A DNA stretch of 64,000 nt. It comes from Thermoguttaceae bacterium (GTDB lineage Bacteria; Planctomycetota; Planctomycetia; Pirellulales; Thermoguttaceae). The translations under genes were made by a program, and so were the position numbers. The stretch covers positions 62,001-126,000 of the forward strand of contig JANXBW010000005.1 in NCBI GenBank assembly GCA_025060325.1, in the 5' to 3' direction. The notes below the pieces were generated by a model that saw nothing but the letters and a program-made list of their open reading frames with translations, ran no database searches and had not been told where the DNA came from. The number at the start of each line of letters is the position of its first letter. The stretch's first letter is position 1. Shown here piece by piece: positions 1 to 64,000 of the stretch.

Positions 1-942
1 CGGGAAAACCAGGCCATCCTTCAGCTTGTGGAAGAAATCGCCCGCCAGGCTGACTCCTGGTTATCAGTTGACAACCCGGAGAAGGAAAAGGCCGTTTGCT
101 TGACCATTTTGGAAAAACTTCATCAACTTTTCGACGTAGATAAGCACTACAAGCGGAAGGAGTATTGCCTTTTTCCATATCTTGAACGCCATGGGATAAC
201 AGGGCCCTCCCAAGTGATGTGGGCCAAGGACGACGAGATTCGGCAGAAGCTTAACTTGGTAAGCTCCCAGCTTGCGGCTGCCTGCACCCATTTGGATTCC
301 GTCCGCAAGCGGGAGCTTGTTGGCTTGGTCAAGGAAGTATTAGCCCACGTTGTCGAGATGGTCAACAAGGAGGAAAACATCCTCCTACCCATGGCCGCCC
401 GAATACTGTCCGAGCAAGAGTGGGAGGAAATTTGGCAACTTGCGCCACAATACGGGTGGTGCCTTGTCGAACCAGGCAACGATTACCAACCACGCAAGCT
501 CGCTCAACAGACTACCGGAACGGCCTCGAATGAGGCAATCCAATTGCCGACAGGGAGATTGACTTACGAGCAACTCTTAGGAATCTTTCGGACCCTTCCT
601 GTTGACTTGACATTTGTGGATGATAATGATCGGGTGGCCTACTTTTCCGATGGGGCTGAGCGCATTTTTGATCGTAATGTGGCTATCTTGGGCCGAAAGG
701 TCCAGCACTGCCATCCCCCGAAAAGCATTGCGGTCGTGGAGCAGATTTTGAATGACTTCCGGAGTGGGCGGCGGAATGTGGCGGAATTCTGGATTCAATT
801 CCGCGGCAAGTTTGTCCACATTCGGTACTTTGCGGTCCGCGATGAGAAAGGGAGGTACTTAGGTACGTTGGAGGTGACACAAGACATCAGCCGCATTCGT
901 ACCCTGGAGGGCGAGCGCCGGCTACTTCAGTACGATGTCTAA
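1..942 (+). CDS. DUF438/hemerythrin-like/PAS sensor protein (5' end missing)
   Basis: The reading frame is open from base 1, so the gene starts upstream of the window; a GTG at 28 is an internal candidate only. About 313 residues are visible. The first ~75 match the DUF438 pattern (HYxRKE, LFPYLE, then VMW.KDDEIR). Next comes a helical hemerythrin/HHE-like stretch with a HVVEMVNKEE...LLP motif, and then a PAS-type domain (roughly residues 190-305, with FVDDNDRVAYFS and a conserved C-terminal beta strand). Members of this family are cytosolic and are thought to sense oxygen or redox state through a metal or haem site; that role here is inference. No output domain (kinase, cyclase, HTH) follows, so it may act with a partner. 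The next gene begins 477 bp downstream and shows no functional link. Confidence 0.8.
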   Translation, partial: RENQAILQLVEEIARQADSWLSVDNPEKEKAVCLTILEKLHQLFDVDKHYKRKEYCLFPYLERHGITGPSQVMWAKDDEIRQKLNLVSSQLAAACTHLDSVRKRELVGLVKEVLAHVVEMVNKEENILLPMAARILSEQEWEEIWQLAPQYGWCLVEPGNDYQPRKLAQQTTGTASNEAIQLPTGRLTYEQLLGIFRTLPVDLTFVDDNDRVAYFSDGAERIFDRNVAILGRKVQHCHPPKSIAVVEQILNDFRSGRRNVAEFWIQFRGKFVHIRYFAVRDEKGRYLGTLEVTQDISRIRTLEGERRLLQYDV

Positions 943-1418
943 CTCCCCAAGGAGACCTCGCTGCCGGAAGCCAGCCCGCCAGAATCTTGATCCGAGGGCG
1001 TGGTAAGCATTCTACGTCAAAAAGTGGCCCTAGCTTTTCGCCCGTAGATCTTTCGGCACGCCGCCTTGCGCTTTAACCGGCATCCGCCCCGCCTTGGCCA
1101 GCGGGCGACGGTCTGCCCCTGGAGGGTTACTAACACTGTGCGGGGACTTCCAGTATCGGCCGGGGGGCGAGCCTCGGCGACGGATCTTGCCCCATCGGAA
1201 GACGGTTCTTTTCTTTCCGGCATTCACCGCCCCGTCGTAATCGCTATCTCCCGGACTTAAATTAACCGCTTATCTTGGCGCGAAGGCACCTACCGCGATC
1301 TCGTAACGGCAAGGTGCCATCGCTTAGCGAGTGCAAGCGAGTGCAAAGCGGACGGGCTAGTAAAACTCCGAACTTTCCGCGGTCGGGCGCAAGAGGATCA
1401 ACAACCAGGAGATGCTCC
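943..1418. other. Gene-free spacer
   Basis: No convincing coding frame, RNA gene or strong terminator is seen between the DUF438 protein and the sugar porter. The only clear element is the GGAG-type ribosome-binding site at its 3' edge, serving the ATG at 1419. Confidence 0.5.
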
Positions 1419-2780
1419 ATGCGGCGTGCGTGGTATTTGGGCCTTTGTGTGGGTATCGCCTCGCTGGGAGGACTGCTTTTTGGCTTCGACACGGCCGTCA
1501 TTTCCGGGACGGAGCAGGCGATTCAACGGTTATACGGCTTGTCCGAACTGGAAATTGGGTTCACCGTCGCCAGCGCACTGGTGGGCACGATCATTGGGTC
1601 GCTTACAGCGGGATGGCCGGCGGACTGGTGGGGGCGTCGGGCCACTCTCATCCTGATCGCTATCCTCTATCTTATCTCGGCCGTGGGGAGCGCTTTGGCG
1701 TGGGATTGGTATTCGCTTGTGTTCTTCCGATTTCTGGGCGGATTGGGCGTCGGCGGCTCGTCCGTGGTGGCCCCAATGTATATTGCCGAGATTTCACCAC
1801 CCCGGTGGCGAGGGCGATTGGTGGCAGTAGTGCAATTCAACATTGTCTTTGGCATCCTCCTGGCCTTCTTTTCAAACTATTGGATTGCCCTTCTTAATCT
1901 TGGCCCTAGCGAGTGGCGGTGGATGCTCGGTGTGGAAGCCTTTCCGGCTGCGTTGTTTTGGCTGCTCCTTTATTTGACCCCCCAGAGTCCGCGTTGGTTG
2001 GTTCTGCACGGAAAGCATGATCAAGCGGAGGCAGTGTTTCGTCGCCTAGGGTGCTTGCCGGAAGAAGCCACCCAGCTCGTTGCCGAAATTGAGCGGTCCC
2101 GTCATACAGCCGCTCCCGAAGAGCCACTTTTCTGCCGTAAGTACAGCCGATTGGTGCTTCTTGCGATCGCCATCGCCGCGTTTAACCAGTTGTCCGGAAT
2201 TAATGCCGTCCTTTATTACGCGCCGCGGATTTTCGAGATGGCAGGCGCTGGCAAGGACGCCGCGTTCTTCCAAGCCGTCGTCTTAGGTGGGACCAATTTG
2301 GTGTTTACGATCTTGGCGATGAGTGTCATCGACTTTTTCGGCCGGCGGTTTCTGATGTTGGTCGGGTCTGTGGGGTATATAGTCAGTTTGGCCACCACAG
2401 CCGGGGCTTTTTACATTTACGGCTCGCAATTTGACCAGCTAGGGAATAGCATTGTGTTGGCAAGCCTCGTTGTTTTCATAGCCGCTCACGCCTTCGGCCA
2501 GGGTGCAGTTATTTGGGTTTTTATTAGCGAAATCTTCCCAAACACTGTCCGGGCTAAAGGTCAGGCTTTGGGAAGTTTCACCCATTGGTTTATGTGCGCC
2601 CTCATCTCGTGGACTTTCCCAGCAATCGCAAAGGTCTCCGGAGGGCACGCCTTCGCTTTCTACGCGGCGATGATGGTTCTTCAGTTACTTTGGGTGATCT
2701 ACATCATGCCGGAAACGAAGGGTATTCCCCTCGAGAAAATAGAAGAAAAGCTGTTGTCACCGGCGGGGACAGTTGGTTAA
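1419..2780 (+). CDS. Sugar porter family MFS transporter
   Basis: A 453-residue, 12-helix major facilitator of the sugar porter (XylE/GalP/GLUT) family, in the inner membrane, probably a sugar:H+ symporter. The family signatures are in order: GFDTAVISG near the N-terminus, WWGRR after helix 2, the R.LGG.GVG..SVV..YIAEI.P...RG block in helices 4-5, PQSPRWL before the central loop, QLSGINAVLYY in helix 7, and PETKG at the C-terminus. The frame is open upstream to 1275, but the ATG at 1419 is preferred because it has an AGGAG site 7 bases upstream and begins right at the first helix. The stop lies 40 bp before the preferred start of the GH32 gene, so the two are very likely co-transcribed; this suggests fructose, sucrose or oligofructoside as substrate (inference from context). 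Confidence 0.9.
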   Translation: MRRAWYLGLCVGIASLGGLLFGFDTAVISGTEQAIQRLYGLSELEIGFTVASALVGTIIGSLTAGWPADWWGRRATLILIAILYLISAVGSALAWDWYSLVFFRFLGGLGVGGSSVVAPMYIAEISPPRWRGRLVAVVQFNIVFGILLAFFSNYWIALLNLGPSEWRWMLGVEAFPAALFWLLLYLTPQSPRWLVLHGKHDQAEAVFRRLGCLPEEATQLVAEIERSRHTAAPEEPLFCRKYSRLVLLAIAIAAFNQLSGINAVLYYAPRIFEMAGAGKDAAFFQAVVLGGTNLVFTILAMSVIDFFGRRFLMLVGSVGYIVSLATTAGAFYIYGSQFDQLGNSIVLASLVVFIAAHAFGQGAVIWVFISEIFPNTVRAKGQALGSFTHWFMCALISWTFPAIAKVSGGHAFAFYAAMMVLQLLWVIYIMPETKGIPLEKIEEKLLSPAGTVG

Positions 2781-2820
2781 GAAGATTGATCAAGTCAGCT
2801 TGGTGGAGCTTGTGGGAACC

Positions 2821-5001
2821 ATGGTTGTTGCGAATTTGCTTATTTGCTCGTTCTCTTGGCTCGTGGCTTGTCAGGGGGGTGAAAGTCCAGGTGCCAGTTT
2901 GCGACCGGACATTCTTGTGGATGACTTTGAGGGAGACTCTTACCTCAATTGGACCGTAGAAGGCGAGGCATTTGGCTCCGGACCAGCTGCCGGCACGTTA
3001 CCTAATCAAATGCCGGTGACGGGTTATTATGGACACCGATTAGTAAACTCTTACTTCGGGGGAGACAAAACCACCGGAACGATAACAAGTCGGCCATTTG
3101 TTATCGAACGGGACTACTTGGCTTTTCTAATTGGAGGCGGCGGATTTGCGGAAGAAACTTACATCGAGCTTCTTGTGGACGGAAAACCTCTCCGGCGAGC
3201 GACAGGTCGCAACACCGTGCCGGGCGGGTCGGAGGAATTGGCGTGGACTTCTTGGGATGTCCGCGAGCTGGCGGGCAAGCATGCGCAGCTCCGCATCGTT
3301 GATCGGCGCACTGACTTCTGGGGGCACATTAATGTTGACCATATCATTCAGACGGATCGATCTTTGTCCGAGCTGACGGCACCGGTGAGGACGGATGTTA
3401 CCGCAAAGTACCTCCTTCTGCCGGTAAGCGATAGGGGTTCGCCAGTCCATTGCCGGTTGAAGCTGGGAGAAGAAGTCCTGCATTACTTTGATTGCCAACT
3501 AGCTGCGACGGAGAGCCGCACACGGTTTTGGGCCGCGCTTGACGTAAGGCAATTGGTTGGCAAACAGTTGCTCTGGGAACTTCGGCCGGCCTCAATGGGT
3601 GAGCTCCTCAGGCAGCGCCTACGCCAGGCCGAACAAAGACTCGACCCACCCGATCTCTACCGCGAGGCCTTTCGCCCGCAGTTCCATTTTTCTCCACGCG
3701 TTGGGTGGTTGAATGACCCAAATGGGCTAGTTTACTTCGAGGGAGAGTACCACCTCTTTTTCCAACACAACCCCTTTGGGATTAGTTGGGGGAACATGAC
3801 CTGGGGGCATGCGGTCAGTCGGGATCTGGTCCACTGGGAGGAACTTGATCCGGCGATCAGACCGGATCGCCTGGGGACGATCTTTTCCGGATCGGCGGTT
3901 GTTGATCTTGCCAACACCTCGGGGCTTGGTGGCGAGGGGAGGCCTGCTTTATGCGCCTTTTATACCGCTGCCGGCAGCCATTCGTTTGAGCCAAAGCCAT
4001 TTACGCAGTGTCTTGCTTACTCGCTTGATCAAGGCCGAACGTGGACAAAATATGCTGGCAATCCTGTCCTGCCGCAGCTTGGTCCCGACAATCGCGATCC
4101 CAAAGTTTTTTGGCACGATTCGAGTAGCCGGTGGGCCATGGTATTGTACGTTCGCCGCGACGCTTATTCGATTTTTTCGTCGCCCAATTTAAAAGACTGG
4201 ACCTGGGAAAGTGAGGTAGACTTTCCCACGGCGTACGAATGTCCTGAGCTTTTCCCGCTCTCAGTGGACGAAAAGCCTGGGGAGCACTATTGGGTCCTAT
4301 GGTCGGCCGCCGGCAGATATCTCGTTGGGAATTTCGATGGTAAAAAGTTTACACCGGTCACAGAGGTGCTTTCTGGTGAGTGGGGACCGAATGCCTACGC
4401 AGCTCAGACTTGGAATCATCTGCCCGCCGGGCGTCGGGTGATGATCGCCTGGATGCGCTCCGACGGTTCCGCTTATCGTGGAATGCCGTTCAATCAGCAG
4501 CTTACCGTGCCGCGGGAGCTCTCGTTAAGTCAAACGACAAATGGCTTGCGTCTTTTGGCAAAGCCAGTGAAGGAGCTGGAGAGGCTCCGGGAACCATGGT
4601 ATTCGGCAAGTGCCGTGGCGCTTAGCTCCCAAAAAGTGAATAGTCTTTCGGTGAAGACTCCCGAGCTTGTTGACATGGAGGCGGTGTTTCGCGATATTGA
4701 GGCCGAGCAACTAATCGTTGACATCCGGGGGGTGCCGATTGTGATCCGGCCAGCAGAGGGGGCAATTGAATGTTGGGGCCACCGTGCTTCGGGGATTAAG
4801 CCCGTGCGCGATCTGGACCTTCGCGTGCTTGTTGACCGGACCTCGGTTGAAATCTTCGCTTGTCGCGGGGAATACGTGATGACCTTTTGCCGCGTGATTC
4901 CCCCGGAGAATCGCTCCCTAATAGTGCGCGCGGTGGGAGGCCGGGCCACCCTTTCGTCGCTTAATGTCTACAGCCTTAAGTCCATCTGGCAAAAGGAGTG
5001 A
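2821..5001 (+). CDS. Glycoside hydrolase family 32 (levanase/invertase-like) lipoprotein
   Basis: This 726-residue enzyme hydrolyses beta-fructosides (sucrose, levan or inulin type). The GH32 triad is visible: nucleophile Asp299 in WLNDPNG, transition-state stabiliser Asp426 in RDPK, and acid/base Glu473 in ECPELF. The start chosen is the ATG at 2821: it has GGAG 12 bases upstream and gives a short signal peptide ending in LVAC, a lipobox, so the enzyme is probably an exported lipoprotein. A TTG at 2773, overlapping the porter stop, is the alternative. Residues ~30-185 form a separate beta-rich domain (WTVEGEAFG, LVNSYFGGD, LIGGGG) ahead of the five-bladed propeller; similar domains precede GH32 in other secreted fructanases. 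The C-terminal beta-sandwich (DRTSVEIFA) is typical. The adjacent sugar porter would import the product. Exact substrate cannot be read from sequence. Confidence 0.9.
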   Translation: MVVANLLICSFSWLVACQGGESPGASLRPDILVDDFEGDSYLNWTVEGEAFGSGPAAGTLPNQMPVTGYYGHRLVNSYFGGDKTTGTITSRPFVIERDYLAFLIGGGGFAEETYIELLVDGKPLRRATGRNTVPGGSEELAWTSWDVRELAGKHAQLRIVDRRTDFWGHINVDHIIQTDRSLSELTAPVRTDVTAKYLLLPVSDRGSPVHCRLKLGEEVLHYFDCQLAATESRTRFWAALDVRQLVGKQLLWELRPASMGELLRQRLRQAEQRLDPPDLYREAFRPQFHFSPRVGWLNDPNGLVYFEGEYHLFFQHNPFGISWGNMTWGHAVSRDLVHWEELDPAIRPDRLGTIFSGSAVVDLANTSGLGGEGRPALCAFYTAAGSHSFEPKPFTQCLAYSLDQGRTWTKYAGNPVLPQLGPDNRDPKVFWHDSSSRWAMVLYVRRDAYSIFSSPNLKDWTWESEVDFPTAYECPELFPLSVDEKPGEHYWVLWSAAGRYLVGNFDGKKFTPVTEVLSGEWGPNAYAAQTWNHLPAGRRVMIAWMRSDGSAYRGMPFNQQLTVPRELSLSQTTNGLRLLAKPVKELERLREPWYSASAVALSSQKVNSLSVKTPELVDMEAVFRDIEAEQLIVDIRGVPIVIRPAEGAIECWGHRASGIKPVRDLDLRVLVDRTSVEIFACRGEYVMTFCRVIPPENRSLIVRAVGGRATLSSLNVYSLKSIWQKE

Positions 5002-5015
5002 AAGACGACTAGCGA

Positions 5016-8000
5016 CTATCCTGGTTGATTATCCTTGCCGGCATAAAGGAGATAGTAAACAATCGGCACCACTACCATGGTGAAGGCCGTGGAGGCAAAG
5101 ATCCCGAAGATAATCGCCCAGGCCAACCCTGAGAAAATCGGGTCGAGGGTAATGACCCAGTTTCCAAGCAACGTGGTGCCGGAAGTAAGGAAAATCGGCC
5201 GGGCCCGGACCGCCACACTGCGAACAATCGCTTCGCGGAGGTCAAAGCCTTCGGCCTGAGCGTGTTGGATAAAGTCGATAAGAACCACAGAGTTCCTAAC
5301 GACGATACCAGCCAGGCCAATCATTCCGATCATTGCCGTTGCCGTGAAGAAGACTGGGTTGGGATAACCCCCGATCGGCCAGTTGACGAGCAAATTGAGG
5401 AACCAAAAGCCCGGCATGATGCCAATCGCCGTTAGCGGAATAGCCAGCATAATCACAAGCGGAAGCACCCGCGAGCCGGTTTCGAACATAAGTAGCACGA
5501 AGATAGCCAATAGCGCCACCGCAAAAGCGATCCCCAAGTCGCGGAAGACATCAAGGGTGATTTTCCACTCGCCTTCGCCGGCCCAGTGGACTTCGAAACC
5601 GGCCGGCACCGTCCAGGGAATGCCTCCCCCCGGTGCCAACCAGGTCCGTTCCTCAACTGGCCGTGGCGAAGCACTCTTTGGCACTTCAGACCCGGGCGGT
5701 AGCTGGTCCAGCTGAATGTCGATGATGGCCTCGGCAGGGGGCCGGCCAGCCACCTCGGCAGTCACGTATACCACACGGCGAAGATTCTTGTGATAGATCG
5801 TTTGATCTTCAGTCTTCTGAACGAACCGTCCCAGCTCGCCTAGCTGAACCAATTGCCCGCCCTCGCCTCGTACATAAATCTCTTCCAAGTCATCGGTGGC
5901 GGAACGCAACTCCCGCGGCAAGCGTAGGATCACCCGCAGCGGATGCACTTCGTACGGGTCGTGGACTTCAGTAACAGCTTGTCCGCCCAGAGCGACGGCC
6001 AGCGTTTGGGCGATGTTTTCCCGGGAAATTCGGGAAAGTGCTGCCTTCGCTTGGTCGACTTCGAAAACCAACACCGTCTGGGGATCTTCGACCACAGAGT
6101 CAACGTCGACCACAAACGGCTCTTGGCGAAGCCGATCTTCGACGAGTTTGGCTGCCCGACAAATCGCCTGATAGTCAGCTTGGGGCGGGCCATAGACTTC
6201 GGCCACAATCGTAGAGAGTACTGGTGGTCCCGGCGGAACCTCCACCAGCTTAATGGAAGCCCCATGTTCTGCGGCGATTCTAGTCACATCGTTGCGGATT
6301 CGCAGCAGGATCTCGTGGGACTGGTGTTGACGGTATGCTTTGTCCACTAAATTGACGCGGATATCTGCTAGGTGCGATCCGTGACGCAGGTAGTACTTTC
6401 GCACCATGGCGTTAAAGTCCATCGGAGAGGGCGTACCTACATATAGTTCAAAGTCGCGTACCTCTGGCACGGTGGCCAAGTAGGCCGCCAGTCGCCGAGT
6501 GACAAAATCCGTTTGTTCCAGAGTTGTTCCTTCCGGCATATCAACAACAATTTGAAATTCGTTTTTGTTGTCGTAGGGCAACATCTTCAAAGGTATGAGC
6601 CTAAATGCGGGAAGAGCAAAGGCTGCCAAAAGAAGCATTCCCACCACCAATAAGACAAGCCAAGCATAAAGCCGCCGCGATAAGACACCGCAAAAAAATC
6701 CTCGCGACAGGCGGTAAATACCAGTTCGCGTAAGCTCAAAAGCCGGCTCCTCTGCCCGGCCATAGGATAGCGTCACCATGGCCAAGTAAGGGGTGATGAC
6801 AAAAGCCACAACTGTTGACACAGTAACTGTCAACGGAACGTTTAATGCCATTGGAGCCATGTAAGGCCCCATCATGCCCGTGATAAACATCATGGGCACA
6901 AAACAGACGATGATAGCTAGCGTTGACATAATAAGAGCCGGCCGGACTTCCTGGACGGCCCGAAGGACCGACTCCCGCGGGGGAAGAATGCGCATGGCAA
7001 AATAGCGGGCGATGTTTTCCACGTCGGTGATGGGATCGTCGACCAAAAGCCCCAGAGCCAGAATCAACGCAAACAGCGTAACGCGGTTAATCGAATAACC
7101 TACAAGGTAGTTGATAAAAAGCGTGACCCCATAACAGATGGGTACGGCCAGGGCAACAACCAAAGCTGCTCGCCAGCCAATGACCACACCAATGAGCCCC
7201 ACCACCGTGATGATCGCGATCACAAGCGATTCGACGAGCTCGTTGACTTTATCGTTGGACGTCTCCCCGTAGTCTCGCGTGATCCGGTAGTAAACCCCCG
7301 GTGGCAAGATGCATTCGGGCGATAGGGGATCGGCAAGGGCTTCCATGCGGCGTTCGACAGCTTGCGCCACCCATACCGCATTGCTTCCTTTTCGCTTAGC
7401 GACCGCAATATGGACAGCGGGGAAAAGCTGCCCCGGAGTAATGTCTGCCTCAGCCGGCGTTGTGGCCTTTTGGCCTCCGGCCGGCTGCGAAGTGGCCAAG
7501 TCCGCAGCATGTGTGTTTACCGAAACAGTAAACGGCGAACGAGGATCTTTGGGCCTTCGGGGAGTCGTCCCGGCCGGACCAAAGCCAATCCAACTGTAGT
7601 GTTCTGGCTCGGCAGGCCCGTCAATCACCTCGGCCACTTCCTTAAGATAAACCGGCCGACCATTAACCACTTGAATGACAAGTTCCTCTAACTGCCATTT
7701 GTCGCGAATATGCGGGCCGGCTTCCACAATGAACTCTTGATTCTGTTGATCAAATCTGCCGGCCCGAATGTTTACGTTGCTCACCTGAAGAGCGCGCACC
7801 ACATCAAGCGGTGCGACGGCCTTGGCCGCCAGTTCCATCGGGCGAAGAAGCACCCGGATCTGCCGCGGCCGACCTCCAACGACATAAACGCGGTTGGTGT
7901 TAGGGATGCGCTGAAGTTCGTGTTCAATCTGCTCGGCTAACCGCCGCAATTCATGATCGCCGTAAAGATCGGGACGGTCGGACCACAGCGTCAGGATGAG

Positions 8001-8441
8001 AATAGGGACATCGTCAATTTCCACTGGCTTTACCACCCAACTTTGCACGCCGGGCGGCACCTGGTCGATATTGGAATAGATCTTGTTGTAAAGCTTGGTG
8101 AGCGAATCTTCGCGATCTTCGCCGACATAGAATCGCACAGTCACCACACATTGCCCGGGCCGACTCATGGAATAGACGTATTCCACACCGTCAATCTGGT
8201 AGAGGAGCTTTTCCAATCGCAGGGCAATTTGTTGTTCAACTTCCAGGGCAGAAAGACCAGGGGCATTTATCAAAACATCCGCGATGGGCACAACAATTTG
8301 AGGCTCCTCTTCGCGAGGAGTGACGATGAGGCCGGCCACACCCATCGCCAAAGCTGCTAGTGTCAACGTGGCGACGAGGTCCCCACGCAAGAACAGGCTG
8401 ACAATCCTTGTAAGAAAGGGAACCCCTCCTGCCTCAGCCAT
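5016..8441 (-). CDS. RND efflux pump inner-membrane permease
   Basis: An 1141-residue RND-superfamily transporter (AcrB/CusA-like; PF00873), a proton-driven inner-membrane pump that works with a periplasmic adaptor and outer-membrane channel. An N-terminal helix is followed by a large periplasmic loop, a block of six helices, a second periplasmic loop and a C-terminal helix block ending in GIVVRNSVVLIDFI and STAFTMVVVP. Helix 4 has LLVDDPITDVENI; the adjacent acidic pair is the expected proton relay. The DVENI form resembles heavy-metal (HME) pumps more than drug (HAE1) pumps, but the family here is intermediate and the substrate is unassigned. The ATG at 8441 has GGGAG 9 bases upstream. It ends 14 bp from the convergent GH32 gene. 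The adaptor gene lies 546 bp upstream on the same strand. Confidence 0.92.
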   Translation of the reverse strand: MAEAGGVPFLTRIVSLFLRGDLVATLTLAALAMGVAGLIVTPREEEPQIVVPIADVLINAPGLSALEVEQQIALRLEKLLYQIDGVEYVYSMSRPGQCVVTVRFYVGEDREDSLTKLYNKIYSNIDQVPPGVQSWVVKPVEIDDVPILILTLWSDRPDLYGDHELRRLAEQIEHELQRIPNTNRVYVVGGRPRQIRVLLRPMELAAKAVAPLDVVRALQVSNVNIRAGRFDQQNQEFIVEAGPHIRDKWQLEELVIQVVNGRPVYLKEVAEVIDGPAEPEHYSWIGFGPAGTTPRRPKDPRSPFTVSVNTHAADLATSQPAGGQKATTPAEADITPGQLFPAVHIAVAKRKGSNAVWVAQAVERRMEALADPLSPECILPPGVYYRITRDYGETSNDKVNELVESLVIAIITVVGLIGVVIGWRAALVVALAVPICYGVTLFINYLVGYSINRVTLFALILALGLLVDDPITDVENIARYFAMRILPPRESVLRAVQEVRPALIMSTLAIIVCFVPMMFITGMMGPYMAPMALNVPLTVTVSTVVAFVITPYLAMVTLSYGRAEEPAFELTRTGIYRLSRGFFCGVLSRRLYAWLVLLVVGMLLLAAFALPAFRLIPLKMLPYDNKNEFQIVVDMPEGTTLEQTDFVTRRLAAYLATVPEVRDFELYVGTPSPMDFNAMVRKYYLRHGSHLADIRVNLVDKAYRQHQSHEILLRIRNDVTRIAAEHGASIKLVEVPPGPPVLSTIVAEVYGPPQADYQAICRAAKLVEDRLRQEPFVVDVDSVVEDPQTVLVFEVDQAKAALSRISRENIAQTLAVALGGQAVTEVHDPYEVHPLRVILRLPRELRSATDDLEEIYVRGEGGQLVQLGELGRFVQKTEDQTIYHKNLRRVVYVTAEVAGRPPAEAIIDIQLDQLPPGSEVPKSASPRPVEERTWLAPGGGIPWTVPAGFEVHWAGEGEWKITLDVFRDLGIAFAVALLAIFVLLMFETGSRVLPLVIMLAIPLTAIGIMPGFWFLNLLVNWPIGGYPNPVFFTATAMIGMIGLAGIVVRNSVVLIDFIQHAQAEGFDLREAIVRSVAVRARPIFLTSGTTLLGNWVITLDPIFSGLAWAIIFGIFASTAFTMVVVPIVYYLLYAGKDNQPG

Positions 8442-8537
8442 CGAGCGTTACTCCCTTAGCAGGTAGCCGCGAGACTTTTGCATGGTTTGACTGGTAAGCG
8501 GAAAAGTCGTCCCCTTCCCGGTGCTCTGGCAGCCTTG

Positions 8538-8556
8538 CCAAATCCCAACGATTTGG
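8538..8556 (-). repeat. Inverted repeat upstream of RND pump gene
   Basis: Perfect 7-bp arms CCAAATC / GATTTGG around a 5-base loop, extendable by two wobble pairs. It lies about 97 bp upstream of the pump's start codon. There is no T-run after it on either strand, so an operator or structured leader is as likely as a terminator. Confidence 0.5.
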
Positions 8557-8916
8557 TGCCATCCCTCCCCCGGCGCCGGCGTTTGCCTTCTAACAGTCAG
8601 AGACTTGGGCCCTAAGCCCGGAAGTTAATAGCAAAAAGTATAGCGATTAACGGAGCCCATGATACCGGTCCGAATATTAGGAACAATTTCGCGGAGATCT
8701 TTTTTGCGCAGCGTGGGGCCGGGCGATTTGGGCCAGTGCCTACAAACTGCATCCTCTGCCGACAGGCGACGGCAGAAAAGCGCGGCTGTTAGGGCTCCGG
8801 CATGCGATAGCTCCCGATCGGAGAGGATTGATGGACCGGCAAGCCCTATTTGACGGAAATAGAACCGCGGCCGGAAGCTGGCTTAGCGACTGCCCATCGT
8901 TCTAGAAAAGGGTAAG

Positions 8917-8938
8917 CCACCAAGCAAGAACTTGGTGG
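8917..8938 (-). terminator. Hairpin downstream of RND adaptor gene
   Basis: Perfect 8-bp arms CCACCAAG / CTTGGTGG with a 6-base loop, about 50 bp past the adaptor stop codon. On the minus strand it is followed after a short gap by CCCTTTTCT, so it could be a weak intrinsic terminator. A further 6-bp GC-rich hairpin at 8954-8969 lies between it and the stop. Confidence 0.45.
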
Positions 8939-8987
8939 GCGAAATGACAAGCCCGGGCCACTTGGCCCGAATATCATGGACCTGGTG

Positions 8988-10295
8988 TCACTGGGGGGCG
9001 GACGCTGCGGTCTGTGGCGGATTGGGGCATTCGGCCGGATTAGCCGCCGCAGGCGTGGGCGTACTACCGCCCGCCACACTTTGAGCGCTTGCCTGAAGCC
9101 CCCGGGTCAACGCGGCTGCCCGCTCGCTCATTTCCTTCAATTCTCGCTCCATCTGATCCGCGGTAGCTTTAGGGACGAGGATTGCTTCGCCGGGAGAAAG
9201 CCCACTCAGCACTTCCACCCAAGCTCCGTAGCCGCGTTGGCCTGTTTTAATGAGGCGGCGTTCCACAGCTCCGGTATTTCGGTCCAAGAGAACCTTAACG
9301 AATTCAAGCTGACCGATCCTCTCGATAGCCCCTGAGTGAAGGCATAAATGCCGGCGAACGCCGGCGGGAATAACAAGCCGACCGAACATCCCTTCGAAAA
9401 GCGCAGGATCTTCGGGAAGCTTAACTTTGATCAGAAACGATCGCGTCATTGCTTCCGCTTGAGGCACCTTCTCATCGACAATACCTTCAAACTCCCGCTT
9501 GAGGGAGTCGACGTACACGCGGAGTCGGTCACCCACGTTGACATGAAGTCCCAAGTTTTCCATCACCGCCACTTCCAGCCGCAGTGACCGCGGATCGTAA
9601 ATCGTTAGCAGCGGGACACCCGGCTGGGCAATGTCGCCTTCTTCCGCCAGGCGGTCAACCACGATCCCGTTTTGTGGTGCACGGATGGTCGTGTAATCAA
9701 GTCTTACACGGGCCTCGGCTACCGCCTGCTCGGCTTTGGCGCGATTGGCTTCGGCTGCCCGATACTGACTCTCCAAAGCGTTGAATTCCTGCTGCGAAAT
9801 AGCACCCGGGTTGGTCTCCCGAACTCTCTGTGCCCGCTGGTACTGGTCAAGTGCCTGCGCAAAACTCGCCTTGGCGGCTTCAAGGGCTGCTTCGGCCTGG
9901 CGGAGTTGGGCTTCGAAGGCCTCGCGGTCAAGCTCGATTATGACTTGGCCTGCTTCTACCGGATCCCCGGCCCGGACCGAAATTCGGACAATTCGCGCCA
10001 TGACCCGGGCGGCGACATTGGTCCGCCGCGCCGCCCGAAGGGTTCCCATCGCTTCCTGGAAAAAAGGCTTTTCGCGGACCTCCACCGGCACCAGGGCATA
10101 CTGACTCAAGTCCACGGTGGGGATTGCAGCCTCTGCCGTCGCTTCCGGGGAGATTTTGGGAGTAAACACCCCAGCGAACCAGGCCATGGCGACTGCGAGA
10201 ACGATGATCCCTCCAATGACAAGGAGAGGGCGAGCTACCCCGCCAGCCCTGCGGGCTGGGAAAAGCTTCATCTTTCCCCCACAAAGACTCCCCAT
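8988..10295 (-). CDS. RND efflux periplasmic adaptor (membrane fusion protein)
   Basis: A 435-residue HlyD/AcrA-type adaptor that bridges the inner-membrane pump and the outer-membrane channel. One N-terminal membrane helix (about residues 20-38: LLVIGGIIVLAVAMAWFAG) is followed by a lipoyl/barrel-sandwich half (VRAGDPVEAGQVIIELD), an alpha-helical hairpin rich in Ala/Gln/Glu (EAQLRQAEAALEAAKASF and the EANRAKAEQAV return helix), the second lipoyl half (TTIRAPQNGIVVDRL.EEGD), beta-barrel and membrane-proximal domains. The frame is open further upstream, but the ATG at 10295 is preferred for its GGGAGGA site 5 bases upstream; ATG 10271 is a weaker choice. The C-terminus is Pro/Ala-rich. It pairs by strand and order with the RND pump; no outer-membrane factor gene is in the window. 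Confidence 0.9.
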   Translation of the reverse strand: MGSLCGGKMKLFPARRAGGVARPLLVIGGIIVLAVAMAWFAGVFTPKISPEATAEAAIPTVDLSQYALVPVEVREKPFFQEAMGTLRAARRTNVAARVMARIVRISVRAGDPVEAGQVIIELDREAFEAQLRQAEAALEAAKASFAQALDQYQRAQRVRETNPGAISQQEFNALESQYRAAEANRAKAEQAVAEARVRLDYTTIRAPQNGIVVDRLAEEGDIAQPGVPLLTIYDPRSLRLEVAVMENLGLHVNVGDRLRVYVDSLKREFEGIVDEKVPQAEAMTRSFLIKVKLPEDPALFEGMFGRLVIPAGVRRHLCLHSGAIERIGQLEFVKVLLDRNTGAVERRLIKTGQRGYGAWVEVLSGLSPGEAILVPKATADQMERELKEMSERAAALTRGLQASAQSVAGGSTPTPAAANPAECPNPPQTAASAPQ

Positions 10296-10695
10296 CGTAG
10301 TCCTCCCTTGCCGAAAACTTTTCGTGTGATCTCCCATGTTCAACTCGTATGAGGCTGCCAAGGACTTTTTCCGTCTTGCTCCGAGCAATCTGATGTCTTG
10401 CCAAGCAAGTTGCAAGGCGGTGCGAACCAAGTGCTTCTGTAGATTGTTCTCGGGGGTAAAGGTGAAGTGTATCCCCCTTTGCCGCAGGCGGAAAATCATT
10501 GTCCAACGCAAGAGCTGGCTTTCCTCCCAGGGAGCCAAGCCTTCCGAGGGTTGCCGTTTGGGAAAGCCGTCCTGGGGGCATCTAACCTGATCTTTTCAGC
10601 CGCAGCACCACGTCCCCGGATGCTCTACCTGCGGCACCCATCCGCTGAAGACGACCAGTCTTTGAGCACGAGCTGGGCTGGTGCCCTCCTCTCCC
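10296..10695. other. Gene-free spacer
   Basis: Apart from an in-frame upstream extension of the adaptor that lacks coding character, nothing is recognised here. The segment separates the adaptor gene from the bd-like oxidase genes. Confidence 0.5.
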
Positions 10696-11853
10696 CTAAT
10701 TTGCCTCTCTGGTTGTGGTCATTAGATTCCGCAGTACTTGCACGATCATCCAACTCACGACAGCTATTCCCATGATGAGCGTCACCACGAACAGCAGGAA
10801 TGGACTCCATTGGAAAGCGACCGGTCGCCCCCAAAATTCGTACCGGTTGGACAGCTGCAGAGTGAAGAGATCGGCCCAAATTCGCAGAAAGCCCACACAA
10901 ACCAAGTAAACAATGTGGAGGCCGACACACATCACCACGGTTTTCGGCGAAAGCGGTGCCTGCCGCCCAGAAGCGTTGAGGAGTACGCTTCCAATTGCGA
11001 TGGGGATTAGCACTGCTACCAAGCCGGGGACGACCCCAGGTAGTTGACCTACAACCGCGGAGATTTGAGCCCCCGAACTCTGGCCTAAATGGTAAAGATA
11101 GCCTAGTCCGAACACTAAAGCCCCGACAAACCCCGGCAAATAAATTCGCGAGGCCAACCGAGCGGCCAAACGCCTGTCTTCAACCGTTGCGCTCGGCCTA
11201 AAGATAGAGGCGTCTAAGACCATCCAGCATGCAGTTGTTTGCAGGGCCAGTGAGAAGATAAACAACCACCGCGGCCAAAACACTGGATCGTCTATGTTGA
11301 CAGTAAGTCCCGTTGCTGCTCCGGCCACTTGGGCCCGCTCCCAAAGGGTCTCCCAACGTTCCAAACGGAAAGTGAAGCTAAATCCATTTGCAAACAAAAA
11401 GCCGATAGCAACAAACAAGCATCCGGCGATTATCCCGACTGCCAATCGCCACGGAGCTATCGGCTTGTCGACGGGTATACCGTCCCAACCGTAAAGATAA
11501 ACACCGTAGTAGGCCGGTATCAAAAGCGCAATAATGGCCAGCCAAAACCAACCAACCAGTATTGTGGCCGAATAAACGACCGGGCCGAACCCAGCCTGGA
11601 GAAAAAGGAGTGGCACGATCCCCAAATTGACCCCAAGAGCCACAATGACGGGCATTTGCAGCATGAGCCGGCGAGAAATTTGTCGCAGGCTAAGGTTTTG
11701 CGATCGCGCCATCAGGACCGCCAAGGGGATCCCGGCATACCAGAGTCCCATAAAGGCGGCATGGAGGGCAAAGCCCAGTGTCCTTAGGGCGATTATCATC
11801 CACTGGGGAACACCGTATTGCACCGGAAAACTGTTGTCGACAAATCCCAGCAT
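10696..11853 (-). CDS. Cytochrome bd-like oxidase second membrane subunit (CydA'-like)
   Basis: A 385-residue integral membrane protein with about nine predicted helices. Its first helix carries FALHAAFMGLWYAGIPLA with His31, a layout like the first helix of CydA (where the His binds haem b595) and like the first helix of the protein encoded just upstream. It does not look like a standard CydB. It lies 54 bp downstream of the bd-like subunit with the cytochrome c domain, on the same strand, so the two are probably co-translated partners. The overall picture is a CydA/CydA'-type pair in the bd superfamily. The start ATG at 11853 has only a weak ribosome-binding site. Assignment rests on topology, the His motif and the partner; confidence in the exact subfamily is modest. 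Confidence 0.65.
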   Translation of the reverse strand: MLGFVDNSFPVQYGVPQWMIIALRTLGFALHAAFMGLWYAGIPLAVLMARSQNLSLRQISRRLMLQMPVIVALGVNLGIVPLLFLQAGFGPVVYSATILVGWFWLAIIALLIPAYYGVYLYGWDGIPVDKPIAPWRLAVGIIAGCLFVAIGFLFANGFSFTFRLERWETLWERAQVAGAATGLTVNIDDPVFWPRWLFIFSLALQTTACWMVLDASIFRPSATVEDRRLAARLASRIYLPGFVGALVFGLGYLYHLGQSSGAQISAVVGQLPGVVPGLVAVLIPIAIGSVLLNASGRQAPLSPKTVVMCVGLHIVYLVCVGFLRIWADLFTLQLSNRYEFWGRPVAFQWSPFLLFVVTLIMGIAVVSWMIVQVLRNLMTTTREAN

Positions 11854-11907
11854 CGTCAGGCTCGCTCGTCTTATGAGATACCGCTTAAGCTCAACACGGA
11901 AAACCCT

Positions 11908-13308
11908 TTATGGCTGAAGACTGGCATGTGAGGACACAATGCCCTGTTGGATAGTGGTCTTCGGCCGGGGTGGAGCCAGGGTAGCCAAGTATTCGGCCAG
12001 TAATTCCGCCTCCTCTTCCCGCCCGCACCAGGGCGGCATGTAAAAATACGGATCATTGAGATTGAGGATAAGCTCCTTAAGCTTCTCCTTATCCATCCCG
12101 CGAATGAGGGGAGCCACGGCCGAATAGCCAAATCGCTCGGCATGGCAGTCGTTGCAATGATACAGGAAGAGAAGCCTGCCAATCTCTACCCGCTCCTCGG
12201 GCGCAAGTTCCCGAAGTTTGACATAGTCCACCCTGCCTTGCTCCACTAGCGCAGGAAAGCGATTTTGGAGATATGCTTTCGTCCACAAACCGGACTCGAT
12301 ATAACCCTGTTCCCGAAGTCGTCCCACCTCCTGGACAAATACCTGGTTACCCAGAACCACATCGTAAACGACATAGGGCTTGCGAATTGCCTCACGAATG
12401 AATTCGGCTAAGCTGAACGCGGCAAGTCCCATCAGAAAGAGGATGGCCGCAAATCCCGGACTAAGCCACTGAGGAAACCGAATAGGCCCGAGCCACGCAA
12501 AAAGAACTACCATTGTCGTTAGGGCAACAAAAAGCGCGGCAAATACGGTAATTACTGGGGCCGACTGAATCACCGCCTTGGCCGCTTCGGGCAAGACAAA
12601 GAATCCCCAACCCACTCCAAGACCGACTAAAGCTACCCCCAGGCCCACCGGGAGCGCGGACCGAGTTTGCACAAGCATGCGAAGCCGTGTGTCGGCCAAA
12701 AAGATCGATGCATGAAGGTAAACGTAAAGCGACGCCAGCAGAAAAGCCCCACCCGTCCGGGCAACTACCTGGGGCCAAAACTGAGGATTCAAAAACCCGT
12801 CCCAGAAACTGCCCGTCTGAGGCCAACTCCCCGGGTGAAGCATAAAGGAAGTAATTCCCGTAATGAGCACCAAGCTGACCCAAGCTGCCCAGGCATAAAT
12901 CCAACCTAAGGCTTGGTGAAGCCAGGCGGGGATGCGATTCCAGCAGTAGAGAAACAGGAAAGCTGAAGTTAGTTCCATAACAAAAAAGACCCACTCGGTC
13001 GCCCAGCCAAAAACGAAAACCTGGATCAAAAGTGCGGTGGCCAGCGGGCTGGCAAGGCCAATGGTCCACCAGATTCCCACCCCGGTGATGGCGCCGAAGA
13101 CAACCGTTATCAGAATAAAAAACCGGGCATGCCGGCGGAGATATTCCAGGTATTCCCGGTCCTGTGAGCGATAAGCGTAGGTAACTTCCCGAGCAAGAAA
13201 GAAACCGCCACCCACCGCATAATGAGCCACAAGGACGTGCAAGGTGGCAATCACAGCAATAAGCATGGGGCCAGTTAGCCCCGGAACATACCACCAAGGA
13301 AAATGCAT
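11908..13308 (-). CDS. Cytochrome bd-like oxidase subunit I with C-terminal cytochrome c domain
   Basis: A 466-residue membrane protein of the CydA superfamily (PF01654-like). Helix 1 has ATLHVLVAH: His24 aligns with E. coli CydA His19, the b595 ligand. A later helix has two glutamates (E106 and E113, in ATEWVFFVMEL) resembling the E99/E107 pair near haem d/b595. The position matching CydA His186 (b558 ligand) is not His (QVVARTGGAF), and no Q-loop-like insert is evident. After the last helix (ending near residue 310) a soluble tail holds CNDCH at 385-389 and YMPPW, the covalent haem c site and probable Met ligand. The likely role is dioxygen reduction with electrons from a c-type carrier. 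The ATG at 13308 follows a G-rich site. It forms an operon with the downstream CydA'-like gene. Confidence 0.8.
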   Translation of the reverse strand: MHFPWWYVPGLTGPMLIAVIATLHVLVAHYAVGGGFFLAREVTYAYRSQDREYLEYLRRHARFFILITVVFGAITGVGIWWTIGLASPLATALLIQVFVFGWATEWVFFVMELTSAFLFLYCWNRIPAWLHQALGWIYAWAAWVSLVLITGITSFMLHPGSWPQTGSFWDGFLNPQFWPQVVARTGGAFLLASLYVYLHASIFLADTRLRMLVQTRSALPVGLGVALVGLGVGWGFFVLPEAAKAVIQSAPVITVFAALFVALTTMVVLFAWLGPIRFPQWLSPGFAAILFLMGLAAFSLAEFIREAIRKPYVVYDVVLGNQVFVQEVGRLREQGYIESGLWTKAYLQNRFPALVEQGRVDYVKLRELAPEERVEIGRLLFLYHCNDCHAERFGYSAVAPLIRGMDKEKLKELILNLNDPYFYMPPWCGREEEAELLAEYLATLAPPRPKTTIQQGIVSSHASLQP

Positions 13309-14498
13309 CGTCGACCCCCCAAAGGGACTCTGCCGTAAAACCGAGGGAGTTTACCACCAGCTGAGCGCTAAAGTTGCCAAGCCTTCATTTCGGTCAAGAA
13401 GTCGGCCCACCCGAGCTGCCCGCCATGGTCATTCGGGAACAGTTGGACATGCCGGTTAATGTCGCCAAGACCGGCGCCTACTCGACGGGTAGACACCCCG
13501 GCTTCAGACAACCGCCGGTAGGAGTTCAACCGCACCTTCTTGACGGATGAATGCCGACCAGCTCCCCCACCCCATTTTCGCCGAAACTTTTGGACATAAA
13601 TTGTAATCCGTCCAGACCGCCGGAGAAAGTCCGCCGTCTTTGCGCTCGAGATTCTACTGCATCTGGGAGATGGGCGCGGCAGTTAGGGGATGAGCGCGGC
13701 CTAGGCGGTCGGAAAATGGGCTTGGACCGGGCGGTAGCTCGTTTTCAGCTAAACGGGGCTTCTTAATCACTGGGTAACGGAAGGTTGCCTTTAAACTTGG
13801 AGGCAACCCTCGGGAGGGGGCGATGTTAACAGCGGCTTACAAGGGCCAACGGCGGCGCAATCACCCGTTTAGAAAGGTGTGGTGGTGTATTTCTTGATCC
13901 CAGCCTGATGCACGGGCCTGCGGAATGCCCGGCGCCAAACGCGGGCTGAGGCACAAAGTTCCGGACCGGTGCTTGGATCCATCTTTAGGGGCTAGGTAAT
14001 GTTTTCAGTGTGGGTGATCCGCCTTGGTCGTTTATCCAAGCCGTCTCGCTTTTATTTTGCCCTATTTTTTGTTGCGATGCGTTCCGGCCGGTGTGGGATT
14101 TGCAAGTCGGGAGTTCGCTGTGCCCGATTCGTGAAGTTAAGGGGCAAACCCCTTAGGATGTTCACTTGGCGCGCTGTGCATAGGTCGCGGTCTCGAGGCA
14201 AAGTCGTCCACAAAAAGAATCCCTCGCATGCTTACCACGCGAGGCCACCCTGGGAAAGAAATGCAGCCCAAGATTCCTTTTCGTGTAACGCTCGACTGAG
14301 AAGGCGGTCTTCAGGTGGGCACCTTGCTTCCCGGTTTTCCTTGGGGTGGAGCGGGAAAAGGTTAGGCTCTCCGCAGTGGAATAAAAAGCCCAAAGTAGCT
14401 CGATTGTTCAATTTAGTCAGCTGTGGGCATTTCAATGGCGGGAAACCCGGCCGAAGGGCTTTACCGGTTTTTCTCGAGAGACCTGTGGGGGCCACTGC
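13309..14498. other. 1.2-kb gene-poor spacer
   Basis: A 167-codon plus-strand frame at 13999-14502 ends in a GTGA overlap with the next gene, but its Arg/Ser/Lys-rich composition and lack of any domain argue against it. Nothing else recognisable is seen. Confidence 0.45.
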
Positions 14499-15872
14499 GT
14501 GAGTAATCTGCCTGAGCTGACAAATCCTTTTGCCGTTTGTCCCGGTGTTCCTTTACCGCGTTTTGCCCACGTTTGGAAAAACGCACTTCGCATTGTGGAT
14601 AAATCCCTGCTTAGGGAGTGGCTTAATAGGTTTCGCAGCGGCAAGGTCGGTGGAGCGGTGATAGGTGCCGGGTGGATGGGCACCGTGGTGGCTGCCCGCT
14701 ATGCCGCCCTGGGAATACCGGTCTGTCTTGTCGACACAAACAAGGACGCATGCCAACAGGCTCTTGTCCGGATCGGCGGTCTTTTACCGCATTTGGGTGT
14801 TGTTCCAAGTCCACCTAGCTTTGAAAGCCTGGCGAGCCGCATTCGATTTGTAGATGATTTGAGCGACTTGCCGCCGGTACTTTTTGTGGCTGAATTCGTC
14901 ACGGAATCAATCGCACGAAAAAGGCGTGTCTTGGCCGAGCTTGAGGCGGTTCTTCCGCCGGCAACCCCAATAATTAGCGGCAGCTCGGCCATCCCCGTTG
15001 CTTTCCTTGCCGCTTGCCTCAGGCATCCGGAAAGATTAGTCAACTGCCATTTCTTTCATCCGTTGTATCCTTTTGAGGGGCGAAGACCGGCCGAGCTTGT
15101 TGTCAGTGGAAAAACCTTGCCCGATGCGATAGCCGCGGGAATTGTCCATATTCTCTGCCAACGATGCGTCCCAGTTCTTGTCCCAGATGAGCCGGGGTTC
15201 CTTGCAAACAGGTTGTTGTTTGCGTATCTAAGAATGGCCGTTCGCCTTCTTGCATGGGGAGTAAGCCCGGGCAATCTGGAGTCAAGCACCTCGTTTCTCG
15301 GCAATTGGTGGCAGCCCTTGCGGCGGTTGGATGAAATCGGCCTCGACACGGCCCTGCGGGTGGGCCGTCTGATGGCCGAGCCAACCACCGGGGCTGTGCA
15401 CCTGCCAGCACATGACTGGGAACTTCTTGCGGAGTGGGTTGCACGTGGACATACCGGCAGAAAGGTTGGCAGGGGTTTTTACCTTTATGGGGTAGGGCAA
15501 GAGAAGGCTCCGGAACTTATCGCGGACTTCGAAGCCTACTTATGCTTGCGTCGACCTACTAAGCCGGTGACACCAGCTTTCGTCGTGGCCGCCCTCGTCT
15601 TGGCACTAGCTGGGGAGGCTGAAAGCCTACTTACGAAATGGGGTTGGGAGGTCCTCGATGTCGTGGACTTCCTTGCGAGTGGGGGTCTTCGCCTCCCGAG
15701 ATGGACCGGCGGGCTTACCCGTTGGCTTACTTACTTGGAACCGGGCACGGCTCTGCCCCTCTTCCAGCAGGTGATGGAGGAAGGGCTGTGCGAAGAGAAA
15801 GCGGTGCCAAGTTGGGAGAAGTTGCGGGCATCTCGATGGGGCAAAGCGGTCGTTGATCGTCACGGGTGTTAA
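14499..15872 (+). CDS. 3-hydroxyacyl-CoA dehydrogenase family protein
   Basis: A 457-residue protein with an N-terminal NAD-binding Rossmann domain (GAGWMG at 56-61, preceded by a ~48-residue extension) and two C-terminal 3HCDH-like helical segments (DEPGFLANRLLFAYLRMA, then GRKVGRGFYLYG). The catalytic His is visible in CHFFHP; most family members have HFFNP, so the Asn is replaced by His. The enzymes oxidise L-3-hydroxyacyl-CoA to the 3-keto form in beta-oxidation or butyrate-type pathways, but no enoyl-CoA hydratase or thiolase is adjacent, so the acyl substrate is unknown. The GTG at 14499 has a GGGGG-containing site upstream; the long N-terminal extension leaves room for a later start. 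Confidence 0.8.
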   Translation: MSNLPELTNPFAVCPGVPLPRFAHVWKNALRIVDKSLLREWLNRFRSGKVGGAVIGAGWMGTVVAARYAALGIPVCLVDTNKDACQQALVRIGGLLPHLGVVPSPPSFESLASRIRFVDDLSDLPPVLFVAEFVTESIARKRRVLAELEAVLPPATPIISGSSAIPVAFLAACLRHPERLVNCHFFHPLYPFEGRRPAELVVSGKTLPDAIAAGIVHILCQRCVPVLVPDEPGFLANRLLFAYLRMAVRLLAWGVSPGNLESSTSFLGNWWQPLRRLDEIGLDTALRVGRLMAEPTTGAVHLPAHDWELLAEWVARGHTGRKVGRGFYLYGVGQEKAPELIADFEAYLCLRRPTKPVTPAFVVAALVLALAGEAESLLTKWGWEVLDVVDFLASGGLRLPRWTGGLTRWLTYLEPGTALPLFQQVMEEGLCEEKAVPSWEKLRASRWGKAVVDRHGC

Positions 15873-15954
15873 TAGATTAGAGGATCTTTAGGAGCTTGCC
15901 TTTCTCCGGCCGGATTGCCGAATTGAAGTGGTGCGCTCAACCTGAGTCGCGCTT

Positions 15955-15973
15955 GACAGATTGCCCTTCTGTC
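15955..15973. terminator. Hairpin in convergent intergenic region
   Basis: Perfect 6-bp arms GACAGA / TCTGTC with a 7-base loop, lying between the convergent 3-hydroxyacyl-CoA dehydrogenase gene and the sigma factor gene. There is only a weak T-rich tail, so terminator activity is a guess from position. Confidence 0.3.
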
Positions 15974-16055
15974 GATTAATTCCAGACGGGGCCCGGGGTA
16001 AGCCAGGAGCTCGCGCCCGAGTTGCTTGCTCGGCCGGGAGTAGGAGAGAGGCAGG

Positions 16056-16838
16056 CTAGTCAGCCAGCTCGGCTTTTCGCTTGGCTAGCTGCTCCTGGAG
16101 ACGCTGAACAATAGCGCTATGCATTTGGCTTACGCGGCTTTCGGAAAGATCAAGGGTTGCCCCAATTTCTTTCATCGTGAGTTCTTCATAATAGTAGAGG
16201 ATGATGATCAGGCGCTCATTACGGCTTAGCCCCTTGGTAATGAGCCGCATTAGATCCGCTTGCTCGAGCCGCTTGGTAGGATTTTCCCCCTTTTTGTCCT
16301 CCAAGATGTCAATTTCGCGGACATCTTTGTAGCTATCAGTTTCGTACCATTTCTTGTTGAGGCTGATTAAGTTGACGGTGTTGGCCTCGGACATCAGCTT
16401 TTCCAATTCGTCCACGCTGATGCCCAAGTGCTCTGCCAATTCAGTTTCGGTAGGTTGCCGGCCCAATTTGGCCTCTAGCGTCTGAATGGCCTCGTTCAGT
16501 TTGCTTGCTTTGGAGCGCACCAGCCGGGGGACCCAGTCCATCGTGCGAAGTTCGTCAAGCATCGCCCCCCGGATCCGCGGTACACAATAGGTTTCAAACT
16601 TCACCCCGCGGTCGAGGTCGAAAGCCTCGATGGCATCAATGAGGCCGAAAACCCCTGCCGAGATCAAATCGTCAAGGTCCACCCCCTCAGGAAGTCGGGA
16701 CCAAATTCGCTCGCCGTTATATCGGACAAGCGGCATGTAAATTTCCACAAGCTTATTGCGAAGTTCGATGTTGGAGGGATCTTTCTTGTATTCGCGCCAG
16801 AGCTGTTCGATTTCCTCAGGTGCAAGGGTGGTAACCAT
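16056..16838 (-). CDS. fliA: FliA/WhiG-type sigma factor (sigma-28 family)
   Basis: A 260-residue alternative sigma factor with region 2 (DLISAGVFGLIDAIEAFD, then FETYCVPRIRGAMLDELR), region 3 (EAKLGRQPTETELAEHLGIS) and region 4 helix-turn-helix (MKEIGATLDLSESRVSQMH). The FETYC..RIRGAMLDELR string and the overall length are hallmarks of the flagellar FliA/WhiG group, which directs core RNA polymerase to late flagellar and chemotaxis promoters. The ATG at 16838 is chosen for its AGGGAGGA site 4-5 bases upstream; a longer frame to 16895 lacks support. It closes a minus-strand run flhA, flhF, flhG-like and fliA, the order known from many flagellated bacteria. No anti-sigma factor FlgM is seen in the window. 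Confidence 0.92.
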   Translation of the reverse strand: MVTTLAPEEIEQLWREYKKDPSNIELRNKLVEIYMPLVRYNGERIWSRLPEGVDLDDLISAGVFGLIDAIEAFDLDRGVKFETYCVPRIRGAMLDELRTMDWVPRLVRSKASKLNEAIQTLEAKLGRQPTETELAEHLGISVDELEKLMSEANTVNLISLNKKWYETDSYKDVREIDILEDKKGENPTKRLEQADLMRLITKGLSRNERLIIILYYYEELTMKEIGATLDLSESRVSQMHSAIVQRLQEQLAKRKAELAD

Positions 16839-17071
16839 CGAATCCTCCCTGAATTTCCACTCCATCAATTTCCGACAATGGTTATGAGGAAGCACCCGAG
16901 TCGTACGCTAGTGTTCGCATCCTGCAGGCCGGGCCGCGTGGGGCTTTAAAGTTAGCCATCTGGTGCAAGCCACACAGTCGTTGTTGTAAAGGGGATCAAT
17001 AACTCCCCGTGGCACGCTGCGGCTATCGCTTTTGTCAACAATATCACCTTGGTCGGAGGGCCGGTCGGGGT

Positions 17072-17257
17072 TTAGCCGGGCAAGCGGCAGATTTCCTCAG
17101 CCAGCACGCCGACCACATAGCCGACGGCGGCAAGCGCAATCAAATGCAGCCAGGCGCATAAAAGTACACTTTCCTCTGGTGCGCCCTCCAACATGCCGGC
17201 AGCAACGGAGGCTGCACTTCCCAGAGGTCCAAGTGTAAGGGCAAAAATCCGCGCCAC
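17072..17257 (-). CDS. Small membrane protein between flhG-like and fliA genes
   Basis: A 61-residue frame opening with GTG at 17257, with GAGG 6 bases upstream. Residues ~32-52 (LLCAWLHLIALAAVGYVVGVL) form a plausible single membrane helix followed by a short charged tail. I do not recognise the family. Support is the ribosome-binding site, the coherent hydrophobic segment and its place in the flagellar gene run; the frame also stays open some 20 codons further upstream. It could be a chance frame. Confidence 0.4.
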   Translation of the reverse strand: MARIFALTLGPLGSAASVAAGMLEGAPEESVLLCAWLHLIALAAVGYVVGVLAEEICRLPG

Positions 17258-17536
17258 TTGATGCCTCGGCGAAAGCCAAATCCTATCCCGAAGACCAAGG
17301 CCAAAATGTCCCCTACTTCATGTGATCGGCAGCCGACGGACTAACGTTAACTTTTTCTGCGGAGACGGCACAACGCCTAGCAGAGGAGATACCGCTCCGT
17401 TCGGTACTCTGCGGTAAATTCCGCGTGGGCTGACCGGCGCTTGCGTCGTACCCCGGCTTAAGTCAAAGACATGACCGGGCCTTATTTGCGCGACGAGCTA
17501 TTCACCCGGTCAACAATCCAAAAGTTATCACCCACG

Positions 17537-18427
17537 TTAGTGAATTTCTGCGGATTCCCTGATGAGCACACTGGCAAGCTGAGCTGCAGCTTCCTGCAAA
17601 GCTGAGTATTCGGCCCTTGTTTCCCGGGGGAACGAAGCCTGAGTTACGGTGTAAGTCTCCCTCTGGAGGGGGATTACCCCACCCAAAAGAGGCCTAATTC
17701 CCAAGAATTCCTCCATCGCCCCGATTAACAGACGAAAGGAGCGATGGGCCTCCTTGTGGGACTCGGCCAGGAAAATCATGACCACGGTGGCCGGGTAAGA
17801 TCGCATTCGCTTGACCTGAAGGTGTGTTCCGACCAAAGCCTCCCTGCTTGTCCGGCTAAACAAAATGACAAAGTGCGATCGCTTCCACCAGGCGGTTGTC
17901 CAGGTGTCGCAAGCCCTTCTACCTGCCGCTATCACCCAGGCATAATCCCTCAAACGCATCCTGCCAAAGTACTCGGGAAGTTTCGCCTCAGGGACAACGG
18001 ACTGGTAAACACCCTCGAGGATCTGGCTCGTCTGCCACTCGTATGGGTCGGGGGGTAAGGTTGTTGCCGAAAGGGGTTGCTCTGTCGGGAAAAGTACGGT
18101 CCCTTCCGTTCCAACCGAATCCAACCACCTGCGGTCGGTAATTCCCGGGGACCATTCGCGCGCGGGTTGTGGACTTATAAGCGAGGGCCCTTGAGGTCCG
18201 CCGAAACTTAGGAAGGAAGACTGACCTTTCGGATGGCAGGTCAGGGCCGGTTTATGTTTTTGGGCGCACTCGCTGGCAAGGAGCGTGGCCACGATGTCGG
18301 CTTCTTGGGCCGTTAGCGCGCCAGTCACAAGCACGGTTGTTGGACGGCCGAGTAAACTCCGCGGGGTTATCGCCCGGTTTCCTGCGTTTAGGACAAGTGA
18401 AGCTGCTTGATGCGCCGCAAAAACCAT
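17537..18427 (-). CDS. Degenerate FlhG/MinD-like protein (P-loop lost)
   Basis: A 296-residue protein not recognised by strong motifs. Residues 31-56 (TVLVTGALTAQEADIVATLL and onward) look like the start of a ParA/MinD-type NTPase, where VTSxxGGxGKT should stand; here no Gly-rich loop or Lys remains. Residues 161-190 (RDYAWVIAAG, then HFVILFSRTS) resemble the Walker-B strand and the following strand with the catalytic Asp lost. Residues ~225-258 (EAHRSFRLLIGAMEEFLGI then GVIPLQRE) resemble the FlhG segment ending in an LG.IP element. It sits between flhF and fliA, exactly where flhG/fleN normally lies. I infer a non-ATP-binding FlhG relative affecting flagellar number or placement with FlhF. 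The ATG at 18427 has a poor ribosome-binding site. Confidence 0.6.
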   Translation of the reverse strand: MVFAAHQAASLVLNAGNRAITPRSLLGRPTTVLVTGALTAQEADIVATLLASECAQKHKPALTCHPKGQSSFLSFGGPQGPSLISPQPAREWSPGITDRRWLDSVGTEGTVLFPTEQPLSATTLPPDPYEWQTSQILEGVYQSVVPEAKLPEYFGRMRLRDYAWVIAAGRRACDTWTTAWWKRSHFVILFSRTSREALVGTHLQVKRMRSYPATVVMIFLAESHKEAHRSFRLLIGAMEEFLGIRPLLGGVIPLQRETYTVTQASFPRETRAEYSALQEAAAQLASVLIRESAEIH

Positions 18428-18874
18428 GGGTGAGTTGCTAGTTCGGGCACCTGCGAAGAAAGCTAAAGAGTTAAGTTAGTGACTACTGATTGCGTTTATG
18501 AAGGCGGCTAATCAATTCTTCGATCGGTCCGTCATGCCGCTTTCGCCGAAGAAAGAGGGTTCGGCTCACAATTACCCTTTTGCCACTGCGCCACGCCGAC
18601 CGGCATCCTTACCGGTGCGAATTATGTTTATGGCGGACGGGCGACCTGGTTATCCACACCTCCGGGCGATGCCGCTTGTTATTAGCGACTTTCAGCTCGA
18701 CAGGTCATGGCCAGTTGACACTTATTCTTTTTCGCTGGAGCAGTTTGCCAACATTATGAAGGGCCTTTCTGGGAATTTTCCAGAAGAGCCAAACCGCGCG
18801 TGCTTTTTGTGCGCTCGACATGCCGAATAAAAAGACACCCTTCTGCTTCCAGTCGGCCGGCGATGTAAGCGTTC
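18428..18874. other. Spacer between flhF and the flhG-like gene
   Basis: A 110-codon plus-strand frame at 18498-18830 has no recognisable domain and lies opposite to the run of flagellar genes; I do not call it. No strong hairpin or promoter is seen. Confidence 0.45.
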
Positions 18875-20077
18875 TTAGTGCCTTTTGACTGATTCCCAGC
18901 CCAGGAGAAGTCGGGCAAGTCGGGAGATCTCCGCTACTTCGATATCCTCAGGCACATTTTGGCCCGTTGTCAAGTAGCTTAGTGGTAACCGGCAGGTCCT
19001 TAAAAGTGGCAGCAAATGCCCCAGGGTATTTGCCTCGTCCAATTTGGTAAGGATTAGCGCGGTCGTGCCTACGTTCGCGAATTGTTCGGCCGTTAGTTGA
19101 AGTGTCTTCGGAGCGGCCACAGCACTAAGCACAAGGTGAACTTCGTCGGCCCGAGCCTCGGTGAGGAATGCTTTTAGCTCCTGAAGCTTGATTTCGTCAC
19201 GTGGGCTCCGCCCGGCTGTGTCCATAAGGATGAGATCGAGGTGCTCGAGCCGGCGGACTGTCTCCCGCATCTCTCGGGGGGTGGCAACAACATGCATGGG
19301 AAGGTCGATGATCTCGGCATAGGTCCGCAGTTGCTCCACGGCAGCAATTCGATAGGTGTCGACGGTGATCAGGCCGACGTTGCGACGCTCCCGAAGGCGA
19401 TAATGGGCAGCCAGCTTCGCGATGGTCGTAGTTTTTCCGACACCTGTTGGACCTACAAGGGCGACTAACCGGCGTCGTCCTGGCTCCACGGCAATGGGGC
19501 CGGTTGTGCTTAGTCCTTCTTCAACCAACCGGCACAAATGTGCCCGCAGCAGTTTAGGATCAAGTAGATCCGGTCCACTTGTCGACTGCCGGACCCTTTC
19601 GACGTATTCTCGAGCCAACTCTTCGGGGACATCCGCCTCGATCAAATCGGTGAACATCCGGAAAAGCGACTCGGGCAGTTCCCCCGCCTGACCCCCTCGA
19701 GACCGCTGGCACAATTCCCGCACCATGCCATGCAGGTCGATGATTTTGCCTGCAATTTCGCGCGACCAACGAGGGCCAAAAGGGTCAGAATTGGGTGCGG
19801 CAACCGCCTCAGTGCGAGCTTCCGGAGCTTTCACGGCCGAGGGGGCAGCAGATACCGTCCTGGGTGGTTGGTAAACAGGCTCAGGGGCCAATTTGTAGGG
19901 AACGCGCACCCCGCAGGAAGCAGTAACTTCGATCTCCCGGGTGCCTGGCAAAAGGCCGAAAAGTCGGCTTCGACGGACTTCGCGTGCATGAAGAATGGCA
20001 GCGTCCGGGCCAAGCTCCCGGCGGATGATCTCCATGGCCTCCTGCATTGTGGCTGCCCGATAGGTGCGGATCTCCAT
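18875..20077 (-). CDS. flhF: Flagellar biosynthesis SRP-type GTPase FlhF
   Basis: A 400-residue signal-recognition-particle-family GTPase that recruits early flagellar components to the cell pole. The N-terminus (MEIRTYRAATMQEAMEIIRRELGPDA) is the typical FlhF B-domain start, followed by a variable Pro/Ala-rich linker, an N domain, then the G domain with GPTGVGKTT (about 209-217), the DTYRIAAVEQLRTYAEI insertion-box region, DTAGRSPRD and TKLDE. The ATG at 20077 is preferred: GGAGGT lies about 10 bases upstream and the protein starts at the conserved MEIR. A TTG at 20095 is possible. It is preceded by flhA (827 bp away) and followed by the degenerate FlhG-like gene, which would normally be its regulator. 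Confidence 0.95.
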   Translation of the reverse strand: MEIRTYRAATMQEAMEIIRRELGPDAAILHAREVRRSRLFGLLPGTREIEVTASCGVRVPYKLAPEPVYQPPRTVSAAPSAVKAPEARTEAVAAPNSDPFGPRWSREIAGKIIDLHGMVRELCQRSRGGQAGELPESLFRMFTDLIEADVPEELAREYVERVRQSTSGPDLLDPKLLRAHLCRLVEEGLSTTGPIAVEPGRRRLVALVGPTGVGKTTTIAKLAAHYRLRERRNVGLITVDTYRIAAVEQLRTYAEIIDLPMHVVATPREMRETVRRLEHLDLILMDTAGRSPRDEIKLQELKAFLTEARADEVHLVLSAVAAPKTLQLTAEQFANVGTTALILTKLDEANTLGHLLPLLRTCRLPLSYLTTGQNVPEDIEVAEISRLARLLLGWESVKRH

Positions 20078-20904
20078 GGTCGACGGCACCTCCAATCTTG
20101 TTGATGATTGGAACTTTGTCCTTTGTTGGCTAAGCGAGGTTAATAACCAGGCTTAGGACCAAAGAAGGTCCCCCGGTTTAGTTAGCCCCAGCTTGGCGAA
20201 GTGAACTTGCCGCTGGGAAGCCTTCTCGTCCGGCCGCTGAGCGACCGCCGGCCCTCCTGCGCGGCTAAGCTAGCCACGATGGTGATTAATTGCCTTAGGA
20301 TGAGGATGAAGCCGTTTTCGGCCTGATTCGTTGACAGTCTTTTTGAGAAAAGTCGCCGTTTTACTACCCGCACGAGCTAACTACTGCGCTTGATGGATTA
20401 GTGGTTTCCTAAAAAGTGCGCCATCCGGCTAAAACACCCGTGGCGGAGCGACAGATTGGCTTTGGCCTTGCTGCCCCACGCAGTAGGCTCAAACACCCTA
20501 CCGCACTCGTTTTTGGATGCCGCTTTATCGCCGGCGGTCAACCACTTAATGCTTGGGCTAAAAATCCTACGAAGTAGCTAGGTGAAACAAGCTTAGCAAT
20601 GTCCCTCCGTATCGGAAAAGCCAGCTATTGTGCCCAAAGTACGCCAAGAGAAAATCCGATCCTCCGCACCTAGTGAAGGAACCGGGAACTGCCAATACAA
20701 TTCCGGCCCAATTTGCGCTCTGAATTTCTCGGGCGATAAGCCCCCTCTCATCGCGCTCTTGGTTGGAGCTGGCCGTCTCTGTCCGGAGGAGGCCGATCCC
20801 TAATCGCGGGAAAACTAGCTCAGGAGCTCAGAACTCCAGGCACTGGTCAGGATCTCCCACAACTCGGCGTATCTTTTCTGTTTCAAGCAATCCTCATAAA
20901 CCCT
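20078..20904. other. 0.8-kb spacer between flhA and flhF
   Basis: No convincing frame or RNA gene. A small inverted repeat near 20821-20836 (GGAG/CTCC arms) lies just past the flhA stop and is followed on the minus strand by GTTTT; it might end flhA transcription. The spacing is long for a flhA-flhF pair. Confidence 0.45.
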
Positions 20905-23013
20905 CTAGATTGCCAGGTCATTGACCATCGCGACCGATTCGACGCGTGTATCTCGGGTGACTTCGTTGTAGCTGAGCACGATAACCTCCGGCAAATGCCC
21001 GGCGATTAGTTGCTTGAGAATCGGCCTGATTTGCGGACTAACCAGGACAATGGGCCGCCGATGCTGATGCACCAGCTGCTGAACAGCGGAAGCGATATTG
21101 CGGCAAAGAACCTCGATTTGCTGCGGTGGCATGCGGATTAGGACTCCTCGCTCCGTGTACTCGGCCCCAGCGCGAATCCTGTCCTCTAACCTGGGGTCCA
21201 GGGTGACCACCCATAGCCGGCCTTCGGCATCGCGGTACCGGCCGGAAATGACCCGGCCCAATCGTGCGCGGACAAACTCTGTCAGGAGCACCGGATCTTT
21301 GGTTCGCGGTGCATAGTCACCGAGTGTTTCTAAGATGAGGCCCAGGTGGCGGATCGGTACCTGCTCGCGGAGAAGGAGCTGAAGGACCTGCTGAACCTCC
21401 GCAAGCTTCATTACGCCGGGAATCAATTCCTCAACGGTGGCCGGTGAATGTTGCTTCAATTGATCGATAAGATGTTTGGTAGCATCGCGAGTCAGAAGCT
21501 CGTCTGCATGCTTCCGGACTGTTTCGGTTAGATGAGTGGCGATGACCGCTGATGGTTCGACCACAGTGTAGCCCGCAAGTTCTGCCTGATCACGGAAGCG
21601 GGGTTCAATCCATAAAGCTGGTGAGCCGAAGGCTGGATCGCGGGTAGGTGCTCCGGGTATCGTCCCGGTGGTAAGGCCACTGTCGATAGCCAGTAGAAGA
21701 TCCGGGCGGACCTCTCCGCTTGCGACGGTCACCCCGTGGAGCTTGATCCTGTATTGATGTGGATCCAGGTTGAAATTGTCTCGAATACGGACTTTGGGCA
21801 GGATAATGCCGATGTCGGCGGCCAAATGTTGACGTATACGCTGGATCCTCTCCAGGAGATCGCCACCGCGTTTGGGATCGGCCAGCCGAATTAGGCCGAC
21901 TCCAATTTCGATCTCCAGGGGATCGACAGTCAAAAAGTCCTCGATCTTTTCCTCGGGTTTCTTGGCTGCCTCAGCTTGCTTGGACGCTTCTTCTGAGAGC
22001 TTCCTCTTGGCCGCCCGTCGGGAAAGGACTGCAGCCAAGCCCACGCAGCTTGCCCCGAGTGTCAGAAGGGGAATTGTGGGCAGTCTAGTAAACACAAGTA
22101 AGCTGAGGAACGCGCCGGCAATCCCCAGGGCTTCTGGTCGGGAGAACAATTGTTCGACGAATTGGCTAGGCAAATGCGAGGGGTGGCTACTGCGGGTGAT
22201 GAGCACGCCAGCAGCTACGGAAACCAAAAATGCGGGGATCTGACTTACCAGTCCGTCACCAATGGTCAATTTCGTGTACACGGAGACTGCTTCGGAGAGG
22301 CTCATGCCGCCTTCCCCTACGCCGATAATAAGCCCGCCAATAATGTTGATCAATGTAATGACCACACCAGCGATAGCATCGCCACGAACGAACTTGCTTG
22401 CACCGTCCATGGCGCCAAAAAAGTCGGCTTGACGGGATATTTCTTCGCGGCGCCGCTGCGCTTCCTTTTCGTCGATGATGCCGGCGTTGAGATCGGCGTC
22501 GATCGCCATCTGCCGTCCCGGCATCCCGTCAAGGACAAATCGGGCAGCCACCTCGCTAATTCGCGTGGCGCCCTTAGTGATCACGACAAATTGAATGACA
22601 ACGATAATTAGGAAGATGATCATTCCGACAACGATCCGGTCACCAGCCACGAATTCGCCGAATGACCGGACGACTGCCCCTGCGGCATCGAGGCCCTCTG
22701 TCGGTCCGCGGGTAAGGATTAGGCGGGTTGTGGCAACGTTAAGCACGAGGCGCACAAGCGTCGTCCACAAAAGCAAGGTGGGAAAGATGCTGAATTCGAG
22801 AGGAGTCGACACATAAACAGTAGTAAGCAGCATGATGACTGCCAGAGTGATGTTCGCGGCGAGCAGGACATCGACAAGGGGGGAGGGAAGAGGCACCAAG
22901 ATAACGATGATTGTCGCAATCAGCCCAAGGGGAAGGATGAGACCCTCAGCGCGACCGAAGTTTCCAAGAAGTCTTGGGGATGATGCGCTCGTAGAGCTCA
23001 ACGCTTGCGCCAT
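20905..23013 (-). CDS. flhA: Flagellar export apparatus protein FlhA
   Basis: A 702-residue FHIPEP-family protein, the large inner-membrane component of the flagellar type III export gate. The N-terminal half has eight hydrophobic helices with the FHIPEP cytoplasmic loop (RISEVAARFVLDGMPGRQMAIDADLNAG and onward). After a charged linker (~320-370) the cytosolic domain (SD1-SD4) binds export chaperones and substrates. Length is normal for FlhA, and a virulence-type SctV is less likely given the flhF and fliA neighbours. The ATG at 23013 has no obvious ribosome-binding site but begins close to the expected N-terminus. Flagellar genes such as flhB are not in the window. Confidence 0.96.
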   Translation of the reverse strand: MAQALSSTSASSPRLLGNFGRAEGLILPLGLIATIIVILVPLPSPLVDVLLAANITLAVIMLLTTVYVSTPLEFSIFPTLLLWTTLVRLVLNVATTRLILTRGPTEGLDAAGAVVRSFGEFVAGDRIVVGMIIFLIIVVIQFVVITKGATRISEVAARFVLDGMPGRQMAIDADLNAGIIDEKEAQRRREEISRQADFFGAMDGASKFVRGDAIAGVVITLINIIGGLIIGVGEGGMSLSEAVSVYTKLTIGDGLVSQIPAFLVSVAAGVLITRSSHPSHLPSQFVEQLFSRPEALGIAGAFLSLLVFTRLPTIPLLTLGASCVGLAAVLSRRAAKRKLSEEASKQAEAAKKPEEKIEDFLTVDPLEIEIGVGLIRLADPKRGGDLLERIQRIRQHLAADIGIILPKVRIRDNFNLDPHQYRIKLHGVTVASGEVRPDLLLAIDSGLTTGTIPGAPTRDPAFGSPALWIEPRFRDQAELAGYTVVEPSAVIATHLTETVRKHADELLTRDATKHLIDQLKQHSPATVEELIPGVMKLAEVQQVLQLLLREQVPIRHLGLILETLGDYAPRTKDPVLLTEFVRARLGRVISGRYRDAEGRLWVVTLDPRLEDRIRAGAEYTERGVLIRMPPQQIEVLCRNIASAVQQLVHQHRRPIVLVSPQIRPILKQLIAGHLPEVIVLSYNEVTRDTRVESVAMVNDLAI

Positions 23014-23113
23014 TGTGAAAGGCAGCGATAAAAGCTTATCTCAAATGAGAACACGTCGAGGTGTAAAGTCGGACCTGAACGTGAGAAGACCTCTCCTATC
23101 CGCTCACCGGGCT

Positions 23114-23125
23114 GAGATATATCTC
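23114..23125. promoter_or_regulatory. 12-bp palindrome upstream of flhA
   Basis: Perfect palindrome GAGATATATCTC, 101 bp upstream of the flhA start codon. Position would suit an operator, but no second copy was seen and chance is possible. Confidence 0.25.
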
Positions 23126-23658
23126 TAGCGATTAGGTCGACGTGTTTGGGCAGCACGGCATCGTTTTGCCGGTGAAACGGAACCCGCGCCCCGCGTCAGC
23201 AGCGGCGAAGAACAATCGGCCGGATGCCACCTGTTTTGGGCGCCTTTATCAAACGCCGGACCGCCCGGGTTCGCCGACAAGCTCAAAGGTACCCGGGGGC
23301 CGTCCGCCGGGTCCAGCCCGGTTTGGGTCAAGGGCCGGTATGGGAGGCAAGGGTATGCGCTTCGGTGCTAAAGCGGGTGAGCCTACACCGCATCCCGACT
23401 ATTGGTTGCGATAGGCAAATTAGGGAATCGCACGCCAAAGTGGAGCGCTGGCGGTGCCAGGCAATTTCCGCACACATTGCCGCTAGGGCGGGCATTTCTC
23501 ATCAAGGTCTCCCTGCCGTGCTTTTTGGGGAGAAGCGCCCCACGGATAGCGCGGGCATTTGGCTTACCAGCCCCGCGAGTCGCCCTTAACAAGTGTGACC
23601 GGCTACCCCTCTCGAGTAGGGTAAGGTTTCCGTCTCATGATGGTCCCGGTCCCTGGCG

Positions 23659-23700
23659 TCGGAGACATCATTTATCCGGTCGGAAACACTATTTATCCGT
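23659..23700. repeat. Two tandem 21-bp direct repeats
   Basis: Two adjacent 21-bp units (23659-23679 and 23680-23700) share 17 of 21 positions: TCGGA.ACA..ATTTATCCG. The 21-bp period is two helical turns, a common spacing for protein-binding repeats. They lie in the intergenic region between flhA and the J-like/TPR gene, both transcribed away on the minus strand or ending towards it. Confidence 0.6.
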
Positions 23701-24090
23701 AAGTTAGAGCGAATAGAGAGAGCCGATTGGCGTGAGCTTTTGGGGGGCCCTAATTGGGGGCGGACGGCCTCAGCCAAACTTGAGCGCCAAATTGCCGGTT
23801 CTATCGCGTGGAGCGCCAAACCTGGGGATTCCTTCTACTAAATAGCTCCACACGGGCGGGATAGCGCAAGTACCTAAACTTGATCTCGCCAAATAAAAAG
23901 GCTCGGCCCTCTCTACGAGTTCTGCCAGCAAGCCGCTGCGCGCTGCGCTTCCGTTGTGGAGCTTTCTAGGATCCCTGCGGACCTCCGCCGCCGTTGGGCA
24001 GGGCTCTCGGCCCGCGTGGAGGAGATTTTTACCGTCACCGATCGCAATCGTAATAATTCGCGATGTCCGCGACCCGATTAGGTCCGCGCG

Positions 24091-25935
24091 TTAGGGGGCG
24101 ATTGGGTTCCCTTGGGGTGTCAGCTCACGGAGGAGTTTTTCCAGCCGCAACCGGGTAAATCCGGTCGTATCCGGCAAGGCCAATCTGTACCAATAAAGCG
24201 CCCTGGCCACATAACGTGCCCGAAGTGGCGACGGAGCGTCGGTCGAAGCTTCCCGCCACCTATCCCCTAGAGCTACTTTCTCCCGGGCAGGGAGACTGGG
24301 GCTGGCTGATACCTCGGCCTCCGCTAATGTCCGGAGTTTTTCGTCGCTGCCCTGGGCCAAGTGCTTAAAACCCTCAGCGAAATCCGGATTTGCGCGGAAA
24401 AAGCAAAGGTAAAGGCCCAAGGCAAGATGGGCCTCCGGGTCCTGGGGATTTGATGCCAAGGTTTTTTGGGCCTCCATTGCCCGACGGTGGGAGTCCTCCA
24501 CTAGAGGAAGTAGCCGCAACTCATCCGCCGCAAGTTGCAAGAGAGCCTGATCCTTTGCTTGCTGCGCCAAATCTTGCGCTTTTTCCAAGAAACTTTTCGC
24601 CCGGGTGTGGTCGCCACTATCGGCTGCCAGTCCCGACTCGAAAATCAGCAAGCGCGCGATGTCCCGCCGGAATTCCAACCCGCGAGCACTCAGATCGGCG
24701 GCCACCAAAAGTTCGTCAACAAGATCGCTGCGCCGAATCTCAAAGGTCGCACACAGCTGATCAACTGCTCGGCGTAGGAGGACGGCCAGATCTGCTTCGA
24801 TAGCCGACTCGGCCACGGCACGCAGAAGTGCAAAACGCTCCGCTGGATCCTCAAGTTGACCAGCAAGGTCGATTAGCTGTCCGAGAAGTTGTTCACGAGC
24901 GGAGCGATCCGCGTTCTGGCTGAGGATTTCTCGCACTTTTTGTTCATACTTCGTTCGCGCCGCCAGAATCTGCGCTTGGTCCGGCACGGGCAACTTGGTG
25001 CCTCCGGCTGGTGCAGTCATTTGCGGAGAAGGCGTTTCCGATTGGGCGGTCGCGAGGGCCTCCGTTTGATCTTCTTGTCCCTGGGTAGGAGTTTGGGCAC
25101 CTCCAGAAGGGGAAGGTGCCCCCTGGGACGCGGCCACCTCCGATGAGTCTAACGGCTTAGCCGGCTGATCGCTCGAGGTGCTTGGTGGCGGGGCCGAGGA
25201 ATTTTCGGTCGGTTCGGCAGGACGCTTTTCCCCTTGGCCTGGCAGCTCGCTAGAAGGCTGGGCAGACGGCTTTTCTTCCGCCGAGGTCTCATCGCGGATG
25301 GCTAGCGCCGTTCGCGGAACTCGTTGGAGAAGTACGATACCCAAGGTAAGGAGGGCGCAAACGACGATCAGGTAACCGGCCGTCCACAGATACTTGTAGA
25401 TGAGTTGTAGTTCTTCGACCGGCCGGGGCGCTTTTTCAGAAGATCTAGCCGGAGAGCGCTCACCATCTGGGCTTGCCGGTTGCCAAAGCAAAGACGACGA
25501 AATCTTTTCTAAGGCGTTGCGTGGCCACCTTAAGAGAAATGCCAGGGGAAAGCCCCAGACGCGGCGACCCTCGGCGGCGGATGCGCCGGCTGAAATGCTA
25601 CCCACTTCCGCTGGGAAGGGCGGCACGGGTGCTCGGGCGGCTAGGTGCTCCCGCAGGGCAAAGTCGTAAGCCTCTTTGGCCTTGGGATCGAGCAGGCAAG
25701 CCCGGGCAGCAATGAGTTCTTGGAGGAGTTGCTGGGCTTCGGCGGCATGTTCCCCCGTCAGAAACCGCCGAATGTACGAAATCTGCCGGTCAGCACAGTT
25801 TTGAATTACCTCCGCGTCGTATTCGAAAAGCTCGAGGCCTAACAGGCGGTAATGGTTCGGGGGACGCTGTGGATCACGGATCCCGAGCCATACCAGATAA
25901 GGATCGAATGACTGCTTTTTACTGGCAGGACCCAC
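24091..25935 (-). CDS. J-like domain, transmembrane and TPR-like protein
   Basis: A 614-residue protein of a type I associate with planctomycetes. Residues ~10-80 hold a DnaJ-like helical domain (FDPYLVWLGI, HYRLLGLELFEYDAEVI, then ADRQISYIRRF) without a clear HPD motif, so it is unlikely to be a normal Hsp70 co-chaperone. One membrane helix follows near residues 190-212 (YLIVVCALLTLGIVLL), then a Pro/Ser/Glu/Gln-rich linker of ~110 residues and an alpha-helical C-terminal half with TPR-like repeats, ending in a RARYVARALYWYRLAL motif. It probably sits in the cytoplasmic membrane as a scaffold. The GTG at 25935 is preferred because GGAG lies 8-9 bases upstream; a TTG at 25977 would add 14 residues. 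Confidence 0.75.
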   Translation of the reverse strand: MGPASKKQSFDPYLVWLGIRDPQRPPNHYRLLGLELFEYDAEVIQNCADRQISYIRRFLTGEHAAEAQQLLQELIAARACLLDPKAKEAYDFALREHLAARAPVPPFPAEVGSISAGASAAEGRRVWGFPLAFLLRWPRNALEKISSSLLWQPASPDGERSPARSSEKAPRPVEELQLIYKYLWTAGYLIVVCALLTLGIVLLQRVPRTALAIRDETSAEEKPSAQPSSELPGQGEKRPAEPTENSSAPPPSTSSDQPAKPLDSSEVAASQGAPSPSGGAQTPTQGQEDQTEALATAQSETPSPQMTAPAGGTKLPVPDQAQILAARTKYEQKVREILSQNADRSAREQLLGQLIDLAGQLEDPAERFALLRAVAESAIEADLAVLLRRAVDQLCATFEIRRSDLVDELLVAADLSARGLEFRRDIARLLIFESGLAADSGDHTRAKSFLEKAQDLAQQAKDQALLQLAADELRLLPLVEDSHRRAMEAQKTLASNPQDPEAHLALGLYLCFFRANPDFAEGFKHLAQGSDEKLRTLAEAEVSASPSLPAREKVALGDRWREASTDAPSPLRARYVARALYWYRLALPDTTGFTRLRLEKLLRELTPQGNPIAP

Positions 25936-26311
25936 TGCCGGCTCTCCACGCCCGCCACGTCCGCAGTTTGTAAGCAAGGCCTAATCCCAGCAAATGCAAA
26001 GTAAACACCAGAGCTTGCGCCTCGGCCCTAATTCCCCGCCAAAACCTTACCGCTTATTGTCCCGGTTAAATAAACGGGCGGCTTATCGGGCGAACTACTG
26101 CAGCTTTGTCAACAACGATACCTTATGATTTGCCAGGGCGCACAGGGCTCATGCGAAAGCAATACAAAGACAGTTTCCCGCAAACGCCACACAATTGGCC
26201 TGACGCGAGCCCGTCCGGGAGCCAACCGTTCTTGGCGCTTGTGAAATCAGGCCCTCGAGTAGGTCCCGTCGTTTGTTTTTAAGGACAGGTGCTTCGATAC
26301 ACAGCAGGCAC
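25936..26311. other. Gene-free spacer
   Basis: The segment between purB and the J-like/TPR gene shows only a short CCCG/CGGG hairpin (26061-26078) and a TTGACA on the minus strand near 26104-26109 with no good -10 partner. Nothing else is recognised. Confidence 0.4.
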
Positions 26312-27757
26312 TTACACTTTGACCTCGGCGGTGAGGCCAAGTTCGGCACCGTATCTCTGTCGGATCGGTCTAACCACTCTTTCGATGAAATCGTCCACTT
26401 GTTGCGGCGCCCGTCCCACAAATCTTCGGGGATCCAAGACCTCGTGGAGATTAATCCCTCCAAAAGCGGGATCACTTGCCAAGCGTTCGAGCAAGTCGTT
26501 TTCCGCCCCTTCCTCTTTGATTCGCCGAGCTGCTTCCTGACTATGCTTCCGCAATCTTTCATGCAGTTCTTGCCGATCACCGCCCCGAGCGGTGGCAGCC
26601 ATGAGGATCTCCTCGGTTGCCAGAAACGGAAGTTCCCACCGCAGGTTCCGCTCTATGACCTGCGGATAGACAACTAGCCCCTGCACCACATTTTGACACA
26701 GGATTAAGATCGCATCGGCGGCAAGGAAAGCTTGCGGCAAGACGAGGCGGCGGTTGGCACTATCGTCTAAAGTACGTTCGAGCCACTGGGTGGCCGCGGT
26801 CATCGGCCCACTTGTCTGGAGGCTAAGCACAAAGCGAGCAAGTCCACAAATTCGTTCGCAGCGCATGGGATTACGCTTGTACGGCATTGCCGAGCTGCCC
26901 ACTTGGGTGGTTTCAAAAGGTTCTTCGATTTCCTTTCGGTGGGCCAGCAGCCGAATGTCCGTGGCCATTTTGTGCGCACTTTGGGCAATGCCCGAAAGCA
27001 CATCAAGGACTTGTGAATCAACTTTCCGTGGATATGTCTGTCCAGTGACGGGGTAACTTTCGGCGAACCCCATCTTTGCGGTCACCCGCCGGTCGAGCTC
27101 TTCGACCTTGCCGTGGTCGCCCTCAAACAAAGTAAGGAAGCTTGCCTGGGTCCCTGTGGTCCCCTTTGCCCCGCGAGCCTTCAGGGAACTGAGACGATGC
27201 TCAACTTCTTCCAAATCGAGCACAAAATCATATGCCCACAGGCACGCCCGTTTACCTACCGTGGTCGGTTGCGCCGGTTGGAAGTGGGTGAAGGCCAAAC
27301 ACGGCTGATCGCGCCATCGCTCCGCAAAGCGGCCAAGCGCATCAATTACGTTGACTAAGCGCTTGCGGAGAAGGAGAAACGATTCGCGGATAAGCATCAG
27401 GTCGGTATTGTCCGTCACATAACAGCTGGTTGCTCCTAGGTGGATGATCCCTTTTGCACGCGGGCACTGGTCGCCGTAGGCGCGGATGTGGGCCATTACA
27501 TCATGGCGAAGCTGTCTTTCGTACTGATTAGCCACGTCGAGGTTGATATCGTCGACGTGTTGACGTAGCTCCTCAAGCTGTTCTGGGGTGATCGGCAGTC
27601 CCAGCTCAGCTTGGGTCTCGGCGAGGATGACCCACAGCTTCCGCCAGGTGGAGAACTTACGCTGCGGTCCCCAGAGGGCCGCCATCTCCCGCGAAGCATA
27701 TCGCTCAATAAGCGGATTATCGTAAAAGACACTGCTCATTTTTGCTTGGGTGCCCAT
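26312..27757 (-). CDS. purB: Adenylosuccinate lyase
   Basis: A 481-residue member of the fumarase/aspartase superfamily. The signature [11 protein letters not shown] (about 286-296) and the neighbouring [11 protein letters not shown] mark PurB of the longer, eukaryote-like clade, as do [14 protein letters not shown] and [13 protein letters not shown]. The enzyme is cytosolic and cleaves SAICAR to AICAR and adenylosuccinate to AMP, each releasing fumarate, in purine synthesis. ATG 27757 or ATG 27739 ([10 protein letters not shown]) could be the start; neither has a strong ribosome-binding site. No other purine gene is adjacent. Confidence 0.95.
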
Positions 27758-27917
27758 TCCAGCAATCTGATTTTGTAAGATTTCCTGACAGATACCAAAA
27801 GAGCCGGGACGGAATATGTTTGCAAACTCTTAAGGTGCGAAAGGTAGCAAGCAGGCCAACTTTGCCGGAAGGCTTCAACTTCCCATTTGCGATCTAAAAC
27901 CCTCCAGCTATTTATTT

Positions 27918-29894
27918 TTACAGCGATAGCACGAAGGCAATTAAAGCTTCAAGCTCCTCGTCTGTCAGTTCCATTACCGCTCCGTGCGTAGCCCCGTGTT
28001 TACCCTCACGGAATAAGCTCCGCAGATCCGTGTAATGCCCATCATGCATATAGGGTGCAGTGCGCCAACATTCGATTAACGTAGGCGAGGTAAACTCGTC
28101 ACGATCATCATATTGTCCGCGGGAGCCGACGTTGTGCAGACGACTATCGGTGTAGACTGGCTCCGGATGGCACTTGCCACAACCTACCCGCTCACTGAAG
28201 AAAAGCTCGCGACCGCGTCTTGCTTTTTCGCTCAGATTGCCGTTTTCCAAGTATGGGCTGGGCACCGGTTTAAGAGCGCGGATATATTCCACGACCGCAT
28301 CGATTTCCTCGGCAGGTCGGATGGCAAACTGGATGTGGACAAAACCGGCCTCGACAGCGGCACGGACATCTGGCCGGACGCCGGCAGCCATCAGCGGTTG
28401 CGTGAGGTGGCTCAAAAGCATTGAGCGGGTATTTTTGGGGTTTCCCAGGCCGTCGTTCATCAAGTCCCAGTTTAGCGCATCGGCCCGGCCGTCGGGGTGA
28501 CAACTTGCACAACTTTGCCAGTGCTGGAAGCAAAGCCAGGCATCGTGAAAGTTCATTTCCCCTTGGCGAACAACTGTCAACTTCGGTGCAGGTCCGAGAG
28601 GAATGAGGCGAACCTGCCGGGCAGGCGGCGCTTGAAGATCAACCACAGCCAGTTTATCGCTGAAATAAACGGCTACAAACACCTTACTGTCCGTAACTGC
28701 AAGCCCGCGCGGCCCGTTAGCCTCTGTGCGGTCCGCCCCCAACCAGCCCCAAGGTCCCCGCCCTTGTAAACGGATGCGCCTGCGGACGTCTACAAGGAAG
28801 GCCAAGTCGTTTGGGATATCGCTTTGAATAAGCGAAGAATAAAGTTGCCGATTTTCCAGCCGCCCAGCAGCTCGGGTTGCTTCCATATCGGCCGGGACAC
28901 TAGCAATTTTGTCGTGAAGTGCTTTTCGGTCGATGACAGTGACCTCATGAGTGCCGGCATGAGTGATGCAAATGTACTGTCCATCCGGTGTGCAGCGGAT
29001 GCCCCACGGGTTAGCAGCACCCAAGTCGACCTCGTCCAGGAGCACGGTATTCCACAAGGATTTGCTTTCCAAGTTAATGATGCTCATCGCGTTAGTATTC
29101 ATCCAACCGCGCTCCAGTTGTGTTGTCGGCATTTGATATCTAGACAGTAAATGAACGACGTAAGCGTGTCTGCCATCAGGGGCAACACATACGCCGCGGA
29201 CGCTCGTACTCCCGTTCAGAAGTCGGATATGTGTGACCTGGTAACTGCTGGTGTCGATTACACTCACGCAGGCGGCTACGTCATAACTGTCGGCCGGGGC
29301 AAGGGGCAGGTGATTTGCCACAACAAGCTGTTTTCCATCTGGGGTCAGGGCCACAGCCACCGGTTCGCGGACAACCGGTATTGTCGCGACTGTCTGACCT
29401 TCCGCAGCGTCTAACACCAGCACGTTATTTTGGAACCGATTGGCCACATAAAGCCGGTCCCCACCGGGGCCAACCGCAATGGCGGAAGGGCTGTGCCCGG
29501 CAGGCATCTTTTTAACCACCTTCCCGGTTGACAAATCGACGGCACAAACGCATCCTTGGCCTTCGCCGCAAGCCACGAAGAGGCATCTTTCCCCCGGCCC
29601 AAAGGCAAAGGCAGTGGGTATGGCTTCAAGTTTGAGTTGGTTTACAACTTTGCCCTCGACTGTCTCCACGACCAGTATGGCCTGAGCATCGCGGCATAAG
29701 ACGTAAGCCGTTTTGCCATCGCTGCTAACAAGGACATCCCATGGCCCCAAATATTCTTGGACTTGTTGACTTGCCGCAGAACAAAGACCGCCAAAAAGGC
29801 TAAGCCAACCTGCCAACACTCCGGCCAACAACAGTTCGGCAAAGCGTTGCTTGCCAGTCCAACGCCCCAATCTTGCCAGGTTGCGGAGTAGCAT
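27918..29894 (-). CDS. Secreted YVTN-type beta-propeller with di-haem cytochrome c domain
   Basis: A 658-residue exported protein. A signal peptide (about residues 1-40, with LLLAGVLAGWLSLFGG) precedes a seven-bladed-type propeller of ~45-residue repeats (SPSAIAVGPGGDRLYVANR; REPVAVALTPDGKQLVVAN). The C-terminal third has two haem c sites, CASCH at 462-466 and CGKCH at 572-576, and a TAPYMHDGHY motif that fits a MauG/di-haem peroxidase-like fold. It would act in the periplasm in electron transfer or peroxide/substrate oxidation; the exact reaction is unknown. The ATG at 29894 is preferred over the longer frame because the signal peptide begins here and AAGGG lies about 9 bases upstream. Confidence 0.85.
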   Translation of the reverse strand: MLLRNLARLGRWTGKQRFAELLLAGVLAGWLSLFGGLCSAASQQVQEYLGPWDVLVSSDGKTAYVLCRDAQAILVVETVEGKVVNQLKLEAIPTAFAFGPGERCLFVACGEGQGCVCAVDLSTGKVVKKMPAGHSPSAIAVGPGGDRLYVANRFQNNVLVLDAAEGQTVATIPVVREPVAVALTPDGKQLVVANHLPLAPADSYDVAACVSVIDTSSYQVTHIRLLNGSTSVRGVCVAPDGRHAYVVHLLSRYQMPTTQLERGWMNTNAMSIINLESKSLWNTVLLDEVDLGAANPWGIRCTPDGQYICITHAGTHEVTVIDRKALHDKIASVPADMEATRAAGRLENRQLYSSLIQSDIPNDLAFLVDVRRRIRLQGRGPWGWLGADRTEANGPRGLAVTDSKVFVAVYFSDKLAVVDLQAPPARQVRLIPLGPAPKLTVVRQGEMNFHDAWLCFQHWQSCASCHPDGRADALNWDLMNDGLGNPKNTRSMLLSHLTQPLMAAGVRPDVRAAVEAGFVHIQFAIRPAEEIDAVVEYIRALKPVPSPYLENGNLSEKARRGRELFFSERVGCGKCHPEPVYTDSRLHNVGSRGQYDDRDEFTSPTLIECWRTAPYMHDGHYTDLRSLFREGKHGATHGAVMELTDEELEALIAFVLSL

Positions 29895-30360
29895 TCCTTG
29901 GTACCCTTTTTCAATGTGCACCGGACAAAATGTCAAGGGAGGCATTGTCACACGTTCTGTTACTCCCATTATGTCCCGGCAATGACAGATTTCCAAACCG
30001 GGGTATTCCTTGACATTTTTCCGGACATTTCAGCTTGTTGCAACTTTCCGGGGCCTCTAGCAAATTCGCCACTTCGTAGGAGCGCCTCTGCGTAGACCTA
30101 AACCCTAAACGGGAGCCTAGGAGCACTCGAGGGCTTCGAAGGCAGGGGACAAACTTAGGGAAGTCCAGGCGGCAGTGAATCTTGCTTGGCGAGCTTGCCG
30201 TGCTGTCGACGGGCGAGCTTTCGGCCGGCACAACCGCGGAGAAGACTTCTGCCCGTTGGCCCGGGTGGACCCGAGGGAGCTCTTTGTGAAAGGTTGACTA
30301 GGGCAAGCGCCGGGGGCTATCGTCCCTCCGCTGGGCGGGTTTAGTGGCATGAGGACAAGT
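29895..30360. other. Gene-free spacer
   Basis: The region between the propeller-cytochrome and the symporter genes carries no convincing frame. No terminator with a T-run is evident downstream of the symporter. Confidence 0.45.
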
Positions 30361-32739
30361 TCACTCGGCCAGCGTGATGGCGAAGTCCTCGCCGTTTATG
30401 ATCACTTTGTACCTGGTGGGGGCCGGGCCGGCTTTGAGCTTGAGCGGTGTGTTTTCCGGATCGCAAAACTTCGCTGGGATGGAATGGGTTTCGGGATTTT
30501 GCCCTTGCGGCCGCCCTAAAAGCCGTAAACCCTTTTGCACTTGGGGGTGCGACAGGAAGCGATCTAGCGCACTCCCAAAGGACGCGGAATCCGAGTGCAA
30601 ACTGCTACCACTCTCCGTACGCGTAGCACCCGGATTGAGTGACTGGGTGGGGGCCTTGTTCGGCTCGGCGCGGCCCTCAGAAGGGTCGATCACACCGGTT
30701 CCGGGCGGCTTACTCTTTAAGGCCTCTTCTTGGATGACGAAGTTGGAGTGCCAATCCACATTTGACAAAGCACTGACCGGGCATAGCGATAGCCGGACTG
30801 CCATTCCCGGCGGCAAGCCCCCAGCACGGAATTTCGATCCGTAGTGCACTTCCCCTTTCTCATTGGTCAGAAGGACTGTGTCGAATCGGTCATCCGGTGC
30901 ATCCAGAAAGGCCAACAAGCCCGCTCCCGGTTTTCCGTCGACGACGATTTGGGCCATTAGTGGGTGGAACGACACGGCGCTACTAAACCACCAATAAAGT
31001 CCGATCATTGTGGCGACAAGCGCGACGGCCACCACGCGAAAATCGAGCATGCCTCGGTACGACCGATCAGCCCGGAGTGCCTCTAGCGGGTTTTTCCACA
31101 CCAATTGGTTGCTTTCCGGGGTATGCTGATGCGGCCAAACAAACGATAGAAGCACAATCACCACTGATTCGGCAACAAATAGGAGGAATGCCATGAACAG
31201 GCTGTTAATGGGGATAAGGCCCATCCGCGTCAACACAAAGATCACCAAACCGACAATTGATCCCCCCACAAGGATCGCTAAGGCAGCCCGGGCTGAGGTT
31301 CGCCGCCAGAATACGCCCCAAATAAACACCGTAGCGGTAGGAGGAGCTACCACGGGAAATACATCCACCATTGCCTGAAAGATGACCGTGCTTTCCGGGT
31401 GGATGCTTAAGGTCCACGCCACCGCCACACACATCGCCACAAAGGTAGCGATCCGACCAACCCGCACAAGGTGCCGGTCATCTGCTTGTGGTCGAAAACG
31501 GCTGTAAATGTCGTAGCTGAACAAGGTAGCGATCGAATTAAGTGAGCCGGACACCGTACTCATTAGTGCCGCCAGCATCGCGGCAATAACAACGCCCCGC
31601 ATGCCTGGCCAAAGGATGGTTTTAATCAAATGGGTGTACGTTTGCTCGGTATTGGGCAACCCCTCGGCCGTAAGCGGAAGCGGCGGGATCTTGCCCTGCT
31701 GCACCAAGCCAAGGCAGATTATTCCCGGCAATACAAATAGATAAACAGGAAGAATTTTGATAAAGCCTGCAAAGAGTGGTCCTAAGCGGGCGTGATGTTC
31801 GTCCTTGGCGCCCAGGACGCGCTGGACGATTGTTTGGTCTGTACACCAGTACCAGATACCCAGCACGGGATAGCCGAGGAAAACGGCATACCAGGTGACG
31901 CCGGTAGGATCGCTGGCAGGGCGGACGATGGTCAGGTTGATCGGATGCACAGCCGATCGGAGGCCCTCCCAGCCGCCGATCATGTGGAACCCGATAACCG
32001 TTATGAGCACAGAGCCCAGCAGGAGCACGACCGTCTGGATGGCTTCGGTCACCACCACCGCAAGCAAGCCCCCGATTATCGTGTAAATGGCCGTTGCCCC
32101 GCAAATCGCAAGGACCGTCAGCGCGCGAAATCGCTCCGGTTGATCGACGAAAAGGTGAAGGATCGTGCCCTCGAGGACAATCGCCCCCGTGAGTAGAGAG
32201 AATCCAATATGTACAACGATTGCCGAGAAGATCGACAGGATCGCTAAATAGTCACGGCACGCCCGACCGTATCGCTTTTCCATAAAGTCTGGTAATGTGG
32301 CAACTTGGGCGCGAAGATAAAACGGAGCAAAAAAGAGCGAAAGGACGACGAGCGTAAACGCCGCCATCCATTCGTAGTTGCCGTAGGTCATCCCCGAGGT
32401 GTAACCATTCTGGGCGAAGCTGACCAAGTGAATTGTGGAGATATTGGTCGCGAAAAGCGCCATGCCGATGACCGGCCAGGTGAGACTGCGGTTTGCTAAG
32501 AAGTAGTCCGTGACGGTAGTCTTTTTTCGCCGCAGCCCAGCGTACGAGCCAAGAAGAACAATGCCGACCAGGTATCCAAAGATCACCACAAGATCAATTG
32601 TCGCGACCTCCGTGCGGTCAAAGGCTGGAGTACCTGCGCTCACGGGGGAAGATGTTCCGGATCCCAATGCGGAGGGCAATCCCCAAAGTGTTATGTATGG
32701 AGCAACTGTCGCAAGCACCCCAATTGCAAACCAGCGCAT
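30361..32739 (-). CDS. Sodium/solute symporter (SSS/SLC5 family) with extra C-terminal domain
   Basis: A 792-residue transporter. Residues ~50-590 form the 13-14 helix SSS core; family features are TDYFLANRSLTWPVIGMALFATNIS near helix 1-2, the ATLPDFMEKRYG loop, and the LMSTVSGSLNSIATLFSYDIY segment that contributes to the sodium site. An N-terminal helix with a Ser/Pro-rich stretch comes first. After the last helix (near 600) there is a ~180-residue non-membrane tail with a carboxypeptidase-regulatory-like beta strand pattern (VDGKPGAGLLAFLDAPD), a low-complexity linker and a short conserved-looking end. Sugar uptake is a reasonable guess (SGLT-like), not proven. The ATG at 32739 is chosen for its GAGGA site 7 bases upstream. 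Confidence 0.88.
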   Translation of the reverse strand: MRWFAIGVLATVAPYITLWGLPSALGSGTSSPVSAGTPAFDRTEVATIDLVVIFGYLVGIVLLGSYAGLRRKKTTVTDYFLANRSLTWPVIGMALFATNISTIHLVSFAQNGYTSGMTYGNYEWMAAFTLVVLSLFFAPFYLRAQVATLPDFMEKRYGRACRDYLAILSIFSAIVVHIGFSLLTGAIVLEGTILHLFVDQPERFRALTVLAICGATAIYTIIGGLLAVVVTEAIQTVVLLLGSVLITVIGFHMIGGWEGLRSAVHPINLTIVRPASDPTGVTWYAVFLGYPVLGIWYWCTDQTIVQRVLGAKDEHHARLGPLFAGFIKILPVYLFVLPGIICLGLVQQGKIPPLPLTAEGLPNTEQTYTHLIKTILWPGMRGVVIAAMLAALMSTVSGSLNSIATLFSYDIYSRFRPQADDRHLVRVGRIATFVAMCVAVAWTLSIHPESTVIFQAMVDVFPVVAPPTATVFIWGVFWRRTSARAALAILVGGSIVGLVIFVLTRMGLIPINSLFMAFLLFVAESVVIVLLSFVWPHQHTPESNQLVWKNPLEALRADRSYRGMLDFRVVAVALVATMIGLYWWFSSAVSFHPLMAQIVVDGKPGAGLLAFLDAPDDRFDTVLLTNEKGEVHYGSKFRAGGLPPGMAVRLSLCPVSALSNVDWHSNFVIQEEALKSKPPGTGVIDPSEGRAEPNKAPTQSLNPGATRTESGSSLHSDSASFGSALDRFLSHPQVQKGLRLLGRPQGQNPETHSIPAKFCDPENTPLKLKAGPAPTRYKVIINGEDFAITLAE

Positions 32740-33142
32740 CTGTGATCCTCTTCGCCGTCGGAACAACCGCAAATATCTGGCATCCGTTAAGGAAGCAAGG
32801 CGACGCATGCAGAAGCACTTCTTGCCCTGGCATCCGTCGAGAGGACGGCTTATTCCTCGCGTGGGCACGCGTCCCATCCGGCAACTCGTGGCCGCTAGGG
32901 TGACCCTTTTGGGGCATCGAGCAAGTCCTCCCGCTCAGGTGCCCCTTAGAATTGCGTTAGCATAAGTTGCCACTTGGGGAAAGCAAGCAGGGCCTTACCG
33001 CGTGGTGGGTGCGGCGGCTATCGGATAATGGCGCTTGGGCAAGGATTTGCATAATGGCAGGGTTGCGGCATTAATTAAGGGGGAAGGTCAATTCCCGCGG
33101 AGATCTACCCCACACTATTGGTTCCAAAGGAGGGGGTTCTCT
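32740..33142. other. Divergent regulatory region
   Basis: Lies between the symporter gene (minus) and the 63-residue protein gene (plus). It contains a candidate sigma-70-type promoter for the symporter (32959-32986) and the strong AAAGGAGG ribosome-binding site at 33126-33133 for the small gene. No other gene is seen. Confidence 0.5.
32959..32986 (-). promoter_or_regulatory. Candidate promoter for the symporter gene
   Basis: On the minus strand TTGCTT and TATGCT are separated by 16 bases, each matching four of six consensus positions for a housekeeping sigma factor. It would give a leader of about 215 bases before the ATG at 32739. Confidence 0.35.
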
Positions 33143-33334
33143 ATGCCGAAATACGCGATTATCGAAACCGATTCCGGCATGACGGTCGTGCCGATCCTTC
33201 CAGGCAAGACGGCTGAGCAAATGGCCATTCAGATGGGTGGGGTGGTCGTCGACCCAGGGCCATATCCCAGTTATGAAGAGGCCTATGACGCCCTCCTTGC
33301 CTTACGACAGGAAGAGGAGGAAGCAGGGGAGTAA
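33143..33334 (+). CDS. Small acidic protein of unknown function (63 aa)
   Basis: The sequence starts MPKYAIIETDSGMTVVPILP, continues with a helix-like KTAEQMAIQMGG and a VVVDPGPYPSYEEAYDALLAL segment, and ends in a run of Glu. The pattern suggests a compact alpha/beta protein. I do not recognise the family. The gene is real on the evidence of an AAAGGAGG ribosome-binding site 9-10 bases before the ATG, coherent composition and a divergent position to the symporter. It is cytosolic (no signal or membrane helix). The protein has no Cys and few aromatic residues. It ends close to a strong hairpin at 33341-33368. Confidence 0.75.
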   Translation: MPKYAIIETDSGMTVVPILPGKTAEQMAIQMGGVVVDPGPYPSYEEAYDALLALRQEEEEAGE

Positions 33335-33340
33335 GTGGGA

Positions 33341-33368
33341 CCCATCCACTTGGATTGTGGCGGATGGG
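33341..33368. terminator. Hairpin between convergent genes
   Basis: Arms CCCAT/ATGGG and CCAC/GTGG stack into a bulged stem just 6 bases past the stop of the 63-residue protein gene and 85 bases past the acyl-CoA dehydrogenase stop on the other strand. No T-run follows on either strand. Confidence 0.35.
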
Positions 33369-33453
33369 CGGAGGTTCGGAACCAACACCCTTGCAAGCGG
33401 TTGGGATCCTTCCTTCAAGACAAGGTCCGCAGAGGGGCAATCCTCTGAGATCG

Positions 33454-35196
33454 TCAACTTACCGGGAGAGGGGGACCGGCAATTTCCTCGTAAACCACAA
33501 TCGGCGAGTTATCGCCGGAAAGAACCTGCTCGCAGCACATGCGGTAAACCGGCAATTGGCTTCGAATGAAACGCTCAGCGACAAACCGCTTGCGATCCCA
33601 TTTTTCTGCCTGAGCAAGCAGTAAGTGCCCGCAGATCAAAATGATGGCAGCGTCGACGATCTGGCGGCCCACTAAGTCGAGATATCCGGCCGACTGACGC
33701 TTTGTAAACGAAATAGCTTCCAAGACCTGCGGCTTGGCTTCGATCAAAGCCTTTTGCAGATTGGCTAATTTGTCGTCGTCAAACCTCCGTGATTCTAGCT
33801 CCGCCAGGAACGATTCTAAGGTTCCGGAGACGGCGGCTCGCACCGCGGCGACAATCTGCAGTTGGCTCGTACCTTCGTAAATGGTGGTGATCCTGGCATC
33901 GCGGAAATAACGTTCGGCCGCATAATCCCGCATGTAGCCCGAACCGCCTAACACCTGGATGGCCGTATTGGCCACCCAGCAAGCCATCTCGGAAGCATAG
34001 TATTTGCTCATTGGCGTCAACATGGAGTTAAGCCGGCGAAGGGTCCGGGCCAGTTGGCGCCGTTGCTGTTTTTCCTCGGCCGACAGATCGGCCTTCCACT
34101 CGAGCAATCGTTGGTTGTTGTTTTCCAGATCGCAAACTCGGCTGGTGTAGTAAACAAGCGCCCGAGCCGCCTCAATTGCCACCCGCATGTCCACCACCAT
34201 CTGGGCAACGGGGGGCAGCTTCTCGATGGGTCCGCCGAACTGCTGGCGGGTGTGGGCGTAGTTTCTTGCTAGTCGATACGCTGCCTCTGCGATACCAAGG
34301 GACTGAGCGGCGACGCTCACCCGGGCGCCGTTCATTAGCGCCATCACATAAGTGATAAGTCCACGCTGACGCTCACCAATGAGTTGTGCCGGCGCATCCT
34401 CAAAAACTAGTTCGCAAGTCGGCGACCCATGGATGCCAAGCTTTTCTTCTAAGTGGCGAACACGAATTCGCTCATTTCGCTCTGTGATAAAGAGGCTCAG
34501 TCCCCGTCCGTCGGCAATATCCGGCTCGCTGCGGGCCAAGACAAGCAGGATCTCCCCGCAACCGTTTGTAATAAACCGCTTCACCCCGTTGAGATACCAC
34601 TGTCCGTTGTGGTCCTGCCATGCCCGAAGCCGCACTGCCTGCAGATCACTGCCTGCGTCCGGCTCGGTCAACACCATGGCACCTGTTACTTCCCCCCGGG
34701 CAAAGCGTGGGAGGACCGCATCTTTAATGGCGTCGTCAGCAAAAGCGTAAATCGTGTCTGCGATTCCTTGCAAACCGAAGAAGTTCATAAACGAGGCATC
34801 GGCTCGCGAGACAATCTCAGTGGCCATGCTGTAGACAATATTCGGGCAGTTAAGGCCGCCATACTTACGCGGAAGCGTAAACCCCATAAGATCCGCCTGC
34901 TTCATCCGCCTGAGATTTTCTCGAACAAGCGGATGAAGCTCCACCGTTCCGTCCTCGAGAAGCCTATTTCCCTCGCGATCGATTCTCTCCGCATTGGGGG
35001 CGATGTAATCAGCGGCAATTTCGCCCACAAGCTCCAGAACTCGCCAATAGTTGTCCACAGCATCGTCTATGTCTACAGGCACATAGTCGGCCTGCCCGTT
35101 CGGCGTGTCTTGTTCCTGAAGTTGTGCAATCTCGCGGAGGTTAAGAAACCTAAAGAGGAACTGGATGTCTTCGTTATCCAAAAAGTAATTCCCCAC
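33454..35196 (-). CDS. Acyl-CoA dehydrogenase
   Basis: A 580-residue FAD enzyme that forms the trans-2,3 double bond in acyl-CoA and passes electrons to ETF. Domains: N-terminal helical domain (EIAADYIAPNAERIDREGN), central beta domain (AMVLTEPDAGSDLQAVRLRA; GVKRFITNGC), and the C-terminal helical domain with AAERYFRDARITTIYEGTSQLQ. The Glu of YEGT is the usual catalytic base position. Length exceeds the ~380 of short-chain enzymes because of an N-terminal ~45-residue extension and a C-terminal ~120-residue helical tail, as seen in longer planctomycete and thermophile members. The GTG at 35196 has TGGAG about 8 bases upstream. It is downstream of etfA on the same strand (192 bp), so ETF is its likely electron acceptor. 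Confidence 0.93.
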   Translation of the reverse strand: MGNYFLDNEDIQFLFRFLNLREIAQLQEQDTPNGQADYVPVDIDDAVDNYWRVLELVGEIAADYIAPNAERIDREGNRLLEDGTVELHPLVRENLRRMKQADLMGFTLPRKYGGLNCPNIVYSMATEIVSRADASFMNFFGLQGIADTIYAFADDAIKDAVLPRFARGEVTGAMVLTEPDAGSDLQAVRLRAWQDHNGQWYLNGVKRFITNGCGEILLVLARSEPDIADGRGLSLFITERNERIRVRHLEEKLGIHGSPTCELVFEDAPAQLIGERQRGLITYVMALMNGARVSVAAQSLGIAEAAYRLARNYAHTRQQFGGPIEKLPPVAQMVVDMRVAIEAARALVYYTSRVCDLENNNQRLLEWKADLSAEEKQQRRQLARTLRRLNSMLTPMSKYYASEMACWVANTAIQVLGGSGYMRDYAAERYFRDARITTIYEGTSQLQIVAAVRAAVSGTLESFLAELESRRFDDDKLANLQKALIEAKPQVLEAISFTKRQSAGYLDLVGRQIVDAAIILICGHLLLAQAEKWDRKRFVAERFIRSQLPVYRMCCEQVLSGDNSPIVVYEEIAGPPLPVS

Positions 35197-35347
35197 CGCA
35201 CAACTCCAACAAATTCAGGACAGGTTTATTCCCACGATGAAAGCTAGCGATTAAGTGCTGGTTTGCTTGGCCGTTGTTAAGCAGCCGCCCGGTAACTTCA
35301 GTAAATCGGCCGCCTACTAAACGAGCGGATCCCGAGCCTCACCGAAG

Positions 35348-35373
35348 GCCCCGCCATTTCGCTTCGCCGGGGC
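35348..35373 (-). terminator. GC-rich hairpin downstream of etfA
   Basis: Perfect 6-bp arms GCCCCG / CGGGGC around a 14-base loop, beginning about 16 bases past the etfA stop. No T-run follows on the minus strand, so it may be an mRNA-stabilising or processing element rather than an intrinsic terminator. Confidence 0.4.
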
Positions 35374-35388
35374 AGAGCCAGTGCGTGC

Positions 35389-36447
35389 TCATGTTTGTGG
35401 TACTTCGCTTAATACTTGTTGGCGCTGCCTGAGGACACGAATCATCATCGGAATCACCTTCTTAAGATCCCCTACGATGCCGTAATCGGCGATCGAGAAA
35501 ATGGGAGCCTGGGGATCGATGTTGATAGCGACGATCTTGGCCGACTCCTCCATGCCCGCGCGATGCTGGACAGCACCACTTATACCCGCGGCAATATAGA
35601 GGGCCGGCCGGACAGTGGTACCTGTTTGACCAATCTGATGTTCCTTGCCGATAAACCCGCTGTCGACAGCTGCCCGGCTGGCCCCCACGGCTCCCCCGAG
35701 GACACCGGCCAATTCGTAAATGAGTCGAAAGTTTTCTTTACTGCCCACGCCAGCGCCACCGGCTACGATGATTCGTGCCCCTTTAAGGTTGACTTTGCGT
35801 TCCTCCCGATGCTGGGCGACAATCCGGACAATCTCGTCTAGACCATCAAGGGGGACAAACTCCCGGATAATGTGCCCGGACCGGGCCGGATCTGCCGGCA
35901 AAAGCGGCATGACCCCTTCCCGAACTGTGGCCATCTGGGGCCACCAGTCATAGTTGACGATTGTGGCGATGATATTGCCGCCAAAGGCCGGCCGGACTTG
36001 AAGCAACAAATTGGAATGGAGCTTTTTCGTTCGCGGTTCAATGACGTCGCCGATATCCAAATCGGTGCAGTCCGCGGTCAAACCTGCCCGCACGGCCGAG
36101 GCCACCCGCGGCGCAAGATCACGCCCCAAATAGGTAGCCCCATAAAGCACAATCTGTGGTCGGTACTTTTTGATCAAATGGATCAGTACCTGTGCATAGG
36201 TCGCCGTCAAATACTGGCGAAGGCGGGGGTCTTCCACCATGTAGACTTTGTCTGCCCCATGCGCGATAAGCCTTTCGGCAAGGGCCTCCACATCCCATCC
36301 CGGCAGCACTGCTCCAACCGGCACTCCCAGGCGGTCGGCAAGCTGACGAGCCTTGCCGCACAGCTCAAGAGCTACATCATGGAGAACCCCATCTTCTTGC
36401 TCCGCAAAAACCCAGACTTCTCCTTGCCGATTCACCTCGATCATCAT
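35389..36447 (-). CDS. etfA: Electron transfer flavoprotein alpha subunit
   Basis: A ~352-residue ETF alpha subunit. The N-terminal alpha/beta domain runs from VWVFAEQEDG, and the C-terminal FAD-binding domain shows GAVGASRAAVDSG, GQTGTTVRPALYIAAGISGAVQH and INIDPQAPIFSIADYGIVGDL, the standard signature. With EtfB it takes electrons from acyl-CoA dehydrogenases and delivers them to ETF:quinone oxidoreductase at the membrane. Start choice: adjacent ATG codons at 36447 and 36444 follow a GGGGG site; a TTG at 36456 is less likely. It lies between etfB (307 bp upstream) and the acyl-CoA dehydrogenase (192 bp downstream) on the same strand. Confidence 0.95.
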   Translation of the reverse strand: MMIEVNRQGEVWVFAEQEDGVLHDVALELCGKARQLADRLGVPVGAVLPGWDVEALAERLIAHGADKVYMVEDPRLRQYLTATYAQVLIHLIKKYRPQIVLYGATYLGRDLAPRVASAVRAGLTADCTDLDIGDVIEPRTKKLHSNLLLQVRPAFGGNIIATIVNYDWWPQMATVREGVMPLLPADPARSGHIIREFVPLDGLDEIVRIVAQHREERKVNLKGARIIVAGGAGVGSKENFRLIYELAGVLGGAVGASRAAVDSGFIGKEHQIGQTGTTVRPALYIAAGISGAVQHRAGMEESAKIVAINIDPQAPIFSIADYGIVGDLKKVIPMMIRVLRQRQQVLSEVPQT

Positions 36448-36754
36448 AGCCCCCAAACTACTGCGCTGGTCGACTGGCTGGCGGTGAATATTCGTTTACA
36501 GACCCAAGGTGGCCTTTGGTTTTTGGTGTTTATATAACCGCACGCCTCCACGGCCGTGCAGCAAAATGTCAACAATTCCCAAGAATAACTTGCCTTGGCA
36601 TCCGTCAAAAGTTAGACCGTTGACTGCCAGGAAAAAGCTGAACCTCCGGTTCTCGCCCGGATGGACTTGCTCCTTTCTGAGGCCCCAAAGCCGAAGCGGA
36701 GAGGAACTTCTTTAAGACACCCCTGGCCAGAGGTGCTCGAGCACTCCTGGCTAC
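36448..36754. other. Spacer between etfB and etfA
   Basis: No coding frame with support. A large hairpin at 36726-36751 follows the etfB stop. The two ETF subunit genes usually abut, so this spacer is unusual. Confidence 0.5.
36726..36751 (-). terminator. Long palindromic hairpin directly after etfB
   Basis: A 26-base near-perfect palindrome with a 12-bp core GTGCTCGAGCAC and outer arms GCCAG/CTGGC, giving up to 13 paired positions with one mismatch and one wobble. It starts 3 bases past the etfB stop codon. The minus-strand sequence after it has no T-run, so attenuation or mRNA protection is as likely as termination. Confidence 0.5.
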
Positions 36755-37669
36755 CTATCCGAGGATGCGATCCACCACCAGTTCCCGGATCAGCTGACGG
36801 ATACCTTCCTCCGTGGGCGGAATTTCCGTGTAACCCTTCTTGCTGAAAACTATCGACTGGATCCGGTGAACCTTGGTGGGGGAGCCGGCCAAGCCGCACC
36901 GATTCGGGTCGGCGCCAATGCGAGTGATATCCCACTGCTCGATCAAGAGGCCTCGAGCGGCAAGCTCATCCCGACGCCGGGCAACTTCGGCTTGGATTTC
37001 CTCTTCCGAAGCATTGGGCATCTGTCGCCGTACTTCGGCTTCGATCTCGGCTTCCGCACGGGCACGCTTAAAACGCATGATGCGCTTGGCGGCGCAGGGC
37101 CGTGGAACATTGGCCGTGCCGATGACAGTGACCAAGATCGGCAGTTTGGATTCTACGATTTCCCAACCATGGCCATTGTTTCGCCGGAGGCGAATCCGGT
37201 CCCCGTCAATGGCAAGGAGCTCTTCCATGTAGGTGATCTGGGGCAACCCCAACTTCTCGGCCAGTTGGGGGCCCACCTGTGCAGTGTCGCCATCGATGGC
37301 CTGCCGGCCGCAGAATACGATGTCAAATCGGCCAATCGTCCGAATCGCCTGCGATAAGATGTAGCTGGTCGCCAAGGTGTCGCTTGCAGCCGCGCGGCGG
37401 TCGGTGATCAGAATGACACGGTCAGCCCCGCGGTACAAACATTCGCGCAGTACCTCGGCTGCCTTTGGAGGCCCCATGGAAATAGCCGTCACGGTGCCCC
37501 CGTAGCGATCCCGAACCTCCAAAGCCGCTTCTAATGCGTTGAGATCCTCAGGGTTGAAAATTGCCGGCAGGGCGGCCCGGTTGACCGTCCCGTCCGGATT
37601 CATTGCCTCAGCCGTGATATTTGCGGTATCGGGAACCTGTTTCACGCAGACGATGCAGTCGTAGGGCAC
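36755..37669 (-). CDS. etfB: Electron transfer flavoprotein beta subunit
   Basis: A 304-residue ETF beta subunit, longer than the usual ~250-265. Typical features: CIVCVKQVPDT at the start, NPEDLNALEAAL, TAISMGPPKAAEVLRECLYRGAD, and FCGRQAIDGDTAQVGPQLAEKLG, which forms the AMP/FAD-interface region. Residues ~202-240 form a charged, helix-prone insertion (RAEAEIEAEVRR and EEEIQAEVARRR) between the usual AKRIMRFKR and the C-terminal part. The GTG at 37669 has an excellent AAAGGAGG site 9 bases upstream. It heads a minus-strand set etfB, etfA and acyl-CoA dehydrogenase; divergent from it lies the sigma-54 activator, which is a possible but unproven regulator. Confidence 0.95.
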   Translation of the reverse strand: MPYDCIVCVKQVPDTANITAEAMNPDGTVNRAALPAIFNPEDLNALEAALEVRDRYGGTVTAISMGPPKAAEVLRECLYRGADRVILITDRRAAASDTLATSYILSQAIRTIGRFDIVFCGRQAIDGDTAQVGPQLAEKLGLPQITYMEELLAIDGDRIRLRRNNGHGWEIVESKLPILVTVIGTANVPRPCAAKRIMRFKRARAEAEIEAEVRRQMPNASEEEIQAEVARRRDELAARGLLIEQWDITRIGADPNRCGLAGSPTKVHRIQSIVFSKKGYTEIPPTEEGIRQLIRELVVDRILG

Positions 37670-37998
37670 GCTTGTCGACCTCCTTTGTTCTCTGCGGATT
37701 CTCCGCGGGGAGAAGGCACATTATCGGTCGAGCGCACCCAGGGTCAAGACCAGCGGAGGGTCTCCTCTGAGAAGATAGGAGAGCTGGAGAAAAAGAGGAA
37801 CAAAAATCGATTATGCGGTCCGTACTGAGCCAGTATAGCCGTCGGCTAAGCGGCTGTTCATCGGGCCGAAATGCCTCTAAATCTTGCGTGACATCGTTCC
37901 CCGCAAACATCTTTCCCCAAGAAATCAGTTAACTAAGTTGATAGCGCATAAAGTTGATCGAGAAGAAGACCTTTCGCGACGAAAAAGACTGCCTGTCC
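37670..37998. other. Divergent intergenic region etfB / sigma-54 activator
   Basis: Contains TATACT (minus strand, near 37838) and CATAAT elements but no pair with a good -35. I see no clear sigma-54 (GG..GC) promoter by eye. Confidence 0.35.
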
Positions 37999-39975
37999 AT
38001 GGCGGACCTTGCTCAACTTGAAATTCGAGTTTCGGATTTTGTTTTCCGTCAATTAGCGGAGTTCCTCGCGGAACCGGAAAGGCAGGCCGAGTCGTGGAAA
38101 AGGGAGCTAATTGCCGGGGCTTGGAAGACCTTCGCGCTCGAGGGGGCAGCCCTTGTTCAAAGCCAGGCGGGACAATGGCGTCCAGTTCAGGTGGCCGGCA
38201 CGATGACTCTCCTCCCTGAGGACCTAGTCAGTCGGGCAGCTGACTTAGGCCGACCCGTCGTGGTATCGCCCTGGGTTGCCCTGCCTTTAAGAGGCGCCCA
38301 GGAGTCGGCCCAAGTAATCCTCTTGCGATGGCCGGAGGGAATGCATCCGCCGCTTGAGCAGGTGGCGGAGCGCTTGGCAACGGCCGTTGAGCTAGTCTGG
38401 GAAGCTGGAAGTCGCTTAGGCCGGTTTCAGCGGCAGCTCCTCCGCCGGGAAAAAATTTTGGATGCTGCCCAGCGGTGGATCTCTTTGCGCGATACCGAGC
38501 GGCTTTTTGAGGACATTGCGAGGACGGCCACCGAAATTCTGGAGTGTGAACGGGCAACCATTTTTCTTTGGAACCGGCGAGCACGCCGGCTGATTGGCCG
38601 ACCGGCTTTAGGCGTCCCCGGCGGCCAACTCATCTTGCCGGATGACCGCGGCGTAGTGGGGAGAGTGATTCGCACCGGCAAAGCAGCTAGGGCCGACAGC
38701 TCCTCCTCCCCTTCCGCCATCGACCACTCCGTTGACGAGCAGCTTGGCTTTCTTACTCGAAGTGTGCTTTGCGTGCCCTTACGGGGCAAAGAGGGTTTGC
38801 AGGGTGCCTTCGAAGTGCTGAATAAACACAGCGGTTTATTCTCCGATGAGGACGAAGAAACTCTGACCGAAATTGCCGCTTTTGCCGCGGCGGCCTTAGA
38901 AAATGCTCAGGAGCACCAAATGCTCTTGGCCTGCCATAATCAAATGGTTAGCCAGGTAGCCGCCGAGGTCGAACTTGTCGGAGTGAGTAAAGCAATCGAA
39001 AACATTCGCACGCTTATTCGTCGCGTGGCCGACACCGATCTTGCAGTGCTGATCCTGGGAGAAAACGGCACTGGGAAAGAAGTAGTTGCCCGATTAATCC
39101 ACTTTCAAAGTCGGCGCAAACAGTATCCTTTCCTGGCCGTTAACTGTGCGGCGATTCCGGAGACGCTAGCGGAAAGCGAGCTGTTTGGCCACGAACGAGG
39201 TGCGTTTACTGACGCTTTTGAGACCCGGCCCGGAAAGTTCGAGTTGGCGGGGAAGGGCACCCTTTTTTTGGACGAGGTAGGCGAGCTTAGTCTTCCTTGT
39301 CAGGCTAAGCTTCTCCGGGTGCTGGAGGAAAAGAGTTTTGTTCGCGTGGGCGGGACAAACCCTCTTACTTGCGAGGCGAGGATCATCGCCGCCACTAATC
39401 AAGACTTGGGCCAGTTGGTTCGCGCCCGCCGCTTTCGGGAGGACTTGTTTTACCGGCTAAACGGGCTGACGATCGAGCTTCCGCCACTGCGGGCAAGAAA
39501 GGAAGATATTCCGCTGCTTGCTCGGCATTTCCTTCAAAAATTTTGCCTGCTGGCCCGCCGCTCAGTGCCCCGGTTGACCTCCGCCGCTGAGCAGTTTCTT
39601 TGCAGTTACCCCTGGCCCGGAAATGTGCGCGAACTACGCAACGCTATGGAGCGTGTTGCTTACCTTGCCACGGGAGAGACGATCGACGTTGACGACTTGG
39701 CGTTCCTCACGGCTTCGGGGCCTAGGCAAAGTTTAGCTGCAATACCGACTACAAAGGATGGATTCAAACAGTTTTTGTCGACGACTCTTACTGCCGCAAC
39801 CCGCGAGTTCCAGAGACAGCTGGTCGAAGCGGTACTGGCGGAGACGGGCGGTAACCTAACAGAGGCTGCCCGCCGGCTTGGCCTCCACCGATCCAATTTG
39901 TATCGGAAACTTCGTCAACTTGGCATATCACCTCCCCATGTTAAGAGGTCGACTGGCTGGGAAGAATCTGCTTAG
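37999..39975 (+). CDS. GAF-domain sigma-54-dependent transcriptional activator
   Basis: A ~658-residue bacterial enhancer-binding protein. An N-terminal ~150-residue region of unclear fold is followed by a GAF domain (about 160-310, with [19 protein letters not shown] and [22 protein letters not shown]), an AAA+ sigma-54 domain and a Fis-type HTH ([22 protein letters not shown]). Walker A is GENGTGKE (354-361), Walker B is [11 protein letters not shown], and the arginine-finger region FREDLFYRL is intact. The sigma-54 contact loop reads GAFTDA (401-406) rather than GAFTGA. The GAF domain would sense a small ligand or redox signal. No receiver domain, so no phosphorelay. The ATG at 37999 is tentative; a TTG at 37954 would add 15 residues, and neither has a good ribosome-binding site. 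The neighbour etfB is divergent. Confidence 0.9.
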
Positions 39976-40124
39976 CTATCAACAAGAAAAGAACCCTTCC
40001 GATTTCTTAGAAAGGGGGATATCAGAACGGGAAATCCATCCTTTTAGCGAAAAACCGGCCGTGGCGTTTATACCGCGCGATGCGATTCAAGATGGGCTAG
40101 GACTCGGCCGGCGACAAGTTTCGC

Positions 40125-41087
40125 TTAACGGCGAAAAGGGCGTGGCCGCCACAACCGCAAAAGCCCCCGTGGGGATTTTAACTCATAGCCGTATTCGAGA
40201 AGTTCCGAGCTTGTTTTCCGCGCAAGCTGACCGGCGGGGTTAAACTCCATTGTTGTCTGAGTGATCACGGCTCCAGGCACTTCAGGGCTGATAGTTGCCA
40301 GAGTGATGCGGACACCTTGCTGACTTTTGTGCGTTATTTTTACTTGATACGTGTCCTGAATCAGTGCCAGTAACCGGCACGATCGGGCGACCACTTCCCA
40401 TACTTGGGAGTTCACTTCCGAATTGTCCTCCAATTTGATTGTGCGAACTTCCCGCCGGTATATGTACGGAGGTACACTGCCGTAGTAAACGATTGCTTCC
40501 GACCGCGTGCTGACGCCTTGGATTTCTAGTCTTTGAACCCGACAGGCAAGCGGCCGGCCGAGAAAATCGACAGTTGCTTCCTTGTCTTCGAGCACGCGAA
40601 CCATTTGATCCAAAGGTTCGCCATGAAAGCCCTGCCGAACGGTCCGGACAGCCGCCGGCATCGGTTTACCCCCGGCCAGGATCTTCGGCTCAATTCGCAG
40701 AGTTACCCCCTCCACATCAATCGACAAGAGTGTTGTTTTGACCTCCGTCTCGACCACTAACTTGCCTTGGTCGGAGTAGGTTTCTGTTGTTTCCTTGACG
40801 ATTGACCATGCACCGGGTTCAAATCGTCCCCACGGATGATGAATCCGCCGAAGAAAACCGCTTGACGCTTGAGACGTATCGCCATACGCCGGCCGGAAGG
40901 GGCCAGTCGTCAGGCTGGCCCATGCCAAGCTCAGGAAGAATGGAAGCCAAGTCAACCTTCGCTTAAAGCCAGGCCAAGATTGAGCCGGGAGAAGTCCTGT
41001 TGACAGTTCCAGGATGCGAGCCGCCCAGCCAAGCTGGTCAAGTACCTTAAGACCCGAAGTGCCTCTCGGAGGTAAGGACATTGTCAT
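40125..41087 (-). CDS. Secreted protein of unknown function
   Basis: A 320-residue protein not assigned to a family. A basic stretch and hydrophobic segment around residues 40-70 (FKRRLTWLPFFLSLAWASL and onward) look like a signal peptide, so the true start may be internal to the frame; ATG 41087 or 41081 would leave a long N-region. The mature part is beta-rich with VVETEVKTTLLSIDVEGVTLRI, CRVQRLEIQGVSTRSEAIVYYGSVPPYIYRRE and a final MEFNPAGQLARK. The pattern of strands ending in short polar turns suggests an extracytoplasmic beta-domain protein. It converges with the sigma-54 activator gene, 149 bp apart. No function is proposed. Confidence 0.65.
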   Translation of the reverse strand: MTMSLPPRGTSGLKVLDQLGWAARILELSTGLLPAQSWPGFKRRLTWLPFFLSLAWASLTTGPFRPAYGDTSQASSGFLRRIHHPWGRFEPGAWSIVKETTETYSDQGKLVVETEVKTTLLSIDVEGVTLRIEPKILAGGKPMPAAVRTVRQGFHGEPLDQMVRVLEDKEATVDFLGRPLACRVQRLEIQGVSTRSEAIVYYGSVPPYIYRREVRTIKLEDNSEVNSQVWEVVARSCRLLALIQDTYQVKITHKSQQGVRITLATISPEVPGAVITQTTMEFNPAGQLARKTSSELLEYGYELKSPRGLLRLWRPRPFRR

Positions 41088-42686
41088 TTTCCGAAGGGGG
41101 CAACCAGTGGCGGCTGGCGTGTTGGGGATTGGCCAACGTTTCCAGCAGTTAGCCGGGCTACTTCAAAACCAAACCAGGGGCACCTCCGCTACCCCCGGCC
41201 CGGGTGTGCGTTCCGCCCTCGTGGCAAAGCCGGCCGGGCGGGCAGGGTCCTGCATCTCGGAGGGATTTGTCGCTCTCTTCAAGCAGTTTCAACGTTGAGC
41301 GGGACTTCAAAGCAACGTTCCGCCATTGCAACCTCCGAAGGCCACAGTCCCCCTCAACCTCCCCTCGTGACTTGGTAGCGCAGTTAACATGCGAATTATA
41401 TGCTTGCGCTTTCGCCTTTTCACATCCCCGCCGTCTTGCTGAAGCGTCAAAAGCCTGAACTCCGCCTCTCCCAGCCCGCAGTAGTCCCGACTCCATAGCT
41501 ACCCCTTCTCAAGGGTGGTGACCGGCGCAAATCGTGGGCCTCAGGTTGGGCAGCTAACCCCTGGTCCCTCGAACGAGCATGGCCAACCAAGTTGGTCCTC
41601 AAAGTGCGTATCGGCGATTAACTTAGTAATCTTTACGCAACTTCAGGTTTTCTGGCGCGGTGGGCCGGGCAGTGTGGTGAGGGCGGCCAGCGGTTTGGGT
41701 GGGCGCCCCGAGCGGTGCTCGCCCGCAGTGATCCGGCTAAGGGGGAAAAACCGGCCCACGGCCGCGGCCTTGTGACGTCGCTTCCCCTGCATGAGAGGGT
41801 TATCTTCCAGGACGAGGTGGAACTGAATCATTGTCCCAGGATCGGAGCTTGCTGCCCGGGGCAGGGCAGAACGCGGTGCTCGCGACTTTGGGTTAGGACC
41901 AGAAGTGCCACTTGGCCGGCTCCTGGGAGGGACGGACTGGCCAGGCGATCATCTCCCCGGTGGGTGGCCGGCGAGAATCCCTAGCTGTTTAGCCCCCACT
42001 TCGAAACCGTGCGACAGCGGTCGGGACATTCACGAGTGATCCCTAGGGTCTGCAACAACGCTTGCTTCCACAAGTGCTAAGCAGTGGAACTCTACGCGCT
42101 TTGGAGGGGCCACCAGCTCCACTGGCATCAGGTTCGGCGATATTCGCCGCAGACCACCCCATGGAGCGGGTATGGTCGCATCTGCTTGGGGAACTGACCC
42201 GCACTCACTGGTGGCAAACTCTGAAGGAACCCTCCCCGCCGAACTGCCCGGGAGCAGGCCAATCAGTGGTAGGTCAGACTCGTGTAAATGCTAACGCAAG
42301 TTTACTGATCGTCGCGCAACAAGGACCTCGCCGCCGGCCCGTCTTTTGCGAGCAGACCGCGTTCTTCTGCGGGTTCTACGAGCAAGCCGCCTAGCGCTAC
42401 ACTTCCGCTGAGGACCTTCTTAGTTCAGCAAGAGGCTCGGTCAAATTGGGGCTGGTTTTGGAGGGCGTGCCTAAGGGGCACTTTAGTTCACCTAGCAGAA
42501 TCGTCGGCCGAAGAAGAAGCCGCACCTACCCGTGCACCGCATTTGCGGACAAAACAGCGCGGATCTAAACTTCGTAGTGCAGAAGGGAATAGCTCAGCGG
42601 ATTGGGGAGGCTGTGGGTCCCGGCTACTCTGCGGATCGGGCGTTGTCCGCATTATACAATCCCGAATTGAGGAGGGTGGGGAGTTG
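41088..42686. other. 1.6-kb gene-poor region
   Basis: The longest spacer in the window. Frames of 80-112 codons on both strands lack domains, coherent composition or ribosome-binding sites. No tRNA-like fold or array was seen. It could hold an unrecognised RNA gene or decayed gene; I cannot support either. Confidence 0.4.
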
Positions 42687-43565
42687 GTGGTCCAATTTCA
42701 GCGTGGGCAGCGAGTTTTTCACTTGACGCTAGCCGCGATAGCTTTGGTTGTTCTTGTCATAGGGGGCGGAGTCATGTTTTTCCGAGCAGTTGGTCCCCAG
42801 CTCCGGCAATCGGATTGGAGGGCACCAATGCCCCCGGCAATGGAGTCGCTTGCTGTGGACACCTCGAAAACTCCTCCGCCATCGGTCGACGAGCTAATCA
42901 GTTCGCGTCTTTCCGATGAGGAGCCTTACTTCCTTGAAGCGCGGCGGACGATGCTCGTTCGTGACCTGATGGGCCGGGATATCACCGATCTGGCGGTCTT
43001 GCGGGCGATGGGGCGGGTTCCCCGCCAAAAGTTCGTCCGCCCCGAGGATATCGATCTTGCTTATGCTGATCATCCACTCCCCATCGGTTATGACCAAACT
43101 ATTTCTCAACCGTACATCGTCGCGCTTATGACGCAGCTTGCCCGGCCGAAAGCTGACTCACGCGCCCTAGATGTCGGCACTGGATCCGGTTACCAGGCGG
43201 CGGTTTTGGCAGAAATTTGTAAGGAAGTTTACAGTATCGAAATCATCCCAGCACTTGCTGAGTCGGCAGCCGAGCGGCTTAATGAGCTAGGCTATAAAAA
43301 TATCACTGTCCGCCACGGCGATGGTTACCGGGGCTGGCCGGAAAAAGCTCCGTTCGATGTGATTATTGTCGCGGCGGCTCCAGATCACGTGCCGCAGCCG
43401 CTCATTGATCAACTCGCCCCGGGCGGCAGGTTGGTTCTTCCGGTGGGCCGATGGTATCAACAACTTGTCGTTGTGGAAAAACTCCCCGACGGAACAGTCC
43501 GCCAAACCACGGGAATTCCCGTTAGTTTTGTCCCCATGACCGGTGAGGCCTTAAAAGGACCATAA
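42687..43565 (+). CDS. pcm: Membrane-anchored protein-L-isoaspartate O-methyltransferase
   Basis: A ~292-residue PCMT-family enzyme that uses SAM to methylate isoaspartyl residues in damaged proteins. SAM motif I is LDVGTGSGYQAAVLAEI (starting near residue 161); preceding it are MGRVPRQKFV and GYDQTISQPYIVALM, the substrate-side signature, and DVIIVAAAPDHVPQPLIDQLAPGGRLVLPVG follows. Unlike the usual ~210-residue cytosolic enzyme, the N-terminus carries a membrane helix (residues ~11-30, LTLAAIALVVLVIGGGVMFF) and a linker. A GTG at 42687 or TTG at 42684 follows GGAGGG; frames to 42543 are unlikely starts. The gene is followed by a good terminator at 43732 and converges with archease. Confidence 0.88.
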   Translation: MVQFQRGQRVFHLTLAAIALVVLVIGGGVMFFRAVGPQLRQSDWRAPMPPAMESLAVDTSKTPPPSVDELISSRLSDEEPYFLEARRTMLVRDLMGRDITDLAVLRAMGRVPRQKFVRPEDIDLAYADHPLPIGYDQTISQPYIVALMTQLARPKADSRALDVGTGSGYQAAVLAEICKEVYSIEIIPALAESAAERLNELGYKNITVRHGDGYRGWPEKAPFDVIIVAAAPDHVPQPLIDQLAPGGRLVLPVGRWYQQLVVVEKLPDGTVRQTTGIPVSFVPMTGEALKGP

Positions 43566-43731
43566 AGACACAACCCCTGCCCTCAGCGTACGTGGGAAGC
43601 TGGCGCAAAGGCCTACCTTAACAACCTGCCTCCCAGATGTCCCTCGAAACAGCAAGCAGCTAGTCGCCAACTGGTGTTCATCGAGAACTGGGACCAATTC
43701 GTCAACTTGGTTCATGATGAGGAGGCTGGGG

Positions 43732-43760
43732 ACGCGAAGAAGCGAGCTTTCGCGTTTTTC
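43732..43760 (+). terminator. Rho-independent terminator after the pcm-like gene
   Basis: Arms ACGCGAA / TTCGCGT (7 bp, plus a G-T pair) with an 8-base loop, followed directly by a T-run on the plus strand. It lies 167 bp past the methyltransferase stop and 17 bp from the end of the convergent archease gene. Confidence 0.55.
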
Positions 43761-43776
43761 CCGCTTTTCCTTCGGT

Positions 43777-44202
43777 TCATAGGTCGGCAATGATCTCGGC
43801 CTCCCAACTGCCTTCCGCTGTTGGTTCGACACGCAGGCGGTGGTAGGTAATAGCCTTTACTTCCAGGTGGAGCACATGCCGCTTGCGGTCCAATGGTTCG
43901 CCCCATGCTTTCCCTTTGAGATGAAACATAGAATCCCCGGTCAAGGAAACATCGAACCTACAAAAAACAACACGCTGGGTGTCAAATAGATAAAGCAGCT
44001 CGGAAAGCCAATCATACAAGAGATCATCCAGCCGATCTCCCGATAGATTGATCTCCCGTTGACAGACTGCCTGGACGGCGTCGACATTTTCCACAAGCGC
44101 ATTCATCAAAGCCCTTCCTGCTTCGGCAAAAAGCTCTTCTCTCCCCGAAGCAACTACCCGGATACCCAAATCGGCTGTGTGCGCGAAAAATTCGTACGGC
44201 AT
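43777..44202 (-). CDS. Archease family protein
   Basis: A 141-residue protein of the archease family (PF01951). Recognisable are the start YEFFAHTADLGIRVVASG, LFAEAGRALMNALVE, the YDWLSELLYLFDTQRVVF core and the C-terminal AITYHRLRVE, with the conserved acidic metal-binding positions near His-8 region and the terminal Asp. Archease activates the RNA ligase RtcB by helping GTP-dependent guanylylation and allows multiple turnover. No rtcB gene is in this window, so its partner must be elsewhere. The ATG at 44202 is a natural start. It lies 128 bp downstream of fumarase on the same strand. Confidence 0.9.
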   Translation of the reverse strand: MPYEFFAHTADLGIRVVASGREELFAEAGRALMNALVENVDAVQAVCQREINLSGDRLDDLLYDWLSELLYLFDTQRVVFCRFDVSLTGDSMFHLKGKAWGEPLDRKRHVLHLEVKAITYHRLRVEPTAEGSWEAEIIADL

Positions 44203-44330
44203 TTCCGCACCAGGGCTTGGGTTTAGAACCCTTCAGAGTCTGGCGTAACTTGACCTTGCTTAAGGAACCTTCTACCGCTAGGCATTCAACGCCCCCTTTT
44301 TGCCGCGAGATGCCAAAGGGGATGTCATTT

Positions 44331-45767
44331 TCACGAACTTTCCGGCCTAATCATCCGCCAGGGGTCAAGCGCTCGATCTAGCTCATCCTCCGGAAGAATT
44401 TTCTTTTCCCGAGACAACTCCCGAATGGTCAGTCCCCGAGCAAAAGCCTCCTGCGCCAATGCTGCCGCTTTTTCATAGCCGACCCACGGTGTCAATGCGG
44501 TGGCAAGGGCCAGGCTTTTCTCGACATTGGCTTGGCACACATCCTTATTGGCTGTCATCAATTCCAAGTACCTCTCACAGAACACACGCAGCCCATTTGC
44601 GAGCAGGCGAATATTCTCCAGGAGGCATGCGCCCATAACCGGCATAAGAACATTAAGTTGGAACTGACCACCGACTGCCCCGCAAAATGCCACCGTACTA
44701 TCGTTGCCGATTGCCCGGGCAGCAATCTGCATGAGGCTTTCGCACAATACGGGGTTTACCTTGCCCGGCATAATGGAACTACCTGGCTGCAGTTTTGGAA
44801 GGCTGATTTCATTAAATCCACATCGGGGGCCGGAACTTAACCAGCGAATGTTGTTAACAACATGGAAGACACTCACCGCCACTGCCCGCAGTTGCCCGCT
44901 GGCTTCCACTAAACCGTCCCGCTGGCTATTTGCCTCGAAGTGGTTAGCTGCCTCCACAAAGGGCAGTCCAGTCTTTTCAGCGATAAGTGCCGCCACGCGA
45001 CAACCGAACTCCGGGTGAGTGTTAATCCCCGTTCCCACGGCGGTCCCACCGATAGGTAATTCGCGCAAGGCCTCAACGGCCTTGCCAGCCCGAGCTGATG
45101 CCAACTCCATTGCCCGCGCCCATCCGGAGACCTCCTGCCCCAGGGTCATCGCCGTCGCATCATTTAGATGGGTCCGCCCGATTTTGATAATGTCCGACCA
45201 TTCCTGTGATCTGCGATACAGGATCTTGGCCGCCTTTTCCAGCACCGGGATTAAATCTCGCGAGATACTGATGGCCACCGCAATATGGAGGGCCGTCGGG
45301 AAAACATCATTGGAACTCTGACCCAAATTGACATGATCGTTTGGATGGATGGGCTTTTGCTCGGCGGCTAAATCGAACCCCAAAAGTTCGCTTGCCCGGT
45401 TGGCGATTACTTCGTTGGCATTCATGTTGGTGGAAGTCCCCGAGCCGGTCTGATAGATGTCAACGGGGAAGTGATCGTCCCATTTGCCCTCATAAACTTC
45501 CCATGCCGCTTGGCGAATAGCCTCGACCTCCCGGTCCGAAAGAGGCCGGACCTTAAGCTGGGCGAACCGTCCAAGTTGCAAATTGACAGAGGCCGCCGCC
45601 CACTTAATGAGCCCTAGGGCGTGGACGATCTCCGCGGGCATTGGCTGGCCAGAGAGCGGAAAATTAAGAACGGCTCGCTGTGTCTGGGCCCCGTAATACG
45701 CATGTGCCGGGACGGCCACCTCGCCCAATGAATCCCTTTCAATCCGATATCTAGACATGACTTCCAT
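44331..45767 (-). CDS. fumC: Class II fumarate hydratase
   Basis: A 478-residue enzyme of the fumarase/aspartase superfamily that interconverts fumarate and malate in the TCA cycle. FumC-type motifs: TGSGTSTNMNANEVIANRASELLG, KIGRTHLNDATAMTLGQEVSGWA, and signature GSSIMPGKVNPVLCE. Aspartase and argininosuccinate lyase are less likely from the GSGTSTNMN and RTHLNDATAMTLGQE strings, though they are not completely excluded. The ATG at 45767 is preferred since GAGG lies about 7 bases upstream and the conserved YRIERDSLGEV follows; the frame to 45911 lacks support. PurB in this window releases fumarate, but the two genes are not linked. Confidence 0.94.
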   Translation of the reverse strand: MEVMSRYRIERDSLGEVAVPAHAYYGAQTQRAVLNFPLSGQPMPAEIVHALGLIKWAAASVNLQLGRFAQLKVRPLSDREVEAIRQAAWEVYEGKWDDHFPVDIYQTGSGTSTNMNANEVIANRASELLGFDLAAEQKPIHPNDHVNLGQSSNDVFPTALHIAVAISISRDLIPVLEKAAKILYRRSQEWSDIIKIGRTHLNDATAMTLGQEVSGWARAMELASARAGKAVEALRELPIGGTAVGTGINTHPEFGCRVAALIAEKTGLPFVEAANHFEANSQRDGLVEASGQLRAVAVSVFHVVNNIRWLSSGPRCGFNEISLPKLQPGSSIMPGKVNPVLCESLMQIAARAIGNDSTVAFCGAVGGQFQLNVLMPVMGACLLENIRLLANGLRVFCERYLELMTANKDVCQANVEKSLALATALTPWVGYEKAAALAQEAFARGLTIRELSREKKILPEDELDRALDPWRMIRPESS

Positions 45768-46655
45768 CGGCAAACCTCGCAGGTCGAAAGTGAATTCCGA
45801 TTTCCGGGCGGATCGATTTCGGCCGCCACCTTGATGCCACGGAAATCTATGATTGCGAAAGCAAAGGCAAAAAAGGCAATTTGGGGGGGCTTTCTCCCTT
45901 CCCAATGGCAATCCTTCAAGCCTCTAGGCACCAAGCCAAAAGGCCAATTACCTCGCATTTAAACGCGCAAAGGGCGTGTGCTGCCGGGCGGCCCGGTGCC
46001 GGGATTCTGAAGGCTCCTCCAACCCTCAGGGCCGGGAAGCAGGCCGCCGGCCAATTCAAGTAGGCTGAATTATAAGCGGATTGACATATGCGACCGACCG
46101 CCGGGGTGACGCCGCAAACGCACTCTCCAGAGGTTGAACCGGCGGGTTCGGCGATCGGTTTCAGATCGCCTTTTGACCTTCCGAGACCAGATAACGGCGG
46201 TTTTGCAAATGGCAATCGCACAAGGCAGCGACAAGCCAAGTTGGCGAACATGCGGAGGTCGGGATTGGAGTTGCCACAGGCAATCAATCGAGCAACGAAG
46301 AATTGCGTTAAGGAGCTTCCCTTCAATTGGGCAAGAAAGCCTTTCAGTGTTCCGAGGGCGATTCCTAACCTGGGGCAATAGGCGCGCAATAAGGCGAGTT
46401 ACAATGCATATACCTTGAACGGAATATTTGTTGCCCGAGAGCTCGCAACCTGGCCGGGCACTATCGAAGTCTCGCCCCCTGAGCTTCGCCGGCCCCGGGT
46501 GATAGTCCTCGGCTGTGAGTTAGCTTTCCGGAAATTGCGGCGGGCTTTCCGTCGGATGTCCCTTTTGCCATTTGCGCGGGCGGGTTGCTCCGCCGAAGCC
46601 CCGCCGGTTTGAATCCCTGCGCTTATACGCAAAATTTAGAAAGGAAATAAAAGCG
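45768..46655. other. 0.9-kb divergent spacer fumC / hisS
   Basis: Several overlapping frames on both strands were rejected as chance. A GTTTGAATCC string at 46607-46616 recalls a tRNA T-loop but its flanks do not pair, so no tRNA is called. TTGACA at 46080-46085 has no clear -10 partner. Confidence 0.4.
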
Positions 46656-48011
46656 GTGACCGAAGGCCGAACGAGGATTGAACCTAGGGTACTCAAGGGT
46701 TTTCGCGATTACCTGCCGCCGGCGATGATGGTCCGTGAGCGGATCATGGAAACGGCTCGGCAGGTTTATCGCTCGTACGGATTTTCGCCTATTGACACGC
46801 CGGCACTCGAATACCTGGAAATCCTTGCTGGCAAAGGTGGGGAGGAAACAGACCGACAGCTCTACAAGTTTCAGGACCACGGCGGCCGATGGGTCGCTCT
46901 ACGATTTGATCTAACGGTCCCATTTGCGCGGTTTGCCGCCGAACATATTCATAAGCTTGGAACTCCCCTCAAGCGATACCAAATTGGCACTGTATGGCGC
47001 GGAGAAAACCCTCAGCGAGGCCGATATCGCGAATTTGTTCAGTGCGACTTCGATACGATCGGTACCAAGTCACTATCGGCCGACATTGAGACAGCTCTTG
47101 TCATCCACGATCTGGTGGCGGCCATTGGGTTCGAGGCGTTTACCGTTCGCCTCAACAGTCGTGAGGTCCTCTCGGGAATCCTGGAGACCTTGGGCCTCGA
47201 AGAAAAAGCGATCCCACTGCTTCGGGCGTTAGATAAGCTGCCCAAGGTCGGTCCTGAGCAAGTCCTCCACGAAATGGAGTCAGCTGGCGTCCCGGGTGTC
47301 CAAGCTCGGGAGCTTTTAGATAGGATCACTACTGCCGCAAGCCGCGAGGACAATCATGCGGTACTGCGGGCGCTTGATCAATCCGTGGCAGGAAGCACGA
47401 CCGGCCAAGCGGGCGTGGCAAAACTGCGGGAAATTTTGGCCGGGCTTGAAGCAGCGGGAATTCCCCGGGAGCGAGTTCGCCTCGATCCCACCATTGCTCG
47501 GGGACTCGATTATTACACAGGTACCGTGTACGAAACGTTTCTTGCCGCGGCAGTGGAAATTGGCAGCATTTGTTCCGGCGGGCGCTATGACAATCTGGCG
47601 GCCTTATACACGGACCAAGAGCTTCCCGGCGTCGGAGCATCCCTGGGCCTGGACCGCCTGGTGGCGGCCATGGAAAAGCTGGGGATGGTGTCCGAGCAAG
47701 TCACCCCGGCGGCTGTTTTCCTCGCGTATTTCGATCCTGGCCACTATCATCAGTATCTGCAAATTGCCCGAAAGCTCCGGCAGGCCGGCCTCACTGTGGA
47801 CCTCTACCCAGAACCAAAGAAAATTGGTCAACAACTTAAATATGCGGACCGAAGAGGCTTTCCCGTAGCGGTTATCGTGGGAAGCGACGAATTTGCTGCC
47901 GGTGTGGCCAAGATCAAAGACCTAGCCAAAGGCCAGGAAGAAGTGATTCCCCTTGACCCAGAATGCCGCCAACTTGCCGAAGCGATTGGGCGAATCCTGG
48001 CCCGTCGATAA
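46656..48011 (+). CDS. hisS: Histidyl-tRNA synthetase
   Basis: A 451-residue class II aminoacyl-tRNA synthetase that charges tRNA-His. It starts with GFRDYLPPAMMVRERIMETA (motif 1 region), then FRFDLTVPF-type ALRFDLTVPFARF and RYQIGTVWRGENPQRGRYREFVQCDFD (motif 2), the His-specific ARGLDYYTGTVYE, and GGRYDNLAALY / GASLGLDRL (motif 3). The C-terminal anticodon-binding domain (LTVDLYPEPKKIGQQLKYADRRG) is present. GTG 46656 is chosen because AAAGGAAA lies about 9 bases upstream and the protein begins just ahead of the conserved start; the frame extends 28 codons further up without support. No aspS, often a hisS neighbour, is adjacent. Confidence 0.95.
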   Translation: MTEGRTRIEPRVLKGFRDYLPPAMMVRERIMETARQVYRSYGFSPIDTPALEYLEILAGKGGEETDRQLYKFQDHGGRWVALRFDLTVPFARFAAEHIHKLGTPLKRYQIGTVWRGENPQRGRYREFVQCDFDTIGTKSLSADIETALVIHDLVAAIGFEAFTVRLNSREVLSGILETLGLEEKAIPLLRALDKLPKVGPEQVLHEMESAGVPGVQARELLDRITTAASREDNHAVLRALDQSVAGSTTGQAGVAKLREILAGLEAAGIPRERVRLDPTIARGLDYYTGTVYETFLAAAVEIGSICSGGRYDNLAALYTDQELPGVGASLGLDRLVAAMEKLGMVSEQVTPAAVFLAYFDPGHYHQYLQIARKLRQAGLTVDLYPEPKKIGQQLKYADRRGFPVAVIVGSDEFAAGVAKIKDLAKGQEEVIPLDPECRQLAEAIGRILARR

Positions 48012-48234
48012 TTGCCAAAAGAATGGTACAAGGAGAACACTTCTGGGGGAAATTAAGCTGAATTCGGGACCATCTTCCTAGCCGTACCGTTAGGCTGCTT
48101 CCCTAAGCACTCCGGGTGCATTAAGCGCTTTAGGCAACCAATTACGTCTGAAACTCTCCACTGCGCGCAGTTTGACGCTTAGCAGAGACCCTTGACCGCA
48201 ATCCTCAGTCTTGCAGGCCGGGGGAACGCCCGCC

Positions 48235-49740
48235 ATGCTGGGAGTTTTCCGCCCGCTACTACTTTTGCCCTTCGTGGCGCTCCAACTTGCCGCTGGGATA
48301 CTGCTGGCAAATGAGGAGCCTTCCGCCCCGGCGAATTGCCGGAGGCCCAATGTGGTGTTTATTATCACCGATGACCAGCGGTGGGACTTTCTCAGCTGTG
48401 CGGGGCATCCTTTCTTAAAGACGCCAAACATCGATCGGCTTGCTAGGGAAGGGGTGCGCTTCGTCAACGCTTTTGTGACCACCTCCCTTTGCTCCCCTAG
48501 CCGTGCGTCGTTCCTTTCCGGCCTCTACGCGCATACACATGGAGTGCTCAACAACTTTACCGACTATCCGCGGGATTTGCCTAGTTTTCCGCGGCGGCTT
48601 CAGCAGCTGGGATACCATACCGCTTACATCGGCAAATGGCATATGGGGGAGGAGGATGATTCGCCCCGGCCGGGATTTGACCACTGGGCTAGCCATCGTG
48701 GTCAGGGCGTTTATTTCGACAACGAATTTAACATCAACGGCCGGCGGGAAATTGTGCCGGGATATTACACACACGTGATTACGCAGATGGCTGAGGCGTG
48801 GCTCCGGCAAGCGCGGCGACCGTTTCTTCTTTGCCTCGGTCATAAGGCGCCTCACACGCCATTTACACCCGAGGAAAAGTACCGTCATGTCTTCGACCAC
48901 CTTCCCATCTATTACCCATGGAGCGCTTTTCACCTGGAAGGTAAACCCCAATGGGTGCGCGATCGGCTGGTCACATGGCACGGTATCTATGGCCCGCTGT
49001 TTGGATTTCGGGAGAGTTTTCCGGATACCTCGGCGGCCGGTATGGTCGACTTTGCCCGATTTGTCCGCGCCTATGCTGCTACGTTGCTATCGGTGGACGA
49101 CAGTGTGGGGACGATCTACGAGACCCTTCGCCAACTGGGCGAGCTTGATCATACGCTCATCATTTACACAAGTGACAATGGGATGCTTCTTGGTGAACAC
49201 GGCATGACAGATAAGCGAACCATGCATGAGCCGAGCATCCGCATCCCCCTGATTATGCGCTATCCGCCCCTCATTCGACCTGGAACGGTGGTCGAGGAAA
49301 TGGTCCTTAATATCGACATTGCCCCCACAATCCTCGAAATGTGTGGTGCTCCGCCCCTAGAAAAAGTCCATGGGCAATCAGTGGTGCCTCTCTTCCGTGG
49401 CGAAAAGGTGCCCTGGCGCGACGCTTGGTATTACGAATACAACTATGAGAAACAATTTCCGTATACACCGAATGTCCGCGGCATCCGCACCAAAAAATGG
49501 AAATACATACGCTACCCCCATGGGGATGGAGGGCCGGATCGGCATAAGGCGGAACTGTACGACCTGGAAAACGATCCCCAAGAGCTTGTCAACCTTGTTG
49601 ATGAACCCAAATGCCGGGACATCGTGGCCGAACTAGAGCGCCGACTGTACAAGTTACAAGCGGAGACTGGAGCACTACCGGATGTCATGCCGATTGACGA
49701 AGGAATCAAGACACAACTCCCGGAGGAAAAGATTCGTTGA
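48235..49740 (+). CDS. Secreted Cys-type sulfatase
   Basis: A 501-residue type I sulfatase of the alkaline phosphatase superfamily. A signal peptide (about 1-24, [17 protein letters not shown]) precedes the catalytic core: [13 protein letters not shown] (metal-binding Asp pair), CSPSR at 86-90 with Cys86 as the expected formylglycine, [21 protein letters not shown], and [12 protein letters not shown]. It hydrolyses sulfate esters, probably of a sulfated polysaccharide, outside the cytoplasm; the C-terminal [16 protein letters not shown] block is common in planctomycete sulfatases. Maturation needs a formylglycine-generating enzyme or anSME encoded elsewhere. ATG 48235 is preferred over TTG 48211 because of the GGGGGA site upstream and the signal peptide. 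Confidence 0.92.
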
Positions 49741-50029
49741 GGGTCTTAGGCTATAGATGTTAAAGCGGGGAAAAGCCTAGCGGACACATGGGTGCCCGAG
49801 ACTCTTCCAAGTCCAGCTCCCGACTCATTAAGACCTTTATTCCTTCAGGGCCGGTTTGTGGCAGATCCTTCGGCGGCCGGCTGGGCGTCCTTACGAATGA
49901 AACTGCCGGACACCGGTGCTGCATCAAGAACGAGCTAGTGAAAGTCCGACACGCTACGATCTCAATAAGAAAAGTGTGGAAAAATTCGCAGACGAGTAGA
50001 GCCTACCCGGGCAAGTGTCTAACCAAGAC

Positions 50030-50431
50030 TTATCGCGGCCGACGAGGTTCGCGGACCATCACCGCTTGATGACGATCGCAATAGGCGGGGAGGAATCCAT
50101 CAAGCCCGTTTAAAGCAACCACTTGTCGATTGAACGGGCTAAGGCCACAAAGCCGAAGCAAACCTTCGCATTTTTGCACCCGGCGCGCAAGCTTTACTAG
50201 CTGTCCAAGCAGTCGGCTATCCAAGAGGCGGACCTCATCCAGCTCGATCGTCACGCGGAAGACCATGTGTTCCTGCATGAGCTCCCAGATGGCCTCCGCC
50301 AGATCTTCGGGCGGTTCTAATTCGTTGCCCGGTTTGATGCGGACAAACAGCCACCCGGGTCCGCGTTCAGCTGCGATTTCCCATCCCGAAGCTAGACCAA
50401 TCATGCCCGTAACCCTCTCGCTTCCCCCCAT
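50030..50431 (-). CDS. STAS-domain protein (anti-sigma antagonist-like)
   Basis: A 133-residue cytosolic protein with a STAS-type alpha/beta pattern: WLFVRIKPG, a helix (EDLAEAIWELM), VTIELDEVRLLDSRLLGQLVKLARRVQKCEGLLRLCGLSPF and a final strand. The LLDSRLLGQL stretch matches the place where anti-sigma factor antagonists have their phosphorylatable Ser (usually DSxGL), so Ser in DSR is the candidate site. It may regulate an anti-sigma factor/kinase in a partner-switch system, though no kinase is nearby. The ATG at 50431 has GGAGAG 4-5 bases upstream. The gene stands alone on the minus strand, opposite the sulfatase and ComM genes. Confidence 0.75.
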   Translation of the reverse strand: MGGSERVTGMIGLASGWEIAAERGPGWLFVRIKPGNELEPPEDLAEAIWELMQEHMVFRVTIELDEVRLLDSRLLGQLVKLARRVQKCEGLLRLCGLSPFNRQVVALNGLDGFLPAYCDRHQAVMVREPRRPR

Positions 50432-51057
50432 AGCTCTCCCCGGTATCCGACACCAGCCACGAGTTTAAAAGGACCAGCTCGACAAGCACCAATTCCCCGC
50501 CATTTTAGGCGCACCGGTTTCGAACGGGAAGGGGTTGTCATCTGTTTTCTGCGAAGTTTTCCAATTTCGAAGGCACTTTCTCCTTTACAAATCCACTAGC
50601 GGTTGTCATCGATTCGGCATGCAAGTTGCAACACGAAGATTGCGGTTTTTGACAGTCCGATCGTATTTGTCTTCCGACTTTATTTACATCGCGAGTTGTC
50701 AAAACTTCTCCGCCCACCATAAGAGTGTCCAAAAGCCCGGAAAGTCAGCCCGCCTTCGCCAGGGCGTTCCGTACAACTTGCTCAGATCCGCACCAGGTGT
50801 GGCTTGCCTTTTCGAAGCACCGAAATGGTAACACATCCAAAAAGTTCGCATCGGCCGGGGTGGGAGCGAGGTGAAGACTCGTGAGATAAACGTCCGGGGC
50901 TTCCCCGCGCCGTTTGCCTAGGAGCAGTCTGCCAAGAAGACTTCGCCCTACTTTGGCGGTGCTCCTCGACCCCATTTTGCCGGATGCTGTTCAACTTGAA
51001 TTAGTAAGCCGCGGCCGGCACAATACGCCCAGTCTCAAAAGTGGGAGTTTTCATGTC
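50432..51057. other. Spacer upstream of the YifB/ComM gene
   Basis: Frames here, including in-frame codons upstream of the ATG at 51058, lack support. No promoter pair or terminator stands out. Confidence 0.4.
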
Positions 51058-52596
51058 ATGCTTGCGAGGCTGAAAACCTTTTCTCTCCTTGGAATCGACG
51101 CCATTCCTGTGGATGTCGAAGTGGACATTTCCCCGGCGGAATCCCCAAAGACTATTCTAGTCGGCCTTCCTGAGGCAGCGGTCAAGGAAAGTACTCACCG
51201 CGTGGAAAGGGCGATTGTCAACTCTGGTTTTATCGCACCCAATTGTCGAGTGGTGATAAACCTTGCTCCGGCGGAGCTGCCAAAAAACGCGGCCTCTTTT
51301 GATTTACCGATCACAATTGGCCTACTGATGGCCAGCGGCCAGGTTGCCGGGGAGCGGGTAAATCAGTACGCCGTGGTGGGAGAATTGGCCCTCGACGGTT
51401 CTACCCGACCCACGCGAGGCGTCCTTTCCATGGCCTTGGCGGCCGCCCGTAGTCAAAATCTCCGTGGGCTTGTCGTCCCGGCGGAAAATGCCGCAGAAGG
51501 AGCCGTTGTCGAAGGCGTGGAAGTCATCCCCGTCACCAGTTTGGCTCAGGCTGTGGGGTTCCTCACAGGGCAATTAGAGATCGAGCCAGCCCCCAATCGT
51601 GCCTACGAACTTTTTAGTCAACACCAGACTTATGATGTGGATTTTTCGGACGTACGTGGGCAAGAAATGGCCAAGCGGGCACTTTTGGTGGCGGCCGCCG
51701 GGGGACACAACGTCCTGATGCTCGGGCCGCCAGGCTCCGGCAAGACGATGCTGGCCAAGCGTTTGCCCACTATCCTCCCTCCTCTCACGCTGGAGGAGGC
51801 CCTGGAGACCACACGGATTTACAGCGCTTGTGGACGCCTTGAGGCTGGGCGAGCGCTGATTGTGACTCGGCCCTTTCGAGCACCTCATCACACAATTAGT
51901 GACGCTGGTTTGGTGGGCGGCGGATCGATCCCTATGCCGGGGGAAATCAGCTTGGCCCACAACGGTGTCTTGTTCCTGGACGAGCTTCCGGAGTTTAACC
52001 GCCGCACCTTAGAGGTACTCCGCCAGCCGTTGGAAGATCGTGTCGTCACCATCGCCAGGGCGCAGCACTCAACCACTTTTCCGGCGAACTTTATGCTCGT
52101 TGCCGCGATGAACCCTTGCCCTTGCGGCTACCGGAACGACCCCCGTCGAAGTTGCCACTGCACAGTTCCGCAGATTGAGCGGTATGTGGGCAAAATTTCC
52201 GGCCCGCTTTTAGACCGAATCGACATTCATATCGAAGTGCCCGCCGTGCCATTTCGAGACCTCCTGCAGAGCCGGCCGGCCACACCCAGCGAAGCATTCC
52301 GCCAGATGGTCGCCGCGGCGCGAGAAATCCAGCGGGAGCGATTCCGCGGCTCGTCTACAAGATACAACGCGGACATGTCTTCCCGGCAAATCCGTCGGTT
52401 CTGCGCCTTGGACAGCCAGTGTCAAGAGCTGCTGCGGAAAGCCATGACCGAGATGGGGCTTTCTGCGCGGGCTCATGACAAAATCCTTCGTGTGGCGCGG
52501 ACGATCGCCGACTTGGATGGCAGTCCCGAAATCCGAATCAACCATCTAAGCGAAGCCGTCAACTATCGCATGCTCGATCGGCAGTTCTGGCAATAA
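51058..52596 (+). CDS. YifB/ComM family Mg-chelatase-like AAA+ ATPase
   Basis: A 512-residue protein with the N-terminal YifB domain (LARLKTFSLLGIDAIPVDVEVDISP, GLPEAAVKES, VVINLAPAELPKNAASFDLPI), then the Mg-chelatase AAA+ core: Walker A GPPGSGKT at 223-230, sensor FRAPHHTISDAGLVGGG, Walker B GVLFLDELPEF, arginine-bearing LRQPLEDR, the CPCG....CHC zinc site and the C-terminal helical domain. ComM-type proteins are helicases that promote branch migration of incoming DNA in natural transformation; YifB is a family-wide name. ATG 51058 is chosen over 50914 because GGGAG lies 11 bases upstream and the domain starts there. No other competence gene is adjacent. Confidence 0.94.
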   Translation: MLARLKTFSLLGIDAIPVDVEVDISPAESPKTILVGLPEAAVKESTHRVERAIVNSGFIAPNCRVVINLAPAELPKNAASFDLPITIGLLMASGQVAGERVNQYAVVGELALDGSTRPTRGVLSMALAAARSQNLRGLVVPAENAAEGAVVEGVEVIPVTSLAQAVGFLTGQLEIEPAPNRAYELFSQHQTYDVDFSDVRGQEMAKRALLVAAAGGHNVLMLGPPGSGKTMLAKRLPTILPPLTLEEALETTRIYSACGRLEAGRALIVTRPFRAPHHTISDAGLVGGGSIPMPGEISLAHNGVLFLDELPEFNRRTLEVLRQPLEDRVVTIARAQHSTTFPANFMLVAAMNPCPCGYRNDPRRSCHCTVPQIERYVGKISGPLLDRIDIHIEVPAVPFRDLLQSRPATPSEAFRQMVAAAREIQRERFRGSSTRYNADMSSRQIRRFCALDSQCQELLRKAMTEMGLSARAHDKILRVARTIADLDGSPEIRINHLSEAVNYRMLDRQFWQ

Positions 52597-52730
52597 GGGG
52601 CGATGGTTGCCCAACCGTGGTAGGAAGGACTTCCGCAATCCCACCCCTGGAGTCGCCTCAGACTAACAGCGATTGGGTAAGGATTGGATGGGATTTATCC
52701 ACCAATCTTCTACGAAGGAAGTTCGTTGAC

Positions 52731-52776
52731 AAAATTCGCCAGCAGCGGCAGTCTTACGGGCCTTAGCTGCTTGCGG
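52731..52776 (-). terminator. Terminator after the pterin dehydratase gene
   Basis: On the minus strand, arms AGCAGC/GCTGCT plus an outer CGC/GCG pair (one bulge each side) flank a 19-base loop and are followed by AATTTTG. It lies 20 bases beyond the stop codon of the dehydratase gene. Confidence 0.5.
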
Positions 52777-52795
52777 GACACTTAGCGAAAACCGA

Positions 52796-53092
52796 TTAGC
52801 CCGAACGCAATAGTTGGTCAATTCTTTCGGCCAGTTCGAAATCTCGTGATGTTAGCCCACCTACGGAGTGAGTCCACACCTCAATGCGAACGTGTCGGAA
52901 TCTCTCCAAATGAAAATCTGGGTGGTGATCGAGCTCTTCAGCAACGGCAGAAAGCCGCTGCAGGAGCTCGACTCCGGCCACGAAGTCAGCAACCCGCAGC
53001 GGCTTAACTAACCGGGTGCCGTCGTCATTTAACTGCCAACCCTCCAGGCGCGCCAGGCGGGCCTTAATTTCCTCCGGCGAAAGCTTGGTCAC
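52796..53092 (-). CDS. phhB: 4a-hydroxytetrahydrobiopterin dehydratase
   Basis: A 98-residue pterin-4a-carbinolamine dehydratase (PCD/DCoH family). The signature ELDHHPDFHLE...VRIEVWTHSVGGLTSRDFELAERID gives the active-site His-His pair and the terminal motif. Classical role is regeneration of the pterin cofactor of aromatic amino acid hydroxylases; many bacteria use related proteins in molybdopterin or folate-linked pterin metabolism, and the window gives no further clue. GTG 53092 is preferred: AAAGGAG lies about 8 bases upstream. It is 125 bp downstream of the carbonic anhydrase gene on the same strand, and the two may share a transcript. Confidence 0.93.
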   Translation of the reverse strand: MTKLSPEEIKARLARLEGWQLNDDGTRLVKPLRVADFVAGVELLQRLSAVAEELDHHPDFHLERFRHVRIEVWTHSVGGLTSRDFELAERIDQLLRSG

Positions 53093-53217
53093 CCCTTTAC
53101 TCCTTTCCGAACGCCCCCAACGATTGACCCCGCTTACGAAGCCCCATTTCAATCGGCCCCTTTTTCGCGCTTGGAGACCATCAACGGGCTGGCAAGTCGA
53201 AGCGGCCCCTTTGTCAA

Positions 53218-53811
53218 CTAGCCCCGTGCGCCCATCTGTTTGGCCGTGTTGACCTTTTCCGACAAACGGACACCTGGCCGCCGGAGGGACATCGACTCGA
53301 CCTCCCAGATGTAGCCGTGGATCTCCACATCGCGGGGGATCAGCGGACAGCTCCGCAATAGTTCAATCTGCCGCAAACAGATTTCGTCAACATCGGTAAA
53401 GGTACGGATCCATTTCGGGAAGGTCCCCCCGGGCAATTTCAGTTCAGGCAGTGCCGGGTCAATTGTAACATTGTCAGGATCGATTCCCTTTTCCCTTAAG
53501 GCCGCAGTAAGGTACTCCCCGGATGCCAGCATCATGCCACATTCGGTGTGGTTGACGATGATAATTTCCTTGGTCCCGAAGAAGTTTGTGGTGAGCATAG
53601 CCGAGCGGATGACGTCATCGGTCACAAGGCCGCCGGCATTGCGAAACACGTGGGCATCCCCGTCGCGGATACCCAATGCCTGATTGACCGGTAGGCGCTC
53701 GTCCATGCATGCCAAGACGAAAAGCCGCCGGTTATTGGGAATGCCCCGCTGGCGCCGCAAAACCCAAGCTTCCCTTTCGGCAATCTCCAGGTCGATTTGC
53801 TGGAACAACAT
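53218..53811 (-). CDS. Beta-class carbonic anhydrase
   Basis: A 197-residue beta-carbonic anhydrase, interconverting CO2 and bicarbonate with an active-site zinc. The zinc ligands are visible as Cys in VLACMDERLP and the His-x-x-Cys of NHTECGM; DAHVFRNAGG follows the first. The Asp/Arg pair in CMDER is the conserved catalytic dyad. No signal peptide, so it is cytosolic. ATG 53811 is chosen because AAAGGAGGT lies 8 bases upstream; the frame runs a further 14 codons up. A good promoter lies upstream at 53942-53969. The pterin dehydratase gene follows in the same direction. Confidence 0.93.
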   Translation of the reverse strand: MLFQQIDLEIAEREAWVLRRQRGIPNNRRLFVLACMDERLPVNQALGIRDGDAHVFRNAGGLVTDDVIRSAMLTTNFFGTKEIIIVNHTECGMMLASGEYLTAALREKGIDPDNVTIDPALPELKLPGGTFPKWIRTFTDVDEICLRQIELLRSCPLIPRDVEIHGYIWEVESMSLRRPGVRLSEKVNTAKQMGARG

Positions 53812-54610
53812 CTTGTGAAGACCTCCTTTCGCTAGTGATAGGACATACCTCAACCGCGCATCCGAACCACACTTCGCCGAAGGACCGGTCCTGGGCTAGC
53901 CATATCTCATTAAATAGATCAACTAAGTAACATACGCTGCCATTTTACATCGGCGCCAGAGCGTGTCAATAGTGAATCAAAATTTGGTCGATCAAGTTAA
54001 TAGTGTTTCCGAGGAGATTCGGCGCGGGCGAACCAGATTCTCAAGAGGTTGAAGGCACGAGGCTAACCAGCGCGTGCGCTAACCTCAGAGAGGGCCAGCC
54101 CTCGACCGTGGGTCCACCTTGCCGAAGACACCCAGCTAACAGGCTGGATCAGGAGGGCTTCAGGCTCGATGCGATCCCAGTTGGGCTCCGCGCCAACTTC
54201 CCCCGAGCACCTACCGATTGGCCGAGCGGGCCGGGAATAACTACTTTCCGAGTAGCAGTGGGCTGACGCTTCCCGCCTTTGGCACGCAGGCCCAGTTCAA
54301 CCAGCAACGTCCGGCGTTGGTTGAGCTTTATGAAAGCCCGGCGCCCCGGGCTAGAGTGCTACTCTTCTCTCCGTGGACGAGCTCAAATATCGTTCCGGAC
54401 GCCGTAGATCTTAGTCCCTGGTAGGCACCCAGGGATGGAAGCAGGGATAGAAGCTTTAATTAGGGCCCTGCCGCCCCTTGGAAGCCGTCCCGCTCGTTCT
54501 ATCAGGGTAAGTGTTCCAACCGTTAAAAAGCGCCGCACACTGCTCGAACGTGCAACACAAAAAGCGGAAAGGGGAGCTCAGGCAGGAAACGCGGTTGCTT
54601 GGAAGATAAG
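53812..54610. other. Spacer with promoter upstream of carbonic anhydrase
   Basis: Holds the carbonic anhydrase promoter near its left end and an AT-rich stretch around 53930-54010. The remainder shows no convincing gene on either strand. Confidence 0.5.
53942..53969 (-). promoter_or_regulatory. Sigma-70-type promoter for the carbonic anhydrase gene
   Basis: On the minus strand TTGACA (perfect -35) and TAAAAT (5 of 6 of -10) are separated by 16 bases. This gives a leader of roughly 125 bases ahead of the ATG at 53811. Confidence 0.6.
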
Positions 54611-55759
54611 CTACTGCAGATCAAGCACCACGTGGCTTGTGGCCAAGGGAGGCTCGGTAAGCGCGATGAGGCAAGCTAGCTTTTCCCGGCTAACCTCCAC
54701 GCCCAACCCCGGCCCAGTGGGCACGAACGCTTGATCGCCTTCCTGTGGCAAAGGCTTCGCAAGGACTTCGGCCGCCAAAAATTGCGGTCCATTAAGGGCG
54801 GCAGGAAAGTCGATCTTGTAACCGCCGAGAAGGTGGAGCGAGGCCGCCAAACTGACCTCCGGATCGGTTAAACCACTTCCGAGCACCAGCAAACCGGCAT
54901 CACGTGCGAGCTCAAGTTGGCGCCTGGCCCCGGATAAACCCCCACTCCTCGGGACTTTAACCGCAAGCCCGTCGACCATCTCCAGTCGGATTACCTCGAG
55001 GAGATCTCGGGCGGTTATGATCCCCTCATCCATCAGGATTGGCAAAGCCCTTAAACGGCGAAGCTCGCGATAGCCGCTGATCATGTTGGGCCGAAGCGGT
55101 TGCTCCAGCACATCGACGCCCACCTCGGCTAGACGTCGACAAGCCTCCTTAGCCGAATGGAGGTCATAACCGCCGTTAGCATCCGCCCAAAGGAATCCCT
55201 CCGGAGCCATGCTGCGAACTAACCGGGCAAGCTCCACATCGAATCGGACATCCGGCGCGACTTTTAAATTGAAGTTGCGGTATCCGCGCTGGCGGCCCTC
55301 TTCGACAACAGCTTCGGCCTCCTCCAAGGAGCTGACGTTCACAGTCCAGCTCAGGCGAACCGGTCCCGGAGCCTCCCTGCCAAAAAGCCGCCAAACCGGC
55401 TGCCCGAGCAATTTACCGGCCAAATCATGTAAAGCAATGTCAATCGCAGCCCGTGTTATGGGAAAGCCCTGTGTCCAGCCGGGTGCCAAGACTTGGTCGA
55501 GCTTTTGGTTGATCGAGTCGATCTCAAGCGGATTGCACCCCAAAACAGCCGGCCCATAATGTCGGGCGACGACCACCAACGCCACCTCAGCGGACTCGTA
55601 GCTCCACCGAGTGGGAAAAGGACTTTGCCCCCACCCTACGGTTCCATCCTCGGCCGTTAGCGCCACCGTGAGCACGTGGTGCCCCCGCCCGGTCAGGAAC
55701 TTAAAAAAGCCTCGGAAGGGGTAAACAACGTGCCAGGCTTCGACACGAACGACTTTCAT
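54611..55759 (-). CDS. Enolase-superfamily enzyme (muconate lactonizing/dipeptide epimerase-like)
   Basis: A 382-residue member of the enolase superfamily. Lys166 in NLKVAPD, metal ligands Asp193, Glu219 and Asp244, and Lys268 in AVKVPRSGG form the muconate-lactonizing-type set. The N-terminal capping domain is ordinary. The first Lys of the usual KxK is Asn164, so only one catalytic Lys stands on that strand. Substrate may be a dipeptide, muconate, N-acylamino acid or succinylbenzoate precursor; the sequence alone does not decide. ATG 55759 starts MKVVRVEAWHVVYPF, as expected for the family. It is followed by no gene on its strand for over 1 kb and preceded by ilvD, 253 bp away on the same strand. 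Confidence 0.88.
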   Translation of the reverse strand: MKVVRVEAWHVVYPFRGFFKFLTGRGHHVLTVALTAEDGTVGWGQSPFPTRWSYESAEVALVVVARHYGPAVLGCNPLEIDSINQKLDQVLAPGWTQGFPITRAAIDIALHDLAGKLLGQPVWRLFGREAPGPVRLSWTVNVSSLEEAEAVVEEGRQRGYRNFNLKVAPDVRFDVELARLVRSMAPEGFLWADANGGYDLHSAKEACRRLAEVGVDVLEQPLRPNMISGYRELRRLRALPILMDEGIITARDLLEVIRLEMVDGLAVKVPRSGGLSGARRQLELARDAGLLVLGSGLTDPEVSLAASLHLLGGYKIDFPAALNGPQFLAAEVLAKPLPQEGDQAFVPTGPGLGVEVSREKLACLIALTEPPLATSHVVLDLQ

Positions 55760-56012
55760 CGGCTGAACCTTCCAAGCGCTCTAAGGCCTGCAGAGGGCAG
55801 AAAACCGGCCTCCCTCCCGATCGAAAGCACCCCCGCCAAACTTTCGACAGCCGGCCGATAAGCGTTTACATTTTTCCGAGACAGAGCTCCACACTCGGGC
55901 GCACGAGCCATCTCACCCGCGGAGACGGAAACCAAGCCAGTACAGGAAGCCAGTCCGAAACGCCGGGCCCTGCTCCGTAGGCGATTGATACTCTGCCGCA
56001 CTCAACTCGGCG

Positions 56013-57845
56013 TCAAAAGTGGCAACGCAACACAGCGCCCGTATCGGCACTCGTGGCAAATTTGATGTAGCGTGCCAGCCAGCCACGAGTGTACCGCGGT
56101 GGTGGCGGCGTCCAGCGCTCGCGCCGGCGGGCAAGTTCTTCGGCGGAAAGCCGCACGTTCAGTGTCCGCGCAGGTATGTCAAACTCGATAATGTCGCCCG
56201 GCTCAAGCAAAGCGATGGGACCACCCTCAGCGGCCTCGGGGCTGACGTGGCCGATACATGCGCCCGAAGTTCCCCCGGAAAACCGCCCGTCGGTAATCAA
56301 CGCCACTTTGTCACCAAGACCAAGGCCCTGAATGGCACTGGTGGGGGCAAGCATTTCTTGCATCCCCGGTCCGCCCTTGGGACCTTCGTAGCGAATCACA
56401 ACCACATCGCCCGGTTTGACCAATCCGTTGATGATCCCTTGGTAGGCGGCCGTTTCGGAATCAAAGATGACCGCCGGCCCTGCAAAGCGAAGCATCGACG
56501 GGACAACGCCGGCCGTCTTCACAATCGCCCCCTGGGGCGCCAGGTTGCCAAACAGCACGGCTAGTCCACCCTCTTGGCTGAATGCTCGGTCTACCTCTCG
56601 GATGCAGTCGTACGGGTCAAAACCTAACTCAGCCGGCGTTAGATCGCGGACGGACCGGCCATCATGAGGCACACTCATGGGGCCCGATCCCATCGGACCG
56701 GGACGAACACCCGCCAATCGAAGTGCATCCGCCGATGGCTCCTTGCCGCGGATGTCCCATTCGGCGATGTTTTCACCCAAGGTCTTACCCGTAACGGTGC
56801 GACAATCCAAATTCAAAAGTCCGGGTTTGCCTCGCATCAGTGCCCCAAGGACAGTGTGGATGCCGCCCGAGTTGTGGAGATCTTCTACGTGATATGGCCC
56901 ATTTGGTGCCACCTTGCAAAGATTGGGGACCTTCCGACTTAATTCATCAATGCGACTCATCGGGTATTCGATTCCCGCCTCCCGGGCGACGGCTAGCATG
57001 TGGAGCACCGTGTTCGTGCTGCCTCCGATTGCCATATCCAAAATGAAGGCGTTGTCGATTGACTTTTCGGTGACGATCTCCCGCGGCAAGATCCCGTGGC
57101 CCTCCCCAAGCCGATAATAATCTTTCACCATCTGCACAATGCGGTGGGCTGCCCAGCGGAAGAGGAACTTTCGTTCAGCACTGGTCGCCAAGAGGGTTCC
57201 GTTCATGGGCAGGGCAAAGCCCAGGGCTTCGCAGAGGCAATTCATGCTGTTAGCAGTGAACAAACCGGAGCAGGAGCCGCAGGTAGGACAGGCAGCACAT
57301 TCAATTTCGTAGAGCTGCTCGGCCGTGATGAGGCCTTTTTGCTTCGCAGCGGCCGCCTTAAAAGCGCTAATGAGGTCAACAACTTCGCCGGAAGAAATTC
57401 GGCCGGCTTGCATCGGGCCGCCACTCACAAAAATCGTGGGGATATTGCAGCGAACTGCCCCCAAAAGCATTCCCGGCACGATCTTGTCGCAGTTGGGGAT
57501 ACAAATCATCCCGTCAAAGCAGTGCCCCTGAATCATCGTCTCCACCGAATCGGCGATTAATTCCCGCGAGGGAAGCGAATACTTCATGCCCTCGTGCCCC
57601 ATGGCAATGCCATCATCGAGGGCAATCACGTTGAAAATAAACGGCACGCCACCTGCTTCCCACACGCACTCCTTTACGTAAGCGGCCACTTTGTCCAAAT
57701 GGACGTGACCGGGCACGATTTCGCTATGGCTACAACAAATGGCGATAAAAGGCTTATCGAAGTCTTCATCTTTCAGACCGATAGCTCGGAGCAAACTTCG
57801 ATGCGGTGCGCGTGCGTCACCTCGCTTCACAACATCGGAACGCAT
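56013..57845 (-). CDS. ilvD: Dihydroxy-acid dehydratase
   Basis: A 610-residue IlvD/Edd-family enzyme, the Fe-S cluster dehydratase that converts dihydroxyisovalerate and dihydroxymethylvalerate to their 2-keto acids in branched-chain amino acid synthesis. Cysteine motifs [12 protein letters not shown] and [21 protein letters not shown] supply the cluster, and [17 protein letters not shown] is the C-terminal signature. Length fits IlvD; the sugar-acid dehydratase Edd is less likely because of the [19 protein letters not shown] region. The ATG at 57845 has a GGGAGA site 6 bases upstream. Other ilv genes are not in the window. Confidence 0.94.
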
Positions 57846-58321
57846 GAGGATCTCCCTTTCTCAACTCAAGAATCTTTTGACCCGCGATATCTCTCGCAAA
57901 ACCACGATATTTTTGCCGGCACAAAGATTTATTCAACCGCTTTTGGGGCCTGGAGGTTCAAACCAGAGCGGAACGGCAATAAGCTATGCGGAAGAGGAAA
58001 ACTCGGAAGGAGCGAGAGGCGCTACTTCCTGCGAAAGGGCCCCGTAGCTTGAGAAGAACTTAGGCTCCACAAGTGGGCTAGCCATTGAACCCGGGTGCCG
58101 CTTGTCGGAGCATCTTGTCCGAAATTGACCCACGAGGTATCCGCCCAAAATGGAACCGCGCACAAGGCCCGCCCCCGCCCGCCACCTGAAGCCGGGTTCA
58201 CCGCCCGACAATACTTTGCTAGCCCGGTACAAGCAGTAATGCCCCGCTTTAAGCACTAATGCCAGTCAAAGATGAGCCGGCGATGGTTATTTCCCTCTAA
58301 CCACCCCTGGGCTGGGGGCAT
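57846..58321. other. Spacer between speY-like gene and ilvD
   Basis: No supported gene. A region of alternating CGATAT and TATCGTGG elements near 57880-57915 lies close upstream of ilvD. Two hairpins follow the deoxyhypusine-synthase-like gene at 58284-58317. Confidence 0.45.
58284..58317 (-). terminator. Paired hairpins after the deoxyhypusine-synthase-like gene
   Basis: Two small stems in series: CCCC/GGGG around a 6-base loop (58304-58317) and TGGTTA/TAACCA around an 8-base loop (58284-58303). The first begins 4 bases after the stop codon. There is no T-run. Confidence 0.35.
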
Positions 58322-59389
58322 TCAGCCTACCGTAACCGCGGGGACACCTAGATAGTCGTTCAAGCGACGTTCCACTCGGTTCCGCCATGCCCCCTTGTGG
58401 TAGGCATAACCGACTATAAGCGGAGCGGCCAACGTCACCTCACTAAAGACCATTTGCTCGTAACCAACATCGACCTTGCCCCAGCTTGTGGCCTCGCGAA
58501 GGGTACTCCCGGAAAGTCCCCCATCCCGGACATCGGCCACCGTAATTTGAATCGCATAGCGATGCATCGGGGCGGCTGTTCCCATCAAGTCGGTGGCCAC
58601 GACGACATCCTGGGCGAAGTTCTTCGGCACTCCGCCTCCAAGCATCACCAGCCCGGTCTGTTGGACGTGCACTTTAAGCTGGGCTAGCTCTACAAAGTCC
58701 TTTACACTGTCGATACTCACTTTCGGCTCAGCCGCCCGAGACACCTGATGCAAAAGTAACCCAAATCCTGCGGAACAATCGCTAAAAGCTGGGCAGAAAA
58801 TAGGCACGCCATGCTTATAAGCCTGAAAGACCAGCGAGTTTTCATCCTCAAGCCCACGGGACTCCAGGTAGGCCCCCATGATGTAGATAAACTCCCGGCT
58901 CGAATAAGGCCGAGGCTCAAGCTGGTCGGCGATCTGTCGCACGGTGTCGTCGCAAATCCGCAATTGTTCCTCATCAATCAGCGTGTCGTAAATGCGATCG
59001 ATATAAAGTTCCCGTAGAGTTTCGTCGTACAAGCCGGTTCGCAAGATTAGATCGCCTTGATAGTGCCGAAAACCTAAGGCTTCGAAGAAGTCTTGGTCGA
59101 CGATATTGGCTCCCGTGGCGACCACAATGTCCACCATGCGGAAGCGGACCATGTCCGCGAACATCTTCCGCAATCCCGCACTGACCAAGGAGCCTGCAAT
59201 ACATAGAATCACCGCACACTCGCGATCTGAGAGCATGCGGTGGTAAATGTCAGCAGCCCGTGCCAGATCCCGGGCGGAGTAAGCCATCTTGCCCATGGCC
59301 TCGACGAGTTCCACCACGGGATAGCGGGTTATGTCGATGTGTTCGACCGGCGTGTGGAGGAAGTCCTCTTTCTTCCTAGGTTCGGCCAT
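58322..59389 (-). CDS. Deoxyhypusine synthase-like family protein
   Basis: A 355-residue protein of the deoxyhypusine synthase (DHS) family. The NAD-linked fold is marked by MLGGGVPKNF, whose Lys256 corresponds to the catalytic Lys of eukaryotic DHS, and by DGGLSGSTLREATSWGKV near the C-terminus, which matches the region that binds spermidine. Bacteria lack eIF5A, so the substrate is not hypusine; relatives make polyamines such as homospermidine, or spermidine-related products. That role here is inference. The ATG at 59389 follows GGAGG by about 9 bases. It sits between glyA and ilvD on the same strand but shares no obvious pathway with either. Confidence 0.88.
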   Translation of the reverse strand: MAEPRKKEDFLHTPVEHIDITRYPVVELVEAMGKMAYSARDLARAADIYHRMLSDRECAVILCIAGSLVSAGLRKMFADMVRFRMVDIVVATGANIVDQDFFEALGFRHYQGDLILRTGLYDETLRELYIDRIYDTLIDEEQLRICDDTVRQIADQLEPRPYSSREFIYIMGAYLESRGLEDENSLVFQAYKHGVPIFCPAFSDCSAGFGLLLHQVSRAAEPKVSIDSVKDFVELAQLKVHVQQTGLVMLGGGVPKNFAQDVVVATDLMGTAAPMHRYAIQITVADVRDGGLSGSTLREATSWGKVDVGYEQMVFSEVTLAAPLIVGYAYHKGAWRNRVERRLNDYLGVPAVTVG

Positions 59390-59459
59390 CCAATAGTTTC
59401 CTCCGAATGAGCTTGATGCCACGCTTTGGCTTAGCGGGATGGTTTACCCCCGCGAAGCT

Positions 59460-59516
59460 CCAAATCTCCCCATTTGGGAAGCAACCCAACAAACCTCTTA
59501 AAAGGCGATCGGTTTG
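59460..59516 (-). terminator. Tandem hairpins between glyA and the DHS-like gene
   Basis: Two 6-bp stems: CAAACC/GGTTTG (59490-59516), about 26 bases past the glyA stop, and CCAAAT/ATTTGG with a 6-base loop (59460-59477). Neither has a T-run on the minus strand. They may reduce read-through to the downstream gene. Confidence 0.35.
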
Positions 59517-59541
59517 CCGGCTTTTCCCACCACTGGGTCCC

Positions 59542-60906
59542 TTAGGCCTTTTCCAAAAGCACATACCCGGGGGGCGGGAACTGAGAACAAAGTTCGGCCA
59601 CTTCGTGGCGAATACGATCGACCACGCGGTCCGGGTCGTCCAAATTGCGGCAAACTGTGTCGATCCAGCCGGCGATTAAATCCATCTCCGGCTCTTTCAT
59701 ACCCATCGAAGTAATAGCCGGCGTACCCAGTCTTACGCCACTTGTAACAAAAGGTTTGCGCGGATCGCCCGGCACCATGTTGAAGTTGCAAATAATCCCC
59801 GCCCGGGCCAGAGCCTTCGCGACCTGCTTTCCGGTATATGGGGTATTCCGAAAATCCATCAGGAGGAGGTGGTTGTCCGTTCCCCCGCTAGAAAGTTGAT
59901 AACCCCGCTCAAGCAGCCGCTCTGCCAAGCGCCGGCAATTTCGCACCACCTGACGGGCATATTGGCGGTACTCCTCCGTGCTGGCCTCCTTGAAAGCCAC
60001 AGCCATCGCTGCAATGACGTTCATGTGCGGCCCACCCTGGAGGCCGGGGAAAACCGCCCGATCAATTCGCTTCGCCAAGGAGGTATTGTCTTCCGGGTGA
60101 TACTTCTTTTGGTAACGGTCTTCGATCCGGGAGAGGATGAAACCCGCCCGAGGCCCCCTCAGCAATTTATGGCACGTGCTAGTGACCACATCGCAATGCG
60201 GCACCGGATCCGGATGCACACCTGCCACAATAAGCCCGTTGATGTGGGCAATATCGGCGACCAAGTAGGCCTCCACTTCTCGAGCGATTTCCGCAAATTT
60301 GTCGAACTCCAAGATTCGGGGATAAGCGGTTGCACCCACCCAGATCAATTGGGGCCGTTCCCGCCGAGCAATGTCCCGGATGGCATCATAGTCCAGTAAA
60401 CCGGTTTGGGGATCGGGCCCGTACGGGATCTGGTAATAGTCAATTCCCGAAAAGTTGACCTTCCAACCGTGGGTCAGGTGTCCCCCCGCCGGAACCGGCA
60501 TTCCCATAAATCGGGCCCCGGGCTTTAAAAGCGCCCGATAAACGGCCTGGTTGGCCGGCGAGCCAGAATAAGGCTGAACGTTGGCATGTTCCGCGCCGAA
60601 GAGGGCTTTAGCACGATCGATGGCCAACTGTTCGATGCGGTCAATGATTTCGTTACCCTCATAATAGCGGGCCTCTGGATACCCCTCGGCGTACTTATTG
60701 GTCAGGATGGAACCAGTCGCCTCCAGCACCGCCAGGGACGCATAGTTTTCCGAGGGGATCATTTTCAGCGTGCTGGTCTCGGCTTTCATTTGTTCCACCA
60801 GCAGCCGGAACACCTCGGAATCCGCGCGCCGGAGGTGAGCATACCGTCCGACGGTCGCAAGTGCACGGTCCGAAACTGCCAAACTAATCGTGTCACATTG
60901 ACTCAT
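59542..60906 (-). CDS. glyA: Serine hydroxymethyltransferase
   Basis: A 454-residue PLP-dependent SHMT, interconverting serine plus tetrahydrofolate with glycine plus methylene-tetrahydrofolate. Key segments: IPSENYASLAVLEATGSILTNKYAEGYP near the N-terminus, SGSPANQAVY, HLTHGWKVNFSG, GATAYPRILEF, VADIAHINGLIVAGVHPDPVPHCDVVTSTCHKLLRGPRAG with the PLP-binding Lys in HKLLRGP, and TDNHLLL. The CHKLLRG form replaces the common THKTLRG, and an HP-DP-rich segment is slightly long, giving a protein a little larger than E. coli GlyA. The ATG at 60906 is chosen for its GGAGGAG-rich site upstream; the frame runs further to 61029. The two -10-like elements at 61134-61158 may serve it. Confidence 0.95.
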   Translation of the reverse strand: MSQCDTISLAVSDRALATVGRYAHLRRADSEVFRLLVEQMKAETSTLKMIPSENYASLAVLEATGSILTNKYAEGYPEARYYEGNEIIDRIEQLAIDRAKALFGAEHANVQPYSGSPANQAVYRALLKPGARFMGMPVPAGGHLTHGWKVNFSGIDYYQIPYGPDPQTGLLDYDAIRDIARRERPQLIWVGATAYPRILEFDKFAEIAREVEAYLVADIAHINGLIVAGVHPDPVPHCDVVTSTCHKLLRGPRAGFILSRIEDRYQKKYHPEDNTSLAKRIDRAVFPGLQGGPHMNVIAAMAVAFKEASTEEYRQYARQVVRNCRRLAERLLERGYQLSSGGTDNHLLLMDFRNTPYTGKQVAKALARAGIICNFNMVPGDPRKPFVTSGVRLGTPAITSMGMKEPEMDLIAGWIDTVCRNLDDPDRVVDRIRHEVAELCSQFPPPGYVLLEKA

Positions 60907-61729
60907 CGATCCTGCTTCTCCTCCTTTTCGGCAGGCACTAGGTCCAACGCTCGCCCGGCCCAAAACAAAAATGGCGAAATTATTTCGCAACGACCCAAGA
61001 CCAAACTCTCGAGTAGAAATTGACCCCAACCCGATTCGGCAAGAAACCCAGCTGTCACACCCTACGTTATGCCCTGGCGTTGAACCAGTTGGGCAACCTG
61101 TGGCACCGGCCTCTTTATCGTGCCAGATGCGGTTTTATACCCGAAAGACGCGATTATACCCCGCTCCGGAGATATGCCAGTAGCGGGCAGCACGTGAAGC
61201 GCAAGCACGCAAGGTGGAAATTGATTGATTAATTTTATAAACTTTATCGCCAAAAGTAATGATGCTGAGGGCCAGGTTTGCCCACCGACCCTGCAGGGTG
61301 GGATGCCCCGGCTCGTTAATGGGTGCAGTTCACACTCGAAAGGTGCTTCGCCGCCCACCGAAGCTGTAATCGCCCCCTGTGGTGCTGGGGAGTTGACCGC
61401 TTCCCATCTGGGCCGGCGACTATCGAAGAATGGGTGAGAACGGACGACACCCAGGTTCGTGGCCTAACCAGGGAAAGACCGAGGCGTAACTCCACTGCGG
61501 GAAGACTTTCCCTTTGATTGGATGGCGCTGCCCCCCGGGCACCATTGGCAAGCGTTTTGTCCTTACCCAAATCAACTGATGCGACGAAACTCAACTGGCT
61601 CGGGTCGGGGGAAGTCTTATCGGCAGGCATTTGGAGGTGGCTCCACAAAGATAAACCGGGATCTGACAAAGAAGCCGTCCTAACGGGGCAATTGGGGGAC
61701 CGGCAAGAAAGCTGGTTTTCGGGAAGGCG
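60907..61729. other. 0.8-kb divergent region glyA / vWA gene
   Basis: No supported frame. Two TATAAT-like elements and an AT-rich patch near 61225-61260 lie on the glyA side; no riboswitch was identified by eye. Confidence 0.45.
61134..61158 (-). promoter_or_regulatory. Two -10-like elements upstream of glyA
   Basis: On the minus strand TATAAT (61153-61158) and TATAAA (61134-61139) lie about 230-250 bases upstream of the glyA start. No consensus -35 is seen at the proper distance, so only the -10 similarity is offered. Confidence 0.3.
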
Positions 61730-63973
61730 ATGCGGCTCACATTTGAACCGATCGGAAACAGTTGGACCATTTTCCTGGCAGTGGCGGGCATGTGCCTGGC
61801 CGCCTTGTTCGTGCCCATTAGGGCGGGCAGCATCCCTCCCCACCGGCAGCGGTTTCTTCGTGTTTTCCGAGCAGTCAGTCTAGTCCTCCTTCTCCTTGCG
61901 CTTCTACGACCCTCCCTTATCCTGCTTAAGCGCGAGCGGCATTCCGGGGTCGTGCTTTTCTTAGTGGACAATTCGCGGAGTATGCAAGTCATGGATGGCC
62001 CCAACGGGTCAAGCCGCTTTGAACATGTTAGGCAAATCCTCAAAGCCCATGCTTCCGCTCTTTCCGCACTAAGTACCGCCTTAGAGGTGCGGGCGTATAC
62101 CTTTGGTCGGGAACTGATGCCGATACAGTTGACCAATGGCGAGTCGCTGCTGAGTCATCCTCCAGAACAACCGGAGTCGGCCCTTGCCTGGTCGCTCGAG
62201 GAAGCCCTCCGGAGAGAAGCCGGGCGGCGAGTAGTTTCCATCATCTTGTTAACGGATGGAGCCCAGCGGGTGACTGGCACTCGGGATGTACCCGTCCACG
62301 GCATTGCCACTCAACTCCAGCAGCAGCAAATCCCGGTTTTGAGCGTCCTCCTAGGGGAACCCCGGGGAATGGGCCGATTCTCGGATATCTCGGTCGATTC
62401 ACTCCGGGCTCCAGCAGCTGCGGTTGTAGACGACGAGGTGGTCGTTTCGACAACTATTCATGTGGAAGGGTATCAAGGTCGACAGATTCCCGTGGAGCTA
62501 TGGCTCGAAAGCCCGGCGCAGGGCCAACCGTTGTGCTCTGCCACTGTGGATGTCACAAGTGTTAGCCAAGCCTGCGCGGTGCAACTACCCTTCGTGCCAA
62601 AAACCCCCGGGGAATTCAAACTTGTTGTCCGGGTGCCGACGCAACCCGGCGAGACAATTGCCCTGAATAACTCACGGGCGACGATTCTTCGAGTAACGAA
62701 GGGGCGAGTAAGAGTGCTGATCGTGGATAGCTTTCCCCCGCGACCTGAGCTTGGGTTCTTGCGGCGGGCTTTGACTCTAGGGACTCAGCTGGAAATCGAT
62801 ATTTTGACACTTGATCCCAAGGGCATTCCCAGCCAGCTGGGGGCCTTTCACCGTTGTCTGACCGAGCGCGAATACCAGGCTGTCATTCTCGGCAATATCC
62901 CCAGCTGGATCGTTGACAAAAACGACTGGGAAATGCTCTGCCGGAAAGTCACGGAGGGAATGGGACTCTTAATGATCGGCGGCATGTGGAGTTTTGGCCC
63001 GGGTGGGTATGCGGACACTCCGCTTGCCGAAATCCTCCCGGTGCGGATGAGTCACCTCGAAATCCAGCGACCTGACGAACCGCCACGAACGGATGTGCAC
63101 ATCCCGGGACCGGTTAAGGTTCGGCCGACTTCTGAAGGAACCTCTCATCCAATGATTGACATCCGTGAGTTAGGGCAGCAAAACCAAATGATTTGGGACC
63201 GGTTGCCTGCGCTAGATGGCGCAAACAAATTCGACTCGCTGAAGCCGGCCGCCCAAGTTTTGTTGGAAACTTCGGAGCGCCAACCTGTGCTCGTCTATCA
63301 ACCGGCCGGCAAAGGTCGAGTAGCTGCCCTTGCTGTTGACTCTACATGGCGCTGGGCGCTGGCCGGGTACCCAGAGTTTTTCCGGCTGTTTTGGCGGACG
63401 ATTGTGACTTTTCTTGCCAACAAAGATCTGGTTCGCGAGGGCCGGGTTTGGATTGACCTTGCCGAGCGCGTCTATCGACCCAATAGTCCAGTTGACTTTT
63501 TCGTGGGACATGACCTGCCGGAGGACAAAGGCCGGCTTGAATTCTCGGCGCAGCTTCAACAAACAAAGCAGATCGTCGCACTTGAGCCACGGAGCGGGGA
63601 AAGAGGTTTTCGGGGCACGGTGCCTTCGCCTACTGCTCCGGGCGATTACACGGTCCTTGTTCAGGTCCGCCAGCAAGATAAGCTTCTTGAGGAAGCCACC
63701 GCCAGATTCCTGGTGGTCGAAGAAGATATTGAACTTGGCAACCCAGCGGCCGATCCCACTTTGCTTCAGTTATTGGCCACCGCGACCGGGGGCGAGGTTG
63801 TTCGGCCCGAAGAGTTCGGCCGTCTGCTAAACCGTCTGTCTCAACAAGCGGCACAGATGGAGGCCACGCTCGAGGTCCGCCAACCACTATGGGATCGCTG
63901 GCCCTGGCTCACCACTGTCCTGTGCCTCGTCAGCCTGGAGTGGTTCTTCCGGCGCCGGTGGGGCCTCGTTTGA
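61730..63973 (+). CDS. vWA and GATase-like membrane protein
   Basis: A 747-residue protein with two N-terminal membrane helices (about 10-30 and 43-62), a von Willebrand factor A domain whose MIDAS motif appears as LVDNSRSM with TDGAQ, a central beta-rich and Ig-like region, a glutamine-amidotransferase-like segment (QAVILGNIPSW and GLLMIGGMWSFGPGGY), a further periplasmic beta domain and one C-terminal helix (WPWLTTVLCLVSLEWFF). This arrangement is typical of the BatA/aerotolerance-type operons with a MoxR ATPase and DUF58 protein, in planctomycetes and other phyla; those partners would lie outside the window. The ATG at 61730 follows GGGAAGG closely. Role beyond a protein-protein scaffold is not known. 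Confidence 0.85.
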   Translation: MRLTFEPIGNSWTIFLAVAGMCLAALFVPIRAGSIPPHRQRFLRVFRAVSLVLLLLALLRPSLILLKRERHSGVVLFLVDNSRSMQVMDGPNGSSRFEHVRQILKAHASALSALSTALEVRAYTFGRELMPIQLTNGESLLSHPPEQPESALAWSLEEALRREAGRRVVSIILLTDGAQRVTGTRDVPVHGIATQLQQQQIPVLSVLLGEPRGMGRFSDISVDSLRAPAAAVVDDEVVVSTTIHVEGYQGRQIPVELWLESPAQGQPLCSATVDVTSVSQACAVQLPFVPKTPGEFKLVVRVPTQPGETIALNNSRATILRVTKGRVRVLIVDSFPPRPELGFLRRALTLGTQLEIDILTLDPKGIPSQLGAFHRCLTEREYQAVILGNIPSWIVDKNDWEMLCRKVTEGMGLLMIGGMWSFGPGGYADTPLAEILPVRMSHLEIQRPDEPPRTDVHIPGPVKVRPTSEGTSHPMIDIRELGQQNQMIWDRLPALDGANKFDSLKPAAQVLLETSERQPVLVYQPAGKGRVAALAVDSTWRWALAGYPEFFRLFWRTIVTFLANKDLVREGRVWIDLAERVYRPNSPVDFFVGHDLPEDKGRLEFSAQLQQTKQIVALEPRSGERGFRGTVPSPTAPGDYTVLVQVRQQDKLLEEATARFLVVEEDIELGNPAADPTLLQLLATATGGEVVRPEEFGRLLNRLSQQAAQMEATLEVRQPLWDRWPWLTTVLCLVSLEWFFRRRWGLV

Positions 63974-64000
63974 GAGGACCGCTCTTTTCTCCCAATCCCG

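Follow-up and report, generated by a model that had tools for sequence, protein, structure and literature searches.

The locus described here raises the question of how a cytochrome bd-type oxygen reductase would receive its electrons if its catalytic subunit carries a cytochrome c domain and has lost the ligands of haem b558. The window (the whole 64,000-nucleotide stretch that was analysed, from a Thermoguttaceae bacterium) contains two adjacent genes on the minus strand: gene A (11908..13308, 466 residues) and gene B (10696..11853, 385 residues), separated by 54 bases. The first-pass annotation of the sequence read this pair as a bd-like oxidase fed through cytochrome c, and both open reading frames lie where it placed them, as do His24, the CNDCH motif (385-389) and the YMPPW motif (423-427) of A and His31 of B. 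The two helix glutamates that it reported in A are also present, with numbers one lower than those given (E105 and E112, not E106 and E113). The reading that we favour, at a probability of roughly 0.72, is that A and B form a putative two-subunit oxygen reductase of the bd superfamily in which the cytochrome c domain would feed the dihaem site directly; it draws on alignments and structure models.

The membership of A in the bd superfamily is supported by several kinds of comparison. Pfam family PF01654 (Cyt_bd_oxida_I) matches residues 17-229 with 55.7 bits (4e-15; cut-off 26.2), and profile-profile alignment (hhalign) relates A to a CydA set of 31 sequences, one of them from E. coli and the other 30 from genomes of Planctomycetota, with a probability of 98.3% (E 1.2e-14, 188 columns). 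The structure of A was modelled from an alignment of 64 A sequences (mean pLDDT 92.7, pTM 0.89), and the best VIA-align match of the model is subunit I of E. coli bd-II (7ose_A; Z 33.6, rmsd 2.4, 315 residues); all ten listed entries for bd subunit I lie at Z 30.3-33.6. Foldseek also finds bd chains (E 1.1e-7), with poor superposition (rmsd at least 5, TM 0.5-0.6 by query), as expected because of the additional domain. CydA homology, the CydA fold (as predicted) and the high-spin haem residues (see below), by which a subunit I of this superfamily is recognised, are thus all found in A. The first-pass annotation had left room for a different membrane family, or for canonical b558 ligands and a Q-loop that a proper alignment might reveal; the PF01654 match and the CydA fold speak against the former, and the latter were not encountered.

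The model of A contains eight long helices (13-47, 51-86, 99-121, 128-157, 177-203, 207-237, 251-276 and 284-307), which make up a CydA core in residues 1-323 (12340..13308, minus strand); further on, at about 370-444, comes a small domain that is also helical. Solved CydA structures have nine helices and a Q-loop between helices 6 and 7 (PMC8951039). The connection between helices 6 and 7 of A is only 13 residues long in the model, arguing that there is no Q-loop, in agreement with the earlier remark that A has no insert of this kind. As modelled, then, A consists of CydA helices 1-8, minus the Q-loop and helix 9. The even number of helices places the N- and C-termini on one side of the membrane. 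From the topology of CydA, we take this side to be the periplasm, the proper location for a cytochrome c domain, and so infer that both termini of A are periplasmic.

The soluble tail of A behaves as a separate domain. Residues 372-447 (11968..12195, minus strand) contain the haem c motif (C385, C388 and H389) and a candidate for the sixth ligand, M424. Cytochrome_CBB3 matches residues 374-441 weakly (20.6 bits, under the 27-bit cut-off), and VIA-align matches residues 368-448 separately to monohaem cytochromes c, with SorU (4pwa_D) at Z 7.2 and others below. By alignment and model, A is therefore a bd-superfamily subunit I without a Q-loop and with a C-terminal monohaem cytochrome c. In two relatives, L107 and L114, CxxCH occurs three times.

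The residues of A were compared with those of its relatives in the best 80 of at least 568 stretches that encode such relatives in one scan (named loci L001 and so on). A first alignment of 25 relatives was widened to 79 rows, consisting of the window protein and 78 rows that represent 77 of the 80 loci, L113 giving two of them. The fusion L111 was omitted, as were L095 and L112, which are truncated at contig ends. Nine residues are invariant in all 79 rows (H24, E105, E112, R184, E302, R305, E306, R309 and P311). C385, C388, H389 and M424 are kept in 78 of them, and the remaining row, L097, which has no CxxCH, reaches its contig end.

The high-spin haems and haem b558 give opposite answers. 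In E. coli CydA, we assign H19, E99, E107 and E445 to the two high-spin haems, and take H186 and M393 to be the ligands of haem b558. H19, E99, E107, E445 and R448 are each present in 31 of 31 CydA rows, as are H186 and M393. The profile alignment with these rows pairs H24, E105, E112 and A183 of A with H19, E99, E107 and H186 of E. coli CydA. When the C-terminal helix of A is aligned by itself, E306-R309-K310-P311 pairs with E445-R448-Q449-P450 of CydA; this alignment is weak on its own (65%), and the VIA-align match of A also extends through CydA residue 462. The first-pass annotation had missed this further pocket glutamate, E306, which with R309 and P311 aligns to E445, R448 and P450. E445, E99 and E107 are the subjects of papers cited in PMC8951039. 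By alignment, then, A has retained the residues of both high-spin haems, and the check that had been proposed for the pocket came out in favour of the oxidase reading (H24, E105, E112, E306 and R309, 79/79).

The haem b558 ligands, on the other hand, both appear to have been lost. Histidine occurs in none of the 79 rows at position 183, the equivalent of CydA His186, or at the adjoining invariant R184; the window protein has alanine at 183, bearing out the original observation that this position is not histidine. In helix 7 (251-276), where CydA has M393, any one column holds histidine in at most 1 and methionine in at most 24 of the 79 rows. Because the residue pattern recurs in 78 further rows, it is not due to chance. 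A bis-histidine haem on H131 and H199 of A was considered as well and was not supported: these residues are kept in 71 and 70 of the 79 rows, but their losses are not joint.

A quick maximum-likelihood tree built from 58 rows separates three groups, namely 36 c-fused proteins (support 100), 16 canonical CydA proteins (99) and six long bd-like proteins without haem c (99); the label OR-N-like used for the long bd-like rows is our own. The nearest named row to the window protein belongs to an uncultured Thermogutta (L035). The long bd-like proteins have histidine at the H186 position, followed by arginine, in 8 of 8 cases, and lack CxxCH. A keeps the arginine (R184) without the histidine, and so, of the three groups compared, the c-fused one is distinguished by loss of the histidine.

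The relatives of A that were examined carry the labels Planctomycetota, Acidobacteriota, Chloroflexota, Armatimonadota, Bacteroidota, Ignavibacteriota, Thermodesulfobacteriota and several candidate phyla; these labels are as deposited, mostly for metagenome-assembled genomes, and some may be wrong. Among 149 genomes sampled across the phylum of the window, 10 match the A alignment with more than 200 bits, and 22 match at all, a count that includes partial matches to CydA or other cytochromes.

Gene B poses the second half of the problem, because sequence searches say little about it directly. There is no Pfam match, NCBIfam offers only a sub-threshold one (E 0.42), and nothing in the PDB resembles the sequence up to E 10. 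Searches with plain profiles recover little: below an E-value of 1e-3, 5 of 79 A rows are hit with a B profile, 2 of 53 B rows with an A profile and 0 of 53 B rows with a CydA profile. The A-B relationship rests on profile-profile comparison. Here the B alignment, which has 53 rows and does not include B from L049, L059 or L111 (whose open frames are overlong), matches A with 97.3% probability (hhalign score 93.4, 271 columns); 30 column-shuffled B alignments scored at most 25.9 and the reversed alignment 28.0. A rows were excluded from the B profile for this test, and an earlier iterated B profile, probably contaminated with A, was set aside.

Against CydA the B profile gives 65.3% (score 45.4) and against CydB 27.8% (score 40.4); the CydB alignment is poor (1284 columns), which makes this last contrast weak. 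By profile, B is thus a divergent paralogue of A and is closer to A than to CydB, with the same reservation about the CydB alignment. The predicted structure agrees in outline. Modelled from 49 rows (pLDDT 89.5, pTM 0.90), B has nine helices, and VIA-align ranks subunit I as its best match in all ten bd entries (Z 24.6-26.6), while the Foldseek scores overlap (E 3.2e-4 to 1.6e-2 for subunit I and 1.2e-3 to 1.7e-2 for subunit II). The modelled fold is therefore similar to that of either bd subunit, with a slight preference for subunit I, and the first-pass description of a CydA/CydA'-like pair holds up well.

Three residues of B (H31, M35 and R195) do not vary across its 53 rows, and no conserved glutamate matching the pocket glutamates of A was seen in the B alignments. 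From the conservation of H31, we infer only that B might bind a haem on this residue.

The two genes travel together. B is present in 55 of the 80 named loci, and in the 52 B rows measured it lies directly after A (47) or before it (5), at most 386 bases away. There is no B in the retrieved flank of the other 25 loci; many of these are at a contig edge, but eight have at least 4.7 kb on both sides. This count takes L095 and L112 as lacking B, and L049, L059 and L111 as having it. A survey of 60 related genomes found A and B in 26, A alone in two, B alone in one and neither in 31, with A and B on separate contigs in three genomes (G010, G027 and G033). In one lineage (L009/L111), a natural fusion joins A and B in one open frame of 860 codons. 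There is accordingly good support for a heterodimer of two CydA-type paralogues. The fused L111 protein was tried as a stand-in for modelling the complex; MAFFT apparently put B rows on its A half (14-19% identity), and A and B were modelled apart. B also adjoins the Desulfofustis, Desulfuromonadales and Geobacter copies of A.

The content of the source genome (a draft of 4.78 Mb in 89 contigs, 95.6% complete) bears on what the pair might do. A is its single PF01654 match, and CydB (PF02322) has no match in it. The only strong COX1-family match is a 792-residue open frame with an NO-reductase domain, a quinol-type nitric oxide reductase that matches the solved enzyme 3ayf (7e-185) and that NCBIfam left without a name; a second COX1 match is under cut-off and has internal stops. 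A-B is therefore the only membrane oxygen reductase candidate found in the genome, and may be its sole oxygen reductase, with the proviso that a haem-copper oxidase could have been missed in a draft of this completeness. The genome also has two Cytochrome_B matches, the cytochrome c assembly family PF01578 and two further CBB3-type cytochrome c genes over cut-off. CydD has no match over cut-off (best 276 bits against 435), and since all 14 control genomes give CydD matches, matches below the cut-off say little.

Less is learned from the neighbouring genes. The first-pass annotation suggested a search for adjacent cytochrome c donors in related genomes, and this came up empty: no conserved donor gene was found beside A-B in the 80 loci. 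Single neighbours with CxxCH occur in a few loci (e.g., L110, L113 and L114). Downstream of A-B in the window are genes for an RND periplasmic adaptor (8988..10538, minus strand, start uncertain; TIGR01730, 5.9e-55) and an RND permease (5016..8441, minus strand; PF00873, 2.9e-145). Homologues of both occur near A-B in the same 7 of the 80 other loci, and we regard the two genes as neighbours only.

The favoured reading can be set out as a sequence of steps. Electrons would reach haem c from a soluble or membrane-bound donor, and haem c would pass them straight to the dihaem site, replacing haem b558 as the point of entry. Protons would come from the cytoplasm by the path that includes E112, making turnover electrogenic. 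The physiological role might be respiration at low oxygen or the removal of oxygen. With haem b558 gone, the distance from haem c to the nearest high-spin haem of A could be too long for direct transfer. Other points that weigh against this reading are the weak alignment behind the E445 equivalent, the absence of a conserved donor gene beside A-B and of a CydD match over cut-off, the draft state of the genome, and the 25 loci in which B was not found. A more detailed version, a heterodimer with four haems (haem c, two high-spin haems and one in B on the invariant His31), in which periplasmic haem c injects electrons into the dihaem site without b558, is tentative and on balance somewhat doubtful.

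The alternative that survives best keeps this electron path unchanged and differs in purpose: A-B might detoxify oxygen (or peroxide) without conserving energy. We rate this as a real possibility, a little short of an even chance. The record titles of several carriers name gut compartments of goat or water buffalo, and strict anaerobes are known to be protected from oxygen by cytochrome bd (PMC6964889). In addition, A-B follows genes for pyruvate:ferredoxin oxidoreductase and a DHODH-like protein in 4 of the 80 loci (Pfam-checked in L090); the first of these enzymes is oxygen-sensitive, and its proximity hints at protection from oxygen, though the four loci amount to two close tree pairs (L037/L045 and L038/L090). 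Against this, no stress-gene neighbourhood was recognised at 5000-20000 of the window, and conservation of both E105 and E112 suggests ordinary proton-coupled oxygen chemistry.

A quite different proposal is that quinol is the donor, at a site absent from CydA, and that haem c serves as an exit or a sensor; the pair would then be a quinol:cytochrome c oxidoreductase resembling alternative complex III, or a carrier working in reverse. The same idea has been published for the long bd-like oxidases of nitrite oxidisers (PMC3578206), the subunits of alternative complex III are the next fold neighbours of A after the bd chains (VIA-align Z 18.1-19.6), and the NrfD family has no match in the source genome. 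However, the Q-loop is missing, and the invariant residues include those of both high-spin haems, for which a simple quinol:cytochrome c carrier would have no use. Such a role therefore seems improbable. Still less likely is that the substrate is nitric oxide rather than oxygen: nothing speaks for this directly, the pocket residues of A are those of the oxygen-reducing CydA, and the genome already has the quinol-type nitric oxide reductase described above. That A-B is a degenerate, non-catalytic relic is hardly credible; delta-proteobacterial chimaeras were indeed set aside as not proper bd oxidases for want of cydB (PMC5322542), but all 79 rows, which come from distant phyla, share the pocket residues of A, and a partner paralogous to A co-occurs with it, including beside the Desulfofustis, Desulfuromonadales and Geobacter copies.

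If the direct-feeding reading is correct, A-B would be a bd-type cytochrome c oxidase, and would show that copper-free oxygen chemistry can be connected to a different source of electrons. Proteins of the c-fused kind are widespread, with at least 568 stretches encoding A relatives and the best 80 of them, which were examined, coming from many phyla. The residue pattern makes a specific prediction, namely the absence of a b558 signal. No experimental study of the c-fused kind was recognised in the open-access literature searched, nor was one of Thermogutta with cytochrome bd.

How does the pair relate to known systems? The bd superfamily has been divided by Murali et al. (2021) into qOR, OR-C and OR-N, as reported in PMC13189123 and PMC10839748. 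With the canonical CydAB enzymes (E. coli bd-I and bd-II), which are of the qOR type, A shares the fold of helices 1-8, the high-spin haem ligands and glutamates, and the organisation of two large subunits. In contrast, A lacks the Q-loop, helix 9, H186 and M393 and carries a fused cytochrome c, and B is nearer to A than to CydB; neither the H186/M393 ligands, nor a Q-loop, nor a CydB partner, all of which characterise qOR, was found in A or B.

We presume that the long bd-like oxidases are the OR-N type of the 2021 scheme. Those of anammox and nitrite-oxidising bacteria are described as having no Q-loop and 14 predicted helices (PMC3578206), and a CydA-CydA' pairing has been proposed for them (PMC10839748). 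The absence of a Q-loop and this pairing are thus shared with A-B. A does not fit the OR-N type in other respects, having eight helices instead of 14, a haem c motif and a separate clade.

In more than 50 genomes of delta-proteobacteria, Degli Esposti et al. (2015) reported a fusion of cydA to multiple c-type cytochromes without cydB, and they judged these chimaeras not to be proper bd oxidases (PMC5322542). Like A, they combine a CydA core with cytochrome c in the absence of cydB. The difference is that they have multiple c-type cytochromes, whereas A has one haem c, with the paralogous partner B in place of cydB. The apparent lack of a second subunit in the chimaeras may itself be explained, because a partner paralogous to A matched no Pfam or NCBIfam model.

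The closest counterpart is probably the OR-C type, which is reportedly defined by a subunit I core without a quinol site and a cytochrome c fused at the C-terminus. These two features are also the ones found in A, where CxxCH is present in 78 of 79 rows and the tail has a cytochrome c fold in the model. The window pair most likely belongs to OR-C, as judged against the description of the class. The c-fused kind was already published (2015, 2021), and the window pair is a further member of it. To the published picture the present analysis adds residue-level arguments for a dihaem site that lacks b558, a retained equivalent of E445, a topology of eight helices and a partner paralogous to A.

Three further histidines of A, the CydA-like subunit I with a C-terminal monohaem cytochrome c (window 11908-13308, minus strand), are widely conserved: His29, His131 and His199 are kept in 70, 71 and 70 of the 79 aligned A proteins, respectively, and their losses do not coincide across these rows. 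The Desulfofustis and Geobacter relatives (L107:1256-3019 and L114:6001-7755) have three CxxCH motifs in A rather than the usual one, and in both loci a partner of the B type adjoins A. The planctomycete A proteins of L087, L089, L099, L101, L104 and L106 are 651-821 residues long, with a long insert preceding the cytochrome c and, in four of the six, the haem motif CNCCH. B was not found in the flanks examined of these six loci, some of whose record titles name goat or buffalo gut.

A and its divergent paralogue B (window 10696-11853, minus strand) also occur joined: in a Planctomycetaceae MAG (L111:6001-8580, also L009) one open frame, 860 codons long, encodes both, a natural one-chain form of the enzyme. 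An Ignavibacteriae MAG (L113:4698-7293) has a tandem pair of c-fused A genes, then B.

The same-direction gene order pyruvate:ferredoxin oxidoreductase, DHODH-like gene, A, B is found in L037, L038, L045 and L090, whose records are labelled Planctomycetota, Acidobacteriota or unclassified; L037/L045 and L038/L090 form two close pairs. In the window, the minus strand also carries, downstream of A-B, an RND permease and adaptor (5016-10538); homologues of both are near A-B in seven of the 80 other loci (the best 80 of at least 568 stretches from one scan).

The window's draft genome has a single strong haem-copper-family match (G000:C88:20992-22290, L033), and this resembles a nitric oxide reductase of the quinol type rather than an oxygen reductase.
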